Source of the DNA: Plumapathes pennacea
Lineage: Eukaryota; Cnidaria; Anthozoa; Antipatharia; Myriopathidae
DNA: 64,000 bases
Assembly (NCBI GenBank): GCA_964036295.1
Contig: OZ038469.1
Span: 7,270,067 to 7,334,066, forward strand
Direction: 5' to 3'
In this document: piece after piece, positions 1-64,000 of the stretch
How the letters are laid out: each line of letters opens with the position of its first letter
Numbering within the stretch: position 1 is the first letter of the stretch
Notes under the pieces: generated by a model
Databases searched by the model: none
The model's input: the letters and a program-made list of their open reading frames with translations, nothing else
What the model was told of the DNA's origin: nothing
Translations under genes and position numbers: made by a program

Positions 1-987
1 ACTGCAGCAGCATCGAATGGCCTAGATTTGGATGGTCGCCATTTTGACCTCAAGCTACTGGGTCGTAAGAATCTCGACGTCTCAGTGTTTGTCTCCTGCG
101 AATTCCCAGACGAATACCTCGTCGAAGTTCTCCAACAATATTGTGAATTCAACACCACCATCAGACACCTTAAGCTAAAAGAACCGGGTTTTAACCACAT
201 CGAAAACGGCATAAGAGTTATCACTTCCACCAAGATGACAAAATCCCTGCCTGAGGTTCTGCTCAACCGCAACACGCCACTCACCTTCCGCTGCATGGGT
301 CAGCCGAAACTCTGCTTCAAGTGTTCATCGGCTGACCATCTCATTCGGGACTACCCCAAAAATAAAAAGAACATTCACATCGAAGAACACAACGCAAACG
401 ACGAGAACGACAATGAGCCGAGTGAATCGGGAAATGTCACACAACACGACGAGACCCCCGATTTCTCAGCTCCGAGCGACATGGAACCTGAATCCAAAGG
501 CACGAAGCGGGCATGCTCATCGGACAATGAGCCTTCCCCATCCAAGCACAGCACACCAGCAACCACTACATCACAGAACACACCGGAACTCTTCACTGCT
601 GATCCCAGTACTTCTACCGCTACCTCTTCTTCTGCACCTTCAGCCAGCACTCCACAACCAGACAACTCTGATCTCTTTAAACCCGTCACCGGTCCCAACT
701 ACAAAAAATTTACTGAGGCATTCAAAAAGAAAGGCAACCACCGCTCCCGCCTTATGAAAGTTATTCCTGGCGGTACATACTACCGAGCGCGCGGACTCTG
801 GGAACAATACCAGCACGGCAACTTGGCTGAGTATTCCATGCACCTCCGGCAAGGCTGTACTGAAAGATGCCTGGAGGAATGGGGCCATCTGCATGTCAAA
901 ATCAAGCAAGACGCCTTTGCAGATCTTCTACGCCTCTTTAATGAACTTTCCAAAGAATTTACTTTATTCCCATCTCAACCAAGGTGA
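1..987 (+). CDS. K1 ORF1 protein (partial), zinc-knuckle nucleic-acid-binding protein
   Basis: Open from the window edge to the TGA at 985-987 (329 codons). ORF1 products of such LINEs bind the element RNA and form the retrotransposition particle. By comparison with K4, whose ORF1 starts at 58546, about 65 N-terminal residues lie outside the window. A single CX2CX4HX4C knuckle follows CFKC near position 310-355, but its last cysteine is replaced by tyrosine (IRDYPK, against IRDCPK in K3 and K4), so zinc binding is probably lost. The middle is rich in Ser, Thr and Pro. A conserved C-terminal block (PGGTYYRARGLWEQYQ) is shared with K2 and K4. ORF2 follows with almost no gap. Confidence 0.8.
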   Translation, partial: TAAASNGLDLDGRHFDLKLLGRKNLDVSVFVSCEFPDEYLVEVLQQYCEFNTTIRHLKLKEPGFNHIENGIRVITSTKMTKSLPEVLLNRNTPLTFRCMGQPKLCFKCSSADHLIRDYPKNKKNIHIEEHNANDENDNEPSESGNVTQHDETPDFSAPSDMEPESKGTKRACSSDNEPSPSKHSTPATTTSQNTPELFTADPSTSTATSSSAPSASTPQPDNSDLFKPVTGPNYKKFTEAFKKKGNHRSRLMKVIPGGTYYRARGLWEQYQHGNLAEYSMHLRQGCTERCLEEWGHLHVKIKQDAFADLLRLFNELSKEFTLFPSQPR

Positions 988-989
988 CA

Positions 990-3900
990 ATGTATCCTTA
1001 CTTTCTAATTTTAATCATTGTGGCTTTATCTATATGCTCGCTTAATGTAAATGGCATTCACGAAAGGCCGAAGCGAAGCAAAGTTTTTTCTTCGCTCCGT
1101 GCCTTAAATTGCGACATCTACATCCTGCAGGAGACGCATGTGCAGAGTGCACTCGAGGGCGAACAGTGGGAGAGCAAATGGGGGGACGGGAAGTTTTTTC
1201 GCCCGGCTCAAATCGCTCAGCAGGAGTGGGGATACTACTTAATCCTCAATCACAGTTTAAAATCGCCTCACACCGAACGGATAAACAAGGGCGCTTAATT
1301 TTGGCCAAAATTACATCTCCTATTTCCCCTAATTTGGTATTTCAAATTCTCAATGTGTATGTGCTGAACATTGTGTCGGCCCGCCAGGGATTTTATTACA
1401 CCCTGTGGCAATACACGTTTCGCAACGTGCCGCTCGTGCTGGGCGGTGATTTTAACTGTGTACCTGATGTACACAGAGATAAGTTCGGAGGTGATGATGC
1501 TTTTGGCGACAAAGGCATTAACAAACTTCATTGTTTCACTGCAGCCAATTCGCTCATCGATATATATTGAGCCAAACACCCAACTGACTCTGTGTACACA
1601 TGGATTAAGGGACCCCGAACCATCGGTTGCCAGCTAGATCAATTTTACGTGCCGCTGTCATGGAAAATTCAAGTTTCTGACATGACAGTTAAACCTTTTG
1701 CGTATTCGGACCACTCACTGTTACGGATGACCCTCACCGTGGGGCAATCAAAGCTCCATGGGCGGGGAGTCTGGAAGTTCAATGTGTCTCTCTTACAATC
1801 TGAACATTTCTGTGAGGAGATTCTGAATTTCTGGACCCACTGGCGCACGCAAAAAGCGTCCTATTCCGATCCTAGGGTTTGGTGGGACGCTGGTAAATTG
1901 CTTATCAAACAGATCGCAATTGACCACAGCGTGCATTGTGCTAAAAGCCGGAAATCCAAGGCAAACGCCCTGGAGACCGAATATCAGGCAATTCTCAGTA
2001 ATGTCGATCCGACCGACAGCGCTCAACGCGCTCGATTGCTTGAAATAAAGGAGTCCCTTCAAGCAATTGAGGACGAGCGGATAGAAGGCATAAAATCCGG
2101 AGCAAAGAAAATTGGCTGGAATTCGGCGAAAAACCAACAAAGTATTTCTTTCAATTGGAAAATAAAAAAACAAAAAAATACGCTACAAGCGCCCTGCAGG
2201 TCGGCTGTCACGGTCACGACAGACAAAGAAATACTTGAAACCGCTCTGGATTTTTATAAGTCTCTCTACACGGAAGAACCGGTGGATGAGGCCAGTCAGA
2301 ATTGGCCCTTGAGTCAGATAAATCCTTGGCATTTAAAGACCAAGCATCTTGCGAGGACGAATTAGCACTTTCTGTGTGCTATGACGCGCTCAAGTGTATG
2401 GAGTCTGGCAAATCTCTGGGTCCCAACGGTCTGTCAGCCGAGTTTTATTTGCGTTTCTGGGGTCACTTAGGGCCTGACCTTGTCAACATGTTATGACAAG
2501 GGAGCTCTTCCCAAATCACAGCGCCGCACAATTCTTCGTCTTCTGTTTAAGAAGGAAGATCCGGCGTTGAAGAACTGGCAATCGATCTCTTTGATAAACG
2601 TGGACTACAAAATAGCCACAAAAGTTTTGGCAAATAGATTGCGTAAAGTACTCCCCCAAGTGGTCTCTGAGGACCAGACTTGCGGGATACCTGACCGCAG
2701 CATTTTTGAGAATCTATTCCTGATCCGGGATGTGATTGACTATGCACAGGAGAAGAATCTCCCTCTGGCCATAATCAGTCTGGATCAGGAGAAGGCTTTC
2801 GACAGAGTTAACCGGCGCTTTCTCCATCGAGTATTGGAAAAAATGAATTTCGGTCCAAGCTTCCGGCGCTGGATCGAAGTTATTTACACAGACACTCAGT
2901 CGGCGGTTATCAACAATGGCTGGTTGTCGGAATATTTCCAGCTAACACTGGGAGTTCGACAAGGCTGTCCCTTGTCCCCTCTCTTGTATTGTTTAGTGGC
3001 CGGAACTCTAGGCGAAGCTATCAGAAAGACAAGCATATTGAGGAAATTCCCAGGTCATCAGGCAAAGAGAGTCGTATCTCACAATATGCCGATGACGGAA
3101 CTCTGTTGTTAAAAAGCGAACACACGATCCACCGCGCGTTTCGCATAATCCACCTTTTCGAACAGGGTTCCGGGTCAAAGCTGAATCCTGATAAGATGGA
3201 GGGGATCTGGGTGGCCTCTCAGGCTGGCTGAGACACAGGTCCTTCGCCGGATAAAATGTTGTGGCGGTCGGACCGACTCAAAGTGCTTGGCTTGTTTTTT
3301 GGCAATGGGAAGCTTGACAAGCCTAATTGGTCCGATTGCGTCAACAAGCTTGAAAAACGCCTAAATTTTTGGAAGTCTCGCACCCTTTCTCTGAAAGGGA
3401 AAGCGATGATTATCAATACCTTAGGTGCCTCTGGTACACAGCCACTGTTTTGCTGATGCCCGGCTGGGTTCACACGCAGGTTTCTCAGTTAATCTGGGAC
3501 TTCCTGTGGTCAGGCAAAACCGAACTCGTGAAACAGGAAACTTGTACACTACCCTGTGACCAGGGCGGTTTACAAGTCATAAACCCTGCAGAGAAAGTGA
3601 AAGCTCTGAAGCTGCGCTGGATTCCTCTGCTCGGGGACCCAGCTTACACCACCAAGTGGGCATATTTCGGACGTTACTGGCTTGGTTTGCCGATCGGCAA
3701 ATTAATGCCTAACTGGGGATTCCTTCACTCTAATTCCCGGCCGAAATATGCTGGAGATCAAAGATCCAGAATCTACAGAAAACTTCTAACTGATGTCAAT
3801 CGGGTTAAGTCTGCCCTGCCTCAGATGCCGATCTTCCGTGTGAAAACCTTCTATCAATTGCTTATCCAGTCTCCGGGCTGACTGCATTGCGAGTCTGCAT

Positions 3901-4486
3901 GGCCATCGGAGCTCAAGCTTACGCTCTCGTGGACAGATATCTGGCCCCGTATCTATAGTGGTCTGAATACAAACAAGGAATGCGATGAGCTTGGAAGATC
4001 GCTCACAGAGTCCTTCCGACAAAGGCGTATTTACACTCCTGGAAATGCCTCTGTTTCAGTGAATGCTGCTCGCGCTGTAAGGCACGTGAAACGATCCCTC
4101 ACATCTTCCTCGACTGCGCTCAGGCGCCTTCTGTTTGGGGATGGATGTCGCAATTTACCTCTAAGTTCACCACTATTAAATTAGAACCAGCAATTGTCCT
4201 ACTCGGCCATGGCTTATCGTGGACGAAGCGGGACAAACACAAATCACTACTGTTGTTATATCTAATTAAGGTCACTATCAATCACCTCTAGCATGCTCGA
4301 AACTTATCTATTTTCGAACGCAAACAACTCTCACACACCGAACTCACAACGCAAATCACTCAAACGGTTTTTTTTCGAATCAAATCAGCATACAAACACA
4401 ACACAACAGACAAATTTACCCAATCCTGGGCAATAAATAGCGCGTTCTGCTCTATCACGCAGGGCAAGCTAGCTATTCACATTTAA
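990..4486 (+). pseudogene. K1 ORF2, endonuclease/reverse transcriptase, broken
   Basis: The ORF2 product would nick target DNA and prime reverse transcription there. Order seen: APE endonuclease (LNVNG, LQETH, GGDFNCVPD, SDHSLLRM), reverse transcriptase (DQEKAFDRVN, VRQGCPLSPLLY, QYADDGTLLL), then a C-terminal region with a Cys-rich finger (RCKARETI...DCAQ). The reading frame is broken many times: the first frame ends at 1298, and later pieces run 1592-2365, 2302-2496, 2480-3112, 2989-3231, 3256-3456 and 3369-3881. The natural stop is TAA at 4484-4486. The first ATG after ORF1 is at 990. K4 has a downstream ATG at 59741 that K1 lacks because of a short deletion. It is a fossil copy. Confidence 0.85.
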
Positions 4487-4642
4487 TTTGCAGTCACGCT
4501 CGTGTGATTCGTTTCTAATTAGTTTCTAATTGTTTTTGAGGACAGTCACCCCGTGACTGCCCTGTTGCCGTAAACACGGTACTCTTAAGTACCTGCTAAA
4601 CGGCTCAAGTGCCGATAATTCGTGATTACTATTGATTTTTCC

Positions 4643-4961
4643 AAAGTTAAGCCCGTTCCAGCGGGGACACTTTTTCGATGGGTGCCCGTCAGGGAATACC
4701 TTGATCGAGTTTCCTTTTTCATTTTTAGCATATTCAATCAGCTTTATCTCACTCGTTATTAATCTCCAATCCATAATTTTTGTTACATGATTTAGTCTAC
4801 CGCATAGAGTCAACCTTTCGTCCATAACTAAATTTATGCAGGTCTGGGCGTACCTGTAGTACCGGGCTCTATGCGGCTTATGACCCTTATAATTCACAAT
4901 TTCCAACTTAAGGCTGTTCCGGCGGGGACAGTTCTAGGATGGGTGACCGTCAGGGAATACC
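4643..4961 (+). repeat. K1 3' UTR: two tandem 5S-rRNA-like modules
   Basis: Two segments, 4644-4700 and 4904-4961, match the middle of the 5S rRNA genes of this window in the sense of the LINE: AAGTTAAGCCCG (box A region) and GGATGGGTG.CCGTCAGGG (box C region) in the right order and spacing. Between and after them lies a perfect 10-bp inverted repeat, CCGCATAGAG (4800-4809) with CTCTATGCGG (4867-4876). The same double module is found in K2, K3 and K4. The second module of K1 is cut off at 5117. The resemblance is visible by eye; a role is not known. Confidence 0.75.
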
Positions 4962-5110
4962 TTGATCGAGTTTCCTTTTTCATTTTTAGCACTTTCAATC
5001 AGTTAGATCTCACTTGCTATTAATCTACACTCAATAATTTTTGTTACATGATTTAGTATACTGCATAGAGTCAACCTTTCGTCCATTAAAAGACTTATGC
5101 AGGTCTGGGC

Positions 5111-5611
5111 GTGCCTGTAGACAGTTATTTTAATTGGATAATAAAAAAACCGGTTTCCGCTCACGTGGCTGATACTTGTCAAAATTGTGTTTCGTTCGTG
5201 GCGAAATGCAAAAACAATGACAGCGAACTGCATAAAAAAACTCCTACGAAAGTCATCAAATCGGACGATTTCTGTCGAGTGTGCAGATGTGATCCAGCTG
5301 TACTTGGCAGGGGAAAATGTAACTTATTCAGCGGGAAAAAATCCCTGGACGAAAAGTTAGCAGACCGACTGTCCAAGGTGTTGGACATGCCAGTGACAAA
5401 AACAGACCTAGTCCTACTTCTAAGGGTTTGTGAACGATTCTCGCTGCAGCACCGCCTGTCAGATTACAGAAAAATAAGACATCTGACTAAATCATTCAAG
5501 ACTCAAGTTCCTGCTCTGAGCGAATACGGTAGCCGAAACTGGCGACAGAAGCGTAGTAAAACAATACTTCGAGGGAAAATGATCAGCATACAGATTTTAA
5601 TACATTCTTGA
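5111..5611 (+). pseudogene. Unrecognised Cys-containing frame, weakly ZAD-like
   Basis: An open frame of 166 codons, the first two lying in K1. The distinctive part is FCRVCRCD followed by a basic/leucine-rich stretch (KSLDEKLADRLSKVLDMPV) and LLRVCERF. A CX2C pair followed about 60 residues later by another Cys recalls zinc-finger-associated (ZAD) or related DNA-binding domains, but the last CX2C pair is incomplete. The start is not reliable, because the upstream codons come from the LINE junction. It could equally be one exon of a transposon gene or a chance frame. I do not assign a function. Confidence 0.3.
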
Positions 5612-5621
5612 AGTGATCGAG

Positions 5622-6132
5622 TTACAAACTATACGGGATAGAATATATTTGCCACGGTGATTGTTCGATTTCCACTAACCTTTGTTGCTTGTCCTTTCTA
5701 AATAAGTATCTGAGTTTAACACAAAACGGCGTCTGAAGCTCCCGATTTGCTTTCAAGTGCTGGTTCCTTTGCGGAGCCGTTTCTCCATCCACTGCATCTC
5801 CTGATAAACAAGCCAATGATATGCCGTGCGACTCGAGTTCCGTGTGAGAAGTAATCAGGGAAACAAGTGGGCAAATAACCAGCAATATGGGACTTTCAGG
5901 ATATATAAAACCGCGTGCAGCGAAAATGTCGACAGATGTCAGGAATCACTTGGAAGGTGAGAGACTTTCCAAAGCCGGTAGGAAGCACTGCGAATACATC
6001 CTTCCTCAAAATGTACTGTAAAACTGCGTCTCGCTGCTGGGGTTTTAAACATTCGATTTCGGGAAACTTCGAGTGAATCGTTTCAACGATTGCTAAACTT
6101 GCTTCGAGAAACAACACTTCTTCGACGGACAC
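5622..6132 (-). pseudogene. RecQ-like DNA helicase fragment, N-terminal part
   Basis: Read on the minus strand, the first piece (6132 to 5896) gives LKPQQRDAVLQYIL followed by a Walker A motif, LPTGFGKSLTFQ. The second piece (5885 to 5622) gives VICPLVSLITSHTELESHG, the next conserved RecQ block. The two pieces are in different frames with a short gap, so either a small intron or a frameshift separates them. The rest of the helicase (DEAH box, motifs IV-VI, RQC, HRDC) is absent. A working helicase is therefore excluded. Truncated RecQ-like genes are often carried by invertebrate transposons. Confidence 0.65.
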
Positions 6133-6306
6133 TTTGGTTTTGCTTCAAAAACGGTTTTACCAACTCATCAGATTAGACCAATCACTGACTTCGTGAGAAA
6201 ACAATCTTGGTTGAGCCAATGAGAGTGCCAGGGTCAGATTTTGACTTGGGAGCTTTAAAACGCCTTGTGATTGGAGCGGCACTTTCAAAGACAACGACGT
6301 TTGTTA

Positions 6307-6420
6307 CCAGAGGTTTCTCGCCTCGGCTTCGCCTCGCCCCCAGCCCCCCGCCGCCCATGATTTCGGCCCCAGCTCTACGGGGCCGCACAGCCCAGATTTC
6401 CGAGAGCGAGAAACCTCTGG
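6307..6420. repeat. GC-rich fold-back with 14-bp arms
   Basis: CCAGAGGTTTCTCG at 6307-6320 is repeated as its exact reverse complement at 6407-6420. Between the arms, GGCCCC (6366-6371) and GGGGCC (6379-6384) form an inner stem. The fold-back lies upstream of the minus-strand RecQ-like fragment and could be the terminus or promoter of the transposon that carried it. Confidence 0.6.
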
Positions 6421-6529
6421 AACCCAGGGTACCTCTGGTGGAGCTTTTGCTCAGGGGTGGTCGGTTCGTCCTTGACCTTCCACCTCTCTCACCTGGGTTT
6501 GGAGATTCTTACAGCTCATCTGGGCAGTC

Positions 6530-7876
6530 ATGGTGCTCCAACACCGTTGCACTGTTACTGTCCACGTGCAGGCAGGGTTAGGTTCCGTTGACCGCCCTTG
6601 CTTTATTTCTGCGTGCTTAGACGCCGTACCTAAAGAACAAATTAAATGTGCAAGATCTTGGTTTGTATTACCAGGTCACTTTTGTCTCTGAGGAGGCTAA
6701 AAACCGTTTCTATACGAATGGCTTATCCATTCGAGGTTGTAACGTCCCGATCCAAGAAGCTGACGAGACTAAACTGGTTAGAGTTTATCGTGTCCCGTTC
6801 GAGGTTCCTGAGGGTAATGTCAGTGCTATCCTTAGCTCCTACGGTGACGTTATCTCACATGTCTTTGAGAAGAACAAGGTTGATGGCCTATACACTGGGA
6901 CCCGCCTATTACGCATGAGGGTTAAATCTCCCATTCCTGACCGCTTATCGGTCGCAAGCTACCCTTTTGGGGTTTGGTATCCGGGTCAGCCTAAATTGTG
7001 CCGAGTCTGTCAGGCTCGTGGTCACTTGGCTTCTAACTGCCCAAATTGTGGCTTGTGTCGGCTGTGTCGCAACCCTGGGCACATTGCCCGAATTGTCCTG
7101 ATCGTGGCCCTGGTGAGCCTGGCGTCTTTGCTTGGGGTGCTGCTTCCACTAGGCCAGCTGCGCCTGCTGGAGCTAGATCTGGTGCTCCTGCTAATGAGTC
7201 CGGTACGCCTGTGCCTGCTAATGAGTCTCTTCCCAGAGACGAGAATCCTCGTTTTGAGGAGAACTCCACCGAATCCATGGACGTTGCCAATGAAAGTGCC
7301 CCTGGCGAGGGTGGTGTCGGTGATGGTGCTGGTGATAATGTTGCTGGTACTGGGGATAGCACTGGTGTTGATGAGGGCGAAGGTGGTGATCGTGAAGGCG
7401 TCCATGTTGAAGGCAGCAGTGATGGCAGTGTAGCAGCTAATACCGGTGTTGGGGTTAACATCGGTGCTGGTTCCGACACGATCCCTCCCACCCTGGTGGG
7501 CACGACTATCGAAGTCGTAAGCGAAGGGGATGCCCCTTCTGTCTTCGAGAGCCCTGAAGACGCAGAATTCCATGATAGTGTGGAATCCCTCATGGAGGTT
7601 CTGGTGGATACTGAGGCAGTTGCTCCAAGCATCCTTAATAACCCGCCTTCCACCGCAGATGAATCCTAAGTGCTTGACTCAGAAGGGTTCCTGCTGGTTA
7701 AATCTAATCAGGACAAACGCCGCGAGCTGCGAACCAATGCTGCTGCGCAAATTTTCAGCCTTGAGCACCCGCGGCCTGGTCGCTCGTCCTCCTGTGACTC
7801 ACGACTGCGCTCACGCTCTCCGCCTCGCCAGAAGATAAGTTCTTCTCCGGTTAAGGGCCGTAAATCTAAGAAGTAA
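6530..7876 (+). pseudogene. T1 ORF1, two zinc knuckles and Arg/Ser-rich tail, broken
   Basis: Starting at ATG 6530 the product resembles T5 ORF1. It needs a frame change before 6648 and another near 7085, and has a TAA at 7667-7669. Two tandem CX2CX4HX4C knuckles are visible (CRVCQARGHLASNC, then CRLCRNPGHIAR with the last Cys across the second frame change). A long acidic, Gly/Val-rich region follows, then the family motif LDSEGFLLV and a short Arg/Ser tail (SRLRSRSPPRQK). The protein would coat element RNA. It is inactive here. Confidence 0.8.
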
Positions 7877-8361
7877 TGTTATTTTCCATTATGTTCGGGG
7901 CTTTTTTTCTTGCCCCCCAACCCTTCAGTCGTTCTCCACCTATGGTAGCTTATCATACACTTATTGTAATTATAGTAACTGGGTACACGGGCAAACCCCC
8001 GTGTAATGTATCACTTAGTAATATGGGCAAACCCCTATATGGTTTCAGCATTGCGGGCAGACCTTCGCATTGCTTGGTCTCAGGTTCCATGGGCAAACCC
8101 CCACGTAATGGCATTACAAGGTTATCAAGTATCATGGGCAAACCCCCATGTAATGGCGTTGCAGGCAAACCCCTGCTTCACCCGGTTTTCTCTAGTAATA
8201 TGGGCAAACTCCCATCCTTTAGTTACAATGTTATTAAGTATCATGGGCAAACCCCCATGCTTTGGTATTTTGGGTTCCATGGGTAAACCCCCATGCATTA
8301 GGGTCTGTTTTGCGGATCCTCCCAAGACCGTTTTTTGCCTGTGTCAATCCTCCATTTACTA
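7877..8361 (+). repeat. T1 inter-ORF hairpin ladder
   Basis: About nine short palindromes fill the gap between ORF1 and ORF2. Most have a 5-7 bp stem and the loop CAAACC. Examples: ACACGGG (7985-7991) with CCCGTGT (7998-8004); GCAGG (8161-8165) with CCTGC (8172-8176); several CATGGG with CCCATG. The stem bases change together while the loop stays, which is the mark of a selected RNA structure. Frames across this region are side effects of the repeats and are not genes. Confidence 0.8.
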
Positions 8362-10252
8362 ATGGTGCAGTTACTCACAATCAACATCAATGGCTTGAGA
8401 GATTCCAGGAAGCGGGCTGCTTTCATCCGCTGGCTCCATTCTCAGCAAGCCGATCTCATTTGTATCCAGGAGACACATTCTGCATGCGACGCTGAAATCC
8501 AGTCCTGGTTCTCTTCATCGGGTTATTGTTATACTTCCTCTCATGGTTCTAACAAGTCAGCCGTGTCTGTACTCTATTTAAGCGCGGTTATACTCTGGCC
8601 AACTCCGTCAAGGACAACCTTGGCCGTTTTTGGCTTTGTCGTTTTCAGTACCAAGGTAATTTCTTCCAAGTTGCTAATGTATATGCACCTAATCAAAACC
8701 CCGATCGTGATGCCTTCTTTGAAGACATCTCCCAGCTTGATCCTTCCTCCTCAACCCTACTTACTGGCGATTTTAATGCGGTATTAGTCCCTAGTGTTGA
8801 CAGGAGGGGCGGTAACCCCTCTTCCTCCCGCAAGAGCACCACTGCTCTTTCGGAACTTTTTGAGTTATGTGGTTGTTCATATACCTGGAGGTTGCTTCAC
8901 TCTAATGTTCACAGTTTTTCCTGGACTAAGTCTGATGGTTCGGTAGCCTCTCGCATTGATCTTATCGGCTGCCCACATGACTGGATCCCCTGTGTCTGCA
9001 TGTGAGATGTTGCCTTGCCCCTACTCGGATCACTGTGCGGTTCTTTGTTCCTTCTCCATCCCTGAGTCCATTCCTCGTGGCCCTGGGTTTTGGAAACTCA
9101 ATTGCTCCATTCTTGACAATCCTGCCTTTTCTGCTGAGGTCGAGTCTTTTTGGGCTGACTGGCGTCTTCGCAAGTCTTCCTTCCAGTCCATTCTAAACTG
9201 ATGGGACATTGGTAAAACTAGAATCAAACAACTAGCTGTGCGGTTCTCCAAACAAAAAGCTGCCGCTCCTCTTGCTGAACGTAACAAACTCATTGCCCGT
9301 GCCAGCGAGTATAAGGCCCAGCTTGATGCTGGTTGTACCTCCTGCCTGGATGATTATAGAAGGGTCCTCCAGTTAGTTAGCGCCATTGACTCCATTGTCG
9401 CTAAAGGTGCTCAAATCCGTTCTCGAGCTCGATGGGTGGAGGAGGGTGAAACTTCCTCTGCCTATTTCTATTGTCTGGAAAAACTTCGGAGCAACAACCG
9501 CTGGTTTTCTGCGGTTCGTAATCTAGACGGATCCTTTACATCTGACTTGCTTGGCATCATTGCAGCTTGGCGCTCTTTCTATGTAAACTTGTTCTCGAGT
9601 TCTCCTACTCTCACCTCTGCTCAAGACGAATTGCTAGCCAAACTGGAGTACACCCTCTCCCCTTCGGATTCCTCCATCTGTGAAGGGCCAATCACGGTTG
9701 ACGAGGCTCGTGAAGCTCTGTTGGCCATGGCGCACAACAAGTCCCCTGGTATCGATGGGCTCCCCATGGAGTTTTACGTCAAATTCTGGGGTATCCTTGG
9801 TCACGACTTAGTGTTAGTCCTTAACCAGATCCGCCAAACTGGCCACATGTCCATGTCCCAGAAGAGAGGCCTCATCACCCTCCTCTACAAGAAGGGCGAC
9901 CGTTTCGAAATGGGGAACTGGCGCCCCATTACCCTTCTCTGCGCCGACTACAAGATTCCGGTGCGCTGTATTGCCGGTCGCCCGCTAAAGGTCATTGCAT
10001 CTGTGGTCTCGCCTGATCAATCCTGGGGCGTTCCCGGGCGTTTTATAGGCGAAAATGTGGCTTTGCTCCCGGATGTGGTCACCTACACCACCGAAAATCA
10101 TCTCCCGGCCGCCATCTTGTCCTTCGATCAGCAAAAGGCCTTTGATCGTGTGGAATGGTCTTCTTGTTTAAAACCCTCACGTCTATGGGTTTTGGGCCCG
10201 ACTTTATTGGCTGGGTGAGATTGCTCTACTTGTTACCTCAGAGTGCGGTGTT
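8362..10252 (+). pseudogene. T1 ORF2, 5' part (endonuclease and start of reverse transcriptase)
   Basis: Starts at ATG 8362 (MVQLLTININGLRDSRKR), the position matching the T2 ORF2 start. Endonuclease motifs are seen in pieces (CIQETHS, PYSDHCAVL), and the reverse transcriptase begins with NWRPITLLCADYKI and FDQQKAFDRVEW. Frames break near 8565, 8790-8950 and 9201. The frame ends at the insertion point of the CR1-like LINE and resumes at 18628 with VNGYTSEFF. It is non-functional. Confidence 0.85.
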
Positions 10253-10379
10253 TAAAGATTACTTCACATTTTAAAGGGAAGACTCAATCTGAAACACCTA
10301 CTGCTACTCCAAATGGCCCAACTTTCACCCTACAACTAGTGTCAAGCACCAAAGTCGAAAAAGAACTGTGATCACTGAA

Positions 10380-11103
10380 AACAAATAAGGCCTTGGACTA
10401 GACAAACTTTCAGCACGCCTATTAAAGGACTCAGCGCCTGTGATAGCTTATTCTGTGGCCGAACTTATAAAAATAGGTCCTTTAGTAGTGGACGATTTCC
10501 AAAGATGGAAATCCGCGAAAGTTATCGCCATTTTTAAAACGGGTGACAGAACAGACCCAACCAATTACAGGCCTATATCTATTCTTCCCACCCTGAGCAA
10601 GATCGTGGAGAGGGCAGCCCATAACCAACTCTATACTTTCATCCAAGACAACAAATTACTAATGGATGGACAACATGGATTCCAACAGCGAAGAGCAACA
10701 ACAACAGCGCTAACGAAATTCACGGACGAGATCCTGAATAATCTCGATCACGGCCACGTGACGGGTGTGGTCTACCTTGATCTGAAAAAAGCCTTCGACA
10801 CAGTGGGCCACACCATCTTGATTAACAAGTTAAAGAACATGGGAGTAACTAGTTACAGCTTAGCATGGTTTGACTCGTACCTAGGAAACCGGACCCAGAG
10901 AATGTCAATAGAATCAACGCTATCTGGCCTAAGAAAAGTGTCAACAGGTGTACCACAAGGAAGCATCCTGGGCCCACTGCTGTTCTTGGTTTTTATCAAC
11001 GGAGTTCAGCTAGGTTTAAGACACTCACAAATGACACTTTTTGCGGATGCTATGGCGTTACATTGCTCATCGGCCACACCCTCCAAATTGCAGACCATGT
11101 TAA
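10380..11103 (+). pseudogene. CR1-like reverse transcriptase, N-terminal portion
   Basis: The frame starts as LKTNKALGLDKLSARLLK, runs through a reverse transcriptase core (NYRPISILPTLSKI, DLKKAFDTVGH, GVPQGSILGPLL) and is cut at LQTML by the DNA transposon. The catalytic box reads FADAMAL where FADD is expected, so one of the two essential aspartates is lost. The rest of the frame resumes at 17590. The family is distinct from the K and T LINEs. The endonuclease half is missing through 5' truncation. Confidence 0.85.
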
Positions 11104-21913: not shown

Positions 21914-22078
21914 ATATTTACCTGACACAGGAAGTACTGTGATCATGGAGGCAGTCCTCTCAGGGTGAGGCCCTTTCATTGCACTTGGACTGGGTTGACC
22001 CCTGCAATTACCCCAAACATGGGTAACTCGAGCGTATAATTTCTGGTAGTGGGGACCTGTGTTCGCGCTCGTCCCCTT
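21914..22078 (+). ncRNA. U1 snRNA gene, uninterrupted but with a variant 5' end
   Basis: Complete U1 sequence downstream of a normal spacer, and no LINE at the T site. The 5' end reads ATATTTACCTGACACAGGA against ATACTTACCTGACGCGGGA in the other units. The change in the normally invariant ACTTACCTG and two G-to-A changes at CpG positions suggest decay or a minor variant. The decay of the target site may also explain why no T element sits here (inference). Confidence 0.9.
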
Positions 22079-22581
22079 CCAAAAGAAGTAAAGAAGAAAT
22101 TAAGAAAAAAAGACGGTGACTAACATGTGTTTGATTTTGTCTTGCAGCAGAAACGTTGTAGAAGAAGAAGAAAGGCAAGTGGGGACTAAAAACAAACCAT
22201 ATGTTCATTCACGTGCTGATGTTCACTGTCAATCGTCTGGTACGTGTGACAATTTTTATTTCTCCATTCTGGTGCCTCTTGGTTTTTTTTGAACGACTTG
22301 TTGGGCTCAAATTTTAGGTGTAAATGGAACGTTTTATGTTCATTGTTGAAGGTGGAACGTGCAAATTCGTCACAAAGACAAGCGCACGTTCGTGCGGACG
22401 CGTGCGTACAAGCGCTTGTCACTTATAATTGCAGAAAAGATCTCGATCTGTGTGATTTTTCTGTTCTTTTGTTGTTTAAAAAACCCTACAAATCTTTTTT
22501 CGTACACTGCAAAATTTGAACTCTTCAGGCCGCAAACTGACGGAGTACCGGGCGGTTTTGTGTGAGAAAAATGAAAAAGGA
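22079..22581. other. U1-5S spacer, copy 2
   Basis: Same features in the same order as 20731-21229: possible 3' box, the AG...GTACGT block (22148-22240), a GACAAGCGC/GCGCTTGTC inverted repeat around a CG-alternating loop (22377-22420), and A-runs before 5S. No gene is seen. Confidence 0.6.
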
Positions 22582-22699
22582 ACCTACGACACGGGGTATT
22601 CCCAGGCGGTCACCCATCCAAGTACTAACCCCACCCGACTGGGCTTAACTTCGGTGATCGGACGAGAACCGGTCTTTTTACGGTGGTATGGTCGTAGGC
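22582..22699 (-). rRNA. 5S rRNA gene, copy 2
   Basis: 118 bp on the minus strand with an intact internal control region (GAAGTTAAGCCCAG, TACTTGGATGGGTGACCG). One closing-helix base differs (ACCTACGAC at the 3' end). T-run terminator on the low-coordinate side (22566-22579). Confidence 0.95.
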
Positions 22700-22885
22700 G
22701 AGAGTATTGGCGTGAAATTTAGCACGTTATGGCGACTCTCGATTAACGAGCAGAGGCCTGGGACTAAGTGTCTTGCCTTCACATACATGGGGGCTTGTGG
22801 TGGCCGTGAGAAACTGGGGGAAAGCGAATACCACATGTAGGGAGATTTTCTGGCAGACAGCCACCCTAAGAAACTAGAAGTTGGT
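22700..22885. promoter_or_regulatory. Shared 5S/U2 divergent spacer, copy 2
   Basis: 186 bp, homologous to 21348-21533. It is the promoter region of the U2 gene that holds K2, and appears intact, so the U2 5' end and K2 could be transcribed from it. Confidence 0.5.
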
Positions 22886-22919
22886 ATCGCCTCTCGGCCT
22901 TATGGCTAAGATCAAGTGT
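22886..22919 (+). pseudogene. U2 snRNA 5' fragment left of K2
   Basis: 34 nt, ATCGCCTCTCGG to AAGATCAAGTGT, ending where K2 begins. The remainder of the gene starts at 28510. The split removes a usable U2 product. Confidence 0.95.
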
Positions 22920-23046
22920 TCCTAGTTTGTTTCTCCAGGAGAGCTTTTTTCCAGTTGTTTGGTTGTCCTTATTCCCTTATTGCGCTCCTGGCCTAAAAGA
23001 AAGAAGACTGCAGGTCAGTTTTCTGTAGATCGTTTCGGAACGTTCC

Positions 23047-24141
23047 ATGTCTGGTCCCTTTGTGCCCCGCTGCACCACGCGGTTACTCCCTGGTGACGTC
23101 AGCGACCTCAACACCGTCAAGATTGGCACGTCCCTTGGCGATGCAATCCAACATGTAATTGGCATTGAGGCTCGTTTTGGGGGCAAATGCTACGATATCA
23201 CTTGGGAAAATGAAATAGCAGCGAGTGAAGCTGCCAATAAAGGTCTAGATATTGACGGCAAGCATTTAACTCTATGTGTGCTAGGTTGACGAACCCTCGA
23301 CGTTTCGGTGTTTGTAAGTGTCGAGTTCCCCAACGCCTATTTAGTTGAACTGCTCGCCCAGTATGGGGAATTCAACCCGAACATTCGGCATTTGAAGCTT
23401 AAAGAACAAGGCCTCACGCACATTGAAAACGGCATCAGAGTCATCACTTTAGTAACCTGAAGAAAAACATCCCCAATACGGTCGTATACCGCGGTATTCC
23501 GATTGGATTCCGCTACACTGGCCAGGTGAAATACTGCCACAAATGTGCTTCGCCTGATCATTTTATTAAAGATTGCCAGCAGCGCAACAACCAGCCCCAG
23601 CCCAAAGTCGATGTTCACCACGAGGCAGACGCCAACTTAACTGCAGCTGAAACAAGCCCGTCCTCTCTCTCGACACCAGCGAGGCTTCGCCCGCAAAACT
23701 CACAGCATCGGAACCAATACTGAACACCACAGCACCAGAACCCTCACAAACAAGCACACCAGAACTCTTCACACAGCCACAGATCTCAGCAGAAACTACA
23801 CAAGAACCTACAGACCCAACTCCAACTCCCCAGGAACCGGCCTTCACTCCCGTGAAGAGCGCCAAGCTTTGGCGGTTCTTAACCGCCATCAAAAAGAGTT
23901 CTAAGAGTCGGGAACTCCCCATCAAGTCCATACCTGGTGGGGAATACTACAAAGCCAGAGCCTTGTGGCTTCAGAGCGACTGTGGAGATTATACACCAGA
24001 CAGAGCCTTATCACACCGCTGTCGGACAAGGAGATCGCAGCTTGGGAGGGCCACACCGGCCTTATCAGAGAAGACGCCTTTGCTGCTCTGCTGGAACATT
24101 TTAACATGCTCCGCATAAAGTATGACATTCTCCGCGACTAG
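23047..24141 (+). pseudogene. K2 ORF1, zinc-knuckle protein, broken
   Basis: Starts MSGPFVPRCTTRLLPGD, as in K4. A TGA at 23287-23289 replaces an arginine codon, and frames change before 23526 and before 23852. One knuckle is seen (CHKCASPDHFIKDC, CX2CX4HX4C), followed by a Pro/Thr-rich spacer and the conserved C-terminal IPGGEYYKARALWLQ. Divergence from K1 and K4 is clear, so K2 belongs to another subfamily. Confidence 0.8.
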
Positions 24142-24192
24142 TATATTCTTTCCTATCTTTTATCTCTATACGCTTTCTTTTACTACTTCATT

Positions 24193-27100
24193 ATGGCTCT
24201 TTCTATAATTACTCTTAATGTAAATGGTATACAGGAGAGGCCAAAGAGGAGCAAAGTTTTTGCTTCTCTGCGATCATTAAATTGCGACATCTGTCTACTC
24301 CAGGAGACGCACGCGCAGAGCGTGGTTGAGGGGAAACAGTGGGAGTGCGAATGGGGCGGGGAAGCAATTTTTTCGCCCGGTTCAAACCGCTCAGCCGGAG
24401 TGGGAATACTCATTAATCCCCGGTCACAGCTTAAACTTGCTACACACCGAACGGATAAACAAGGGCGCATAATTTCGGCCAAAATTCATTCGTTTATATC
24501 ATCCAACTCGGATTTCCAAATTCTCAATGTCTATGCGCCAAACAGTGTCTGCCCGCAGGGATTTTTTTGACACTCTTTGGCAATACATTATCCGGAATTT
24601 TCCGCTCGTGCTGGGTGGTGATTTTAATTACGTACCGGATGTACATAGAGATAAGTTTGGCGGTGATGACACCTTTGGAGACAAAGGCATCACATAACTA
24701 AATTCCTTCACAACGGCAAATTCTCTGATCAATATTTACTGTTCTAAATTCCCAAACAACTCTGTGTACACTTGGGTTAATGGGCCCCATACCATTGGCT
24801 GCCGGCTCGATCGTTTCTACCTGCCACAGTCATGGAAAATGCAAGTTTCCGAAGTGACTGTAAAATCTTTTGCGTACTCGGACCACTCGCTGGTACGGAT
24901 TACCCTTACTGTAGGACATTCAAGGTCACGCAGGAGAGGCGTCTGGAAATTCAACACGTCTCTTCTAAAATCAGACTCGTTCTGTGAAGAGACACTGAAT
25001 TTCCTAAAGCACTGGCGGACGCAGAGAGCGTCCTATACAGATCCCAGGGTCTGGTGGGACGCAGGGAAATTGTTTATCAAACAGATAGCAATTGACCACT
25101 GTGTTTGCCTTGCGAAAGACCGGAGATCCAAAGCGGCCTCCCTGGAGACCGAGTATCAAGATATTTTAAGTCATGTCGATTCAAGCGACAGTGCTCAGCG
25201 TGCTCGATTGCTGGAACTCAAAGAGTCCCTCCAAGCAATCGAAGATGAGCAAATAGAGGGCATAAAAATTCGGAGCAAAGAAAACTGGCTTGAATTTGGC
25301 GAAAAACCTACCAAGTATTTCTTTCAATTGGAGAATAAAACACAAACAAAACACGCCATTAACGCCCTGCGGGTTGGCCCTGCCACTGTCACGACAGATA
25401 AAGAAATACTTGCTGAAGCTTTCAATTTTTATAAGGCTCTCTACACGGAAGAACCTGTAGACGAGGCCTGTCAGGATTGGCTCCTTGGTCAGCTAGATAA
25501 AACCTTGGCATGCAAAGACCAAGCAAAATGCGAAGGCGAACTAACGCTCTCTGAGTGTTATGACGCTCTCAACTCGATGGAGTCTGGCAAATCTCCCGGT
25601 CCGGATGGTTTGCCTGCTGAGTTCTACTTAAGATTCTGGGGTCACCTAGGGCCAGATCTTGTCAACACGCTAAATTATAGCTACGACAAAGGCGAGCTCT
25701 CAGTACCAGCGCCGAGCGGTACTCCGACTTTTGTTTAAGAAGGACGACCCAGAGCTGCTGAAAAATTGGCGACCAATCTCTTTGCTAAACGTGGACTACA
25801 AGATCGCCACAAAATGTTTAGCGAACAGATTCCTCACAGTTATCCGGCATGTGGTCTCTGAAGATCAAACATGCAGGATACCTGACCGCAGTATTTACGA
25901 AAATCGTTTTCTGATTCGCGATGCGATTAATTACGCGCAGGAGAAAAACCTTCCCCTGGCACTTATTAGTTTAGATCAGGAAAAGGCTTTTGACAGAGTC
26001 AACCGCCGCTTCCTCGGCAGGACCTTAGAAAAAATGAATTTTGGTCCGAGCTTCCGGCGCTGGATTGAAGTCATTTACGCAGGCTCGCAATCGGCTATTG
26101 TAAACAATGGCTGGCTGTCCGATTATTTCACGCTCACAAGAGGGGTGCAACAGGGTTGTCCCCTGTCGCCTCTTCTGTACTGTTTAGTGGCTCAAACTTT
26201 AGGCCAAGCTATCAGGAACGATAAATTTATCGAGGGAATTCAAATCCCAGGGTCATCTGGCAAGCAGAGTCGCATCTCCCAATATACCAATGATGGAACC
26301 CTGCTGCTCCGGAATAACTTTTCAGTTGACCGAGCTTTCGGTATAATTGAATCGTTTGAATGGGGTTCAGGCTCCAAACTAAATCCTGATAAGACTGAGG
26401 GGATCTGGGTAGGCTCTAAAGCCGGTCAGTCCACAGGTCCGCAGTCCAACAAAATGTCTTGGCATTCAGACAAGATTAAAGTCCTTGGCCTGTTTTTTGG
26501 TAATAGAAAACTTGACATGGCAAATTGGTCTGATCGCGTGAAGAAACTGGAAAAACGCCTGAACTGTTGGAAATCGCGCACTCTTTCCCTCAAGGGAAAA
26601 GCAATGATTATAAATACTTTGGGCGCTTCTGGCCTTTGGTACACAGCCACGGTTTTGCCGATGCCGAACTAGGTTCACATGCAAGTCTATCAGTTAATCT
26701 GGGACTTCCTGTGGTCAGGTAAAACTGAACTCGTGAAGCGTGAAACCCATACACTGCCCTGTGATCAGGGCGGCTTACAGGTCATAAATCCTGCGGAGAA
26801 AGCGAAGGCTCTAAAGCTGCGCTGGTTTCCTTGCCTGGGAAATCCAGCATACACCGCCAAATGGGCGTATTTCGGACATTACTGGCTCGGTTTGCCAATC
26901 GGTAAATTTTTGACGGATTGGGGATTCCTCCAGGATAACTCCCGACCGAAATACACGTGTCAGAATCAACCCAGAATCTACAAGAAGCTTCTAACTGACA
27001 TCGACAGAGTCAAGTCTGACTTGCCTCAGCTGCAAAACTACCGAGGGAAAACTTTTAATCTCCTGTTTGTTCGGTCTCCGGGCCAATTAGCTTGTGAGTC

Positions 27101-27685
27101 CACGTGGGCTTCGGAGCTTGGGCTTCGACTCATGTGGACGGATCTCTGGCCCCGTATCTACGGTGGTTTGAATCACAAAGAATGCGATGTAGCGTGGAAG
27201 ATTGCTCACGGAGTCCTTCCAACAAAGGCGTATTTACACACCTGGAAACGACTTCATTTGAGTGAACGCTGCTTGCGCTGTAAGGCATGAAAAACGATCT
27301 CTCACATCTTCCTTGATTGCGCTCAGGCGCCTTCTGTGTGAGGATGGATGTCGCAATTTCCAAAGTCACTGCCATTAAATTAGAACCAGCTACTGTCCTG
27401 CTCGGCCACGGCTTATCCTGGACAAAGCAGGACAAACACAAATCGCTATTATTATTCTATTTAATTAAGGTCCCTCTTAATACCCTTTGGCAGGCCCGGA
27501 ATGTATCTATTTTTGAACGCAAACAACTCTCACACACCAAACTCACAACGCAAATCCCTCAAACGGTTCGTTTTCGAATCAAATCAACATACAAACACAA
27601 CACAACCGACCAATTTACCCAATCCTGGGCAATAAATAACGCGCTCTGCTCTATCACGCAGGGCAAGCTAGCTATTCACATTTAA
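24193..27685 (+). pseudogene. K2 ORF2, endonuclease/reverse transcriptase, broken
   Basis: ATG at 24193 (MALSIITLNVNGIQERPKRS). Endonuclease: LLQETHAQS, GGDFNYVPD, YSDHSLVRI. Reverse transcriptase: NWRPISLLNVDYKIA, LDQEKAFDRVN, QQGCPLSPLLY. The catalytic box reads QYTNDGT, so the first aspartate of YADD is replaced. Frames change at about 24570 and 25735, TAG at 26670-26672 replaces a tryptophan, and a small deletion disrupts the C-terminal finger at about 27290. TAA at 27683-27685 is the family stop. The copy is inactive. Confidence 0.85.
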
Positions 27686-27841
27686 TTTGCAGTCACGCTT
27701 GCGTGATTCGTTTCTAGTTAGTTTTTAATTGTTTTTGAGGACAGTCACCCCATGACTGCCCCGTTGCCGTAAACACGGTACTCTTAAGTACCTGCTAAAC
27801 AGCTCAAGTGCCGATAATTTGTGATCACTATTGATTTTTCC

Positions 27842-28160
27842 AAAGTTAAGCCCGTTCCGGCGGGCACAATTTTTGGATGGGTGACCGTCAGGGAATACCT
27901 TGATCGAGTTTCCTTTTTCATTTTTAGCATTTTCAATCAGCAAAATCTCACTCGTTATTAATCTCCAATCCATAATTTTTGTTACACGATTTAGTCTACC
28001 GCATAGAGTCAACCTTTCGTCCATAACTAAACTTATGCAGGTCCGGGCATGCCTGTAGTACCGGGCTCTATGTGGCTTATGACCCTTATAATTCACAATT
28101 CCCAAGTTAAGCCCGTTCCGGCGGGGACAGTTCTAGGATGGGTGACCGTCAGGGAATACC
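27842..28160 (+). repeat. K2 3' UTR: two tandem 5S-rRNA-like modules
   Basis: Modules at 27842-27899 and 28103-28160. The second aligns without gaps to the window's own 5S (minus-strand gene at 47328-47445) over 57 positions with about 10 differences, counted by eye. Each module is followed by the CCGCATAGAG...CTCTATGCGG-type stem; the second stem has CCACATAGAG. Confidence 0.8.
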
Positions 28161-28509
28161 TCGATCGAGTCTCCTTACACTCAATAATTTTTGTTACATG
28201 ATTTAGTATACCACATAGAGTCAACCTTTCGTGCATTAAAAGACCTATGCAGGTCTGGGCGTGCCTGTAGTACTGGGCTCTATGCGGAAAAATTACCATA
28301 ATTCACTCTAGGTAGAAAAAGAAAAATAGAACATAAACATTATAAGAGGGAATACCTCTCGCATATACAACAAAAACTTATCAAAATCTCAAAATGGTAA
28401 CTCCCATGTCAGTCAGCCTCAGATGTCTGTCTGTCTGCTGACTCAAAGTTATCTAAATAAAAATAAATAAACTTGGAGCTTCGTCTCCTCCAGTTTAAAA
28501 TAAAAAAAA

Positions 28510-28678
28510 AGTATCTGTTCTTATCAGCTTAATATCTGATACGCTGCTCATTGAGTGGCTCAAATATTAAACTGATTTTTGGAACTGGGCTGTGGAATAG
28601 AGGCTTGCCTTGTCCCAGCCACGGGTTGTCTCGGTATAGCACTACCTCCGAGTATGTCCCACTCCCCTCCGGGGAACC
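28510..28678 (+). pseudogene. U2 snRNA 3' portion right of K2
   Basis: Continues U2 from AGTATCTGTTC through the Sm site (GATTTTTGGA) to GGGGAACC. The A of AGTATC merges with the K2 tail. The 3'-box candidate AATAAAAGCAAACAGA follows. Without the 5' 34 nt and the promoter it cannot make U2. Confidence 0.95.
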
Positions 28679-28854
28679 CAATAAAAGCAAACAGAACATT
28701 GAGATAAAGGCCTGGGCCCCTAGTGCGTCGGTTCTGGCACACTTTAGCATGCAAGGCGGCATGGAATGGATGCTTGGAAGGGTGGAAGGGTCGTCCCATA
28801 AGGAAAGAAGCGGATGTGCGGTCGGCTCAGTTGTTTTGTGGACAAAACAGCTTC

Positions 28855-28873
28855 ATACTTACCTGACGCGGGA
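28855..28873 (+). ncRNA. U1 snRNA first 19 nt, left of T2
   Basis: ATACTTACCTGACGCGGGA preceded by the normal U1 upstream spacer (176 bp after U2). It holds the 5' splice-site recognition sequence. The gene body continues at 46658 after three LINEs. The last 17 nt form the target duplication. Confidence 0.95.
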
Positions 28874-29278
28874 CTATCGTTTTGGCGCGGGTTCAAGTCG
28901 CTGGAGTTACATCCAAGTTCATTCAAGCAAAGGATTTTGTAAGCCCTTCTTCTTTTTTCTTTTCTCTTTCCTTCTCTTGTTTGTTTTTTTGCGGCCACCC
29001 TCCTGGGGACTCCATGCTCAGTGCCTAGCACTGTAACCCAGGGTAACCGCTTTTCCTCTAATTTCTCGTATTCAACGCTCAACGGATTTATGCTCCGAAT
29101 ATTCGTAGCGGGAACCTCCATATTCCTGTAGAATATTCGGTAACGTTGACTTGAATACCTAGCTCGCTCGGGTTCTTCCGACGAGTCCTTCTTGCTTCCC
29201 GAAAGTCTTTCGGGATTTTTCGTCGCCAAGTTTGGCTCAATCGTCAGCGTTTTTCGCCATATTCTGCAATTTTGCAAA
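28874..29278 (+). promoter_or_regulatory. T2 5' UTR with conserved hairpins
   Basis: Contains the family block GCGGCCACCCTCCTGGGGAC, the small hairpin CAGTGC-CTA-GCACTG (29019-29033) and a perfect 10-bp stem CCGAATATTC (29095-29104) with GAATATTCGG (29131-29140), followed by TAAC. T3-T5 have different sequences at the same place that also pair. The region lies just downstream of a U1 promoter. Confidence 0.65.
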
Positions 29279-30571
29279 ATGGCGCTTCGACGTTTGCGTA
29301 CCCTTACGGCTCACGTACCTTCTCCACTCGGTATGGTTGACCGAAAGGTTTTTTTGGATGCTCTTCTAAAGAGCACACCTAAAGAAGCAGTAAAGTGTGT
29401 GCAAGACATGCACGGGTATTTTCGAGTCACTTTCATCTCGGAAGAGACAAAAGATCTCTTTGCTTCTAATGGTATGACGGTGAAAGGGGTTTCAATCCCT
29501 TTACAAGAGGCCGATGAGGCCACTCTAGTTCGTCTCTATGGGGTACCTTTCGAGGTTCCCGAAGGAAACATCCGAGCCGTCCTAGGAAAATTTGGAAATG
29601 TCCTCTCCCACCAAATGGAGATGGATAAGAAATCTGGGATCCTGACAGGGACGCGCTTGATACGGATCCGACTCACCCAGCCTATCCCAGATAGGCTTTA
29701 CGTCTTGAGATATAGGTTCCAAGTATGGTACTCGGGTCAACCGAAAATCTGCCGGGTATGCCAAGTCCAGGGTCATGTGGCCGCACGCTGCCCTAACAAG
29801 GGCCTATGCCGAGTCTGCCGCCAACCGGGACACACAGCAAAGAACTGTCCTGAGGCAAACACCCTTGTCAGCCAAAATCCCTGGCATACTCGCCTAAGGT
29901 CCAATGCTGCATCTACCAATGTTGCAGATTCTGAAAGGATTGCTGAGCCTCCCAATGTGGAGGCAGTAGCTGATCAGCCTGTTGATGAAGGCGCTACTGA
30001 AACAACACCAGAACCAAGTGCTGAAGTCGCAGAAACAGCTACTGAGGGTGGTGATAATGAAGTTGAAATAACTGATGTAGGGGATAGTCCGGAAGTTGTT
30101 AATCCTTCTGGAGCTGAATTGATTATCCCCGAGCTTGTGGCTGATGAGGGTGAGAGAGCTGGTGACTCCGTCAATGTTGAGTCTCCGCATGTTGACGCCG
30201 ATGCAGTAGAACATCGTGCCACTTACATGGAAGAAGTAATTGATGAAGGGGTTAGCCCGGAAGCTGTAAGCTGCTCTGGTGCTGAGTTGATTACTCCTGT
30301 TAATGAGGGCGAGAGTGTTGGTGACTCCCCCTCGTCCGAGTCTCCGCTTGTTGATGCCGATGGCTTTATTGTTGTAAGACATCGGGCCACTCGCATACGT
30401 GAAGCACGAGATCTAAAACTCAGAGCACAAGCTGCCTCTGAAATCTTTTCTCGTTCTCGCCCGTCACGCTCTTCGTCTTGTTCACGTGTCCAATTCAGTT
30501 CCTCGTGTCGCTCCCGTTCCAACTCTCCCGCTGCGAGAGAAAAAACTAAAAACTCTAATGGAGGGTCATAA
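29279..30571 (+). CDS. T2 ORF1 protein, two zinc knuckles and Arg/Ser-rich tail
   Basis: 430 aa from ATG 29279 (MALRRLRTLTAHVPSPLG). An in-frame upstream TTG at 29192 extends the frame but lies in the 5' UTR. The N-terminal 150 residues look like a compact RNA-binding fold (FRVTFISEE, VRLYGVPFEVPEGN). Two CX2CX4HX4C knuckles lie at residues 158-190 (CRVCQVQGHVAARC, CRVCRQPGHTAKNC). A long acidic region with internal repeats (SPEVV..SGAELIIPE, SPEAVSCSGAELITP) follows, then VDADGFIVVRHR and a Ser/Arg tail (SRSRPSRSSSCSR...). It likely coats element RNA; the tail could contact splicing factors (inference). Confidence 0.88.
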   Translation: MALRRLRTLTAHVPSPLGMVDRKVFLDALLKSTPKEAVKCVQDMHGYFRVTFISEETKDLFASNGMTVKGVSIPLQEADEATLVRLYGVPFEVPEGNIRAVLGKFGNVLSHQMEMDKKSGILTGTRLIRIRLTQPIPDRLYVLRYRFQVWYSGQPKICRVCQVQGHVAARCPNKGLCRVCRQPGHTAKNCPEANTLVSQNPWHTRLRSNAASTNVADSERIAEPPNVEAVADQPVDEGATETTPEPSAEVAETATEGGDNEVEITDVGDSPEVVNPSGAELIIPELVADEGERAGDSVNVESPHVDADAVEHRATYMEEVIDEGVSPEAVSCSGAELITPVNEGESVGDSPSSESPLVDADGFIVVRHRATRIREARDLKLRAQAASEIFSRSRPSRSSSCSRVQFSSSCRSRSNSPAAREKTKNSNGGS

Positions 30572-31002
30572 CTTTTTCATTACTATTACGTTTAAAACCT
30601 TAGTTCATGTACAATGGGCAATGTCCCATTTAAGAGTAAAGTGGGCAAACCCCCACTCAAAGTTCAGCCGGGTACAGTGGACAAAGTTCCACTTTGTATA
30701 TAAATTTATAACACAACGGATAATATCTCACTCAAATATAAAGTGGGCACATCCAAACATAAGGGTACAGTGGGCAAACCCCCACTTTAGGTATATACTA
30801 ATTCAGTGGGCAAACCCCCGCTCTAGGTATATATTAATTCAGTGGGCAATGACTCACTTCAAGTATAATTTAATGGTACAGTGGGCAAACCCCCACTTGG
30901 GATACATAATAGCGCAGGTGGAAAAGTTCCACTTTCAGTTTTATTTAAAAGTACTGCTCAATCTTGAACAGCGGGATATGTACTCCTCATACACTCTATA
31001 TC
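30572..31002 (+). repeat. T2 inter-ORF hairpin ladder
   Basis: About nine hairpins in 431 nt. AATGGG-CAATGT-CCCATT (30613-30630), AGTGGG-CAAACC-CCCACT (30640-30657), AGTGGA-CAAAGT-TCCACT (30676-30693), further AGTGGG/CCCACT copies to about 30900, and GTGGAA/TTCCAC near 30920. Paired changes such as GGG/CCC to GGA/TCC keep the stems. No gene is present. Confidence 0.85.
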
Positions 31003-34000
31003 ATGGCGTCGCTACTTTCTGTTAACATCAATGGTCTGAGAGACCCCACTAAAAGAGCGGCTTTTATACGCTGGTTAAGACAGTCTGATCCTGATCTGGT
31101 TTGTGTCCAAGAGACGCACTCCATCTCAGATGTTGAGATACGCTCATGGTTTTCTTCCTCGGGTTATCTCTTTTCTGCCTCTCATGGGTCAAGTAAATCA
31201 TCTGGCGTTTGCATTCTTCATAAATCTCCTTATAAATTAGTTGATGTAACAAGAGACGACTCTGGGCGTTTTCTTCTTTGTAGATTCGATTACGCTGGCA
31301 AGTTCTTTCAACTTGCCAACATTTATGCGCCAAATCGTAATCCTGCTCGCGATGACTTCTTCGAAGACATCTCGGCCTGCCTTGATGCTTCTACCCCAAT
31401 CATTCTAGCTGGGGACTTCAATGCTGTTTTTAATCCTGATGTTGACAGAAGAGGGGGCTCACCCTCCGCCTCTAGGGAGAGTACCACTACCCTCTCTGAC
31501 CTATTCGAGCTTTGTGGTTGCTCTGACATCTGGAGATACTTACACCCTCAATCAAGAAAGTTCTCCTGGACCAAATCAGACGGCTCGATTGCTTCCCGTG
31601 TTGACTTAATCGGTTGCCCGTTTGATTGGGTCCCAAGCGCTCAGTCTTGTGATTTCATTGTTTGCCCTTATTCAGATCATTGTGCCTCCCTTTTTACCTT
31701 TTGTCTTCCGGAATCCATGCCTCGGGGTCCGGGATATTGGAAACTGAATGCTTCTGTTCTTGAAGAATCTGACTATGTCGACTCTGTTACGTCCTTTTGG
31801 ATCCTCTGGCAGGGTAGAAAGTCCTCTTACTCGTCTTTACTTAACTGGTGGGACTCTGGCAAACTAAAAATCAAGAATCTCACACTAGACTACTGCAAAA
31901 GAAAGGCTGAGGTCTCAAAGCAAGATCGCTCTCGCCTTACTGACAAAGCCTCTGAGTACAAGTCCCAGATAGACGGGGGTAACCTATCAGTGTTGCCAGA
32001 TTACAAAAGCATACTGGAGTCTTTAAAATCTCTTGATGCTGAGGAAATAAAAGGAGCCCAAGTTCGCTCCCGCATTAAATGGGCCGAAGAAGGCGAGACC
32101 TCCTCCACTTTCTTTTGTCGGTTGGAGAAAAGACATGCTAACAACAGATGGTTTTCAGCTGTCCGCAACGTAGATGGCTCATATACTTCGGACTTATCCG
32201 GGATTATGAATGCCTGGTCCTCTTTTTATCGCGATCTATTTTCCGCGGCTCCAGTCATCCCGTCTGCTCAAGATGAGATGCTCGACAAATTAGAAACTCG
32301 CCTGTCCGATTCAGAAGCAGCTAGCTGTGAAGGCCTTCTCACGACGGCTGAAGTCATGGAAGCCTTAAAAGGCATGAGCCACAACAAATCCCCTGGTTTA
32401 GACGGCCTAACTCCCGAATTTTACCTAAAATTTTGGGCGTGTCTCGGCCAAGACCTTGTCGATGTCATCAACCATGGGTACGCCACTGGGTCTCTTACTC
32501 TATCTCAACGTAGAGGTCTCATCTCCCTCCTCTTTAAGAAGGGAGATCGTTTCGACATGGCTAATTGGAGACCAATCACCCTCCTGTGCTCTGATTATAA
32601 AATAGCTTCCCGATGTATTGCTGGTCGGTTACTCAAAGTGATCTCCTCCGTGGTTGCCCCTGACCAAACTTGCGGTGTGCCTGGACGGTACATAGGAGAG
32701 AATGTTGCATTACTCCGCGACGTTGTTTCCTTTGCTTCTGAAAACAATGTCCAGGTGGCTATCCTATCATTGGATCAGAAAAAAGCCTTTGACCGAGTTG
32801 ATTGGTCTTTCTTGTTTAAGACCCTGCGCGCGATGGGCTTCGGTCCGTCTTTCCTTGCCTGGGTTAAACTCTTTTACACTAACCCTCAAAGCGCCGTATT
32901 AGTAAACGGTTACACCTCCGATTTTTTTACCCTCACTCGCAGCGTCCGACAAGGTTGCCCTCTGTCTCCTCTCTTATACGTACTTGTTGCTGAAGTTCTA
33001 GCATGCAACATCCGTGCTGACACCCGTATCAAAGGGATCACTCTTCCCAGCCATCATAATGTCTCTGTCCTGTCCCAATATGCTGATGATACTTCAGTTA
33101 TTGTAGGGTCAGACGAATCCATCCTAGCCACTTTCGAAGTTTACGCTAAATATGAGGATGCTTCGGGCGCCAAACTCAACCTTGAAAAGTGTAAAGGGTT
33201 GTGGCTTGGCTCCTGGTTCGGCCGAACCACAAAGCCCGTCGATCTGGACTGGACCTCCGAAAAACTGAAAACTCTTGGGGTCTTCGTTGGTCCAGGTAAT
33301 CTGGACCACGCTAATTGGGATCCCCGTTTGGAGGCCATAGACAATGTCTTCAACTCCTGGCGCCAACGTGCACTTTCTTTGCAGGGCAAGACGGTGGTAA
33401 TCAACACCCTCGCCCTCTCCAAGTTGTGGTACGTTGCCTCCCTCATCTCTGTACCTTCCTGGGTGACCACCCATGTTAAACGATCCTTGTTTAATTTTTT
33501 CTGGAGTGGGAAGCGTGACCTAGTTGCCAGAAAGGTAGTCAACCTTCCCAAAACATTAGGAGGCTTTAACGTGGTTGATGTGGAGATGAAGATTGCTGGT
33601 CTACATGCCATGTGGATCAAGCGCTTTTTCTCGTCCTCTCACCATTGGCGGTCTTTCCTTCTCTATTGGATGCCCGACTTTGAGCAGTTTCTCCTCTCTC
33701 CAACTGTTGTCCCGGATTCTCTGCCATCCTTCTACCAAAGCGTCCTGTCCTCATGGATTGCCTTGGATGGTGGCTCCTTGCCCGGGTCGGTTTCTCCGTG
33801 CATTTCTTGCCATTCTGGGGACCAGTCGATCCCTCTTGCAAACTTATCTTCCAAGATTGGTTACTCGATCCTGCTAGAGCGTAACCCTCCACTCCCTAAC
33901 TGTGTTACGCACTTTCAACCACACTTTGGTGACCTGTACTGGTCTGGCACCTGGCCACAGGTACACTCCTTCCCTATGGATCGAGTTGTTCTAGACCTTG

Positions 34001-34503
34001 CCTGGAAGTCCGCTCATGGCGTTCTCTACACTGCACAACGCTTAATCTCTTTCGGCTATAATTACGACCCGAATTGCTTTTGCAAAGCCCCTCTAGAAAC
34101 ATTAGAGCATCTTTTTTTCTACTGTCCATTGGCGCAAAGCGGCATTGACTGGATACAGTACCAACTACTGTCTGCCGTTCCCGTTGCGCCAAACATCTTG
34201 TGCCGTCACGTTCTCTTTGGTTTCAATCCAGACGAACTCTTAGCTGTACCACCTGTATTCATATATTTGTTGCACTTATTGAAGTACTTTGTGTGGCTTG
34301 CCCGTAACGATTTTCGTTTCCGTAATGTATCTCCGTCGGCAGTTCACCTGGTACAGTCCATCAAGGCACGCCTGCAGTTCAATCTCAGCGTATTTTCCCG
34401 ACGATTTAAATCCATCGCTGCCAAGAGGCGTTTTGTTCGTCTGTGGGGGGGTCGTGGGCGATTTGCCAGCATTGCCAACGACTCCATTGTTGTTCATGTC
34501 TAA
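31003..34503 (+). CDS. T2 ORF2, APE endonuclease plus reverse transcriptase
   Basis: 1,166 aa, from ATG 31003 (MASLLSVNINGLRD), which aligns with the T1 and T4 starts; an upstream ATG-less extension begins at 30964. Endonuclease: NINGLRD near residue 10, QETH with catalytic Glu37, GDFNAV near 136, SDH at 224-226. Reverse transcriptase: NWRPITLLCSDYKI, DQKKAFDRVDW, RQGCPLSPLLYVL, catalytic YADD at 693-696. A C-terminal zinc finger starts at Cys1025 (CFCKAPLETLEHLFFYC). The enzyme nicks U1 DNA and copies the element RNA at the nick. All key residues are present and no stop or frameshift occurs. Confidence 0.95.
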   Translation: MASLLSVNINGLRDPTKRAAFIRWLRQSDPDLVCVQETHSISDVEIRSWFSSSGYLFSASHGSSKSSGVCILHKSPYKLVDVTRDDSGRFLLCRFDYAGKFFQLANIYAPNRNPARDDFFEDISACLDASTPIILAGDFNAVFNPDVDRRGGSPSASRESTTTLSDLFELCGCSDIWRYLHPQSRKFSWTKSDGSIASRVDLIGCPFDWVPSAQSCDFIVCPYSDHCASLFTFCLPESMPRGPGYWKLNASVLEESDYVDSVTSFWILWQGRKSSYSSLLNWWDSGKLKIKNLTLDYCKRKAEVSKQDRSRLTDKASEYKSQIDGGNLSVLPDYKSILESLKSLDAEEIKGAQVRSRIKWAEEGETSSTFFCRLEKRHANNRWFSAVRNVDGSYTSDLSGIMNAWSSFYRDLFSAAPVIPSAQDEMLDKLETRLSDSEAASCEGLLTTAEVMEALKGMSHNKSPGLDGLTPEFYLKFWACLGQDLVDVINHGYATGSLTLSQRRGLISLLFKKGDRFDMANWRPITLLCSDYKIASRCIAGRLLKVISSVVAPDQTCGVPGRYIGENVALLRDVVSFASENNVQVAILSLDQKKAFDRVDWSFLFKTLRAMGFGPSFLAWVKLFYTNPQSAVLVNGYTSDFFTLTRSVRQGCPLSPLLYVLVAEVLACNIRADTRIKGITLPSHHNVSVLSQYADDTSVIVGSDESILATFEVYAKYEDASGAKLNLEKCKGLWLGSWFGRTTKPVDLDWTSEKLKTLGVFVGPGNLDHANWDPRLEAIDNVFNSWRQRALSLQGKTVVINTLALSKLWYVASLISVPSWVTTHVKRSLFNFFWSGKRDLVARKVVNLPKTLGGFNVVDVEMKIAGLHAMWIKRFFSSSHHWRSFLLYWMPDFEQFLLSPTVVPDSLPSFYQSVLSSWIALDGGSLPGSVSPCISCHSGDQSIPLANLSSKIGYSILLERNPPLPNCVTHFQPHFGDLYWSGTWPQVHSFPMDRVVLDLAWKSAHGVLYTAQRLISFGYNYDPNCFCKAPLETLEHLFFYCPLAQSGIDWIQYQLLSAVPVAPNILCRHVLFGFNPDELLAVPPVFIYLLHLLKYFVWLARNDFRFRNVSPSAVHLVQSIKARLQFNLSVFSRRFKSIAAKRRFVRLWGGRGRFASIANDSIVVHV

Positions 34504-34728
34504 AATATAAAAGAAAATAAAAGAATTTATCGTCAATTAAGATCGTATATATATTGTCCTTGTGATCTGTATTGTATGTCCGTACGTGTAGAATGTTATA
34601 TGTGGGTTTGGCCAGGTTCGATTCCTGGAGTTCACTTTTTCTGTAGCTGGTGCTACCCATGTGCCCTGTCCTGCACACTATGCTGAGAACTGCACACCCC
34701 TTCTCACTAGTGACTAAAACATAAAAAA
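34504..34728 (+). other. T2 3' UTR with tRNA T-arm-like hairpin
   Basis: CCAGG-TTCGATT-CCTGG at 34612-34628 contains GGTTCGATTCC, the consensus box B of RNA polymerase III tRNA promoters and a perfect five-pair T arm. GTAGC-TGGT-GCTAC follows at about 34643-34656, then an A-rich end. No complete tRNA (no acceptor, D or anticodon arm) is present. Confidence 0.75.
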
Positions 34729-34745
34729 ACTTACCTGACGCGGGA
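34729..34745 (+). repeat. 17-bp U1-derived target duplication between T2 and T3
   Basis: ACTTACCTGACGCGGGA, identical to U1 nucleotides 3-19 at 28857-28873 and to the copy at 40830-40846. It is both the right flank of T2 and the left flank of T3. Confidence 0.95.
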
Positions 34746-35030
34746 CTATCGTTTTGGCGCGGGTTCAAGTCGCTGGAGAAGCATCCAAGTCATCCAAGCA
34801 AAGGATTTGTAAGCCCTTCTTCTTTTTCTTTTTTCTTTCCTTCTCTTGTTTGTTTTTTTGCGGCCACCCTCCTGGGGACTCCATGCTCAGTGCCTAGCAC
34901 TGTAACCCAGGGTAACCGCTTTTTCGTTCTTTTCTCGTTCCGACCCTTCGGTGGATGAATGCTCGGCGGCGTTTTTGCCTTTTACTGGTAAACTCGTCGC
35001 CGTAACACCGAGTAAGGAACTCTTTCGGCC
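34746..35030 (+). promoter_or_regulatory. T3 5' UTR with conserved hairpins
   Basis: Shares GCGGCCACCCTCCTGGGGAC and CAGTGC-CTA-GCACTG with T2 and T4. The long stem is CGGCGGCG (34964-34971) with CGTCGCCG (34995-35002), including one G-U pair, followed by TAACACCGAGTAAGGAAC. The ORF1 ATG is at 35031. Confidence 0.6.
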
Positions 35031-36407
35031 ATGGCCTCCTTGCAAGCGCCATTCGCCGTTCCGCCCCCGGCGGTGCCAAGGCCAGCCACTGTGCTGGTCA
35101 CTTTACCTGAGGACCTTGTCCATGTTACCGATCGTAAGGAGTTTGTCTCCCGTTTAGCTGCAAAGTCCCAAATTGGGGACATTAGCTGCGTTCAATCAAT
35201 GCCAAATGGCGTATTTAGGGTTACTTGCAAAAGTAGAGACTCATACAACTGGCTTACAGTTAATGGGTTGTCAGTGCGCGGTCAGCAGTGCACAATAATG
35301 GAGGCTCAACCCTCCTTCACCTATGTACGTGTGTTTAACTGCCCATTCGAAGTCCCGGCAAAAGACATTGCCGAAGCTCTTGCCTTTTGGGGAAAAGTTC
35401 ATGAAGTCCGCCATGAGTATGATCGCGACTTTAAAACGCTGGCCACTGGGACCCGATCAGTCAAGATGAAGTTGACTGGTGCTATCCCTACGAGATTGTA
35501 CATCAAGCGGTATCCATGCAATATTTGGTACCGTGGCCAGCCAAAAGTTTGCAGGATATGTCGTGATGAAGACCACGAGGCCCCTCACTGCCCTCTGAAA
35601 GGCAAGTGTCTCCGTTGCCGCCAGGAGGGCCATGTGTCCAGAAACTGCAACAATGCTTGGGGTACAGTGGTGAATGCCAACGTTCCCCAGAATAATGAAG
35701 ACCTTCCTCAGGAGGAAAATGTCCAGCCCCAAAACATCGACGGGGCTCCAGTTGCTGTAGAGGACACCCAGCCCGAGGACCACGATGCCCCTCCCCAGGT
35801 GGAAAACCCTCAGCCAGTAGCCACTGTAGTTCCACCCCCGGTGGAAACCGCTCAGCCTGTGATCACCGAGGCTCCTGTCCAGCTAGAAAACACCGGAGCT
35901 GCTTCTCCAAATGCGGATTTCAACACTGAGTCCGAAAGTGATCTCGCCCTTCTCGCTGTTGATCTTGGTATAACCTTGAACCAGGTCCCCGATCCTCCAG
36001 CAGGAGAAATCGAGGCGACAACCGGTGCTGAAAGTCAGGAAATGGAGACCGAACAGTCTGCTCCATCTTCCTCTGCATCCCCTAGTTTGTTTAAGACACC
36101 AGAGGCCCCAGAGCCATCGTCAACATCTGCGAGTACCTCTGCATCCCCCGGGTCTTCTACCTCTAAGGCCAGCACACCTATACTGGATGACGATGGTTTT
36201 ATTCTCGTTAACCGCTCCAGACGGAAATCTGCGAAAGAGCGAGCAGTGGAATCCTGGCCAAATAACCACTCTCGCTCTCGCTCTCGCTCACGCCCTCGCT
36301 CCAGCTCTGTTCCTTCCATGGATGACGGTGGTCGCTCCCGCTCGAGATCACCCCCAAAGAAAGATTTTCGTGCCTCCAGAAAGGCAAAGCAAAGACCCAC
36401 CTCATAA
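35031..36407 (+). CDS. T3 ORF1 protein, two zinc knuckles and long Arg/Ser-rich tail
   Basis: 458 aa. The N-terminal part (LVTLPEDLVHVTDRKEFVSR, FNCPFEVPAKDI) matches T4. Two CX2CX4HX4C knuckles at residues 174-206 (CRICRDEDHEAPHC, CLRCRQEGHVSRNC). A Pro/Val/Glu repeat region follows (PQVENPQPVATVVPPPVETA), then LDDDGFILVNRSR and a marked RS domain (HSRSRSRSRPRSSS, GGRSRSRSPP). It likely binds element RNA. RS domains of this kind are used by SR proteins to contact U1-70K in the U1 snRNP; a link to the U1 target is only an inference. Confidence 0.9.
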   Translation: MASLQAPFAVPPPAVPRPATVLVTLPEDLVHVTDRKEFVSRLAAKSQIGDISCVQSMPNGVFRVTCKSRDSYNWLTVNGLSVRGQQCTIMEAQPSFTYVRVFNCPFEVPAKDIAEALAFWGKVHEVRHEYDRDFKTLATGTRSVKMKLTGAIPTRLYIKRYPCNIWYRGQPKVCRICRDEDHEAPHCPLKGKCLRCRQEGHVSRNCNNAWGTVVNANVPQNNEDLPQEENVQPQNIDGAPVAVEDTQPEDHDAPPQVENPQPVATVVPPPVETAQPVITEAPVQLENTGAASPNADFNTESESDLALLAVDLGITLNQVPDPPAGEIEATTGAESQEMETEQSAPSSSASPSLFKTPEAPEPSSTSASTSASPGSSTSKASTPILDDDGFILVNRSRRKSAKERAVESWPNNHSRSRSRSRPRSSSVPSMDDGGRSRSRSPPKKDFRASRKAKQRPTS

Positions 36408-37017
36408 ATGGCGGGCTTTCACTTTTTCTGGGCTTGCCCCCTCTCACTCTGGTTTACCTTCGTTTTGAAGGTCTTACCTTTAGCTTATCTTTATTTTTGG
36501 GTACAGTGGGCGAACCCCCACTCTCATTTTAAGGCAAAGCCTTACCATAATATAGTGCTAATTAAAATTCCAACTTATTATGTGGGCAAACGCCCACTTG
36601 GTATCAGTGAGCAAACCCTCACTACGGTGTTGTGGGCAAACCCCCACTATAAGATAAAGCGGGTACAGTGGGCAAACCCCCACTCTTACTTTAAGAAACT
36701 GTGGGCAAAGTCTCATCATAATATAGTGTCAATTAAAATTTCTACTTGTATTGTGGGCAAACCCCCACTTGGGTTCAGTGAGCAAACCCTCACTATGGTA
36801 TTGTGGGCAAACCCCCACTATAAAATAAAGCGTCTAGGTATATTACAGCATAATGTGTTTTTTAGTTTGTGGAGAAAGAGGTGCATAGCCTCCTCCACTG
36901 GTTTACTTCGTTTCCTATCTTGTGGAAGAAGAGACCGAAAGTCTCATCCACTGGCTTATTTACTTTATTGTAACTATTTATTTAATCCGGGATTGTGTTA
37001 CTTTTCACTTAAACTCA
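36408..37017 (+). repeat. T3 inter-ORF hairpin ladder
   Basis: At least nine hairpins, mostly GTGGG-CAAACC-CCCAC, plus AGTGAG-CAAACC-CTCACT at 36606-36623 and again near 36776. Two larger two-step hairpins lie next to ORF2: GTGGAG/CTCCAC with inner GAGG/CCTC (36869-36898), and GTGGA/TCCAC with inner GAGAC-CGAAA-GTCTC (36922-36951). Frames running through are not genes. Confidence 0.85.
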
Positions 37018-40000
37018 ATGACGCACTTAATTATATCCATTAATGTTAATGGTCTCCGCGAAATAAATAAGCGGATGTCTTTCTTTCATTGGATTCAGCA
37101 ACTAAATGCTGATGTTGTCTGCCTACAAGAAGTCCACATTGACTCGGCTGAGGTCAGAGCCTGGTTTTCTTCTTCTGGCTTTGAGGTGGTAGTCTCCCCT
37201 GGCACCCACAGATCTTGTGGGGTCGCCACTCTTTATCGCCCGTCTCTTTCCTTGATCAATTCGTGGAAAGATGACTGTGGTCGTTTTGCCATGCTCGAGC
37301 TGAGTGGGGCTGGTGGTACTTTCAGGGTGGCTAACTGTTATGCCCCCAATCGAAATCCCGCCAGGAATCTTTTCTTCGATGCCCTATCCTCTGTCCTTGA
37401 CCCTTCTATTCCTACAATTATCTGTGGCGATTTCAATACCGTGCTTGATCCCTCACTAGATCGCCGTTCGTCCTCCCTCCCTTCGTCCTACAGGGAGAGC
37501 ACGAAGATCCTTAAAAGACTTTTTGCTGATATGGGAGTTGTGGATGTCTGGCGCCATTTTCACCCTGGTGTCTCTGCATTTACGTGGACTAAGCCTGATG
37601 GGTCTTGTGCTTCACGCATTGACCTTATTGGGCATCCGCAGGCCTGGCTCTCTTCTGTGTCTAACTCCGATATAATTTCTTGCCCCTATTCTGACCATGA
37701 CGCCATCTCTTTATCTTTTGCCATTCCTGAAAGTTTCCCCCGTGGTCCTGGTTTTTGGAAGTTGAACACCTCCATCCTTGATGACCCTGCGTATGTTAAC
37801 TTAATTTCTTCTTTTTGGGCTTCTTGGAAAGATGAACGCTCTTCCTACCATTCCCTCCAATCCTGGTGGGATATGGGAAAATTCAAAATCAAGAACTTGA
37901 CTGTTCGCTTCTGCTCTTCGCGCTCAAAAGCGAAAAAATCTCTTCGTTCTGACTTAACTGCCAGAGCTGCTGCTCTCAAGGTTCTGCTTGACAGTGGCTC
38001 TGTTTCAATCTTAGATGACTACAAGGATGTGCTGGCTCAACTAGCAGCCTTGGACCTTGAGGAAGCAAAGGGTGCCCAGGTCCGTTCTAGGGCTCGTTGG
38101 TGTGAGGAAGGTGAGACTTCCTCAGCCTACTTCCTTCGTATGGAGAAAAGGCATGGCCGTGACAATTGGATTTCCAGCATCCGTTCGCCAGACGGATCCA
38201 TTGTCTCGGATCTGCCTGGGCTCTTGTCTGGTTGGTCTGGTTTTTATCAGAAACTTTTCACCTCAGAGATCATCGATGAGGCTGTCCAGGATGAATTCCT
38301 GGCAAATCTTGAGTCCACTCTGGACAAGGGGGACGCAGACTTGTGCGAAGGCGACCTCACTTGTGAGGAAGCCTTCACCGCCTTGCAGGGTATGGCCCAT
38401 CACAAATGCCCTGGATACGATGGCCTCTCCATGGAGTTTTACGTTCGGTTTTGGAATGTTTTGGGTCCTGACTTGGTATCAGTCCTCAATAGGGCTCACC
38501 GGGCGGGCTGCATGTCTCTTTCCCAGAGAAGGGGTGTAATAACCCTATTGTACAAGAAAGGGGACCGCCTAGACATGACCAATTGGCGGCCAATCACCCT
38601 ACTTAATGTCGACTACAAAATCGCAGCTAGATCCATTGCCGGTCGACTTCTCAAAGTTATCGGCAAAGTGGTGTCCCCGGACCAAACCTGTGGTATTCCG
38701 GGCCGTTTTATTGGTGAAAACGTCCGCCTCCTCGCTGACGCGATTGCTTACGCCAATGAACATAATTTACCTCTCGCTGTTTTGTCTTTGGATCAGGAGA
38801 AAGCCTTCGATCGTGTTGAATGGTCTTTTCTCCTGGCCACCCTTAAGAGAATGGGTTTTGGGCCTTCTTTTATTAACTGGATTAAGCTCTTTTATACCGG
38901 AACTCAGAGTGGTATCCATCTCAATGGGTACATCTCTGATTTTTTTCCCCTTTCGCGTGGGGTTCGTCAGGGATGTCCTTTGTCTCCTTTACTCTATGTT
39001 CTTGTCGTTGAAACTTTAGCCACCAACATTCGTGCCTCTCCCGTCATCCAGGGTCTGGACCTCCCTGGAGTGGTCAGGCCTTGCATCACCTCTCAGTATG
39101 CCGACGACACCTCTCTCCTACTTTGTACGGATGAATCCATTCTTGAGGTTTTTAAGATTTACCGAAAGTTTGAAATGGCATCTGGGGCCAAGCTAAACCC
39201 CACCAAATCTAAAGGCTTGTGGGCTGGTTCGTGGAAGGGCAGGACCGATCCTCCTGTCCATCTTAAATGGTCGTCTGAGTGTCTCCACACCCTTGGAGTC
39301 TATCTTGGCAACACGAGCCTTGACGAGGATAATTGGAGGCCTCGTATCACGTCGTTTGAAAATGTGCTCGCCTCTTGGAGACAGAGGTCCCTCTCCTACC
39401 AAGGGAAGGCCCTCGTTGCTAATGCTCTCGCCCTCTCCGGTCTCTGGTACGTCGCCTCAGTGATGACCATGCCGGAGTGGGCCCTTTCTGAAATCAATAA
39501 GTCCTTGTTTGCTTTCTTCTGGAGTGGAAAGCGGGACCTTGTATCCCGAAACGTTGTGTGCCAGCCTCGTCTTTCTGGTGGCTTTGACCTGGTAAACGTG
39601 GCAGCCAAGATCCAAGCCCTCCATGTACAATGGGTCCGTCGCCATCTTACGTGCCCCAGTAAGTGGGCTGCTGCTCTGTCCGCTCGTATCTGGGAAGCTT
39701 CTAATGCCTCTTTGAATGATGTTTTGTCTCACCCTGCATTGTATGACCTCGGCGAGTTACCCTCTTTTTACAAATCGGTAATCTCGTCTTGGGAGGCTCT
39801 TGATGGGTGCTTCTCTGCATCCAAAAATGTTTTCGTCTGGGGTCCAGCTCAGGTCCTCGCTACCGAGCTTACCTGCAAACTCGGCTACCAATGCATTGTG
39901 CAGAAGAACGCTAAGCCGGCACATTGCATTGGTAAATTTTTTCCTGATTTCGGACACCTGTATTGGCCTGAAACATGGTCACAGGTGTCCCTTTGTCCAC

Positions 40001-40527
40001 TTGATCGCCAAGTGATTGACCTCAATTGGAAGGTCGCTCATGGGGTGCTGTACACCGCCTCCAGGCTAGCTTCCTTTGGCTACGCCATTGACACTGCTTG
40101 TTTCTGTGGTGCTCCTGATGAGACTCTTTCCCATCTGTTCTTTTACTGCCCACTGGCCCAAAGTGCTATTGCCTGGGTCCAGAGTCTTCTTTTCAACGCT
40201 TGCCCTGCCCCGCCATCTCTTGCTCTCCGCCACCTTCTTTTCGGCTTCAGCCCGGACGAGCTTTTAGCTGTCCCTCCTGTTTTTTCGTATCTGCTCAATG
40301 TCTGCAAATATCAGGTGTGGTTGGCCCGGAATGATTTCCGATTTCGTAACATCCGGCCGGGGGCAATTGAGGTCATAGCCGCTGCGAGGAGCAGGTTGAA
40401 ATTCATCCTTCCCCTGTTCTTCAAGCGCTTCAAGTCTTCGAAACGCCGCCGTTTCTTCAGCCGTGCTTGGGGTGCCAATGACACCATTGCTCGGGTGGAT
40501 GGCACCTCCTTAGTTTTTCTTCTTTGA
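37018..40527 (+). CDS. T3 ORF2, APE endonuclease plus reverse transcriptase
   Basis: 1,169 aa from ATG 37018 (MTHLIISINVNGLRE); an in-frame ATG at 36922 lies in the hairpin region and is an unlikely start. Endonuclease motifs: NVNGLRE, LQEVHI (His of QETH kept), CGDFNTVLDPSLDRR, YSDHDAIS. Reverse transcriptase: NWRPITLLNVDYKIA, LDQEKAFDRVEW, RGVRQGCPLSPLLYVL, YADD at residues 694-697. C-terminal finger CFCGAPDETLSHLFFYC. Uninterrupted, with all catalytic residues, hence a candidate active enzyme with U1 gene specificity. Confidence 0.95.
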   Translation: MTHLIISINVNGLREINKRMSFFHWIQQLNADVVCLQEVHIDSAEVRAWFSSSGFEVVVSPGTHRSCGVATLYRPSLSLINSWKDDCGRFAMLELSGAGGTFRVANCYAPNRNPARNLFFDALSSVLDPSIPTIICGDFNTVLDPSLDRRSSSLPSSYRESTKILKRLFADMGVVDVWRHFHPGVSAFTWTKPDGSCASRIDLIGHPQAWLSSVSNSDIISCPYSDHDAISLSFAIPESFPRGPGFWKLNTSILDDPAYVNLISSFWASWKDERSSYHSLQSWWDMGKFKIKNLTVRFCSSRSKAKKSLRSDLTARAAALKVLLDSGSVSILDDYKDVLAQLAALDLEEAKGAQVRSRARWCEEGETSSAYFLRMEKRHGRDNWISSIRSPDGSIVSDLPGLLSGWSGFYQKLFTSEIIDEAVQDEFLANLESTLDKGDADLCEGDLTCEEAFTALQGMAHHKCPGYDGLSMEFYVRFWNVLGPDLVSVLNRAHRAGCMSLSQRRGVITLLYKKGDRLDMTNWRPITLLNVDYKIAARSIAGRLLKVIGKVVSPDQTCGIPGRFIGENVRLLADAIAYANEHNLPLAVLSLDQEKAFDRVEWSFLLATLKRMGFGPSFINWIKLFYTGTQSGIHLNGYISDFFPLSRGVRQGCPLSPLLYVLVVETLATNIRASPVIQGLDLPGVVRPCITSQYADDTSLLLCTDESILEVFKIYRKFEMASGAKLNPTKSKGLWAGSWKGRTDPPVHLKWSSECLHTLGVYLGNTSLDEDNWRPRITSFENVLASWRQRSLSYQGKALVANALALSGLWYVASVMTMPEWALSEINKSLFAFFWSGKRDLVSRNVVCQPRLSGGFDLVNVAAKIQALHVQWVRRHLTCPSKWAAALSARIWEASNASLNDVLSHPALYDLGELPSFYKSVISSWEALDGCFSASKNVFVWGPAQVLATELTCKLGYQCIVQKNAKPAHCIGKFFPDFGHLYWPETWSQVSLCPLDRQVIDLNWKVAHGVLYTASRLASFGYAIDTACFCGAPDETLSHLFFYCPLAQSAIAWVQSLLFNACPAPPSLALRHLLFGFSPDELLAVPPVFSYLLNVCKYQVWLARNDFRFRNIRPGAIEVIAAARSRLKFILPLFFKRFKSSKRRRFFSRAWGANDTIARVDGTSLVFLL

Positions 40528-40829
40528 GTAATTATATAACCTGAAAAAGAAAATACAAAAGCTGTTTGTCTGTACGTTCGTCCATGTTCCTTGATGTAGA
40601 ATATAGGTGTGGCTGGGAGTCCCCCCTATATTCTGATACGTTTGTCATGTTTCGATCATTTGTCCTGTATCTTGTTTGTCCTGTTTGTAACCTCCTGGGT
40701 GTGGCCAGGTTCGATTCCTGGAGTTCACTTTTTCTGTAGCTGGTGCTACCCGTATGCCCTAGGCCTGCACGCTATGCTCCCATATTGCACACCCCGTGGG
40801 ACTAGCGCCTTAAAATATAAAAAAAAAAA
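40528..40829 (+). other. T3 3' UTR with tRNA T-arm-like hairpin
   Basis: CCAGG-TTCGATT-CCTGG at 40705-40721, GTAGC-TGGT-GCTAC at about 40736, then TTAAAATATAAAA and a pure A run. Nearly identical to the T4 3' UTR, although their ORF1s differ. Confidence 0.75.
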
Positions 40830-40846
40830 ACTTACCTGACGCGGGA
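40830..40846 (+). repeat. 17-bp U1-derived target duplication between T3 and T4
   Basis: ACTTACCTGACGCGGGA again, exact. It serves as right flank of T3 and left flank of T4. Confidence 0.95.
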
Positions 40847-41147
40847 CTATCGTTTTGGCGCGGGTTCAAGTCGCTGGAGTTGCATCCAAGTTCATTCAAG
40901 CAAAGGATTTGTAAGCCCTTCTTCTTTTTCTTTTTTCTTTCCTTCTCTTGTTTGTTCTTTTGCGGCCACCCTCCTGGGGACTCCATGCTCAGTGCCTAGC
41001 ACTGTAACCCAGGGTAACCGCTTTTCCTTTACTCGTTCCGACCCTTCGGTGGATGTATGCTCAGCGGTAGTCTTTGCCTCTGGTTAAGCTACCGCTGTAA
41101 CACCGAGTAAGGAACTTTTTTCGCTCTGTTCAGCCTCTTTGCTGATC
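40847..41147 (+). promoter_or_regulatory. T4 5' UTR with conserved hairpins
   Basis: Carries the shared GCGGCCACC block and CAGTGC-CTA-GCACTG. The long stem is a perfect 9 bp, CAGCGGTAG (41062-41070) with CTACCGCTG (41089-41097), then TAACACCGAGTAAGGAAC. The ORF1 ATG is taken at 41148. Confidence 0.6.
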
Positions 41148-42341
41148 ATGGCCTCTGCAGATGTGCAAGCCCCAGCCGCGTTAGTCATCTCTTTACCGGC
41201 TGATTTGGTCAACGTAGTTGACAGACGTGAATTTATCTCTCGTTTACGGGAAAAATCAGTCCTGAACGAAATAAAATGCGTTCAGACTCTCAGCAACGGG
41301 AGTTTCCGTGTTAATTGTAAGACCGCTGGGTCATACACCTACCTTACTTGTAATGGGCTTTCGATTCACAGCCGCCAGTGCACTGTGGTCGAAGCCCAGC
41401 CTTCCTTCACCTTCGTTCGTCTATTCCGCTGTCCTTATGAAGTTCCCGAAGAGGCTATTCGCCTCGCTCTATCTGCCTATGGGAAGATCGGGGAGATCAG
41501 ACATGAAGTTGACCCCGACTTCAAAAGCATTGTGACTGGTACTCGCATTATTAAAATGCAACTGTCTTCTCCGATCCCTTCGAGGATCCTTATTAAACGC
41601 TTTCCCTGCAACGTGTGGTATCGTGGACAACCTAAAACGTGCAGGATTTGTCATTCCAAAGACCATGAGGCCCCGGCGTGCTTTCTTAAAGGTCGATGCC
41701 GGCGGTGTCATGAGGAGGGCCACATGGCCAAAGATTGTCGCAATGCGTGGCAACAGCGACGTGAGGAACGCGAGCGTCAGGACGCAAACCCGGACACTTC
41801 TGAGTCTGCCCATAATCCCGCTCCCTTCGAGCTTGTTTTGGAGGAAACACCAGCTGCAGAAGCCTCCCTGGAGGTCACAGACCCCGCAGCTGTCATAGAT
41901 CCTCCGGCTAATCTTGAGCCACCAGTTACTGAGGCTACTGACGAGGCCCAGACCTCCGAGATCATTGGTGCTGATCCTCCGGCCACTGAACACTCCAACA
42001 CAGCTCCGCCGGATATTACCTTGAACCCTGAAGAGTCCCATTCAGCCGCTGTATCTGACCATGAGATGGAGGTCCAACGGGATTCCCCCACTGACCCGGA
42101 AGCCTCCAACACCCCATCTCCAATCCTTGATGACGATGGCTTTGTCCTGGTTCAATCAAGGCATTCCAAGCGCTCTGCAGGGCGCAAGAGAAAGTCATCC
42201 ATTGAACGTTCTGGAAGAATGCCTTCCACTGAGAATCGTGATCGTTCTCGTTCCCGATCGCGATCACGCCTTCGCAATGGTCCCTCCTCCCCAACCCCGG
42301 GATGGAGTGGTTCTACGTCATCTAGTCAGTCAAATGGCTGA
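41148..42341 (+). CDS. T4 ORF1 protein, two zinc knuckles and Arg/Ser-rich tail
   Basis: 397 aa from ATG 41148 (MASADVQAPAALVISLP), aligned with the T3 start; an in-frame codon at 41139 adds three residues. N-terminal domain as in T3 (LVNVVDRREFISRLREKS, FRCPYEVPEEAI). Knuckles at residues 165-197 (CRICHSKDHEAPAC, CRRCHEEGHMAKDC). An acidic, Ala/Glu/Pro-rich middle, then LDDDGFVLVQSRHSKRS and a tail with RDRSRSRSRSRLR. Same role expected as T2 and T3 ORF1. Confidence 0.9.
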   Translation: MASADVQAPAALVISLPADLVNVVDRREFISRLREKSVLNEIKCVQTLSNGSFRVNCKTAGSYTYLTCNGLSIHSRQCTVVEAQPSFTFVRLFRCPYEVPEEAIRLALSAYGKIGEIRHEVDPDFKSIVTGTRIIKMQLSSPIPSRILIKRFPCNVWYRGQPKTCRICHSKDHEAPACFLKGRCRRCHEEGHMAKDCRNAWQQRREERERQDANPDTSESAHNPAPFELVLEETPAAEASLEVTDPAAVIDPPANLEPPVTEATDEAQTSEIIGADPPATEHSNTAPPDITLNPEESHSAAVSDHEMEVQRDSPTDPEASNTPSPILDDDGFVLVQSRHSKRSAGRKRKSSIERSGRMPSTENRDRSRSRSRSRLRNGPSSPTPGWSGSTSSSQSNG

Positions 42342-42839
42342 GTTTCTTATTTTTGGGTCTCACCTTCAGGTGTACCCCTCACTCTTTATTGCTTACTTAG
42401 TTTTCTTTATATCCTTAACTAAATGGCCTAAAAAAGGCCCGGTTTTTTGGCCTGCGGGCCTAACACTTAGTTGGTTTCTTTTAGTGTCCACAAAGGACCT
42501 TAATGGGCTCTCTAAGAGCCAGGGTATAATCATTTGGCCCAAAAAAGGCCCGGTATTCTGGTTTACGTCCGCAAAGGACATAATTTGGCTCCCAAAGAGC
42601 CAGAATATAACTAAATGCCCTAAAGTGGGCTTGGTTAGCGGTTTAGTTAACTGGCCTAAAAATGGCCCTGACCCTTTTTGGCTCCCTAAGAGCCAAGGTC
42701 CAAGTAAATGGCCCAAAAAAGGCCCGGTTATCTGGTCCCCAAATAGCGTTATAGATAAATGTAACTATAGGCTCCTTAAGAACCTAGCTTTTTGGCCTTC
42801 AACTGGCCTGGCTCTTTCAGTACAGCTCACATTATCATA
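42342..42839 (+). repeat. T4 inter-ORF hairpin ladder, GGCC/GGCTC type
   Basis: About twelve hairpins with stems unlike those of T1-T3: GGCC-TAAAAAA-GGCC, GTCC-ACAAA-GGAC (42486-42498), GGCTC-TCTAA-GAGCC (42506-42520), GGCTC-CCAAA-GAGCC, GCCC-TAAAGT-GGGC, TTGGCTC-CCTAA-GAGCCAA. Loops are A-rich as in the other copies. The architecture is kept while the primary sequence is replaced. Confidence 0.85.
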
Positions 42840-45800
42840 ATGGCTGTGTTACTTTTATCTGTAAACACTAATGGCTTGAGGGACATAAACAAACGTATGT
42901 CCTTCCTGCACTGGCTAAACCTTTGCAAGCCCGACATCATTTGCCTGCAGGAATTGCACATAAAGGACGAGGCGGAGGCCAGAATGTGGTTCTCCTCTTC
43001 TGGCTATTCCTTCGCTTCCTCTCCCGGGACACTTAAGTCCCGGAGCGTTGCAATTCTATTCCGTCCTTCCATGTCCATCACTAAGATCTTCAAAAACAAC
43101 TCCGGTCGCTTTGTTATGGCAGAATTCCAGTCCCCGAAGGGTAACTTTAGAGTGGCAAACATTTATGCGCCCAATCGTAACCCTGATCGGAACTCTTTTC
43201 TTGATGAAATCTCTGGTCTGCTTGATCCGTCCTTCCCTACTTTCCTTTGTGGAGACTTCAACTGTGTCATGGACCCATCGTTAGATCGACGTGGGTCCAA
43301 CTCTTTGCCATCTTCCTATAGAGAAAGCTGTGTACAACTGAAACGTCTCTTTGACGATGCAGGTGTCTCAGACATCTGGAGACTCAAAAATCCATCTGGA
43401 AGAACCTTTACTTGGACAAGCCCTGATGGGTCTAAAGCGTCCCGCATTGACATGATCGGTTGTCCGGAAACCTGGACCCCCAATGTCACCTCCACCGACA
43501 TTGTGGTGTGCCCATACTCGGACCATGATGCCGTCACGACTACTTTCTCAGTACCCGAAACAATACCTCAGGGTTCAGGTTACTGGAAATTTAACATTTC
43601 CATCCTTGACGAGCCTGATTATAAGGACCTCGTATCCTCATTCTGGGACAGCTGGCAAAAGCTAAAAGCCTCGTACCCCACTCTTAATTCGTGGTGGGAT
43701 GTGGGAAAATTCAAACTCAAGAGTCTAACGATTCGTTATTGTACCAGGAGACTCCGGGCACAAAAATCAGCCCGTTTAGAACTTACTAGAGAAGCCGACC
43801 TTCTCAAAGCGCAAGTTGACGCTGGGCACACATCGGCCCTCGACTCCTATAAGGACGCTACTGCGAAAATTGCTGCCCTAGACCTTGAGGAGGCAAGAGG
43901 AGCTCAAACTCGCTCTCGTGCCCGTTGGTGCGAGGAAGGCGAATCCTCTTCCTCTTATTTCTTCCGGCTTGAAAAGAAACGTCAGAAAGAGAGCCACATC
44001 TCTGGTATCCGCTTGCCAGACAAGTCGGTAGTCTCTGATCTGCCAGGACTCCTTCATGGCTGGTCGGCCTTTTACAAGTCACTTTTCTCTTCCATTGATA
44101 CAGACCTTGTGGCACAAGAAGATCTACTTGCAAACGTTGAGTCTACACTCAACAAAGAAGACTCCGAACTATGTGAAGGGCCCCTTTCCTTGGAAGAAGC
44201 CCACTGTGCGCTTAGTGGTATGGCTCGCCGGAAAGCGCCAGGCCTCGATGGCTTTCCCATGGAATTTTATCTTTCTTTCTGGCATCTACTTGGTTCTGAC
44301 CTCGTCGATGTCTTGAACCGTGCACACTTCTCGGGCACGCTCTCCACGTCGCAAAGACGTGGCCTCATCACTCTCGTTTTTAAGAAGGGTGATCGCCTCA
44401 ATATGGCGAACTGGCGCCCTATTACACTTCTAAATGTAGATTACAAGATCGCTGCCAGGTCCATCGCTGGCAGGCTCCTCAAAGTCATCGATCGTGTAGT
44501 CTCTCCCGACCAGACATGCGGTGTCCCCGGGCGCTACATTGGAGAGAATGTCCGTCTCCTCCAGGACGCGGTGGCGTATGCAAACGAGCAGGATCTCCCG
44601 CTCGCCATTCTCTCTCTTGATCAAGAGAAAGCTTTCGACAGAGTTGAGTGGTCCTTCCTGTATAACACCCTCAACAGGATGGGGTTTGGCCCCTCCTTTG
44701 TCAGTTGGATAAGGACCTTTTACACTGGCCCACAAAGTTCCGTTAATGTTAACGGCCACCTTTCCAACTTCTTCTCCCTTTCCAGGGGAGTACGCCAGGG
44801 GTGTCCCCTCTCCCCCTTGTTATATGTCCTCGTCGCGGAGGTCCTAGCCTGTAACATCCGGGCCTGCCCTTCCATCACGGGCCTGTCCATCCCTGGGGCC
44901 GCCGAACCATACCTGTTATCTCAGTACGCGGACGATACGTCACTGCTGCTGACCTCCGATAATGCGATTCGTGATGTCTTTAAAGTATACGATAAGTATG
45001 AGCGTGCTTCAGGAGCGAAACTCAATCAGTCCAAGACCAAAGGTCTTTGGGCAGGCTCCTGGCGTGGTCGCCTTGACCCCCCTGTGGACCTCAACTGGTC
45101 CTCAGGCAAGCTGTACAACCTTGGGGTTTTCGTCGGTAACGACGACGTCGAACAGGACAATTGGCTCCCCCGCCTTGAGTCCTTCTCTAACGTCTTAAAC
45201 TCTTGGCGCCAAAGATCGTTATCTTTTCAGGGCAAAGCCCTAGTCTCTAATGCGCTGGCGCTCTCCGGCCTTTGGTATGTGGCCTCCCTACTTCCGATGC
45301 CGGAGAGCGTCCTCAAAGATGTAAACAAAGCTCTCTTCTCCTTTTTCTGGAGTGGGAAGAAGGAGCTGGTCTCCCGCAATGTAGTCTGCCAGCCCCGCGA
45401 GTCGGGTGGATTCGGAGTTGTCGATGTTGGGGCCAAGGTCCGGGCTCTACATGCCCAGTGGATCAAGCGGTACCTGTCATCTCCCGCCAAGTGGGCTAGT
45501 TATTTAAACTGGTGTGTCTCTTCGACATTCCATGTACCCCTGCGCGACGTCCTGGACAAGCCTGATACTTTTTGCTTTGATTCTTTACGCCCATTTTACA
45601 ATTCTGTTCTCTCTTCCTGGAGACCCCTATCAGGCGGTTTCTCACTTCCATCCATACACACCATGACCACCAAACTTTCCTATACCTTCCTGGTCTCTAT
45701 GGCATCTAAGCCACCGCACTGTGTTGCAAAGTTTGTCCCTACTTTTGGTCCTCTGTATTGGCCACAGACGTGGCGGCAGGTCTCGATCTGCCCTCTTGAC

Positions 45801-46322
45801 CGCCACGTTGTCGACCTAAATTGGAAGATTGCCCATGGTGTCCTTTACACGGCTGATAGACTCGCTTCTTTCGGCTACTCCATTGATACCACCTGTTTCT
45901 GTGGTTATCCTTTGGAGTCGCTGACCCACCTGTTCTTCGAATGCCCTTTAGCCCAGAGTGTCATTGCCTGGGTCCAAACTCTGCTGTGTACTTGCTCGCC
46001 TGACGCTCCGTCGCTCACGGTTCGTCACCTCCTTTTCGGCTTTAACCCTGATGAAATCCGTTCTGTCCCCTCTGGTTTTTCTTACTTACTAAACGTCTGT
46101 AAATGGAGGATTTGGCTTGCCCGAAACGACTTCCGGTTCCGCAAAACACCACCTGGAGCCGTCGAGGTCGTCTCGGAAGTCAAGTACCGTCTGAAGTTCA
46201 TCCTGCCACTCTTCTTTAAGCGTTTTGTTTCCGCTAGACGCAAACGCCTCTTTGCGTCCCAATGGGGTGCCTCTGGCATTATTGCCAAGATCTCCGGCTC
46301 CGATCTCAGGATCGTCCTGTAA
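42840..46322 (+). CDS. T4 ORF2, APE endonuclease plus reverse transcriptase
   Basis: 1,160 aa from ATG 42840 (MAVLLLSVNTNGLRD); an in-frame upstream ATG at 42792 lies in the hairpin region. Endonuclease: NTNGLRD, LQELHI, CGDFNCVMDPSLDRR, YSDHDAVT. Reverse transcriptase: NWRPITLLNVDYKIA, LDQEKAFDRVEW, RGVRQGCPLSPLLYVL, YADD at residues 696-699. C-terminal finger CFCGYPLESLTHLFFEC. No stop or frameshift. The enzyme is expected to nick the U1 gene and prime reverse transcription there. Confidence 0.95.
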   Translation: MAVLLLSVNTNGLRDINKRMSFLHWLNLCKPDIICLQELHIKDEAEARMWFSSSGYSFASSPGTLKSRSVAILFRPSMSITKIFKNNSGRFVMAEFQSPKGNFRVANIYAPNRNPDRNSFLDEISGLLDPSFPTFLCGDFNCVMDPSLDRRGSNSLPSSYRESCVQLKRLFDDAGVSDIWRLKNPSGRTFTWTSPDGSKASRIDMIGCPETWTPNVTSTDIVVCPYSDHDAVTTTFSVPETIPQGSGYWKFNISILDEPDYKDLVSSFWDSWQKLKASYPTLNSWWDVGKFKLKSLTIRYCTRRLRAQKSARLELTREADLLKAQVDAGHTSALDSYKDATAKIAALDLEEARGAQTRSRARWCEEGESSSSYFFRLEKKRQKESHISGIRLPDKSVVSDLPGLLHGWSAFYKSLFSSIDTDLVAQEDLLANVESTLNKEDSELCEGPLSLEEAHCALSGMARRKAPGLDGFPMEFYLSFWHLLGSDLVDVLNRAHFSGTLSTSQRRGLITLVFKKGDRLNMANWRPITLLNVDYKIAARSIAGRLLKVIDRVVSPDQTCGVPGRYIGENVRLLQDAVAYANEQDLPLAILSLDQEKAFDRVEWSFLYNTLNRMGFGPSFVSWIRTFYTGPQSSVNVNGHLSNFFSLSRGVRQGCPLSPLLYVLVAEVLACNIRACPSITGLSIPGAAEPYLLSQYADDTSLLLTSDNAIRDVFKVYDKYERASGAKLNQSKTKGLWAGSWRGRLDPPVDLNWSSGKLYNLGVFVGNDDVEQDNWLPRLESFSNVLNSWRQRSLSFQGKALVSNALALSGLWYVASLLPMPESVLKDVNKALFSFFWSGKKELVSRNVVCQPRESGGFGVVDVGAKVRALHAQWIKRYLSSPAKWASYLNWCVSSTFHVPLRDVLDKPDTFCFDSLRPFYNSVLSSWRPLSGGFSLPSIHTMTTKLSYTFLVSMASKPPHCVAKFVPTFGPLYWPQTWRQVSICPLDRHVVDLNWKIAHGVLYTADRLASFGYSIDTTCFCGYPLESLTHLFFECPLAQSVIAWVQTLLCTCSPDAPSLTVRHLLFGFNPDEIRSVPSGFSYLLNVCKWRIWLARNDFRFRKTPPGAVEVVSEVKYRLKFILPLFFKRFVSARRKRLFASQWGASGIIAKISGSDLRIVL

Positions 46323-46657
46323 AACATAAATAGAACATAAAAATTTAATTTTTGCATAAAACTAATGTTTGAGTAGTGCATGTACCCATGCATTCGTTTG
46401 TCTGTATGTTCGTTCATGTCCCTTGATGTAGAATATAGGTGTGGCTGGGAGTCCCTCCTATATTCTGATACGTTTGTCATGTTTTGATCATTTGTCCTGT
46501 GTCTTGTTTGTCCTGTATGTAACCTCCTGGGTGTGGCCAGGTTCGATTCCTGGAGTTCACTTTTTCTGTAGCTGGTGCTACCCGTATGCCCTAGGCTTGC
46601 ACGCTATGCTCCCACATTGCACACCCCGTGGGACTTGCGCCTTAAAATATAAAAAAA
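46323..46657 (+). other. T4 3' UTR with tRNA T-arm-like hairpin
   Basis: CCAGG-TTCGATT-CCTGG at 46537-46553 with flanking GTG...CAC pairs, GTAGC-TGGT-GCTAC near 46568, then an A-rich end joining U1 at 46658. Confidence 0.75.
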
Positions 46658-46820
46658 ACTTACCTGATGCGGGAGGTACTGTGATCATGGAAGCAGTCCT
46701 CTCAGGGTGAGGCCCTTTCATTGCACTTGGACTGGGTTGACCCCTGCGATTACCCCAAACGTGGGTAGCTCAAGCGTATAAATTCTGGTAGTGGGGACCT
46801 GAGTTCATGCTCGTCCCCTT
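46658..46820 (+). pseudogene. U1 snRNA body right of the T2-T3-T4 stack
   Basis: ACTTACCTGATGCGGGAGGTACTG onward, a complete U1 body to TCGTCCCCTT. It is separated from its promoter and first two nucleotides by 17.8 kb of LINEs, so it is probably silent. Sm-site region TATAAATTCTGGTAG. Confidence 0.9.
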
Positions 46821-47327
46821 CCAAAAGAAGTAAAGAAGAAATTAAGAAAAAAAGACGGTGACTAACATGCCGTGTTTGATTTTGTCTTGCAGCAGAAACG
46901 TTGTAGAAGAAGAAGAAAGGCAAGTGGCGACTAAAAGCAAACCATATGTTCATTCACATGCTGATGTTCACTGTCAGTCATCTGGTACGTGTGATAATTT
47001 TTATTTCTCCCATTCTGGCACCTCTTGGTATTTTTTGAACGACTTGTTGGGCTCGAAGTTTAGGTGTTAATGGAACGTTTTATGTTCACTGTTGACAGTG
47101 GAACGTGCAAATTCGTCACAAAGACAAGCGCACGTTCGTGCGCGCGCGTGTGGAAGCGCTTGTCACTTATAATTGCAGAAAAGATCTCGATCTGTGTGAT
47201 TTTTTCTGTTCTTTTGTTGTATAAAAAATGCTACACATCTGTTTTCATACACTGCAAAATTTGAACTCTTCAGGCCACAAACTGATGGAGTACCGGGCGG
47301 TTTTGTGTGAGAAAAATGAAAAAGGAA
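46821..47327. other. U1-5S spacer, copy 3
   Basis: Homologous to 20731-21229. AG...GTACGT block at 46892-46988. A perfect 9-bp inverted repeat GACAAGCGC (47123-47131) and GCGCTTGTC (about 47155-47163) encloses a CG-alternating loop. A-runs at 47312-47323 act as the 5S terminator on the other strand. No gene is seen. Confidence 0.6.
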
Positions 47328-47445
47328 GCCTACGACACGGTGTATTCCCAGGCGGTCACCCATCCAAGTACTAACCCCACCCGACCGGGCTTAACTTCGG
47401 TGATCGGACGAGAACCGGTGTTTTCCCGGTGGTATGGTCGTAGGC
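47328..47445 (-). rRNA. 5S rRNA gene, copy 3
   Basis: 118 bp, intact closing helix (GCCTACGAC/GTCGTAGGC) and internal control region. It is used above as the reference for the 5S-like modules of the K LINEs. Confidence 0.95.
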
Positions 47446-47631
47446 GAGAGTATTGGCGTCAAATTTAGCATGTTATGGCGACTCTTGATTAACGAGCGGA
47501 GGCCTGGGACTACGTGTCTTGCCCCCACATACATGGGGGCCTGTGGTGGCCGTGAGGAACTGGGGGAAAATGAATACCACATGTACGGAGATTTTGTGGC
47601 GGACAGCCACCCTAAGAAAGTAGAAGTCGGT
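47446..47631. promoter_or_regulatory. Shared 5S/U2 divergent spacer, copy 3
   Basis: 186 bp, homologous to copies 1 and 2, upstream of the U2 gene split by K3. Confidence 0.5.
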
Positions 47632-47665
47632 ATCGTTTCTTGGCCTTATGGCTACGATCAAGTTT
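47632..47665 (+). pseudogene. U2 snRNA 5' fragment left of K3
   Basis: ATCGTTTCTTGGCC...GATCAAGTTT, 34 nt with several substitutions, showing decay after insertion. Confidence 0.9.
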
Positions 47666-47796
47666 TCTTACTGCTGCGTAAGTTCCGAGATATCTCCTGT
47701 CCATGCGTCTTTCTGTTTGCTCCGTTTTGGCTTCTATTTCGTTACTGTGTTCTACCGCAACGAGTCAAGGTTAGTGTGTTTTTGCCTTGTCCACGT

Positions 47797-48340
47797 ATGT
47801 CCGGTGCATTTGTACATTGACGAACCACGCATCTCTTCCCTGGCGATGGTGACGTGGATGTTTTAAAAATTCCCAGTGCTTTAAGCACTTGCAAAGAAAC
47901 TGTCATAGGCATTCAGCCACAACTTGGTGGGAAATGTTTCGACATAAGCCACATCGACGAAACTACTGCAGCAACCACCGTTACCAACGGCCTGGTCATA
48001 GAGGACCGCCATTTTGACCTGAAGCTCCTTGGTCGTAAAAACCTCGATGTGTCGGTGTTCATCTGCTGTGAGTTCCCGACAAATATCTCATTGAAGTTCT
48101 CAAGCAATATGGGGAGTTCAACACCACCATTCGTCACCTTAAGCTGAAAGAACCGGGATTTACCCATATTGAAAACGGGATAAGAGTGATTACCTTCACA
48201 AAAATGACAAAATCGCTCCCTGGGGTACTTGTCTACCGAAACACACCGCTCATCTTCCGTTACACGGGTCAGCCGAAAGTCTGTTTCAAGTGTTCATCGG
48301 CTCAACATCTCATCAGAGACTGCCCCAAGAATGAAAAGAA
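47797..48340 (+). pseudogene. K3 ORF1, truncated
   Basis: ATG 47797 (MSGAFVH) followed at once by a TGA at 47818-47820 in place of an Arg codon. A frame change occurs near 48075. The zinc knuckle CFKCSSAQHLIRDC is intact. It then runs directly into ORF2 (KKRSKVFSSLRALNC) through a deletion that removed the C-terminal third of ORF1 and the first 25 or so codons of ORF2. Confidence 0.8.
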
Positions 48341-50832
48341 GCGGAGTAAGGTTTTTTCTTCGCTCCGCGCCTTAAATTGCAACATCTCCTGCAGGAAACG
48401 CACGTGCAGAGCGCACTTCAGGGCGATCAGTGGGAGAGCGAATGGGGCGGGCGGACAGTTTTCTCTCTTGGCTGAAATCGCTCTGCAGGAGTGGGAATAC
48501 TCATTAACCCATGGTCACAGCTTAAAATCGCTACACACTGAACGGATAAACAAGGGTGCATAATTTCGGCCAAAATTCAATCGCCTATTTCATCTAACTC
48601 GGATTTCCAAATTCTCAATGTCTATGCGCTGAACACAGTGTCTGCCCGCAGGGATTTTTTTGACACTCTTTGGCAATACATTTTCCGAAATGTTCCGCTC
48701 GTGCTGGGTGGCGATTTTAATTGTGTACCCGATGTACACAGAGATAAGTTTGGCGGTGATGACACCTTTGGAGACAAAGGCATCACTGAACTAAATTCCT
48801 TCACAATGGCCAATACTCTGATTGATATTTACCGTTCTAAATTCCCAAACAACTCTGTGTACACTTGGGTTAATGGGCCCCGTACTGTTGGCTGTCGGCT
48901 CGATCGTTTCTACATGCCGCAGTCATGGAAAATACAAGTTTTCCGAAGTGACTGTAAAACCTTTTGCATAGTCGGACCACTCGCTGGTACGGATGACCCT
49001 TACCGTAGGACATTCAAGGTCACGCAGGAAGGGCGTCTGGAAATTCAACACGTCTCTTCTAAAATCAGACTCGTTCTGTGAAGAGACACTGAATTTCCTA
49101 AAGCACTGGCGGACGCAGAGAGCATCCTATACAGATCCCAGGGTCTGGTGAGACGTGGGGAAATTGTTTATCAAATAGATAGCAATTGACCACTGTGTTC
49201 GCCTTGCGAAAGACCGGAGATCCAAAGTGGCCTCCCTGGAGACCGAATATCAAGATATTTTAAGTCATGTCGATTCAAGTGACAGCACTCAGCGTGCTCG
49301 AACTCAAAGAGTCCCTCCAAGCAATCGAAGATGAGCAAATAGAGGGCATAAAAATTAGGAGCAAAGAAAACTGGCTTGAATTTGGCGAAAAACCTACCAA
49401 GTATTCCTTTCAATTGGAGAATAAAACGCAAACAAAACACGCCATTAACGCCCTGCGGGTTGGCTCTGCCACTGTCACGACAGATAAAGAAATACTTGCT
49501 GAAGCTTTCAATTTTTATAAGGCTCTCTACACGGAAGAACCTGTTGACGAGGCCTGTCAGGATTGGCTCCTTGGTCAGTTAGATAAACCCTTGGCATGCA
49601 AAGACCAAGAAAAAATGCAAAGGCGAACTAACACTCTCTGAGTGTTATGACGCTCTCAACTCGATGGAGTCTGGCAAATCTCCCGGTCCGGATGGTTTGC
49701 CTGCTGAGTTCTACTTAAGATTCTGGGGTCACCTAGGGCCAGATCTTGTCCACATGCTGAATTATAGCTACAACAAAGGCGAGCTCTCAGTAACACAGCG
49801 CCGAGCGGTACTCAGACTTTTGTTTAAGAAGGATGACCCGGAGCTGCTGAAAAATTGGCGACCAATCTCTTTGCTAAACGTGGACTACAAGATTGCCACA
49901 AAATGTTTAGCGAACAGATTACGCACAGTTATCTGGCATGTGGTCTCTGAAGATCAAATATGCGGGATACCTGACCACAGTATTTACGAAAATCTTTTTC
50001 TGATTCGCGATGAGATTAATTACATGCAGCAGAAAACCCTTCCCCTGGCACTTATTAGTTTAAATCAGGAAAAGGCTTTCGACAGAGTCAACCGCCACTT
50101 CCTCGGCAGGATCTTAGAAAAAATGAAATTTGGTCCGAGCTTCCGGCGCTGGATTGAAGTCATTTATGCAGGCACGCAATCGGCTATTGCAAACAATGGC
50201 TGGCTGTCTAAAATCAGATTCGTTCTGGGAAGAGACACTGAATTTCCTAAAGCACTGGTGGATGCAGAGAGCATCCTACACAGATCCCAGGGTCTGGTGG
50301 GATGTGGGGAAATTGTTTATCAAACAGATAGCAATTGACCACTGTGTTCGCCTTGCAAAAGACCGGAGATCCAAAGCGGCCTCCCTGGAGACCGAATATC
50401 AAGATATTTTAAGTCATGTCGATTCAAGCGACAGCACTCAGCGTGCTCGATTGTTGGAACTCAAAGAGTCCCTCCAAGCAATCGAAGATGGCGCTTCTGG
50501 CCTTTGGTACACACCTTTGGTAAACATTAGAACCAGCTACTGTCCTGCTCAGCCATGGCTTATCCTGGACGAAGCAGGACAAACACAAATCGCTATTATT
50601 ATTATATTTAATTAAGGTCACTCTTAATACCCTTTGGCAGGCCCGGAATGTATCTATTTTTGAACGCAAACAACTCTCACACACCGAACTCACAACGCAA
50701 ATCCCTCAAACGGTTCGTTTTCGACTCAAATCAGCATACAAACACAACACAACTGACCAGTTTACCCAATCCTGGGCAATAAATAACGCGCTCTGCTCTA
50801 TCACGCAGGGCAACCTAGCTATTCACATTTAA
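48341..50832 (+). pseudogene. K3 ORF2, broken and rearranged
   Basis: Endonuclease (GGDFNCVPDVHRDKFGG) and reverse transcriptase parts (NWRPISLLNVDYKIA, LNQEKAFDRVN) are visible, with frame changes around 48560, 48950 and 49640. The catalytic YADD region is missing: at 50208 the sequence switches back to an upstream ORF2 segment, then to GASGLWYT and then to the C-terminal end. TAA at 50830-50832 is the family stop. Confidence 0.8.
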
Positions 50833-50990
50833 TTTGCAGAGTCACGCTCGCGTGATTCGTTTCTAATTAGTTTATAATTCTTTTTGAGGACAGTCACCCC
50901 GTGACTGCCCCGTTACTGTAAACACGGTAGTCTTAAGTACCTGCTAAACGGCTCAAGTGCCGATAATTCGTGATCACTATTGATTTTTTC

Positions 50991-51298
50991 AAAGTTAAGC
51001 CCATTCCGGTGGGGACAATTTTTGGATGGGTGACCGTCAGGGAATACCTTGATCAAGTTTCCTTTTTCATTTTTAGCATTTTCAATCAGCTATCTCACTC
51101 GTTATTAATCTCCAATCCATAATCTTTGTTAGTCTACCGCAAAGAGTCAACCTTTCATCCATAACTAAATTTATGCAGGTCTGGGCGTGCCTGTAGTGCC
51201 GGGCTCTATGCGGCTTATGACCCTTATAATTACAATTCCCAAGTTAAGCCCGTTCCAGCGGGGACAGTTCTGGGATGGGTGACCGTCAGGGAATACCT
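50991..51298 (+). repeat. K3 3' UTR: two tandem 5S-rRNA-like modules
   Basis: Modules at 50991-51048 and 51241-51298, each with AAGTTAAGCC and GGATGGGTGACCGTCAGGG. The spacing between copies is 250 bp, against 260-261 bp in K1, K2 and K4, through small deletions. Confidence 0.8.
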
Positions 51299-51693
51299 TG
51301 ATCGAGTTTCCTTTTTCATTTTTAGCACTTTCAATCAGTTAGATCTCACTTGTTATTAATCTACACTCAATAATTTTTGTTACATGATTCAGTATACCGC
51401 ACAGAGTCAACCTTTCGTCCATTAAAAGACTTATGCAGGTCTGGGCGTGCCTGTAGTACTGGGCTCTATGCGGCAAAATTACCATAATTCATTCTAGGTA
51501 GAAAAACAAAAATAGAACATAAACATTATAAGAGGAAATACCCCTCGCATAAACAACAAAAACATCAAAATCTCAAAATAGTAACTTGCATGTCGGTCAG
51601 CCTCAGATGTCTGTCTGTCTGCTGACTCAAAGTTATGTAAATAAAAATAAATAAACGGGAAGCTTCGGCTCCTTCAGTTTTAAAAACAAAAAA

Positions 51694-51862
51694 CTATCTG
51701 TTCTCATCAGCTTAATATCTGATACGCTGCTTATTGAGTGGCTCAAATATTAAACTGATTTTTGGAACTGGGCTGTGGAATAGAGGCTGGCCTCGTCCCA
51801 GCCACGGGTTGTCTCGGTTCAGCACTACCTCCGAGTACGGCCCACTCCCCTCCGGGGGAACC
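51694..51862 (+). pseudogene. U2 snRNA 3' portion right of K3
   Basis: CTATCTGTTCTCATCAGC (first base changed from G) through the Sm site to GGGGGAACC. No promoter. A 177-bp spacer to the next U1 follows. Confidence 0.92.
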
Positions 51863-52039
51863 CAATAAAAGCAAAGAGAACATTGAGATAAAGGGCCTGG
51901 GCCCCTAGTGCGTCGGTTCTGGCACACTTTAGCATGCAAGGCGGCATGGAATGGACGTTTGGAAGGGTGGAAGGGTCGTCCCATAAGGAAGGAAGCGGAT
52001 GTGTGGTCGGCTCAGTTGTTTTGTGGACAAAACACCTTC

Positions 52040-52058
52040 ATACCTACCTGATGCGGGA
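52040..52058 (+). ncRNA. U1 snRNA first 19 nt, left of T5
   Basis: ATACCTACCTGATGCGGGA, one base off the usual ATACTTACCTG, with a normal U1 upstream spacer. The body continues, truncated, at 57785. Confidence 0.9.
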
Positions 52059-52345
52059 TCATCTCGTTGGCGCGGATTCAAGTCTCGATCTGTGCATCGA
52101 AGTTTTCTTCCAAGCCAAGGATTTTGTAAGACCTTCTTTTTCTTTCACTTTCCTTCTTTTGTTTGTTTTTTTTTTTGCGGCCACCCTCCTGGGGACTTTA
52201 TGCTCAGTGATTTTTTCACTGTAACCCAGGGTTACCGCGTTTTCCTTTTTTTCCGTTCCGACCCTCCGGCGGAGGAATGCTCAGCGGTGTTTTTTCTTTC
52301 TGGTAGATTCACCGTTGTAACGCCGGGTAAGCAACTTCCTTGGGA
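52059..52345 (+). promoter_or_regulatory. T5 5' UTR with conserved hairpins
   Basis: The small hairpin is CAGTGA-TTTTT-TCACTG (52205-52221), a base-paired change from CAGTGC...GCACTG of T2-T4. The long stem is CAGCGGTG (52282-52289) with CACCGTTG (52310-52317), then TAACGCCGGGTAAG. Confidence 0.6.
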
Positions 52346-53710
52346 ATGGCCCTTCAGCGTTCCCGGACTGTTACAGTCCATATCCCTGAGGGGTTAGGTC
52401 GATTAGACCGCCCCGGTTTTGTGTCCGCCTGTCTCGGAACCATCACTAAAGACAGGATTAAATGCATCCAGGATGCCGGTAGCTACTATCGTGTCACCTT
52501 CACCGATGTCGCTGCTAAGGATGACTTTACTATTAATGGCCTCCGCGTCCATGGCGTCAGTGTCCCCATCCAGGAGGCCGACGTCACCAAAACAGTCCGT
52601 GTTTCTCGGGTGCCGATAGAGGTTCCTGAGGGAAATGTCAAATCTTTGCTCTCCCGTTATGGAGACGTCCTTTCACATTCCTTCAAGAAGGAGAAGAACG
52701 ACGGGATCCTAACCGGAATGCGCATTCTCAGGATGAGGATCCAGACCACTATTTCAGACTGTTTAATGTTTCTGGGATATCCTTTCTTCGTCGGGTACCC
52801 CGGACAACCAAAGCTCTGCCGTGTGTGCCAATCCCAAGGCCATATCGCTTCTGGCTGCCCTAATAAGGGGCTTTGTCGTATCTGCCACGCTCCGGGCCAC
52901 GTGGCACGCAGCTGCCCTGACCAGCGCTCAGCTGAACCCATCGCTTTTGCATGGAATGCTCAAAATAGGCCAGCCGCTCCTGCTGGTGTTGAATCGGGTG
53001 CTCCCGCCAACGCTCCCCTTGGCGATCCATCTGGTGAGTCTGTCCGCTGATGCATCTCCCCCGGGGATGTCAGTCCTCATATTGAGGAAGACGCCATGGA
53101 CGTTGTTAATGAAAATGGCTCTGGCGATAGTGATGGTGACGGTGACGGTGACGGTATTGGTGATGATGATGGTGTTGATGTTGGAGATAGAATTGGTGAT
53201 GGCAAAGGTGGAAGTCATGGCAATGGCAAGGGTGATGGTGATGAGGATGATGGTGCTGATGTTAGTGAGAGTGATGGTGGTGGTGTAGCGGCTAATGCTG
53301 GTGTTCAGGTCAGCATCGGTGCTGGTGCCGACACAATCCCACCCATCCTGGATGGCACGACTCTTGAAGTCGTTAGTGAAGGGGATGCCCCTTCTGTCAC
53401 TGCCAGTTCTGGGGACATGGAATGTCACTTTAACATGGAATCTCTCTTGGATGCTACAGTTGCTCCAAGTGTCTCCGATAGCTTGCCTTCCACTGGCAAG
53501 GAATCCCAAATACTGGATTCTGATGGGTTTATTCTTAAATCTAAGCAGGATAAACGCCGTGAGTTGCAATCCAATGCAGCGGCACAAATTTTCAACCTCG
53601 AACGTCCGCAGTCTGGTCGCTCCTCGCCTTTGTGCGACCCCAGCCTGCGTTCGCGTTCCCGTTCTCGTTCACCGCCCCGTCAGAAGTTCTTCTTCGGTTG
53701 CAGGTCGTAA
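52346..53710 (+). pseudogene. T5 ORF1, two zinc knuckles, one nonsense codon
   Basis: ATG 52346 (MALQRSRTVTVHIPEG). Knuckles CRVCQSQGHIASGC and CRICHAPGHVARSC. A TGA at 53048-53050 interrupts; the same frame then continues to 53710, so a single change disabled it. The middle has a GATGGT-type simple repeat (53121-53285) coding for Asp/Gly runs, then LDSDGFILKSK and SLRSRSRSRSPPRQK. Total about 455 codons. Confidence 0.85.
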
Positions 53711-54356
53711 ATTTAAGAATAAGTAATGGCTCTTTTTCATTATGTTTGCGGCGTCTTTTTCTTGCTCCCCATACCTCCAATTGTTTACTATAGCTTATTG
53801 TACACATATTTTAAATATTGTAACTGGGTACCATGGGCAAACCCCCGTGTAATGGTTTCCATGGGCAAACCCCCATGCGTTGTTGTCTTTAGTACCATGG
53901 GCAAACCCCCATGTTTCATTTTTGTAAATATTCCCTTGCATCAAAAAGTAATATGGGTAAACCCCCATATGGTTAAAATTAGTTTAGCATTGCGGACAGA
54001 CCCTCGCATTGCTGGGTCTCGGGTACCATGGACATTCCTCCATGTAATGGCGTCGTGGGCAAACCCCCACTTCGCCTGGTCTTTCCTGGTATCATAGGTA
54101 AACCCCCATACGGATAAAATTGGTTTAGCATTGCGGGCGGACCCTCGCTTTGTTCGGTCTCGGGTACCATGGGCAATCCCCCATGTTATGGCGTTGTGGA
54201 CAAACCCCCACTTCGCCTGGTTTTTCCCGGTAACATGGGCAAACCCCGATGCTCTTACTCTCCTTTGCCGATCCATCTTGCGTGTCCACCTAGGACCGTT
54301 CTTCGCCTGAGTGTACTTTTACTTTTTACGGTCTTTGCTCGTTACCACAGAGTGCA
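53711..54356 (+). repeat. T5 inter-ORF hairpin ladder
   Basis: About eleven hairpins: CATGGG-CAAACC-CCCATG repeated near 53832-53915, ATATGGG-TAAACC-CCCATAT (53951-53970 region), GTGGG-CAAACC-CCCAC, CATGGA-type variants. The closest relative is the T1 ladder. Deletion of the ORF2 start lies at the right end. Confidence 0.8.
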
Positions 54357-55758
54357 GTTTTAGTCAACGGCTACACCTCTGGATTTTTTTCTCTAACTCA
54401 GGGAGTGAGGCAAGGTTGCCCCCTCTCTCCCCTTTCGTACGTCCTCGTTCCCGAAGTATTAGCGTGCAACATTAGAGCCGAGCCTCGCATCATCGGGGTC
54501 TCCCTCCCTTCCGCACCCAACCATCCGGTGCTTCTGTCCCAGTACGCTGACAACACTTCTCTCGTTGTCTCCACTGATGATTCCATCTCTGCTGCCTTTG
54601 AGGTTTACAAAGTTTACGAGAATGCCTCTGGTGCTAAACTCAACGAGGAGAAATGTAAGGGTCTTTGGCTTGGGGCTTGGTCAGGTCGACCTGCCGCTCC
54701 CATTGCTATCCAGTGGAGCTCTGATCGCCTCAAGACTTTAGGTGTCTTCATCGGTCCTGGCAACCTCGAACACGAGAACTGGGACCCTCGACTCAAAGCA
54801 ATGCAGAACACTCTCAACTCCTGGCGTCAGCGTATCCTCTCATTCCAGGGTAGGATGATCGTCATCAGCATCCTCACCCTCTCGAGACTTTGATACATTG
54901 GTGGCCTGATTCATGTCCCTCATTGGGTCATCACGAGCATTAACAGCTCTATATTTTCCTTTTTTTGGAAAGGAAAAAAGGACCTTGTGGCTCGTCGATC
55001 TGTCTGGCAGCCCAAGGGTTCTGGAGGGTTTGGTGTGGTGGATGTAGCCTTAAATTCATTAGCCTGCACGCCATGTGGTTAAGCGTTTTGTTACATCTTC
55101 CCATTCTTGGCGCTTTTTCCTCTTTGACTGGTTTCTCGACATTCTAAACTTCCTGAAATATCCAATCGAGCATGTTCCTTCACATCTCCCGAGGTTCTAC
55201 AAGAGTGTCCTTCTTGCGTGGCGTTCCTTGGAGGGCGGTTGTTCCAACTCCTCCGACTCCTTGTGCATCGCCTCGAATTCCGACTCTGACTCCATCCTTG
55301 TTTCGGACCTGTCAGCCAGTGAGTGTTACTCTCACTTAATTAGCTTGTCGGCCTCCCCTCCACATTGTGAGGCTCATTTCCTTTCGAAGTTTGGCCACCT
55401 TTACTGGCAGGAGACTTGGGCCCAGGTCCATTTACTCCCCAGTGATAGGCCGGTGATTGACGTGGCCTGGAAGTCAGCCCATGGTGTCTTATACACGCCG
55501 AACGCCTCATTTCCTTTGGGTACAACTACGACCCACTGTGTTTTTGTGGTGCTCAGCTTGAAACCCTTGAGCACCTTTTCTTCGCCTGTCCACTCGCTCA
55601 GAGCTTAATTTCTTACATCCAGTTCGAATTGCACTCTGCAGTCCCTCTGGCTCCTTCACTAAGGTGCCGACACATCTTGTTCGGATTTTCCTCCGATGAA
55701 TTAAAGGCCGTCCCACCTGTTTTTGTGTACCTGTTGCACCTTCTCAAATACTTTGTCT
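54357..55758 (+). pseudogene. T5 ORF2, second half only
   Basis: Begins in the reverse transcriptase (VLVNGYTSGFF, MRQGCPLSPLSYVL). The endonuclease and first RT motifs are absent. The catalytic box reads QYADNTS, the second aspartate of YADD changed. Frame changes near 54893, 55075 and 55495. It stops short at LLKYFV, where the chimeric junction lies. Confidence 0.85.
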
Positions 55759-57600
55759 AGCTGATTCTGTTGTTGACCTTATCATGCCTTCTTTGCCTGT
55801 CGTTTTGGCTGGCGATTTCAACGCTGTTCTGGACCCCTTTATGGACCGCCGTGGAGGATCGCCTTCTCCCTATAGGGAGAGCGTTTCCTCCCTTTCCGAC
55901 CTCCTCTCCTATCTTGAGTGTGTCGACGCTTGGAGATCTCTCCACCCGAATCTCCACTCGTATACTTGGTGGAACCATGATGGCTCCATCACCTCTCGGA
56001 TTGATTCCATCGCCCTCCCCTACGATTGGATCACCTCTATCTCCTCCTGCTCGCATTTGCCATGCCCATACTCTGATCACTCAGCCGTTCACTGCTCTTT
56101 TTCCATCCCTGATGCCATGCCCCGCGGGCCGGGGTACCGGAAACTCAACACGTCCATACTGCAAGAACCCGATTATCTAGAAGACCTTACATCATTCTGG
56201 TCTTATTGGTGCGGTATGAAAGCATCTTTCCCTTCCCTCTTGCATTGGTGGGATGAAGGAAAAAGCCATCTTAAGAGGATTTCTGTTAAATTCTGCTCAT
56301 CAAAGGCGTCTGAACAAAGAAAACTTCGCGACCGTCTCAACTCTTTTGCCTTAGAACTAAAGGCTTTGATTGATGGCGGGCAAACGTCCTGCCTCACTGG
56401 ATACAAAGAAATTTTAGACCGTATTAACGAATTAGACTTAAAAGAGGCTAAAGGGGCTCAAGTTCGTTCTCGTGTTAAGTGGGTTGAGGAGGGGGAGACC
56501 TCCACTTTCTTCTGCTGCCTTGAAAAGAAAAGGAGTTCAGACCACTGGTTCTCTGCCATCCGCAGAGATGATGACTCCTTGACTTCCTCCCTTCCAGAGA
56601 TAACCTCGTCTTGGAAGTCTTTCTATGAATCTCTCTTCTCTTCCTCTTCTACCGACCCTGCCATTTGAAAGTCTATGCTCTTGCATCTAGAAACGCACCT
56701 ATCATCTGATGAATCAGATAGCTGTGAGGGTCCAATAACTATCGGCGAAGCACAAGAAGCATTAAAGGGCATGGCGCACAACAAGGCCCCTGGTATGGAT
56801 GGCGTGCCTGCCGAATTCTATCTAACCTTCTGGAACGTCTTAGGTTCCAACCTCGTCGAGGTTCTAAACCTCACTTTTCAGACGGGTCACCTCTCTCTTA
56901 GCCAGAGGCGAGGACTCATTAGTCTTTTATATAAGAAAGGTGGGCTTTTGACCGGGTTGAGTGGTCATTTATTTTTGACACCCTTAGTGCCATGGGCTTC
57001 AGCCCCAGTTTTATTGGTTGGGTAAGACTCTTTTACTCCCTCCCTCAATCATCTGTTCTAGTTAATGGTTATCAGTCCGAGTTTTTCTCTCCCTCTCGTG
57101 GCGTCCGCCAGGGCTGCCCACTGTCTCCATTGCTGTACGTTTTGACGGCAGAGGTCCTGGCTTGTAACATCCGGGCCAATCCTCGCATCACCGGTATCCG
57201 CCTACCATCTTCAAGGAACCGAGAGATTCTCATCTCACAATACGCAGACGACACTTCCACTTTTGTTACCACGGATCTTTCTATTAAAGCTGTATTCGAT
57301 ACGTACCATCAGTATGAGCTTGCTTCTGGAGCCCGTGTAAACATGGGGAAGTCTAAAGGACTTTGGCTGGGTGCCTGGTTCGGTAGGACCGACGCCCCTG
57401 TTAATATAGAATGGTCTTCAACTAAACTCAACTCTCTGGGAGTTTACATAGGCCCTGACGATTTAAGTGAAGACAATTGGAACCCCCAGGTTGAGGCAGT
57501 GAAAAAAACCCTCAACTCGTGGCGCCAGCACTCCCGGTCCTTTCAAGGACGCCTCACTGTCATCAACTTTCTCGCACTTTCACGGGAGTTCCTTCCTACA
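55759..57600 (+). pseudogene. Second T-type ORF2 fragment in T5
   Basis: Begins in the endonuclease (LAGDFNAVLDPFMDRRGG, CPYSDHSAVH) and continues through the linker to the RT. TGA at 56666-56668. Between 56939 and 56945 the sequence jumps from LLYKKG to the KAFDRVEW region (shifted frame), removing early RT motifs. YADDTS is intact later. The C-terminal third is missing, and the 3' UTR follows directly at about 57600. Confidence 0.85.
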
Positions 57601-57784
57601 TTCTTTTACATCCGTCACTTTGTTGTCGTTTTACTTGTTCGTATGCAAAACTCCTAGGTGTGGCAGGGTTCGATTCCCCGGCTAACTTTTTGCGTAGCTG
57701 GTGCTACCCGTACGCCCTCGTCTTGCACACCATGCTCCCGTATTGCACTCCTCGCAGGACTGGTGACGTAAAATACAAAAAAAA
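57601..57784 (+). other. T5 3' UTR with tRNA T-arm-like hairpin
   Basis: CAGGG-TTCGATT-CCCCG at 57664-57680 keeps the GGTTCGATTCC box B core with one stem mismatch. GTAGC-TGGT-GCTAC follows, then an A run into U1. Confidence 0.7.
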
Positions 57785-57838
57785 ACTTACCTGATGCGGA
57801 AGGTACTGTGATCATGGAAGCAGTCCTCTCAGGGTGAG
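57785..57838 (+). pseudogene. U1 snRNA remnant right of T5
   Basis: ACTTACCTGATGCGGAAGG...CTCAGGGTGAG, then an abrupt switch to spacer sequence (ATTGTTGACAG) that lies about 430 bp further on in other units. The U1 3' two thirds and half of the spacer are deleted. Confidence 0.92.
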
Positions 57839-58081
57839 ATTGTTGACAGTAGAACATGCAAATTCGTCACAAAGACAAGCGCACACGTTTGTGCATGCGT
57901 GCACATGCAAGCACTAGTCACTTATAATTGCAGAGATCTCGATCTGTGTGATTTTTGTTCTTTTGTTGTTTTAAAAAAACGCTACACATCCTTTTTTGTA
58001 CACTGTGCAAAATTTGAACTTTTTCACGCCGCAAACTGACGGAGTACCGCGCAGTTTTGTGTGAGAAAAATGAAAAAGGAA

Positions 58082-58103
58082 GCCTACGACACGAGGTATT
58101 CCC

Positions 58104-58135
<32 letters not shown>

Positions 58136-58199
58136 TGACCGGGCTTAACTTCGGTGATCGGACGAGAACCGGTGTTTTCCTGGTCGTATGGTCGTAGGC
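58082..58199 (-). rRNA. 5S rRNA gene, copy 4
   Basis: 118 bp with closing helix and internal control region intact. It lies 184 bp from the U2 start, against 186 in the other units. T-run terminator at 58066-58077. Confidence 0.95.
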
Positions 58200-58383
58200 G
58201 AGAGTATTGGCGTGACATTTAGCATGTTATGGCGACTCTCGCTTAAGGAGCAGAGGCCTGGGACTAAGTATCTTGCCTCCACATACATGGGGGCTTGTTG
58301 TGGCCGTGAGGAACTGGGGGAAAATAAATACCACATGTAAGGAGATTTTGTGGTGGACGGCCTCCCTAAGAAACTAGAAGTCT
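58200..58383. promoter_or_regulatory. Shared 5S/U2 divergent spacer, copy 4
   Basis: 184 bp, homologous to the other three, with a 2-bp loss just before U2 (AGTCTATCGC against AGTCGGTATCGC). Confidence 0.5.
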
Positions 58384-58417
58384 ATCGCTTCTCTGCCTTA
58401 TGGCTAAGATCAAGTGT
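58384..58417 (+). pseudogene. U2 snRNA 5' fragment left of K4
   Basis: ATCGCTTCTCTGCCTTATGG...CAAGTGT, 34 nt, one change from the intact gene. It continues after K4 at 63954. Confidence 0.93.
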
Positions 58418-58545
58418 TCTTAGTGCTGCGTAAGTTCCGAGAAATCTCCCGTCTCTGCGCCTGGTTGTTTGTTTGTATTTGGCCTTCTCTCGTTTCTTTC
58501 TTCTAAAAGATCAAGGTTAGTGGTGTTTCTATAGCCTCTCTTCGT

Positions 58546-59705
58546 ATGTCTGGAAGTTTTGTACCACGCCGAACCACGCGACTCTTCCCGGAGGATGCTG
58601 ATGTGGATGTTTTGAAAATTGCATGCGCTTTCAGCCCTGAAAAGGACTCTATCATTGGAATCCAGCCACGCTTTGGGGGAAAATGTCTCGATATTACCTT
58701 CAGGAACAAAGCTACAGCAACTGCAGCGGCATCGAATGGCCTAGATTTGGACGGTCGCCATTTTGACCTCAAGCTACTGGGTCGTAAGAACCTCGACGTC
58801 TCAGGGTTTGTCTCCTGCGAATTCCCAGACGAATACCTAGTCGAAGTTCTCCAACAATATGGGTAATTCAACACCACCATCAGACACCTTAAACTAAAAG
58901 AACCGGGTTTTCCCAAATCGAAAACGGCATAAGAGTTATCACCTTCACAAAGATGACAAAATCCCTGCCTGGGGTTCTGGTCTACCGCAACACGCAACTC
59001 ACTTTCCGCTACATGTGTCAGCCGAAACTCTGCTTCAAGTGTTCATCGGCTGACCACCTCATTCGGGACTGCCCCAAAAATAAAAACATTCACATCAAAG
59101 AACACAACGCAAACGACAAGAACAATGATGAGCCGACTGAATCGGGAAATGTCACACAACGTGATGAGACCCCTGATTGCTCAGCTCCCAGTGACATGGA
59201 ACATGAATCCAAAGGCACAAAGCGGGCATGCTCATCGGACAATGAACCTTCCTCGTCCAAGCACAGCACACCAGCAACCACTACATCACAGAACAACACA
59301 CCGGAACTCTTCACTGCTGATCCCAGTACTTCTACCGCTACCTCTTCTTCTGCACCTTCAGCCAGCACACCACAACCACACAACTCTGATCTCTTTAAAC
59401 CCGTCACTGGCCCCAACTACAAAAAATTTACCGAGGCACCAAAAAAGAAAGGCAACCACCGCTCCTGCCTTATGAAAGTTATTCCTGGCGGTACATACTA
59501 CCGAGTGCACGGACTCTGGGAACAATACCAGCACGGCAACTTGGCTGAGTGTCCCAAGCACCTCCAGCAAGGCTGTACCAAAAGATGCCTGGAGGAATGG
59601 GGCCGTCTGCACGGCAAAATCAAGCAAGACGCCTTTGCAGACCTTCTACGCCTCTTTAATGAACTTTCCGAAGAATTTACTTTATTCCCATCTCAACCAA
59701 GGTGA
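58546..59705 (+). pseudogene. K4 ORF1, zinc-knuckle protein, broken
   Basis: ATG 58546 (MSGSFVPRRTTRLFPED). TAA at 58864-58866 replaces Glu, and one base is missing near 58912. The remainder reads openly from 58953 to the TGA at 59703-59705. Knuckle CFKCSSADHLIRDC intact. Ser/Thr-rich middle, then IPGGTYYRVHGLWEQYQ at the C-terminus. It supplies the N-terminus missing from K1. Confidence 0.85.
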
Positions 59706-59707
59706 CA

Positions 59708-62700
59708 ATGTATCCTTACTTTCTAATTTTAATCATTGTTATGGCTTTATCTATATGCTCGCTTAATGTAAATGGCATTCACGAAAGGCCGAAGCAAAGC
59801 AAAGTTTTTTCTTCGCTCCGTGCCTTAAATTGCGACATCTACCTCCTGCAGGAGACGCACGTGCAGAATGCACTCGAGGGCAAGCAGTGGGAGAGTGAAT
59901 GGGAAGGACGGGCAGTTTTTTCACCCGGCTCAAATCACTCAGCAGGAGTGGGGATACTACTTAATCCACAATCACAGTTTAAAATCGCCTCACTCCAAAC
60001 GGATAAACAAGGGCGCTTAATTTCGGCCAAAATTACATCTCCTATTTCCCCTAATTTGGTTTTCAAATTCTCAATGTGTATGCGCCGAACATTGTGTCAG
60101 CCCGCCAGCGATTTTTCACAACCCTTTGGCAATACACGTTTTGCAACGTGCTGCTCGTGCTGGGCGGTGATTTGAACTGTGTACCTGATGTACACAGAGA
60201 TAAGTTCAGAGGTGATGACACTTTTGGCGACAAAGGCATTAACGAACTTCATTCTTTCACTGCAGCCAATTCGCTCATCAATATATAACGAGCCAAACAC
60301 CCAACTGACTCTGTGTACTCATGGATTAACAGACCCCGAACCATCGGTTGCCGGCTAGATCAATTTTATGTGCCGCTGTCATGGAAAATTCAAGTTTTCC
60401 GATGTGAGAGTTAAACCTTTTGCGTATTCGGACCACTCACTGTTACGGATGACCCTCACCGTGGGGCAATCAAAGCTCCGTGGGCGGGGAGTCTGGAAGT
60501 TCAATGCATCTCTCTTGCATTCTGAACATTTCTGTGAGGAGATTCTGAATTTCTGGACCTACTGGCGCACGCAAAAAGCATCCTATTCCGATCCTAGGGT
60601 CTGGTGGAACGCTGGTAAATTGCTTATCAAACAGATTGCAATTGACCACAGCATGCGTTGTGCTAAAAGCCGGAAATCCAAGGCAGACGCCCTGGAGACC
60701 GAATATCAGGCAATCCTTAGTAATGTTGATCCGACCGACAGCGCTCAATGAGCTCGATTGCTAGAAATAAAGCAGTCCCTTCAAGCAATTGAGAACAAGC
60801 GGATAGAAGGCATAAAAATCCGGAGCAAAGAAAATTGGCTGGAATTCGGCAAAAAACCAACCAAGTATTTCTTTCAATTGGAAAATAAAAAACAAACAAA
60901 ACACACCATAAGCACCCTGCAGGTCGGCTCTGTCACGGTCACGAGAGACAAAGAAATACTCGAAACTGCTCTACGCGGAAGAACCGGTGGATGAGGCCAG
61001 TCAGAATTGGCTCTTAAGTCAGTTGGATAAATCCTTGGCATTCAAAGACCAAGCATCTTGCGAGGGCGAATTAGCACTTTCTGAGTGCTATGACGCGCTC
61101 AAGTGTATGGAGTCTGGCAACTCTCCGGGTCCCGACGGTTTGCCAGCCGAGTTTTATTTGCGTTTCTGGGGTCACTTAGGGCCTGATCTTGTCAACACGT
61201 TAAATTTCAGCTATGACAAGGGAGCACTTTCTGAATCACAGCGCCGCGCAATTCTTCGTCTTCTGTTTAAGAAGGATGATCCGGCGTTGTTGAAGAACTG
61301 GCAACCAATCTCTTTGCTAAACATGGACTACAAAATAGCCACGAAAGTTTTGGCAAATAGATTGCGTAAAGTACTCCAAAGTGGTCTCTGAGGACCAGAC
61401 TTGCGGGATACCTGACCGCAGCATTTTTGAGAATGTTCCTGATCCGGGATGTGATTGACTATGCACAGGAGAAGAATCTCCCTCTGGCCATAATCAGTCT
61501 GGATCAGGAGAAGGCTTTCAACAGAGTTAACCGGCACTTTCTCCATCGAGTATTGGAAAAAATGAATTTTGGCCCAAGCTTCCAGCGCTGGATCAAAGTT
61601 ATTTACACAGACACTCAGTCGGCGGTTATCAACAATGGCTGGTTGTCGGAATATTTCCAGCTAACACGGGGAGTTCAACAAGGCTGTCCCTTGTCCCCTC
61701 TCTTGTATTGTTTAGTGGCCGAAACTCTAGGCAAAGCCATCAGAAAAGACAAGCATATTGAGGGAATTCAAATTCCTGGGTCATCAGGCAAAGAGAGTCG
61801 TATCTCACAATACGCCGATGACAGAACTCTGTTGTTAAAAAGCAAACACACGATCCACCACGCATTTGGCATAATCCACCTTTTCGAACAGGGTTCCAGG
61901 TCAAAGCTAAATCCTGATAAGACGGAGGGGATCTGGGTGGGCTCTCAGGCCGGCCGAGACACAGATCCTTTGCCGGATAAAATGTTGTGGCGGTCCGATC
62001 AACTCAAAGTGCTTGGCTTGTTTTTCGGCAACGGGAAGCTTGACAAGGCTAATTGGTCCGATCGCGTCAACAAGCTTGAAAAACGCCTAAATTTTTGGAA
62101 GTCTCACCCTTTCTCTGAAAGGGAAAGCAATGATTATCAATATCTTAGGTGCCTCTGGCCTCTGGTATACAGCCACTCTTTTGCCAATGCCCAGCTGGGT
62201 TCAGACGCAGGTTTCTCAGTTAATCTGGGGCTTCCTGTGGTCAGGCAAAACCGAACTCGTGAAACAGGAAACTTGTACACTGCCCTGTGACCAGGGCGGT
62301 TTACAAGTCATAAACCCTGCGAAGAAAGCGAAAGCTCTGAAGCTGTGCTGGATTCCCCTGCTCGAGGACCCAGCTTACACTGCCAAGTGGGCATATTTCG
62401 GACGTTACTGCCTTGGTTTGCCGATCGGCAAATTAATGCCTAACTGGGGATTCCTTCGCTCTAATTCGCGGCCAAAATATGCTGGAGATCAAAGACCCAG
62501 AATCTACAGAAAACTTCTGACTGATGTCGATCGGGTTAAGTCTGACCTGCCTCAGATGCCGAACTTCCGTGTGAAAACCTTCTATCATTTGCTTATCCGG
62601 TCTCCGGGCTGACTGCACTGCAAATCTGCGTGGCCATCAGAGCTCAAGCTTAAGCTCTCGTGGACAGACATCTGGCCCCGTATCTATAGTGGTCTGAATA

Positions 62701-63205
62701 CGAACAAGGAATGCAATGTAGCGTGGAAGATTGCTCACGGAGTCCTTCCGACAAAGGCGTATTTACACTCCTGGAAACGCCTCCGTTTGAGTGAACGCTG
62801 CTCGCGCTGTAAGGCACGTGAAACGATCTCTCACATCTTCCCCGACTGCGCTCAGGCGCCTTCTGTTTGGTCGCAATTTACCTCCAAGTTCACCACTATT
62901 GAATTACAACCAGCAATTGTCCTACTCGGCCATGGCTTATCCTGGATGAAGCGGGGCAAACAAATCACTACTGTTGTTATATCTAATTAAGGTCACTATC
63001 AATCACCTCTGGCATGCTCGAAAGTTATGTTTTCGAACGCAAACAACTCTCACACACCGAACTCACAATGCAAATCACTCAAATAGTTCGTTTTCGAATC
63101 AAATCAGCATACAAACACAACACAACAGACAAATTTACCCAATCCTGGGCAATAAATAACACGCTCTGTTCTATCACGTGGGGCAAGCTAGCTTTTTACA
63201 TTTAA
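59708..63205 (+). pseudogene. K4 ORF2, endonuclease/reverse transcriptase, broken
   Basis: ATG at 59708 is three nucleotides after the ORF1 stop; a second ATG at 59741 (MALSICSLNVNG) aligns with the K2 start and is the better candidate. Endonuclease LLQETHVQN, GGDLNCVPD (Phe of GDFN changed), SDHSLLRM. RT: NWQPISLLNMDYKIA, LDQEKAFNRVN, QQGCPLSPLLY, QYADDRTLLL. Several frame changes (near 60065, 60390, 60990, 61385, 62110) and stops (TGA 60749-60751). Stop TAA at 63203-63205. Confidence 0.85.
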
Positions 63206-63360
63206 TTTGCAGTCACGCTCAGGTGATTCGTTTATAATTAGTTTATAATTGTTTTTGAGGACAGTCCCCCGTGACTGCTCCGTCACCGTACACACGGTAC
63301 TCTTTAGTACCTACTAAACGGCCCAAGTGCCGTTAATTCGTGATTAATATTGATTTTTCC

Positions 63361-63677
63361 AAAGTTAAGCCCGTTCCGGTGGGGACAATTCTTGGATGGG
63401 TGACCGTCAGGGAATGCCTTGATCAAGTTTCCTTTTTCATTTTTCGCTTTTCAATCAGCTATATCTCACTCATTATTAATCTCCAATCCATAATTTTTGT
63501 TACATGATTTAGTCTACCGCATAGAGTCAACCTTTCGTCCATCAATAAACTTATGCAGGTCTGGGCATGCCTGTAGTACCGGGCTCTATGCGGCTTATGA
63601 CCATTATAATTCACAATTCCCAAGTTAAGCCCGTTCTGGCGGGGACAGTTCTAGGATGGGTGACCATCAGGAATACC
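63361..63677 (+). repeat. K4 3' UTR: two tandem 5S-rRNA-like modules
   Basis: Modules at 63361-63418 and 63621-63677, sense orientation, with AAGTTAAGCCCG and GGATGGGTGACC.TCAGG. The first is followed by CCGCATAGAG...CTCTATGCGG; the second is followed by a shortened UTR lacking its stem. Confidence 0.8.
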
Positions 63678-63953
63678 TTGATCAAGTTTCCTTTTTCATT
63701 TTTAGCATTTTCAATCCAGTTATATCTCAATTGTTATTGATCTCCAATCAATTTTGTTAGAAAAAGAAAAATAGAACATAAACATTATAAGAGGAAATAC
63801 CCCTTGCAAAAACAACAAAAACATCAAAATCTCAAAATAGTAACTTGCATGTCAGTCAGCCTTAGATCGTCTGTCTGTTTGCTGACAAAAGTTATGTGAA
63901 TAAAAATAAATAAACGGGGAGCTTCGGCTCCTTCAGATTTAAAAACAAAAAAA

Positions 63954-64000
63954 ATCTGTTCTTATCAGCTTAATATCCGATACGCTGCTCATTGAGTGGC
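63954..64000 (+). pseudogene. U2 snRNA 3' portion right of K4, cut by window edge
   Basis: ATCTGTTCTTATCAGCTTAA... to GAGTGGC. The rest of U2 lies beyond the window. The bases AGT before ATCTG are missing or merged with the LINE tail. Confidence 0.9.

Follow-up and report, generated by a model that had tools for sequence, protein, structure and literature searches.

In the silkworm LINE SART1, ORF1 and ORF2 are coupled through UAAUG, in which stop and start codons overlap, and a structured RNA element follows the stop-restart site (PMC5972666). The same paper describes the TURBS of caliciviruses and influenza B, where stop and start codons are close or overlap and the RNA ahead of the second start is structured. 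It also gives UAAUG and AUG-Nx-UGA (x = 2, 5, 8 or 14) as the usual forms of a termination-reinitiation site, mentions some cellular mRNAs in which the start precedes the stop by more than 14 nt, and puts the inter-ORF spacer of human LINE-1 at 63 nt. With respect to target sites, the available part of PMC4640811 places target-specific LINEs with an apurinic-type endonuclease in the clades Tx1 and R1. Fixed sites in multicopy snRNA genes are given there for the U2-gene LINEs Keno (which has such an endonuclease) and Utopia and for the U1-gene DNA transposon Dada-U1, and in that part no inter-ORF ladder of hairpins is described for any of the three.

We analysed a window of 64,000 nt from Plumapathes pennacea (contig OZ038469.1, positions 7,270,067 to 7,334,066 of the forward strand), which is part of contig 8 (C8) of a genome examined as 290 Mb in 24 contigs. 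Here a group of LINEs, the T elements, carries a ladder of short hairpins in the linker between ORF1 and ORF2. Like SART1 and the TURBS-bearing RNAs, T elements have overlapping or closely spaced stop and start codons. Unlike SART1, with its direct ORF1-ORF2 coupling, the T elements have a third frame of 118-211 codons (ORFX) in which the hairpins are contained. Unlike TURBS, their structure consists of many small hairpins across ~350-600 nt, and inspection by eye of the 60-80 nt that precede the ORF2 ATG in T30, T36 and T42 did not reveal the TURBS core UGGGA. Like Keno, Utopia and Dada-U1, they insert into multicopy snRNA genes at one constant site; unlike Keno and Utopia, they target U1, where 17 bp at the 5' end are duplicated. 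They share the domain order of ORF2 with human LINE-1, whose ORF2p is the best PDB match of T30 ORF2 (T30 alone was compared). We know of no third frame in the inter-ORF spacer of human LINE-1.

T elements and their insertion site in U1

U1, U2 and 5S genes are all present in the window. A regular U1 gene array is found at C8:6837016-6895002 (at least 42 matches scored, from 4458 first-look candidates), with a unit of ~1.37 kb and an orientation flip near 6.879 Mb, and the U1 start sequence is repeated across C8 7.07-7.33 Mb. Many LINEs are interspersed with U1 genes, and every protein match in the 264 kb searched first lies on the + strand (223/223). T elements are preceded by the 17 nt ACTTACCTGACGCGGGA, which recur behind the A-rich tail that closes the element; around T30 this 17-nt target-site duplication is present on both sides, the A-rich tail preceding the 3' copy. 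Since the 17-nt flank is the start of the U1 gene, T elements insert at one site, the 5' end of U1. Endonuclease matches of at least 49% identity, among the 96 matches listed for the genome, all lie in C8:7.08-7.38 Mb, save for two fragments, one on C11 (75%) and the other at C8:6.199 Mb (54%), both of which adjoin a piece of 47-48% identity.

A second insertion site is seen in two U1 copies, at C8:7167169 and C8:7175228, that are broken after GTGATCAT, at about nt 30 of U1, by what are apparently other LINEs. Another kind of repeat has four copies in the window (1015-5120, 24191-28270, 48338-52246 and 58720-63759), with reverse transcriptase frames in both copies scanned; a U2 gene follows closely downstream of two of the four, and this repeat is possibly U2-targeting.

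ORF1 and ORF2 are both open in T30, T36 and T42, and ORF2 of all three encodes endonuclease, reverse transcriptase and zf-RVT domains (Pfam PF03372, PF00078 and PF13966). Judged by the ORF2 domains, the target-site duplication and the A-rich 3' end, T elements are LINEs with an apurinic-type endonuclease and candidate members of the Tx1 clade. ORF2 is open over at least 1180 residues in eight copies (five near-identical T30 copies, T36, T42 and T7153), and is broken in T7184 and T7204 (open frames of 512 and 299 at the match). A T copy at C8:7325847, in which the endonuclease begins at residue 127, was left out of the linker analyses. Relatives of ORF2 were not found as DNA in viral contigs. 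A LINE ORF2 piece of 30% identity in a bacterial gill-symbiont assembly is probably contaminating DNA of the mussel host; 820 nt around its ORF2 start were translated, and many stops follow the first 88 codons of one frame.

Because their start lies within U1, T elements transcribed from the U1 promoter would carry at the RNA 5' end the U1 stretch that base-pairs with 5' splice sites. The ORF1 proteins of T30, T36, T42 and T7184 end in RS-rich tails, the final 80 residues containing 9-16 RS/SR dipeptides (30329-30568 in T30, 36165-36404 in T36, 42099-42338 in T42); the longest open stretch before ORF2 has 1 such dipeptide in each of four distant LINEs. We take these tails to recall splicing factors, in elements that target U1 genes. 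Coordinates are collected in Table 1.

Table 1. Positions in the window of the T elements, their reading frames, their hairpins and the neighbouring U1 sequences
Feature	Position	Strand	Remarks
Ladder of T78	7877..8361	+	damaged copy; CATGGG stems; 2-9 stops per frame
17-nt U1 target-site copy	28857..28873	+	5' end of T30
ORF1 of T30	29192..30571	+	open from at least 29192; zinc knuckle; RS-rich C-terminus
ORFX of T30	30558..31025	+	155 codons; holds ladder
Hairpin AATGGG-caatgt-CCCATT	30613..30630	+	T30
Hairpin AGTGGG-caaacc-CCCACT	30640..30657	+	T30
Hairpin AGTGGA-caaagt-TCCACT	30676..30693	+	T30
Hairpin AGTGGG-caaacc-CCCACT	30769..30786	+	T30
Hairpin AGTGGG-caaacc-CCCGCT	30805..30822	+	T30; one U-G pair
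Hairpin AGTGGG-caatga-CTCACT	30841..30858	+	T30; one G-U pair
Hairpin AGTGGG-caaacc-CCCACT	30880..30897	+	T30
Hairpin GTGGAA-aag-TTCCAC	30918..30932	+	T30
ORF2 of T30	31003..34503	+	endonuclease, reverse transcriptase, zf-RVT
17-nt U1 target-site copy	34729..34745	+	between T30 and T36
ORF1 of T36	35031..36407	+	
ORFX of T36	36408..37043	+	211 codons; ladder in three codon phases
ORF2 of T36	37018..40527	+	
17-nt U1 target-site copy	40830..40846	+	between T36 and T42
ORF1 of T42	41139..42341	+	open from at least 41139
ORFX of T42	42334..42840	+	168 codons
ORF2 of T42	42840..46322	+	
U1 snRNA gene	46656..46819	+	directly 3' of the A-rich end of T42
Ladder of T537	53711..54356	+	damaged copy; endonuclease region missing; 4-11 stops per frame

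Composition and excess of the hairpins

The sequence-only reading had described about 9-12 hairpins in each of five inter-ORF gaps, with loops that are usually CAAACC or rich in A and with stems that change in pairs. Short hairpins are indeed found in all five stretches (7877-8361, 30572-31002, 36408-37017, 42342-42839 and 53711-54356), although their number is 7-10; the loops are as described, and the named stem changes are present. The last stretch is no genuine inter-ORF gap, as its copy is without the endonuclease region and the ladder runs into ORF2 near residue 626. Units of an 18-nt array type (stem of 6 bp, loop of 6 nt, 4 or more of the 6 positions paired) number 7 at 30572-31002, 9 at 36408-37017, 7 at 7877-8361 and 9 at 53711-54356. 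The T42 ladder is of a different type, with GGCC, GGCTC and GTCC stems and mostly A-rich loops; its 10 hairpins compare with 3.7 in synonymous permutations and were matched in 0/300. A third kind of ladder, with GCCC/GGGC stems, is found in T7372, which has 3 hairpins and no perfect stem of at least 6 bp in its last 234 nt; T7268 has 2 such stems. Overall, ladder stems are mostly of 5-8 bp with loops. A block of ~162-171 nt is tandemly duplicated in T36, stems of T7268 and T30 include G-U pairs, and T42 has a C-A mismatch where the near-identical T7153 pairs C-G.

The linkers at 30572, 36408, 42342, 7877 and 53711 contain 5, 5, 3, 4 and 5 perfect 6-bp stems of loop length 5-7, versus means of 0.40-0.63 and maxima of 2, 2, 3, 3 and 4 in 200 dinucleotide shuffles of the same five linkers. 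The excess drops to about twofold (10-15 versus 4.9-6.9) if one non-Watson-Crick pair is permitted. Over the 304 kb examined, 450-nt intervals with at least 300 nt inside linkers show 4.46 perfect stems of at least 6 bp (n=28), versus 1.10 in those without linker (n=1940, top 5). Ten sites preceding ORF2 in LINEs that are more distant (~30-37% ORF2 identity, about five families, some copies near-identical) contain 0-3 perfect 6-bp stems, with none in seven of the ten; the two richest sites (2 and 3) reach the level of T7268, and inspection of this upstream DNA by eye revealed no ladder. Six ORF2 segments of T30, T36 and T42 contain 0-2 such stems.

To compare the two arms, 47 CAAACC-type units from six linkers were chosen solely by the 5' arm and the first three loop letters; 24 of them form perfect 6-bp stems, and 32 are paired when G-U is permitted. 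Among 26 distinct arm pairs, 9 are perfect, versus a mean of 1.74 after shuffling of the 3' arms; the value of 9 was reached in 1/20000 shuffles, which is not a clean probability because the units are related. The ladder units are related by duplication, and hence their counts are not independent either. The outer pair is A-T, C-G or T-A, the second A-T or G-C, and the two inner ones G-C or A-T, in addition to G-U pairs and a few mismatches. G-U pairs outnumber A-C pairs 10 to 5 among distinct units, an excess that favours RNA but is confounded, because a TGG codon cannot go from G to A without creating a stop. Linker folding energies have z values that run from -2.4 to -4.9 for the + strand and from -3.6 to -5.6 for the - strand (window mean, -1.27), so that whole-linker folding energy is a weak signal, similar on both strands.

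The core 14-mer TGGGCAAACCCCCA has 37 matches in the genome. All 36 forward matches lie in T linkers (35 in mapped linkers and one at 7376052), and the single reverse match is on C6. A mobile palindrome was ruled out because the core is confined to T linkers, and a satellite or microsatellite because the units vary in a paired fashion and the spacers vary.

An open frame across the linker

Stops and frame changes had been taken to exclude coding in the linker, and this did not hold. Thirteen linkers were tested for stops in their forward frames. Each of the eight intact-ORF2 copies has one linker frame free of stops, with 6-18 stops in either of the other two; in T7184 and T7204, where ORF2 is broken, one frame likewise has 0 and the others 5-12. 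The partial linkers of T7372 and T7376 are open over 100 and 48 codons. Damaged linkers have stops even in their best frame: at least 1 in T7268 (first 380 nt), 2 in T78 and 4 in T537. Any open frame appears in 9 (T30), 0 (T36), 0 (T42) and 87 (T7184) of 20000 dinucleotide shuffles, and in 1, 11, 107 and 184 of 20000, respectively, when the spacers alone are shuffled and the hairpins are fixed.

ORFX begins on or beside the ORF1 stop, as ATG-8 nt-TAA (T30), TAAATG (T36 and T7184) or ATG-2 nt-TGA (T42). The first letter of its stop codon lies 20 nt (T30) or 23 nt (T36) past the A of the ORF2 ATG, or the stop and this ATG merge into TAATG (T42 and T7184). Offsets of the downstream ATG relative to the upstream stop are thus -11 and -20 (T30), +3 and -23 (T36), -5 and +2 (T42), and +3 and +2 (T7184). 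Overlapping or adjacent stop and start codons are therefore present at both junctions in all four elements measured, the second overlap of T30 and T36 being long (20-23 nt). The junctions include UAAUG and AUG-N2-UGA, two of the coupled termination-reinitiation forms listed in PMC5972666.

The relation of stems to peptide was addressed by recoding, in which the peptide is fixed and codons are permuted among synonymous sites (300 permutations). The observed count of perfect stems of at least 6 bp was reached in 1 (T30), 0 (T36), 1 (T7184) and 7 (T42) of 300, and in 0, 0, 0 and 1, respectively, of 300 recodings that follow ORF2 codon usage. T7268 shows no excess over synonymous permutation (232/300), and T7372 exceeds it weakly (MFE, 8/300; hairpins, 18/300). 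Thus, long stems exceed synonymous recodings in four of six linkers; the other two do not, or barely. The outcome varies with the measure, be it stem length, G-U pairing or folding energy. With stems of at least 5 bp, an excess is present in T36 and T7184 (0/300 each) and absent in T30 (46/300) and T42 (193/300); with G-U permitted, it is present in T30 (2/300) and T7184 (16/300) and absent in T36 (82), T42 (50) and T7268 (74). The observed folding energy was reached by 0 permutations of 300 for T36, T7184 and T42, 56 for T30 and 107 for T7268.

The peptide itself is weakly constrained. pN/pS of ORFX is 0.77 for T36-T7184, 0.61 for T30-T7268, 0.84 for T7184-T7376 (48 codons) and 0.46 between the two T36 repeats (53 codons), compared with 0.25 in ORF1 and 0.28-0.30 in ORF2; other frames of the same alignments are sometimes lower, and hence the ratio alone does not mark the frame. 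In T30 and T7268, all 14 hairpins (7/7 in each) are in one codon phase. In T36, phase 0 is used five times and phases 1 and 2 twice each; in T7184, phases 0 and 1 are used twice each and phase 2 once.

Relatives were compared pair by pair, with units chosen for forming hairpins in only one of the two sequences. Stems differ at 4/72 positions (T30/T7268), 0/48 (T36 repeats) and 3/24 (T7184/T7376), 7/144 in sum; loops at 3/36, 2/24 and 0/12, 5/72 in sum; and spacers at 47/204, 18/90 and 16/112, 81/406 in sum. Stems and loops thus differ less than spacers in two of the three comparisons, T7184/T7376 being without stem conservation. Two of the three stem differences of that pair are a G-C to A-T double change in one hairpin, with both amino acids changed; this paired change could be a conversion from a neighbouring AGTGAG unit of the array. 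The proposal that structure is kept and sequence is not thus stands between subfamilies and fails among relatives, where stem and loop letters, summed over the three pairs, differ less often than spacer letters. On the strength of the recoding, pN/pS, codon-phase and divergence results, the hairpins are maintained and so is the open frame, the peptide only loosely.

What the linker may do for ORF2

We tentatively favour, short of calling it probable, a reading in which the linker is an overlapping third frame written as a row of hairpins, relaying ribosomes from ORF1 to ORF2. As the layout in this one genome suggests, ribosomes that end ORF1 would restart at the ORFX ATG on or beside the ORF1 stop and then cross the hairpins while translating ORFX. 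Translation of ORFX would end on or just inside the ORF2 start, where a fraction of the ribosomes may restart and make ORF2p; in T30 and T36, where the ORFX stop lies 20-23 nt past the ORF2 ATG, a restart needs backward movement. The hairpins would be retained as RNA structure, most likely slowing or holding ribosomes and thereby setting a small dose of ORF2p. The frame would have to remain open for ribosome passage, the peptide itself being of little importance. A more specific form of this relay is possible, although we regard it as rather doubtful: the selected product would be the hairpin row together with the ribosome traffic, A-loop hairpins that melt and then refold after the passage of each ribosome would meter ORF2p and may, while translation proceeds, gather the element's own RNA-binding protein and so give cis-preference, and stems, phase and peptide would be free to drift provided that hairpins and open frame endure.

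The relay retains part of what the sequence-only reading had proposed. Its selected RNA module survives as a LINE-specific structure that goes beyond the needs of the protein in most tested linkers, while its non-coding aspect fails on the open frame. A role in ORF2 initiation suits the location, but it must operate with ribosomes translating through the hairpins. The results speak neither for nor against the other two suggestions of that reading, ORF1p loading and cis-preference.

The first alternative, which we consider unlikely, is that ORFX is a working small protein with a hydrophobic N-terminus and tandem repeats such as QWANPHF, possibly a membrane or RNA-binding accessory, and that the hairpins are mostly a by-product of coding. 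The best 19-residue Kyte-Doolittle means at the N-terminus are 1.64 (T36), 2.14 (T7184) and 1.73 (T42), and T7184 has a second hydrophobic window at its C-terminus (2.18), but the windows of T30 are weak (0.88). The single phase of the T30 and T7268 hairpins yields the same peptide repeat, whereas a single hairpin type of T36 and T7184 encodes WANPH, VGKPP or EQTLT. The large internal gaps of 39 and 48 nt (T30/T7268) and 9 nt (T36 repeats) are multiples of three, in a tally that leaves out 7 and 1 nt at the alignment ends; the T36/T7184 linker alignment, however, which is poor, has others of 13 and 20 nt. Likewise, the low ratio of the T36 repeats fits a protein, but those of the other comparisons are higher, and the excess of long stems over synonymous permutation in four of six linkers speaks against a mere by-product. 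Protein searches found no relatives of ORFX with T36 (63 candidates shared words) or T30 (3 candidates), and comparison with Pfam gave no family above the cut-off, sub-threshold matches being disregarded. The predicted structure of T36 ORFX has a mean pLDDT of 35.5 and is uninformative apart from a predicted N-terminal helix with block means of 52-64. Given the hydrophobic N-terminus in three elements, together with the lack of any relative found, a protein role stays a serious rival to the relay.

The main neutral rival is palindrome-making driven by reverse transcription, and we find it quite improbable. According to this, the ladder is a mutational product, in which short palindromes multiply by duplication, stay perfect because the template is switched in the course of reverse transcription or replication, and have no selected role. 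Fast turnover of units, their variation by subfamily, the tandem block of T36 and the equal folding of both strands are all in its favour. Nevertheless, the 14-mer core is confined to T linkers in 36 of 37 matches, all 36 in one orientation, the six ORF2 segments of the same elements are poor in stems, and the open frames persist.

An untranslated RNA module, either IRES-like or a loading platform for ORF1p, with an open frame by coincidence, is very improbable. A-rich loops on variable stems do resemble repeated protein-binding sites; but one frame is free of stops in every intact-ORF2 copy, an open frame arose in at most 184 of 20000 spacer shuffles of the four open linkers, and the frame overlaps or abuts ORF1 and ORF2 at both ends. 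As the ladder lies inside an open frame tied to both genes, a purely untranslated module is unlikely. Lastly, that the palindromes function as DNA cruciforms within the snRNA gene cluster is barely credible: the strands are equally palindromic, but the stems are short and looped, the core is restricted to one element region and one orientation, and G-U pairs occur in T7268 and T30.

In the open-licence literature searched, no LINE is named as targeting U1, and U1 snRNA genes would join the known LINE targets. The question on which this system bears is by what route, and at what dose, ORF2 is translated from two-gene LINE RNAs. Since several subfamilies keep an open frame and a hairpin row despite changes in stems and codon phase, frame, peptide and structure are separable in tests.
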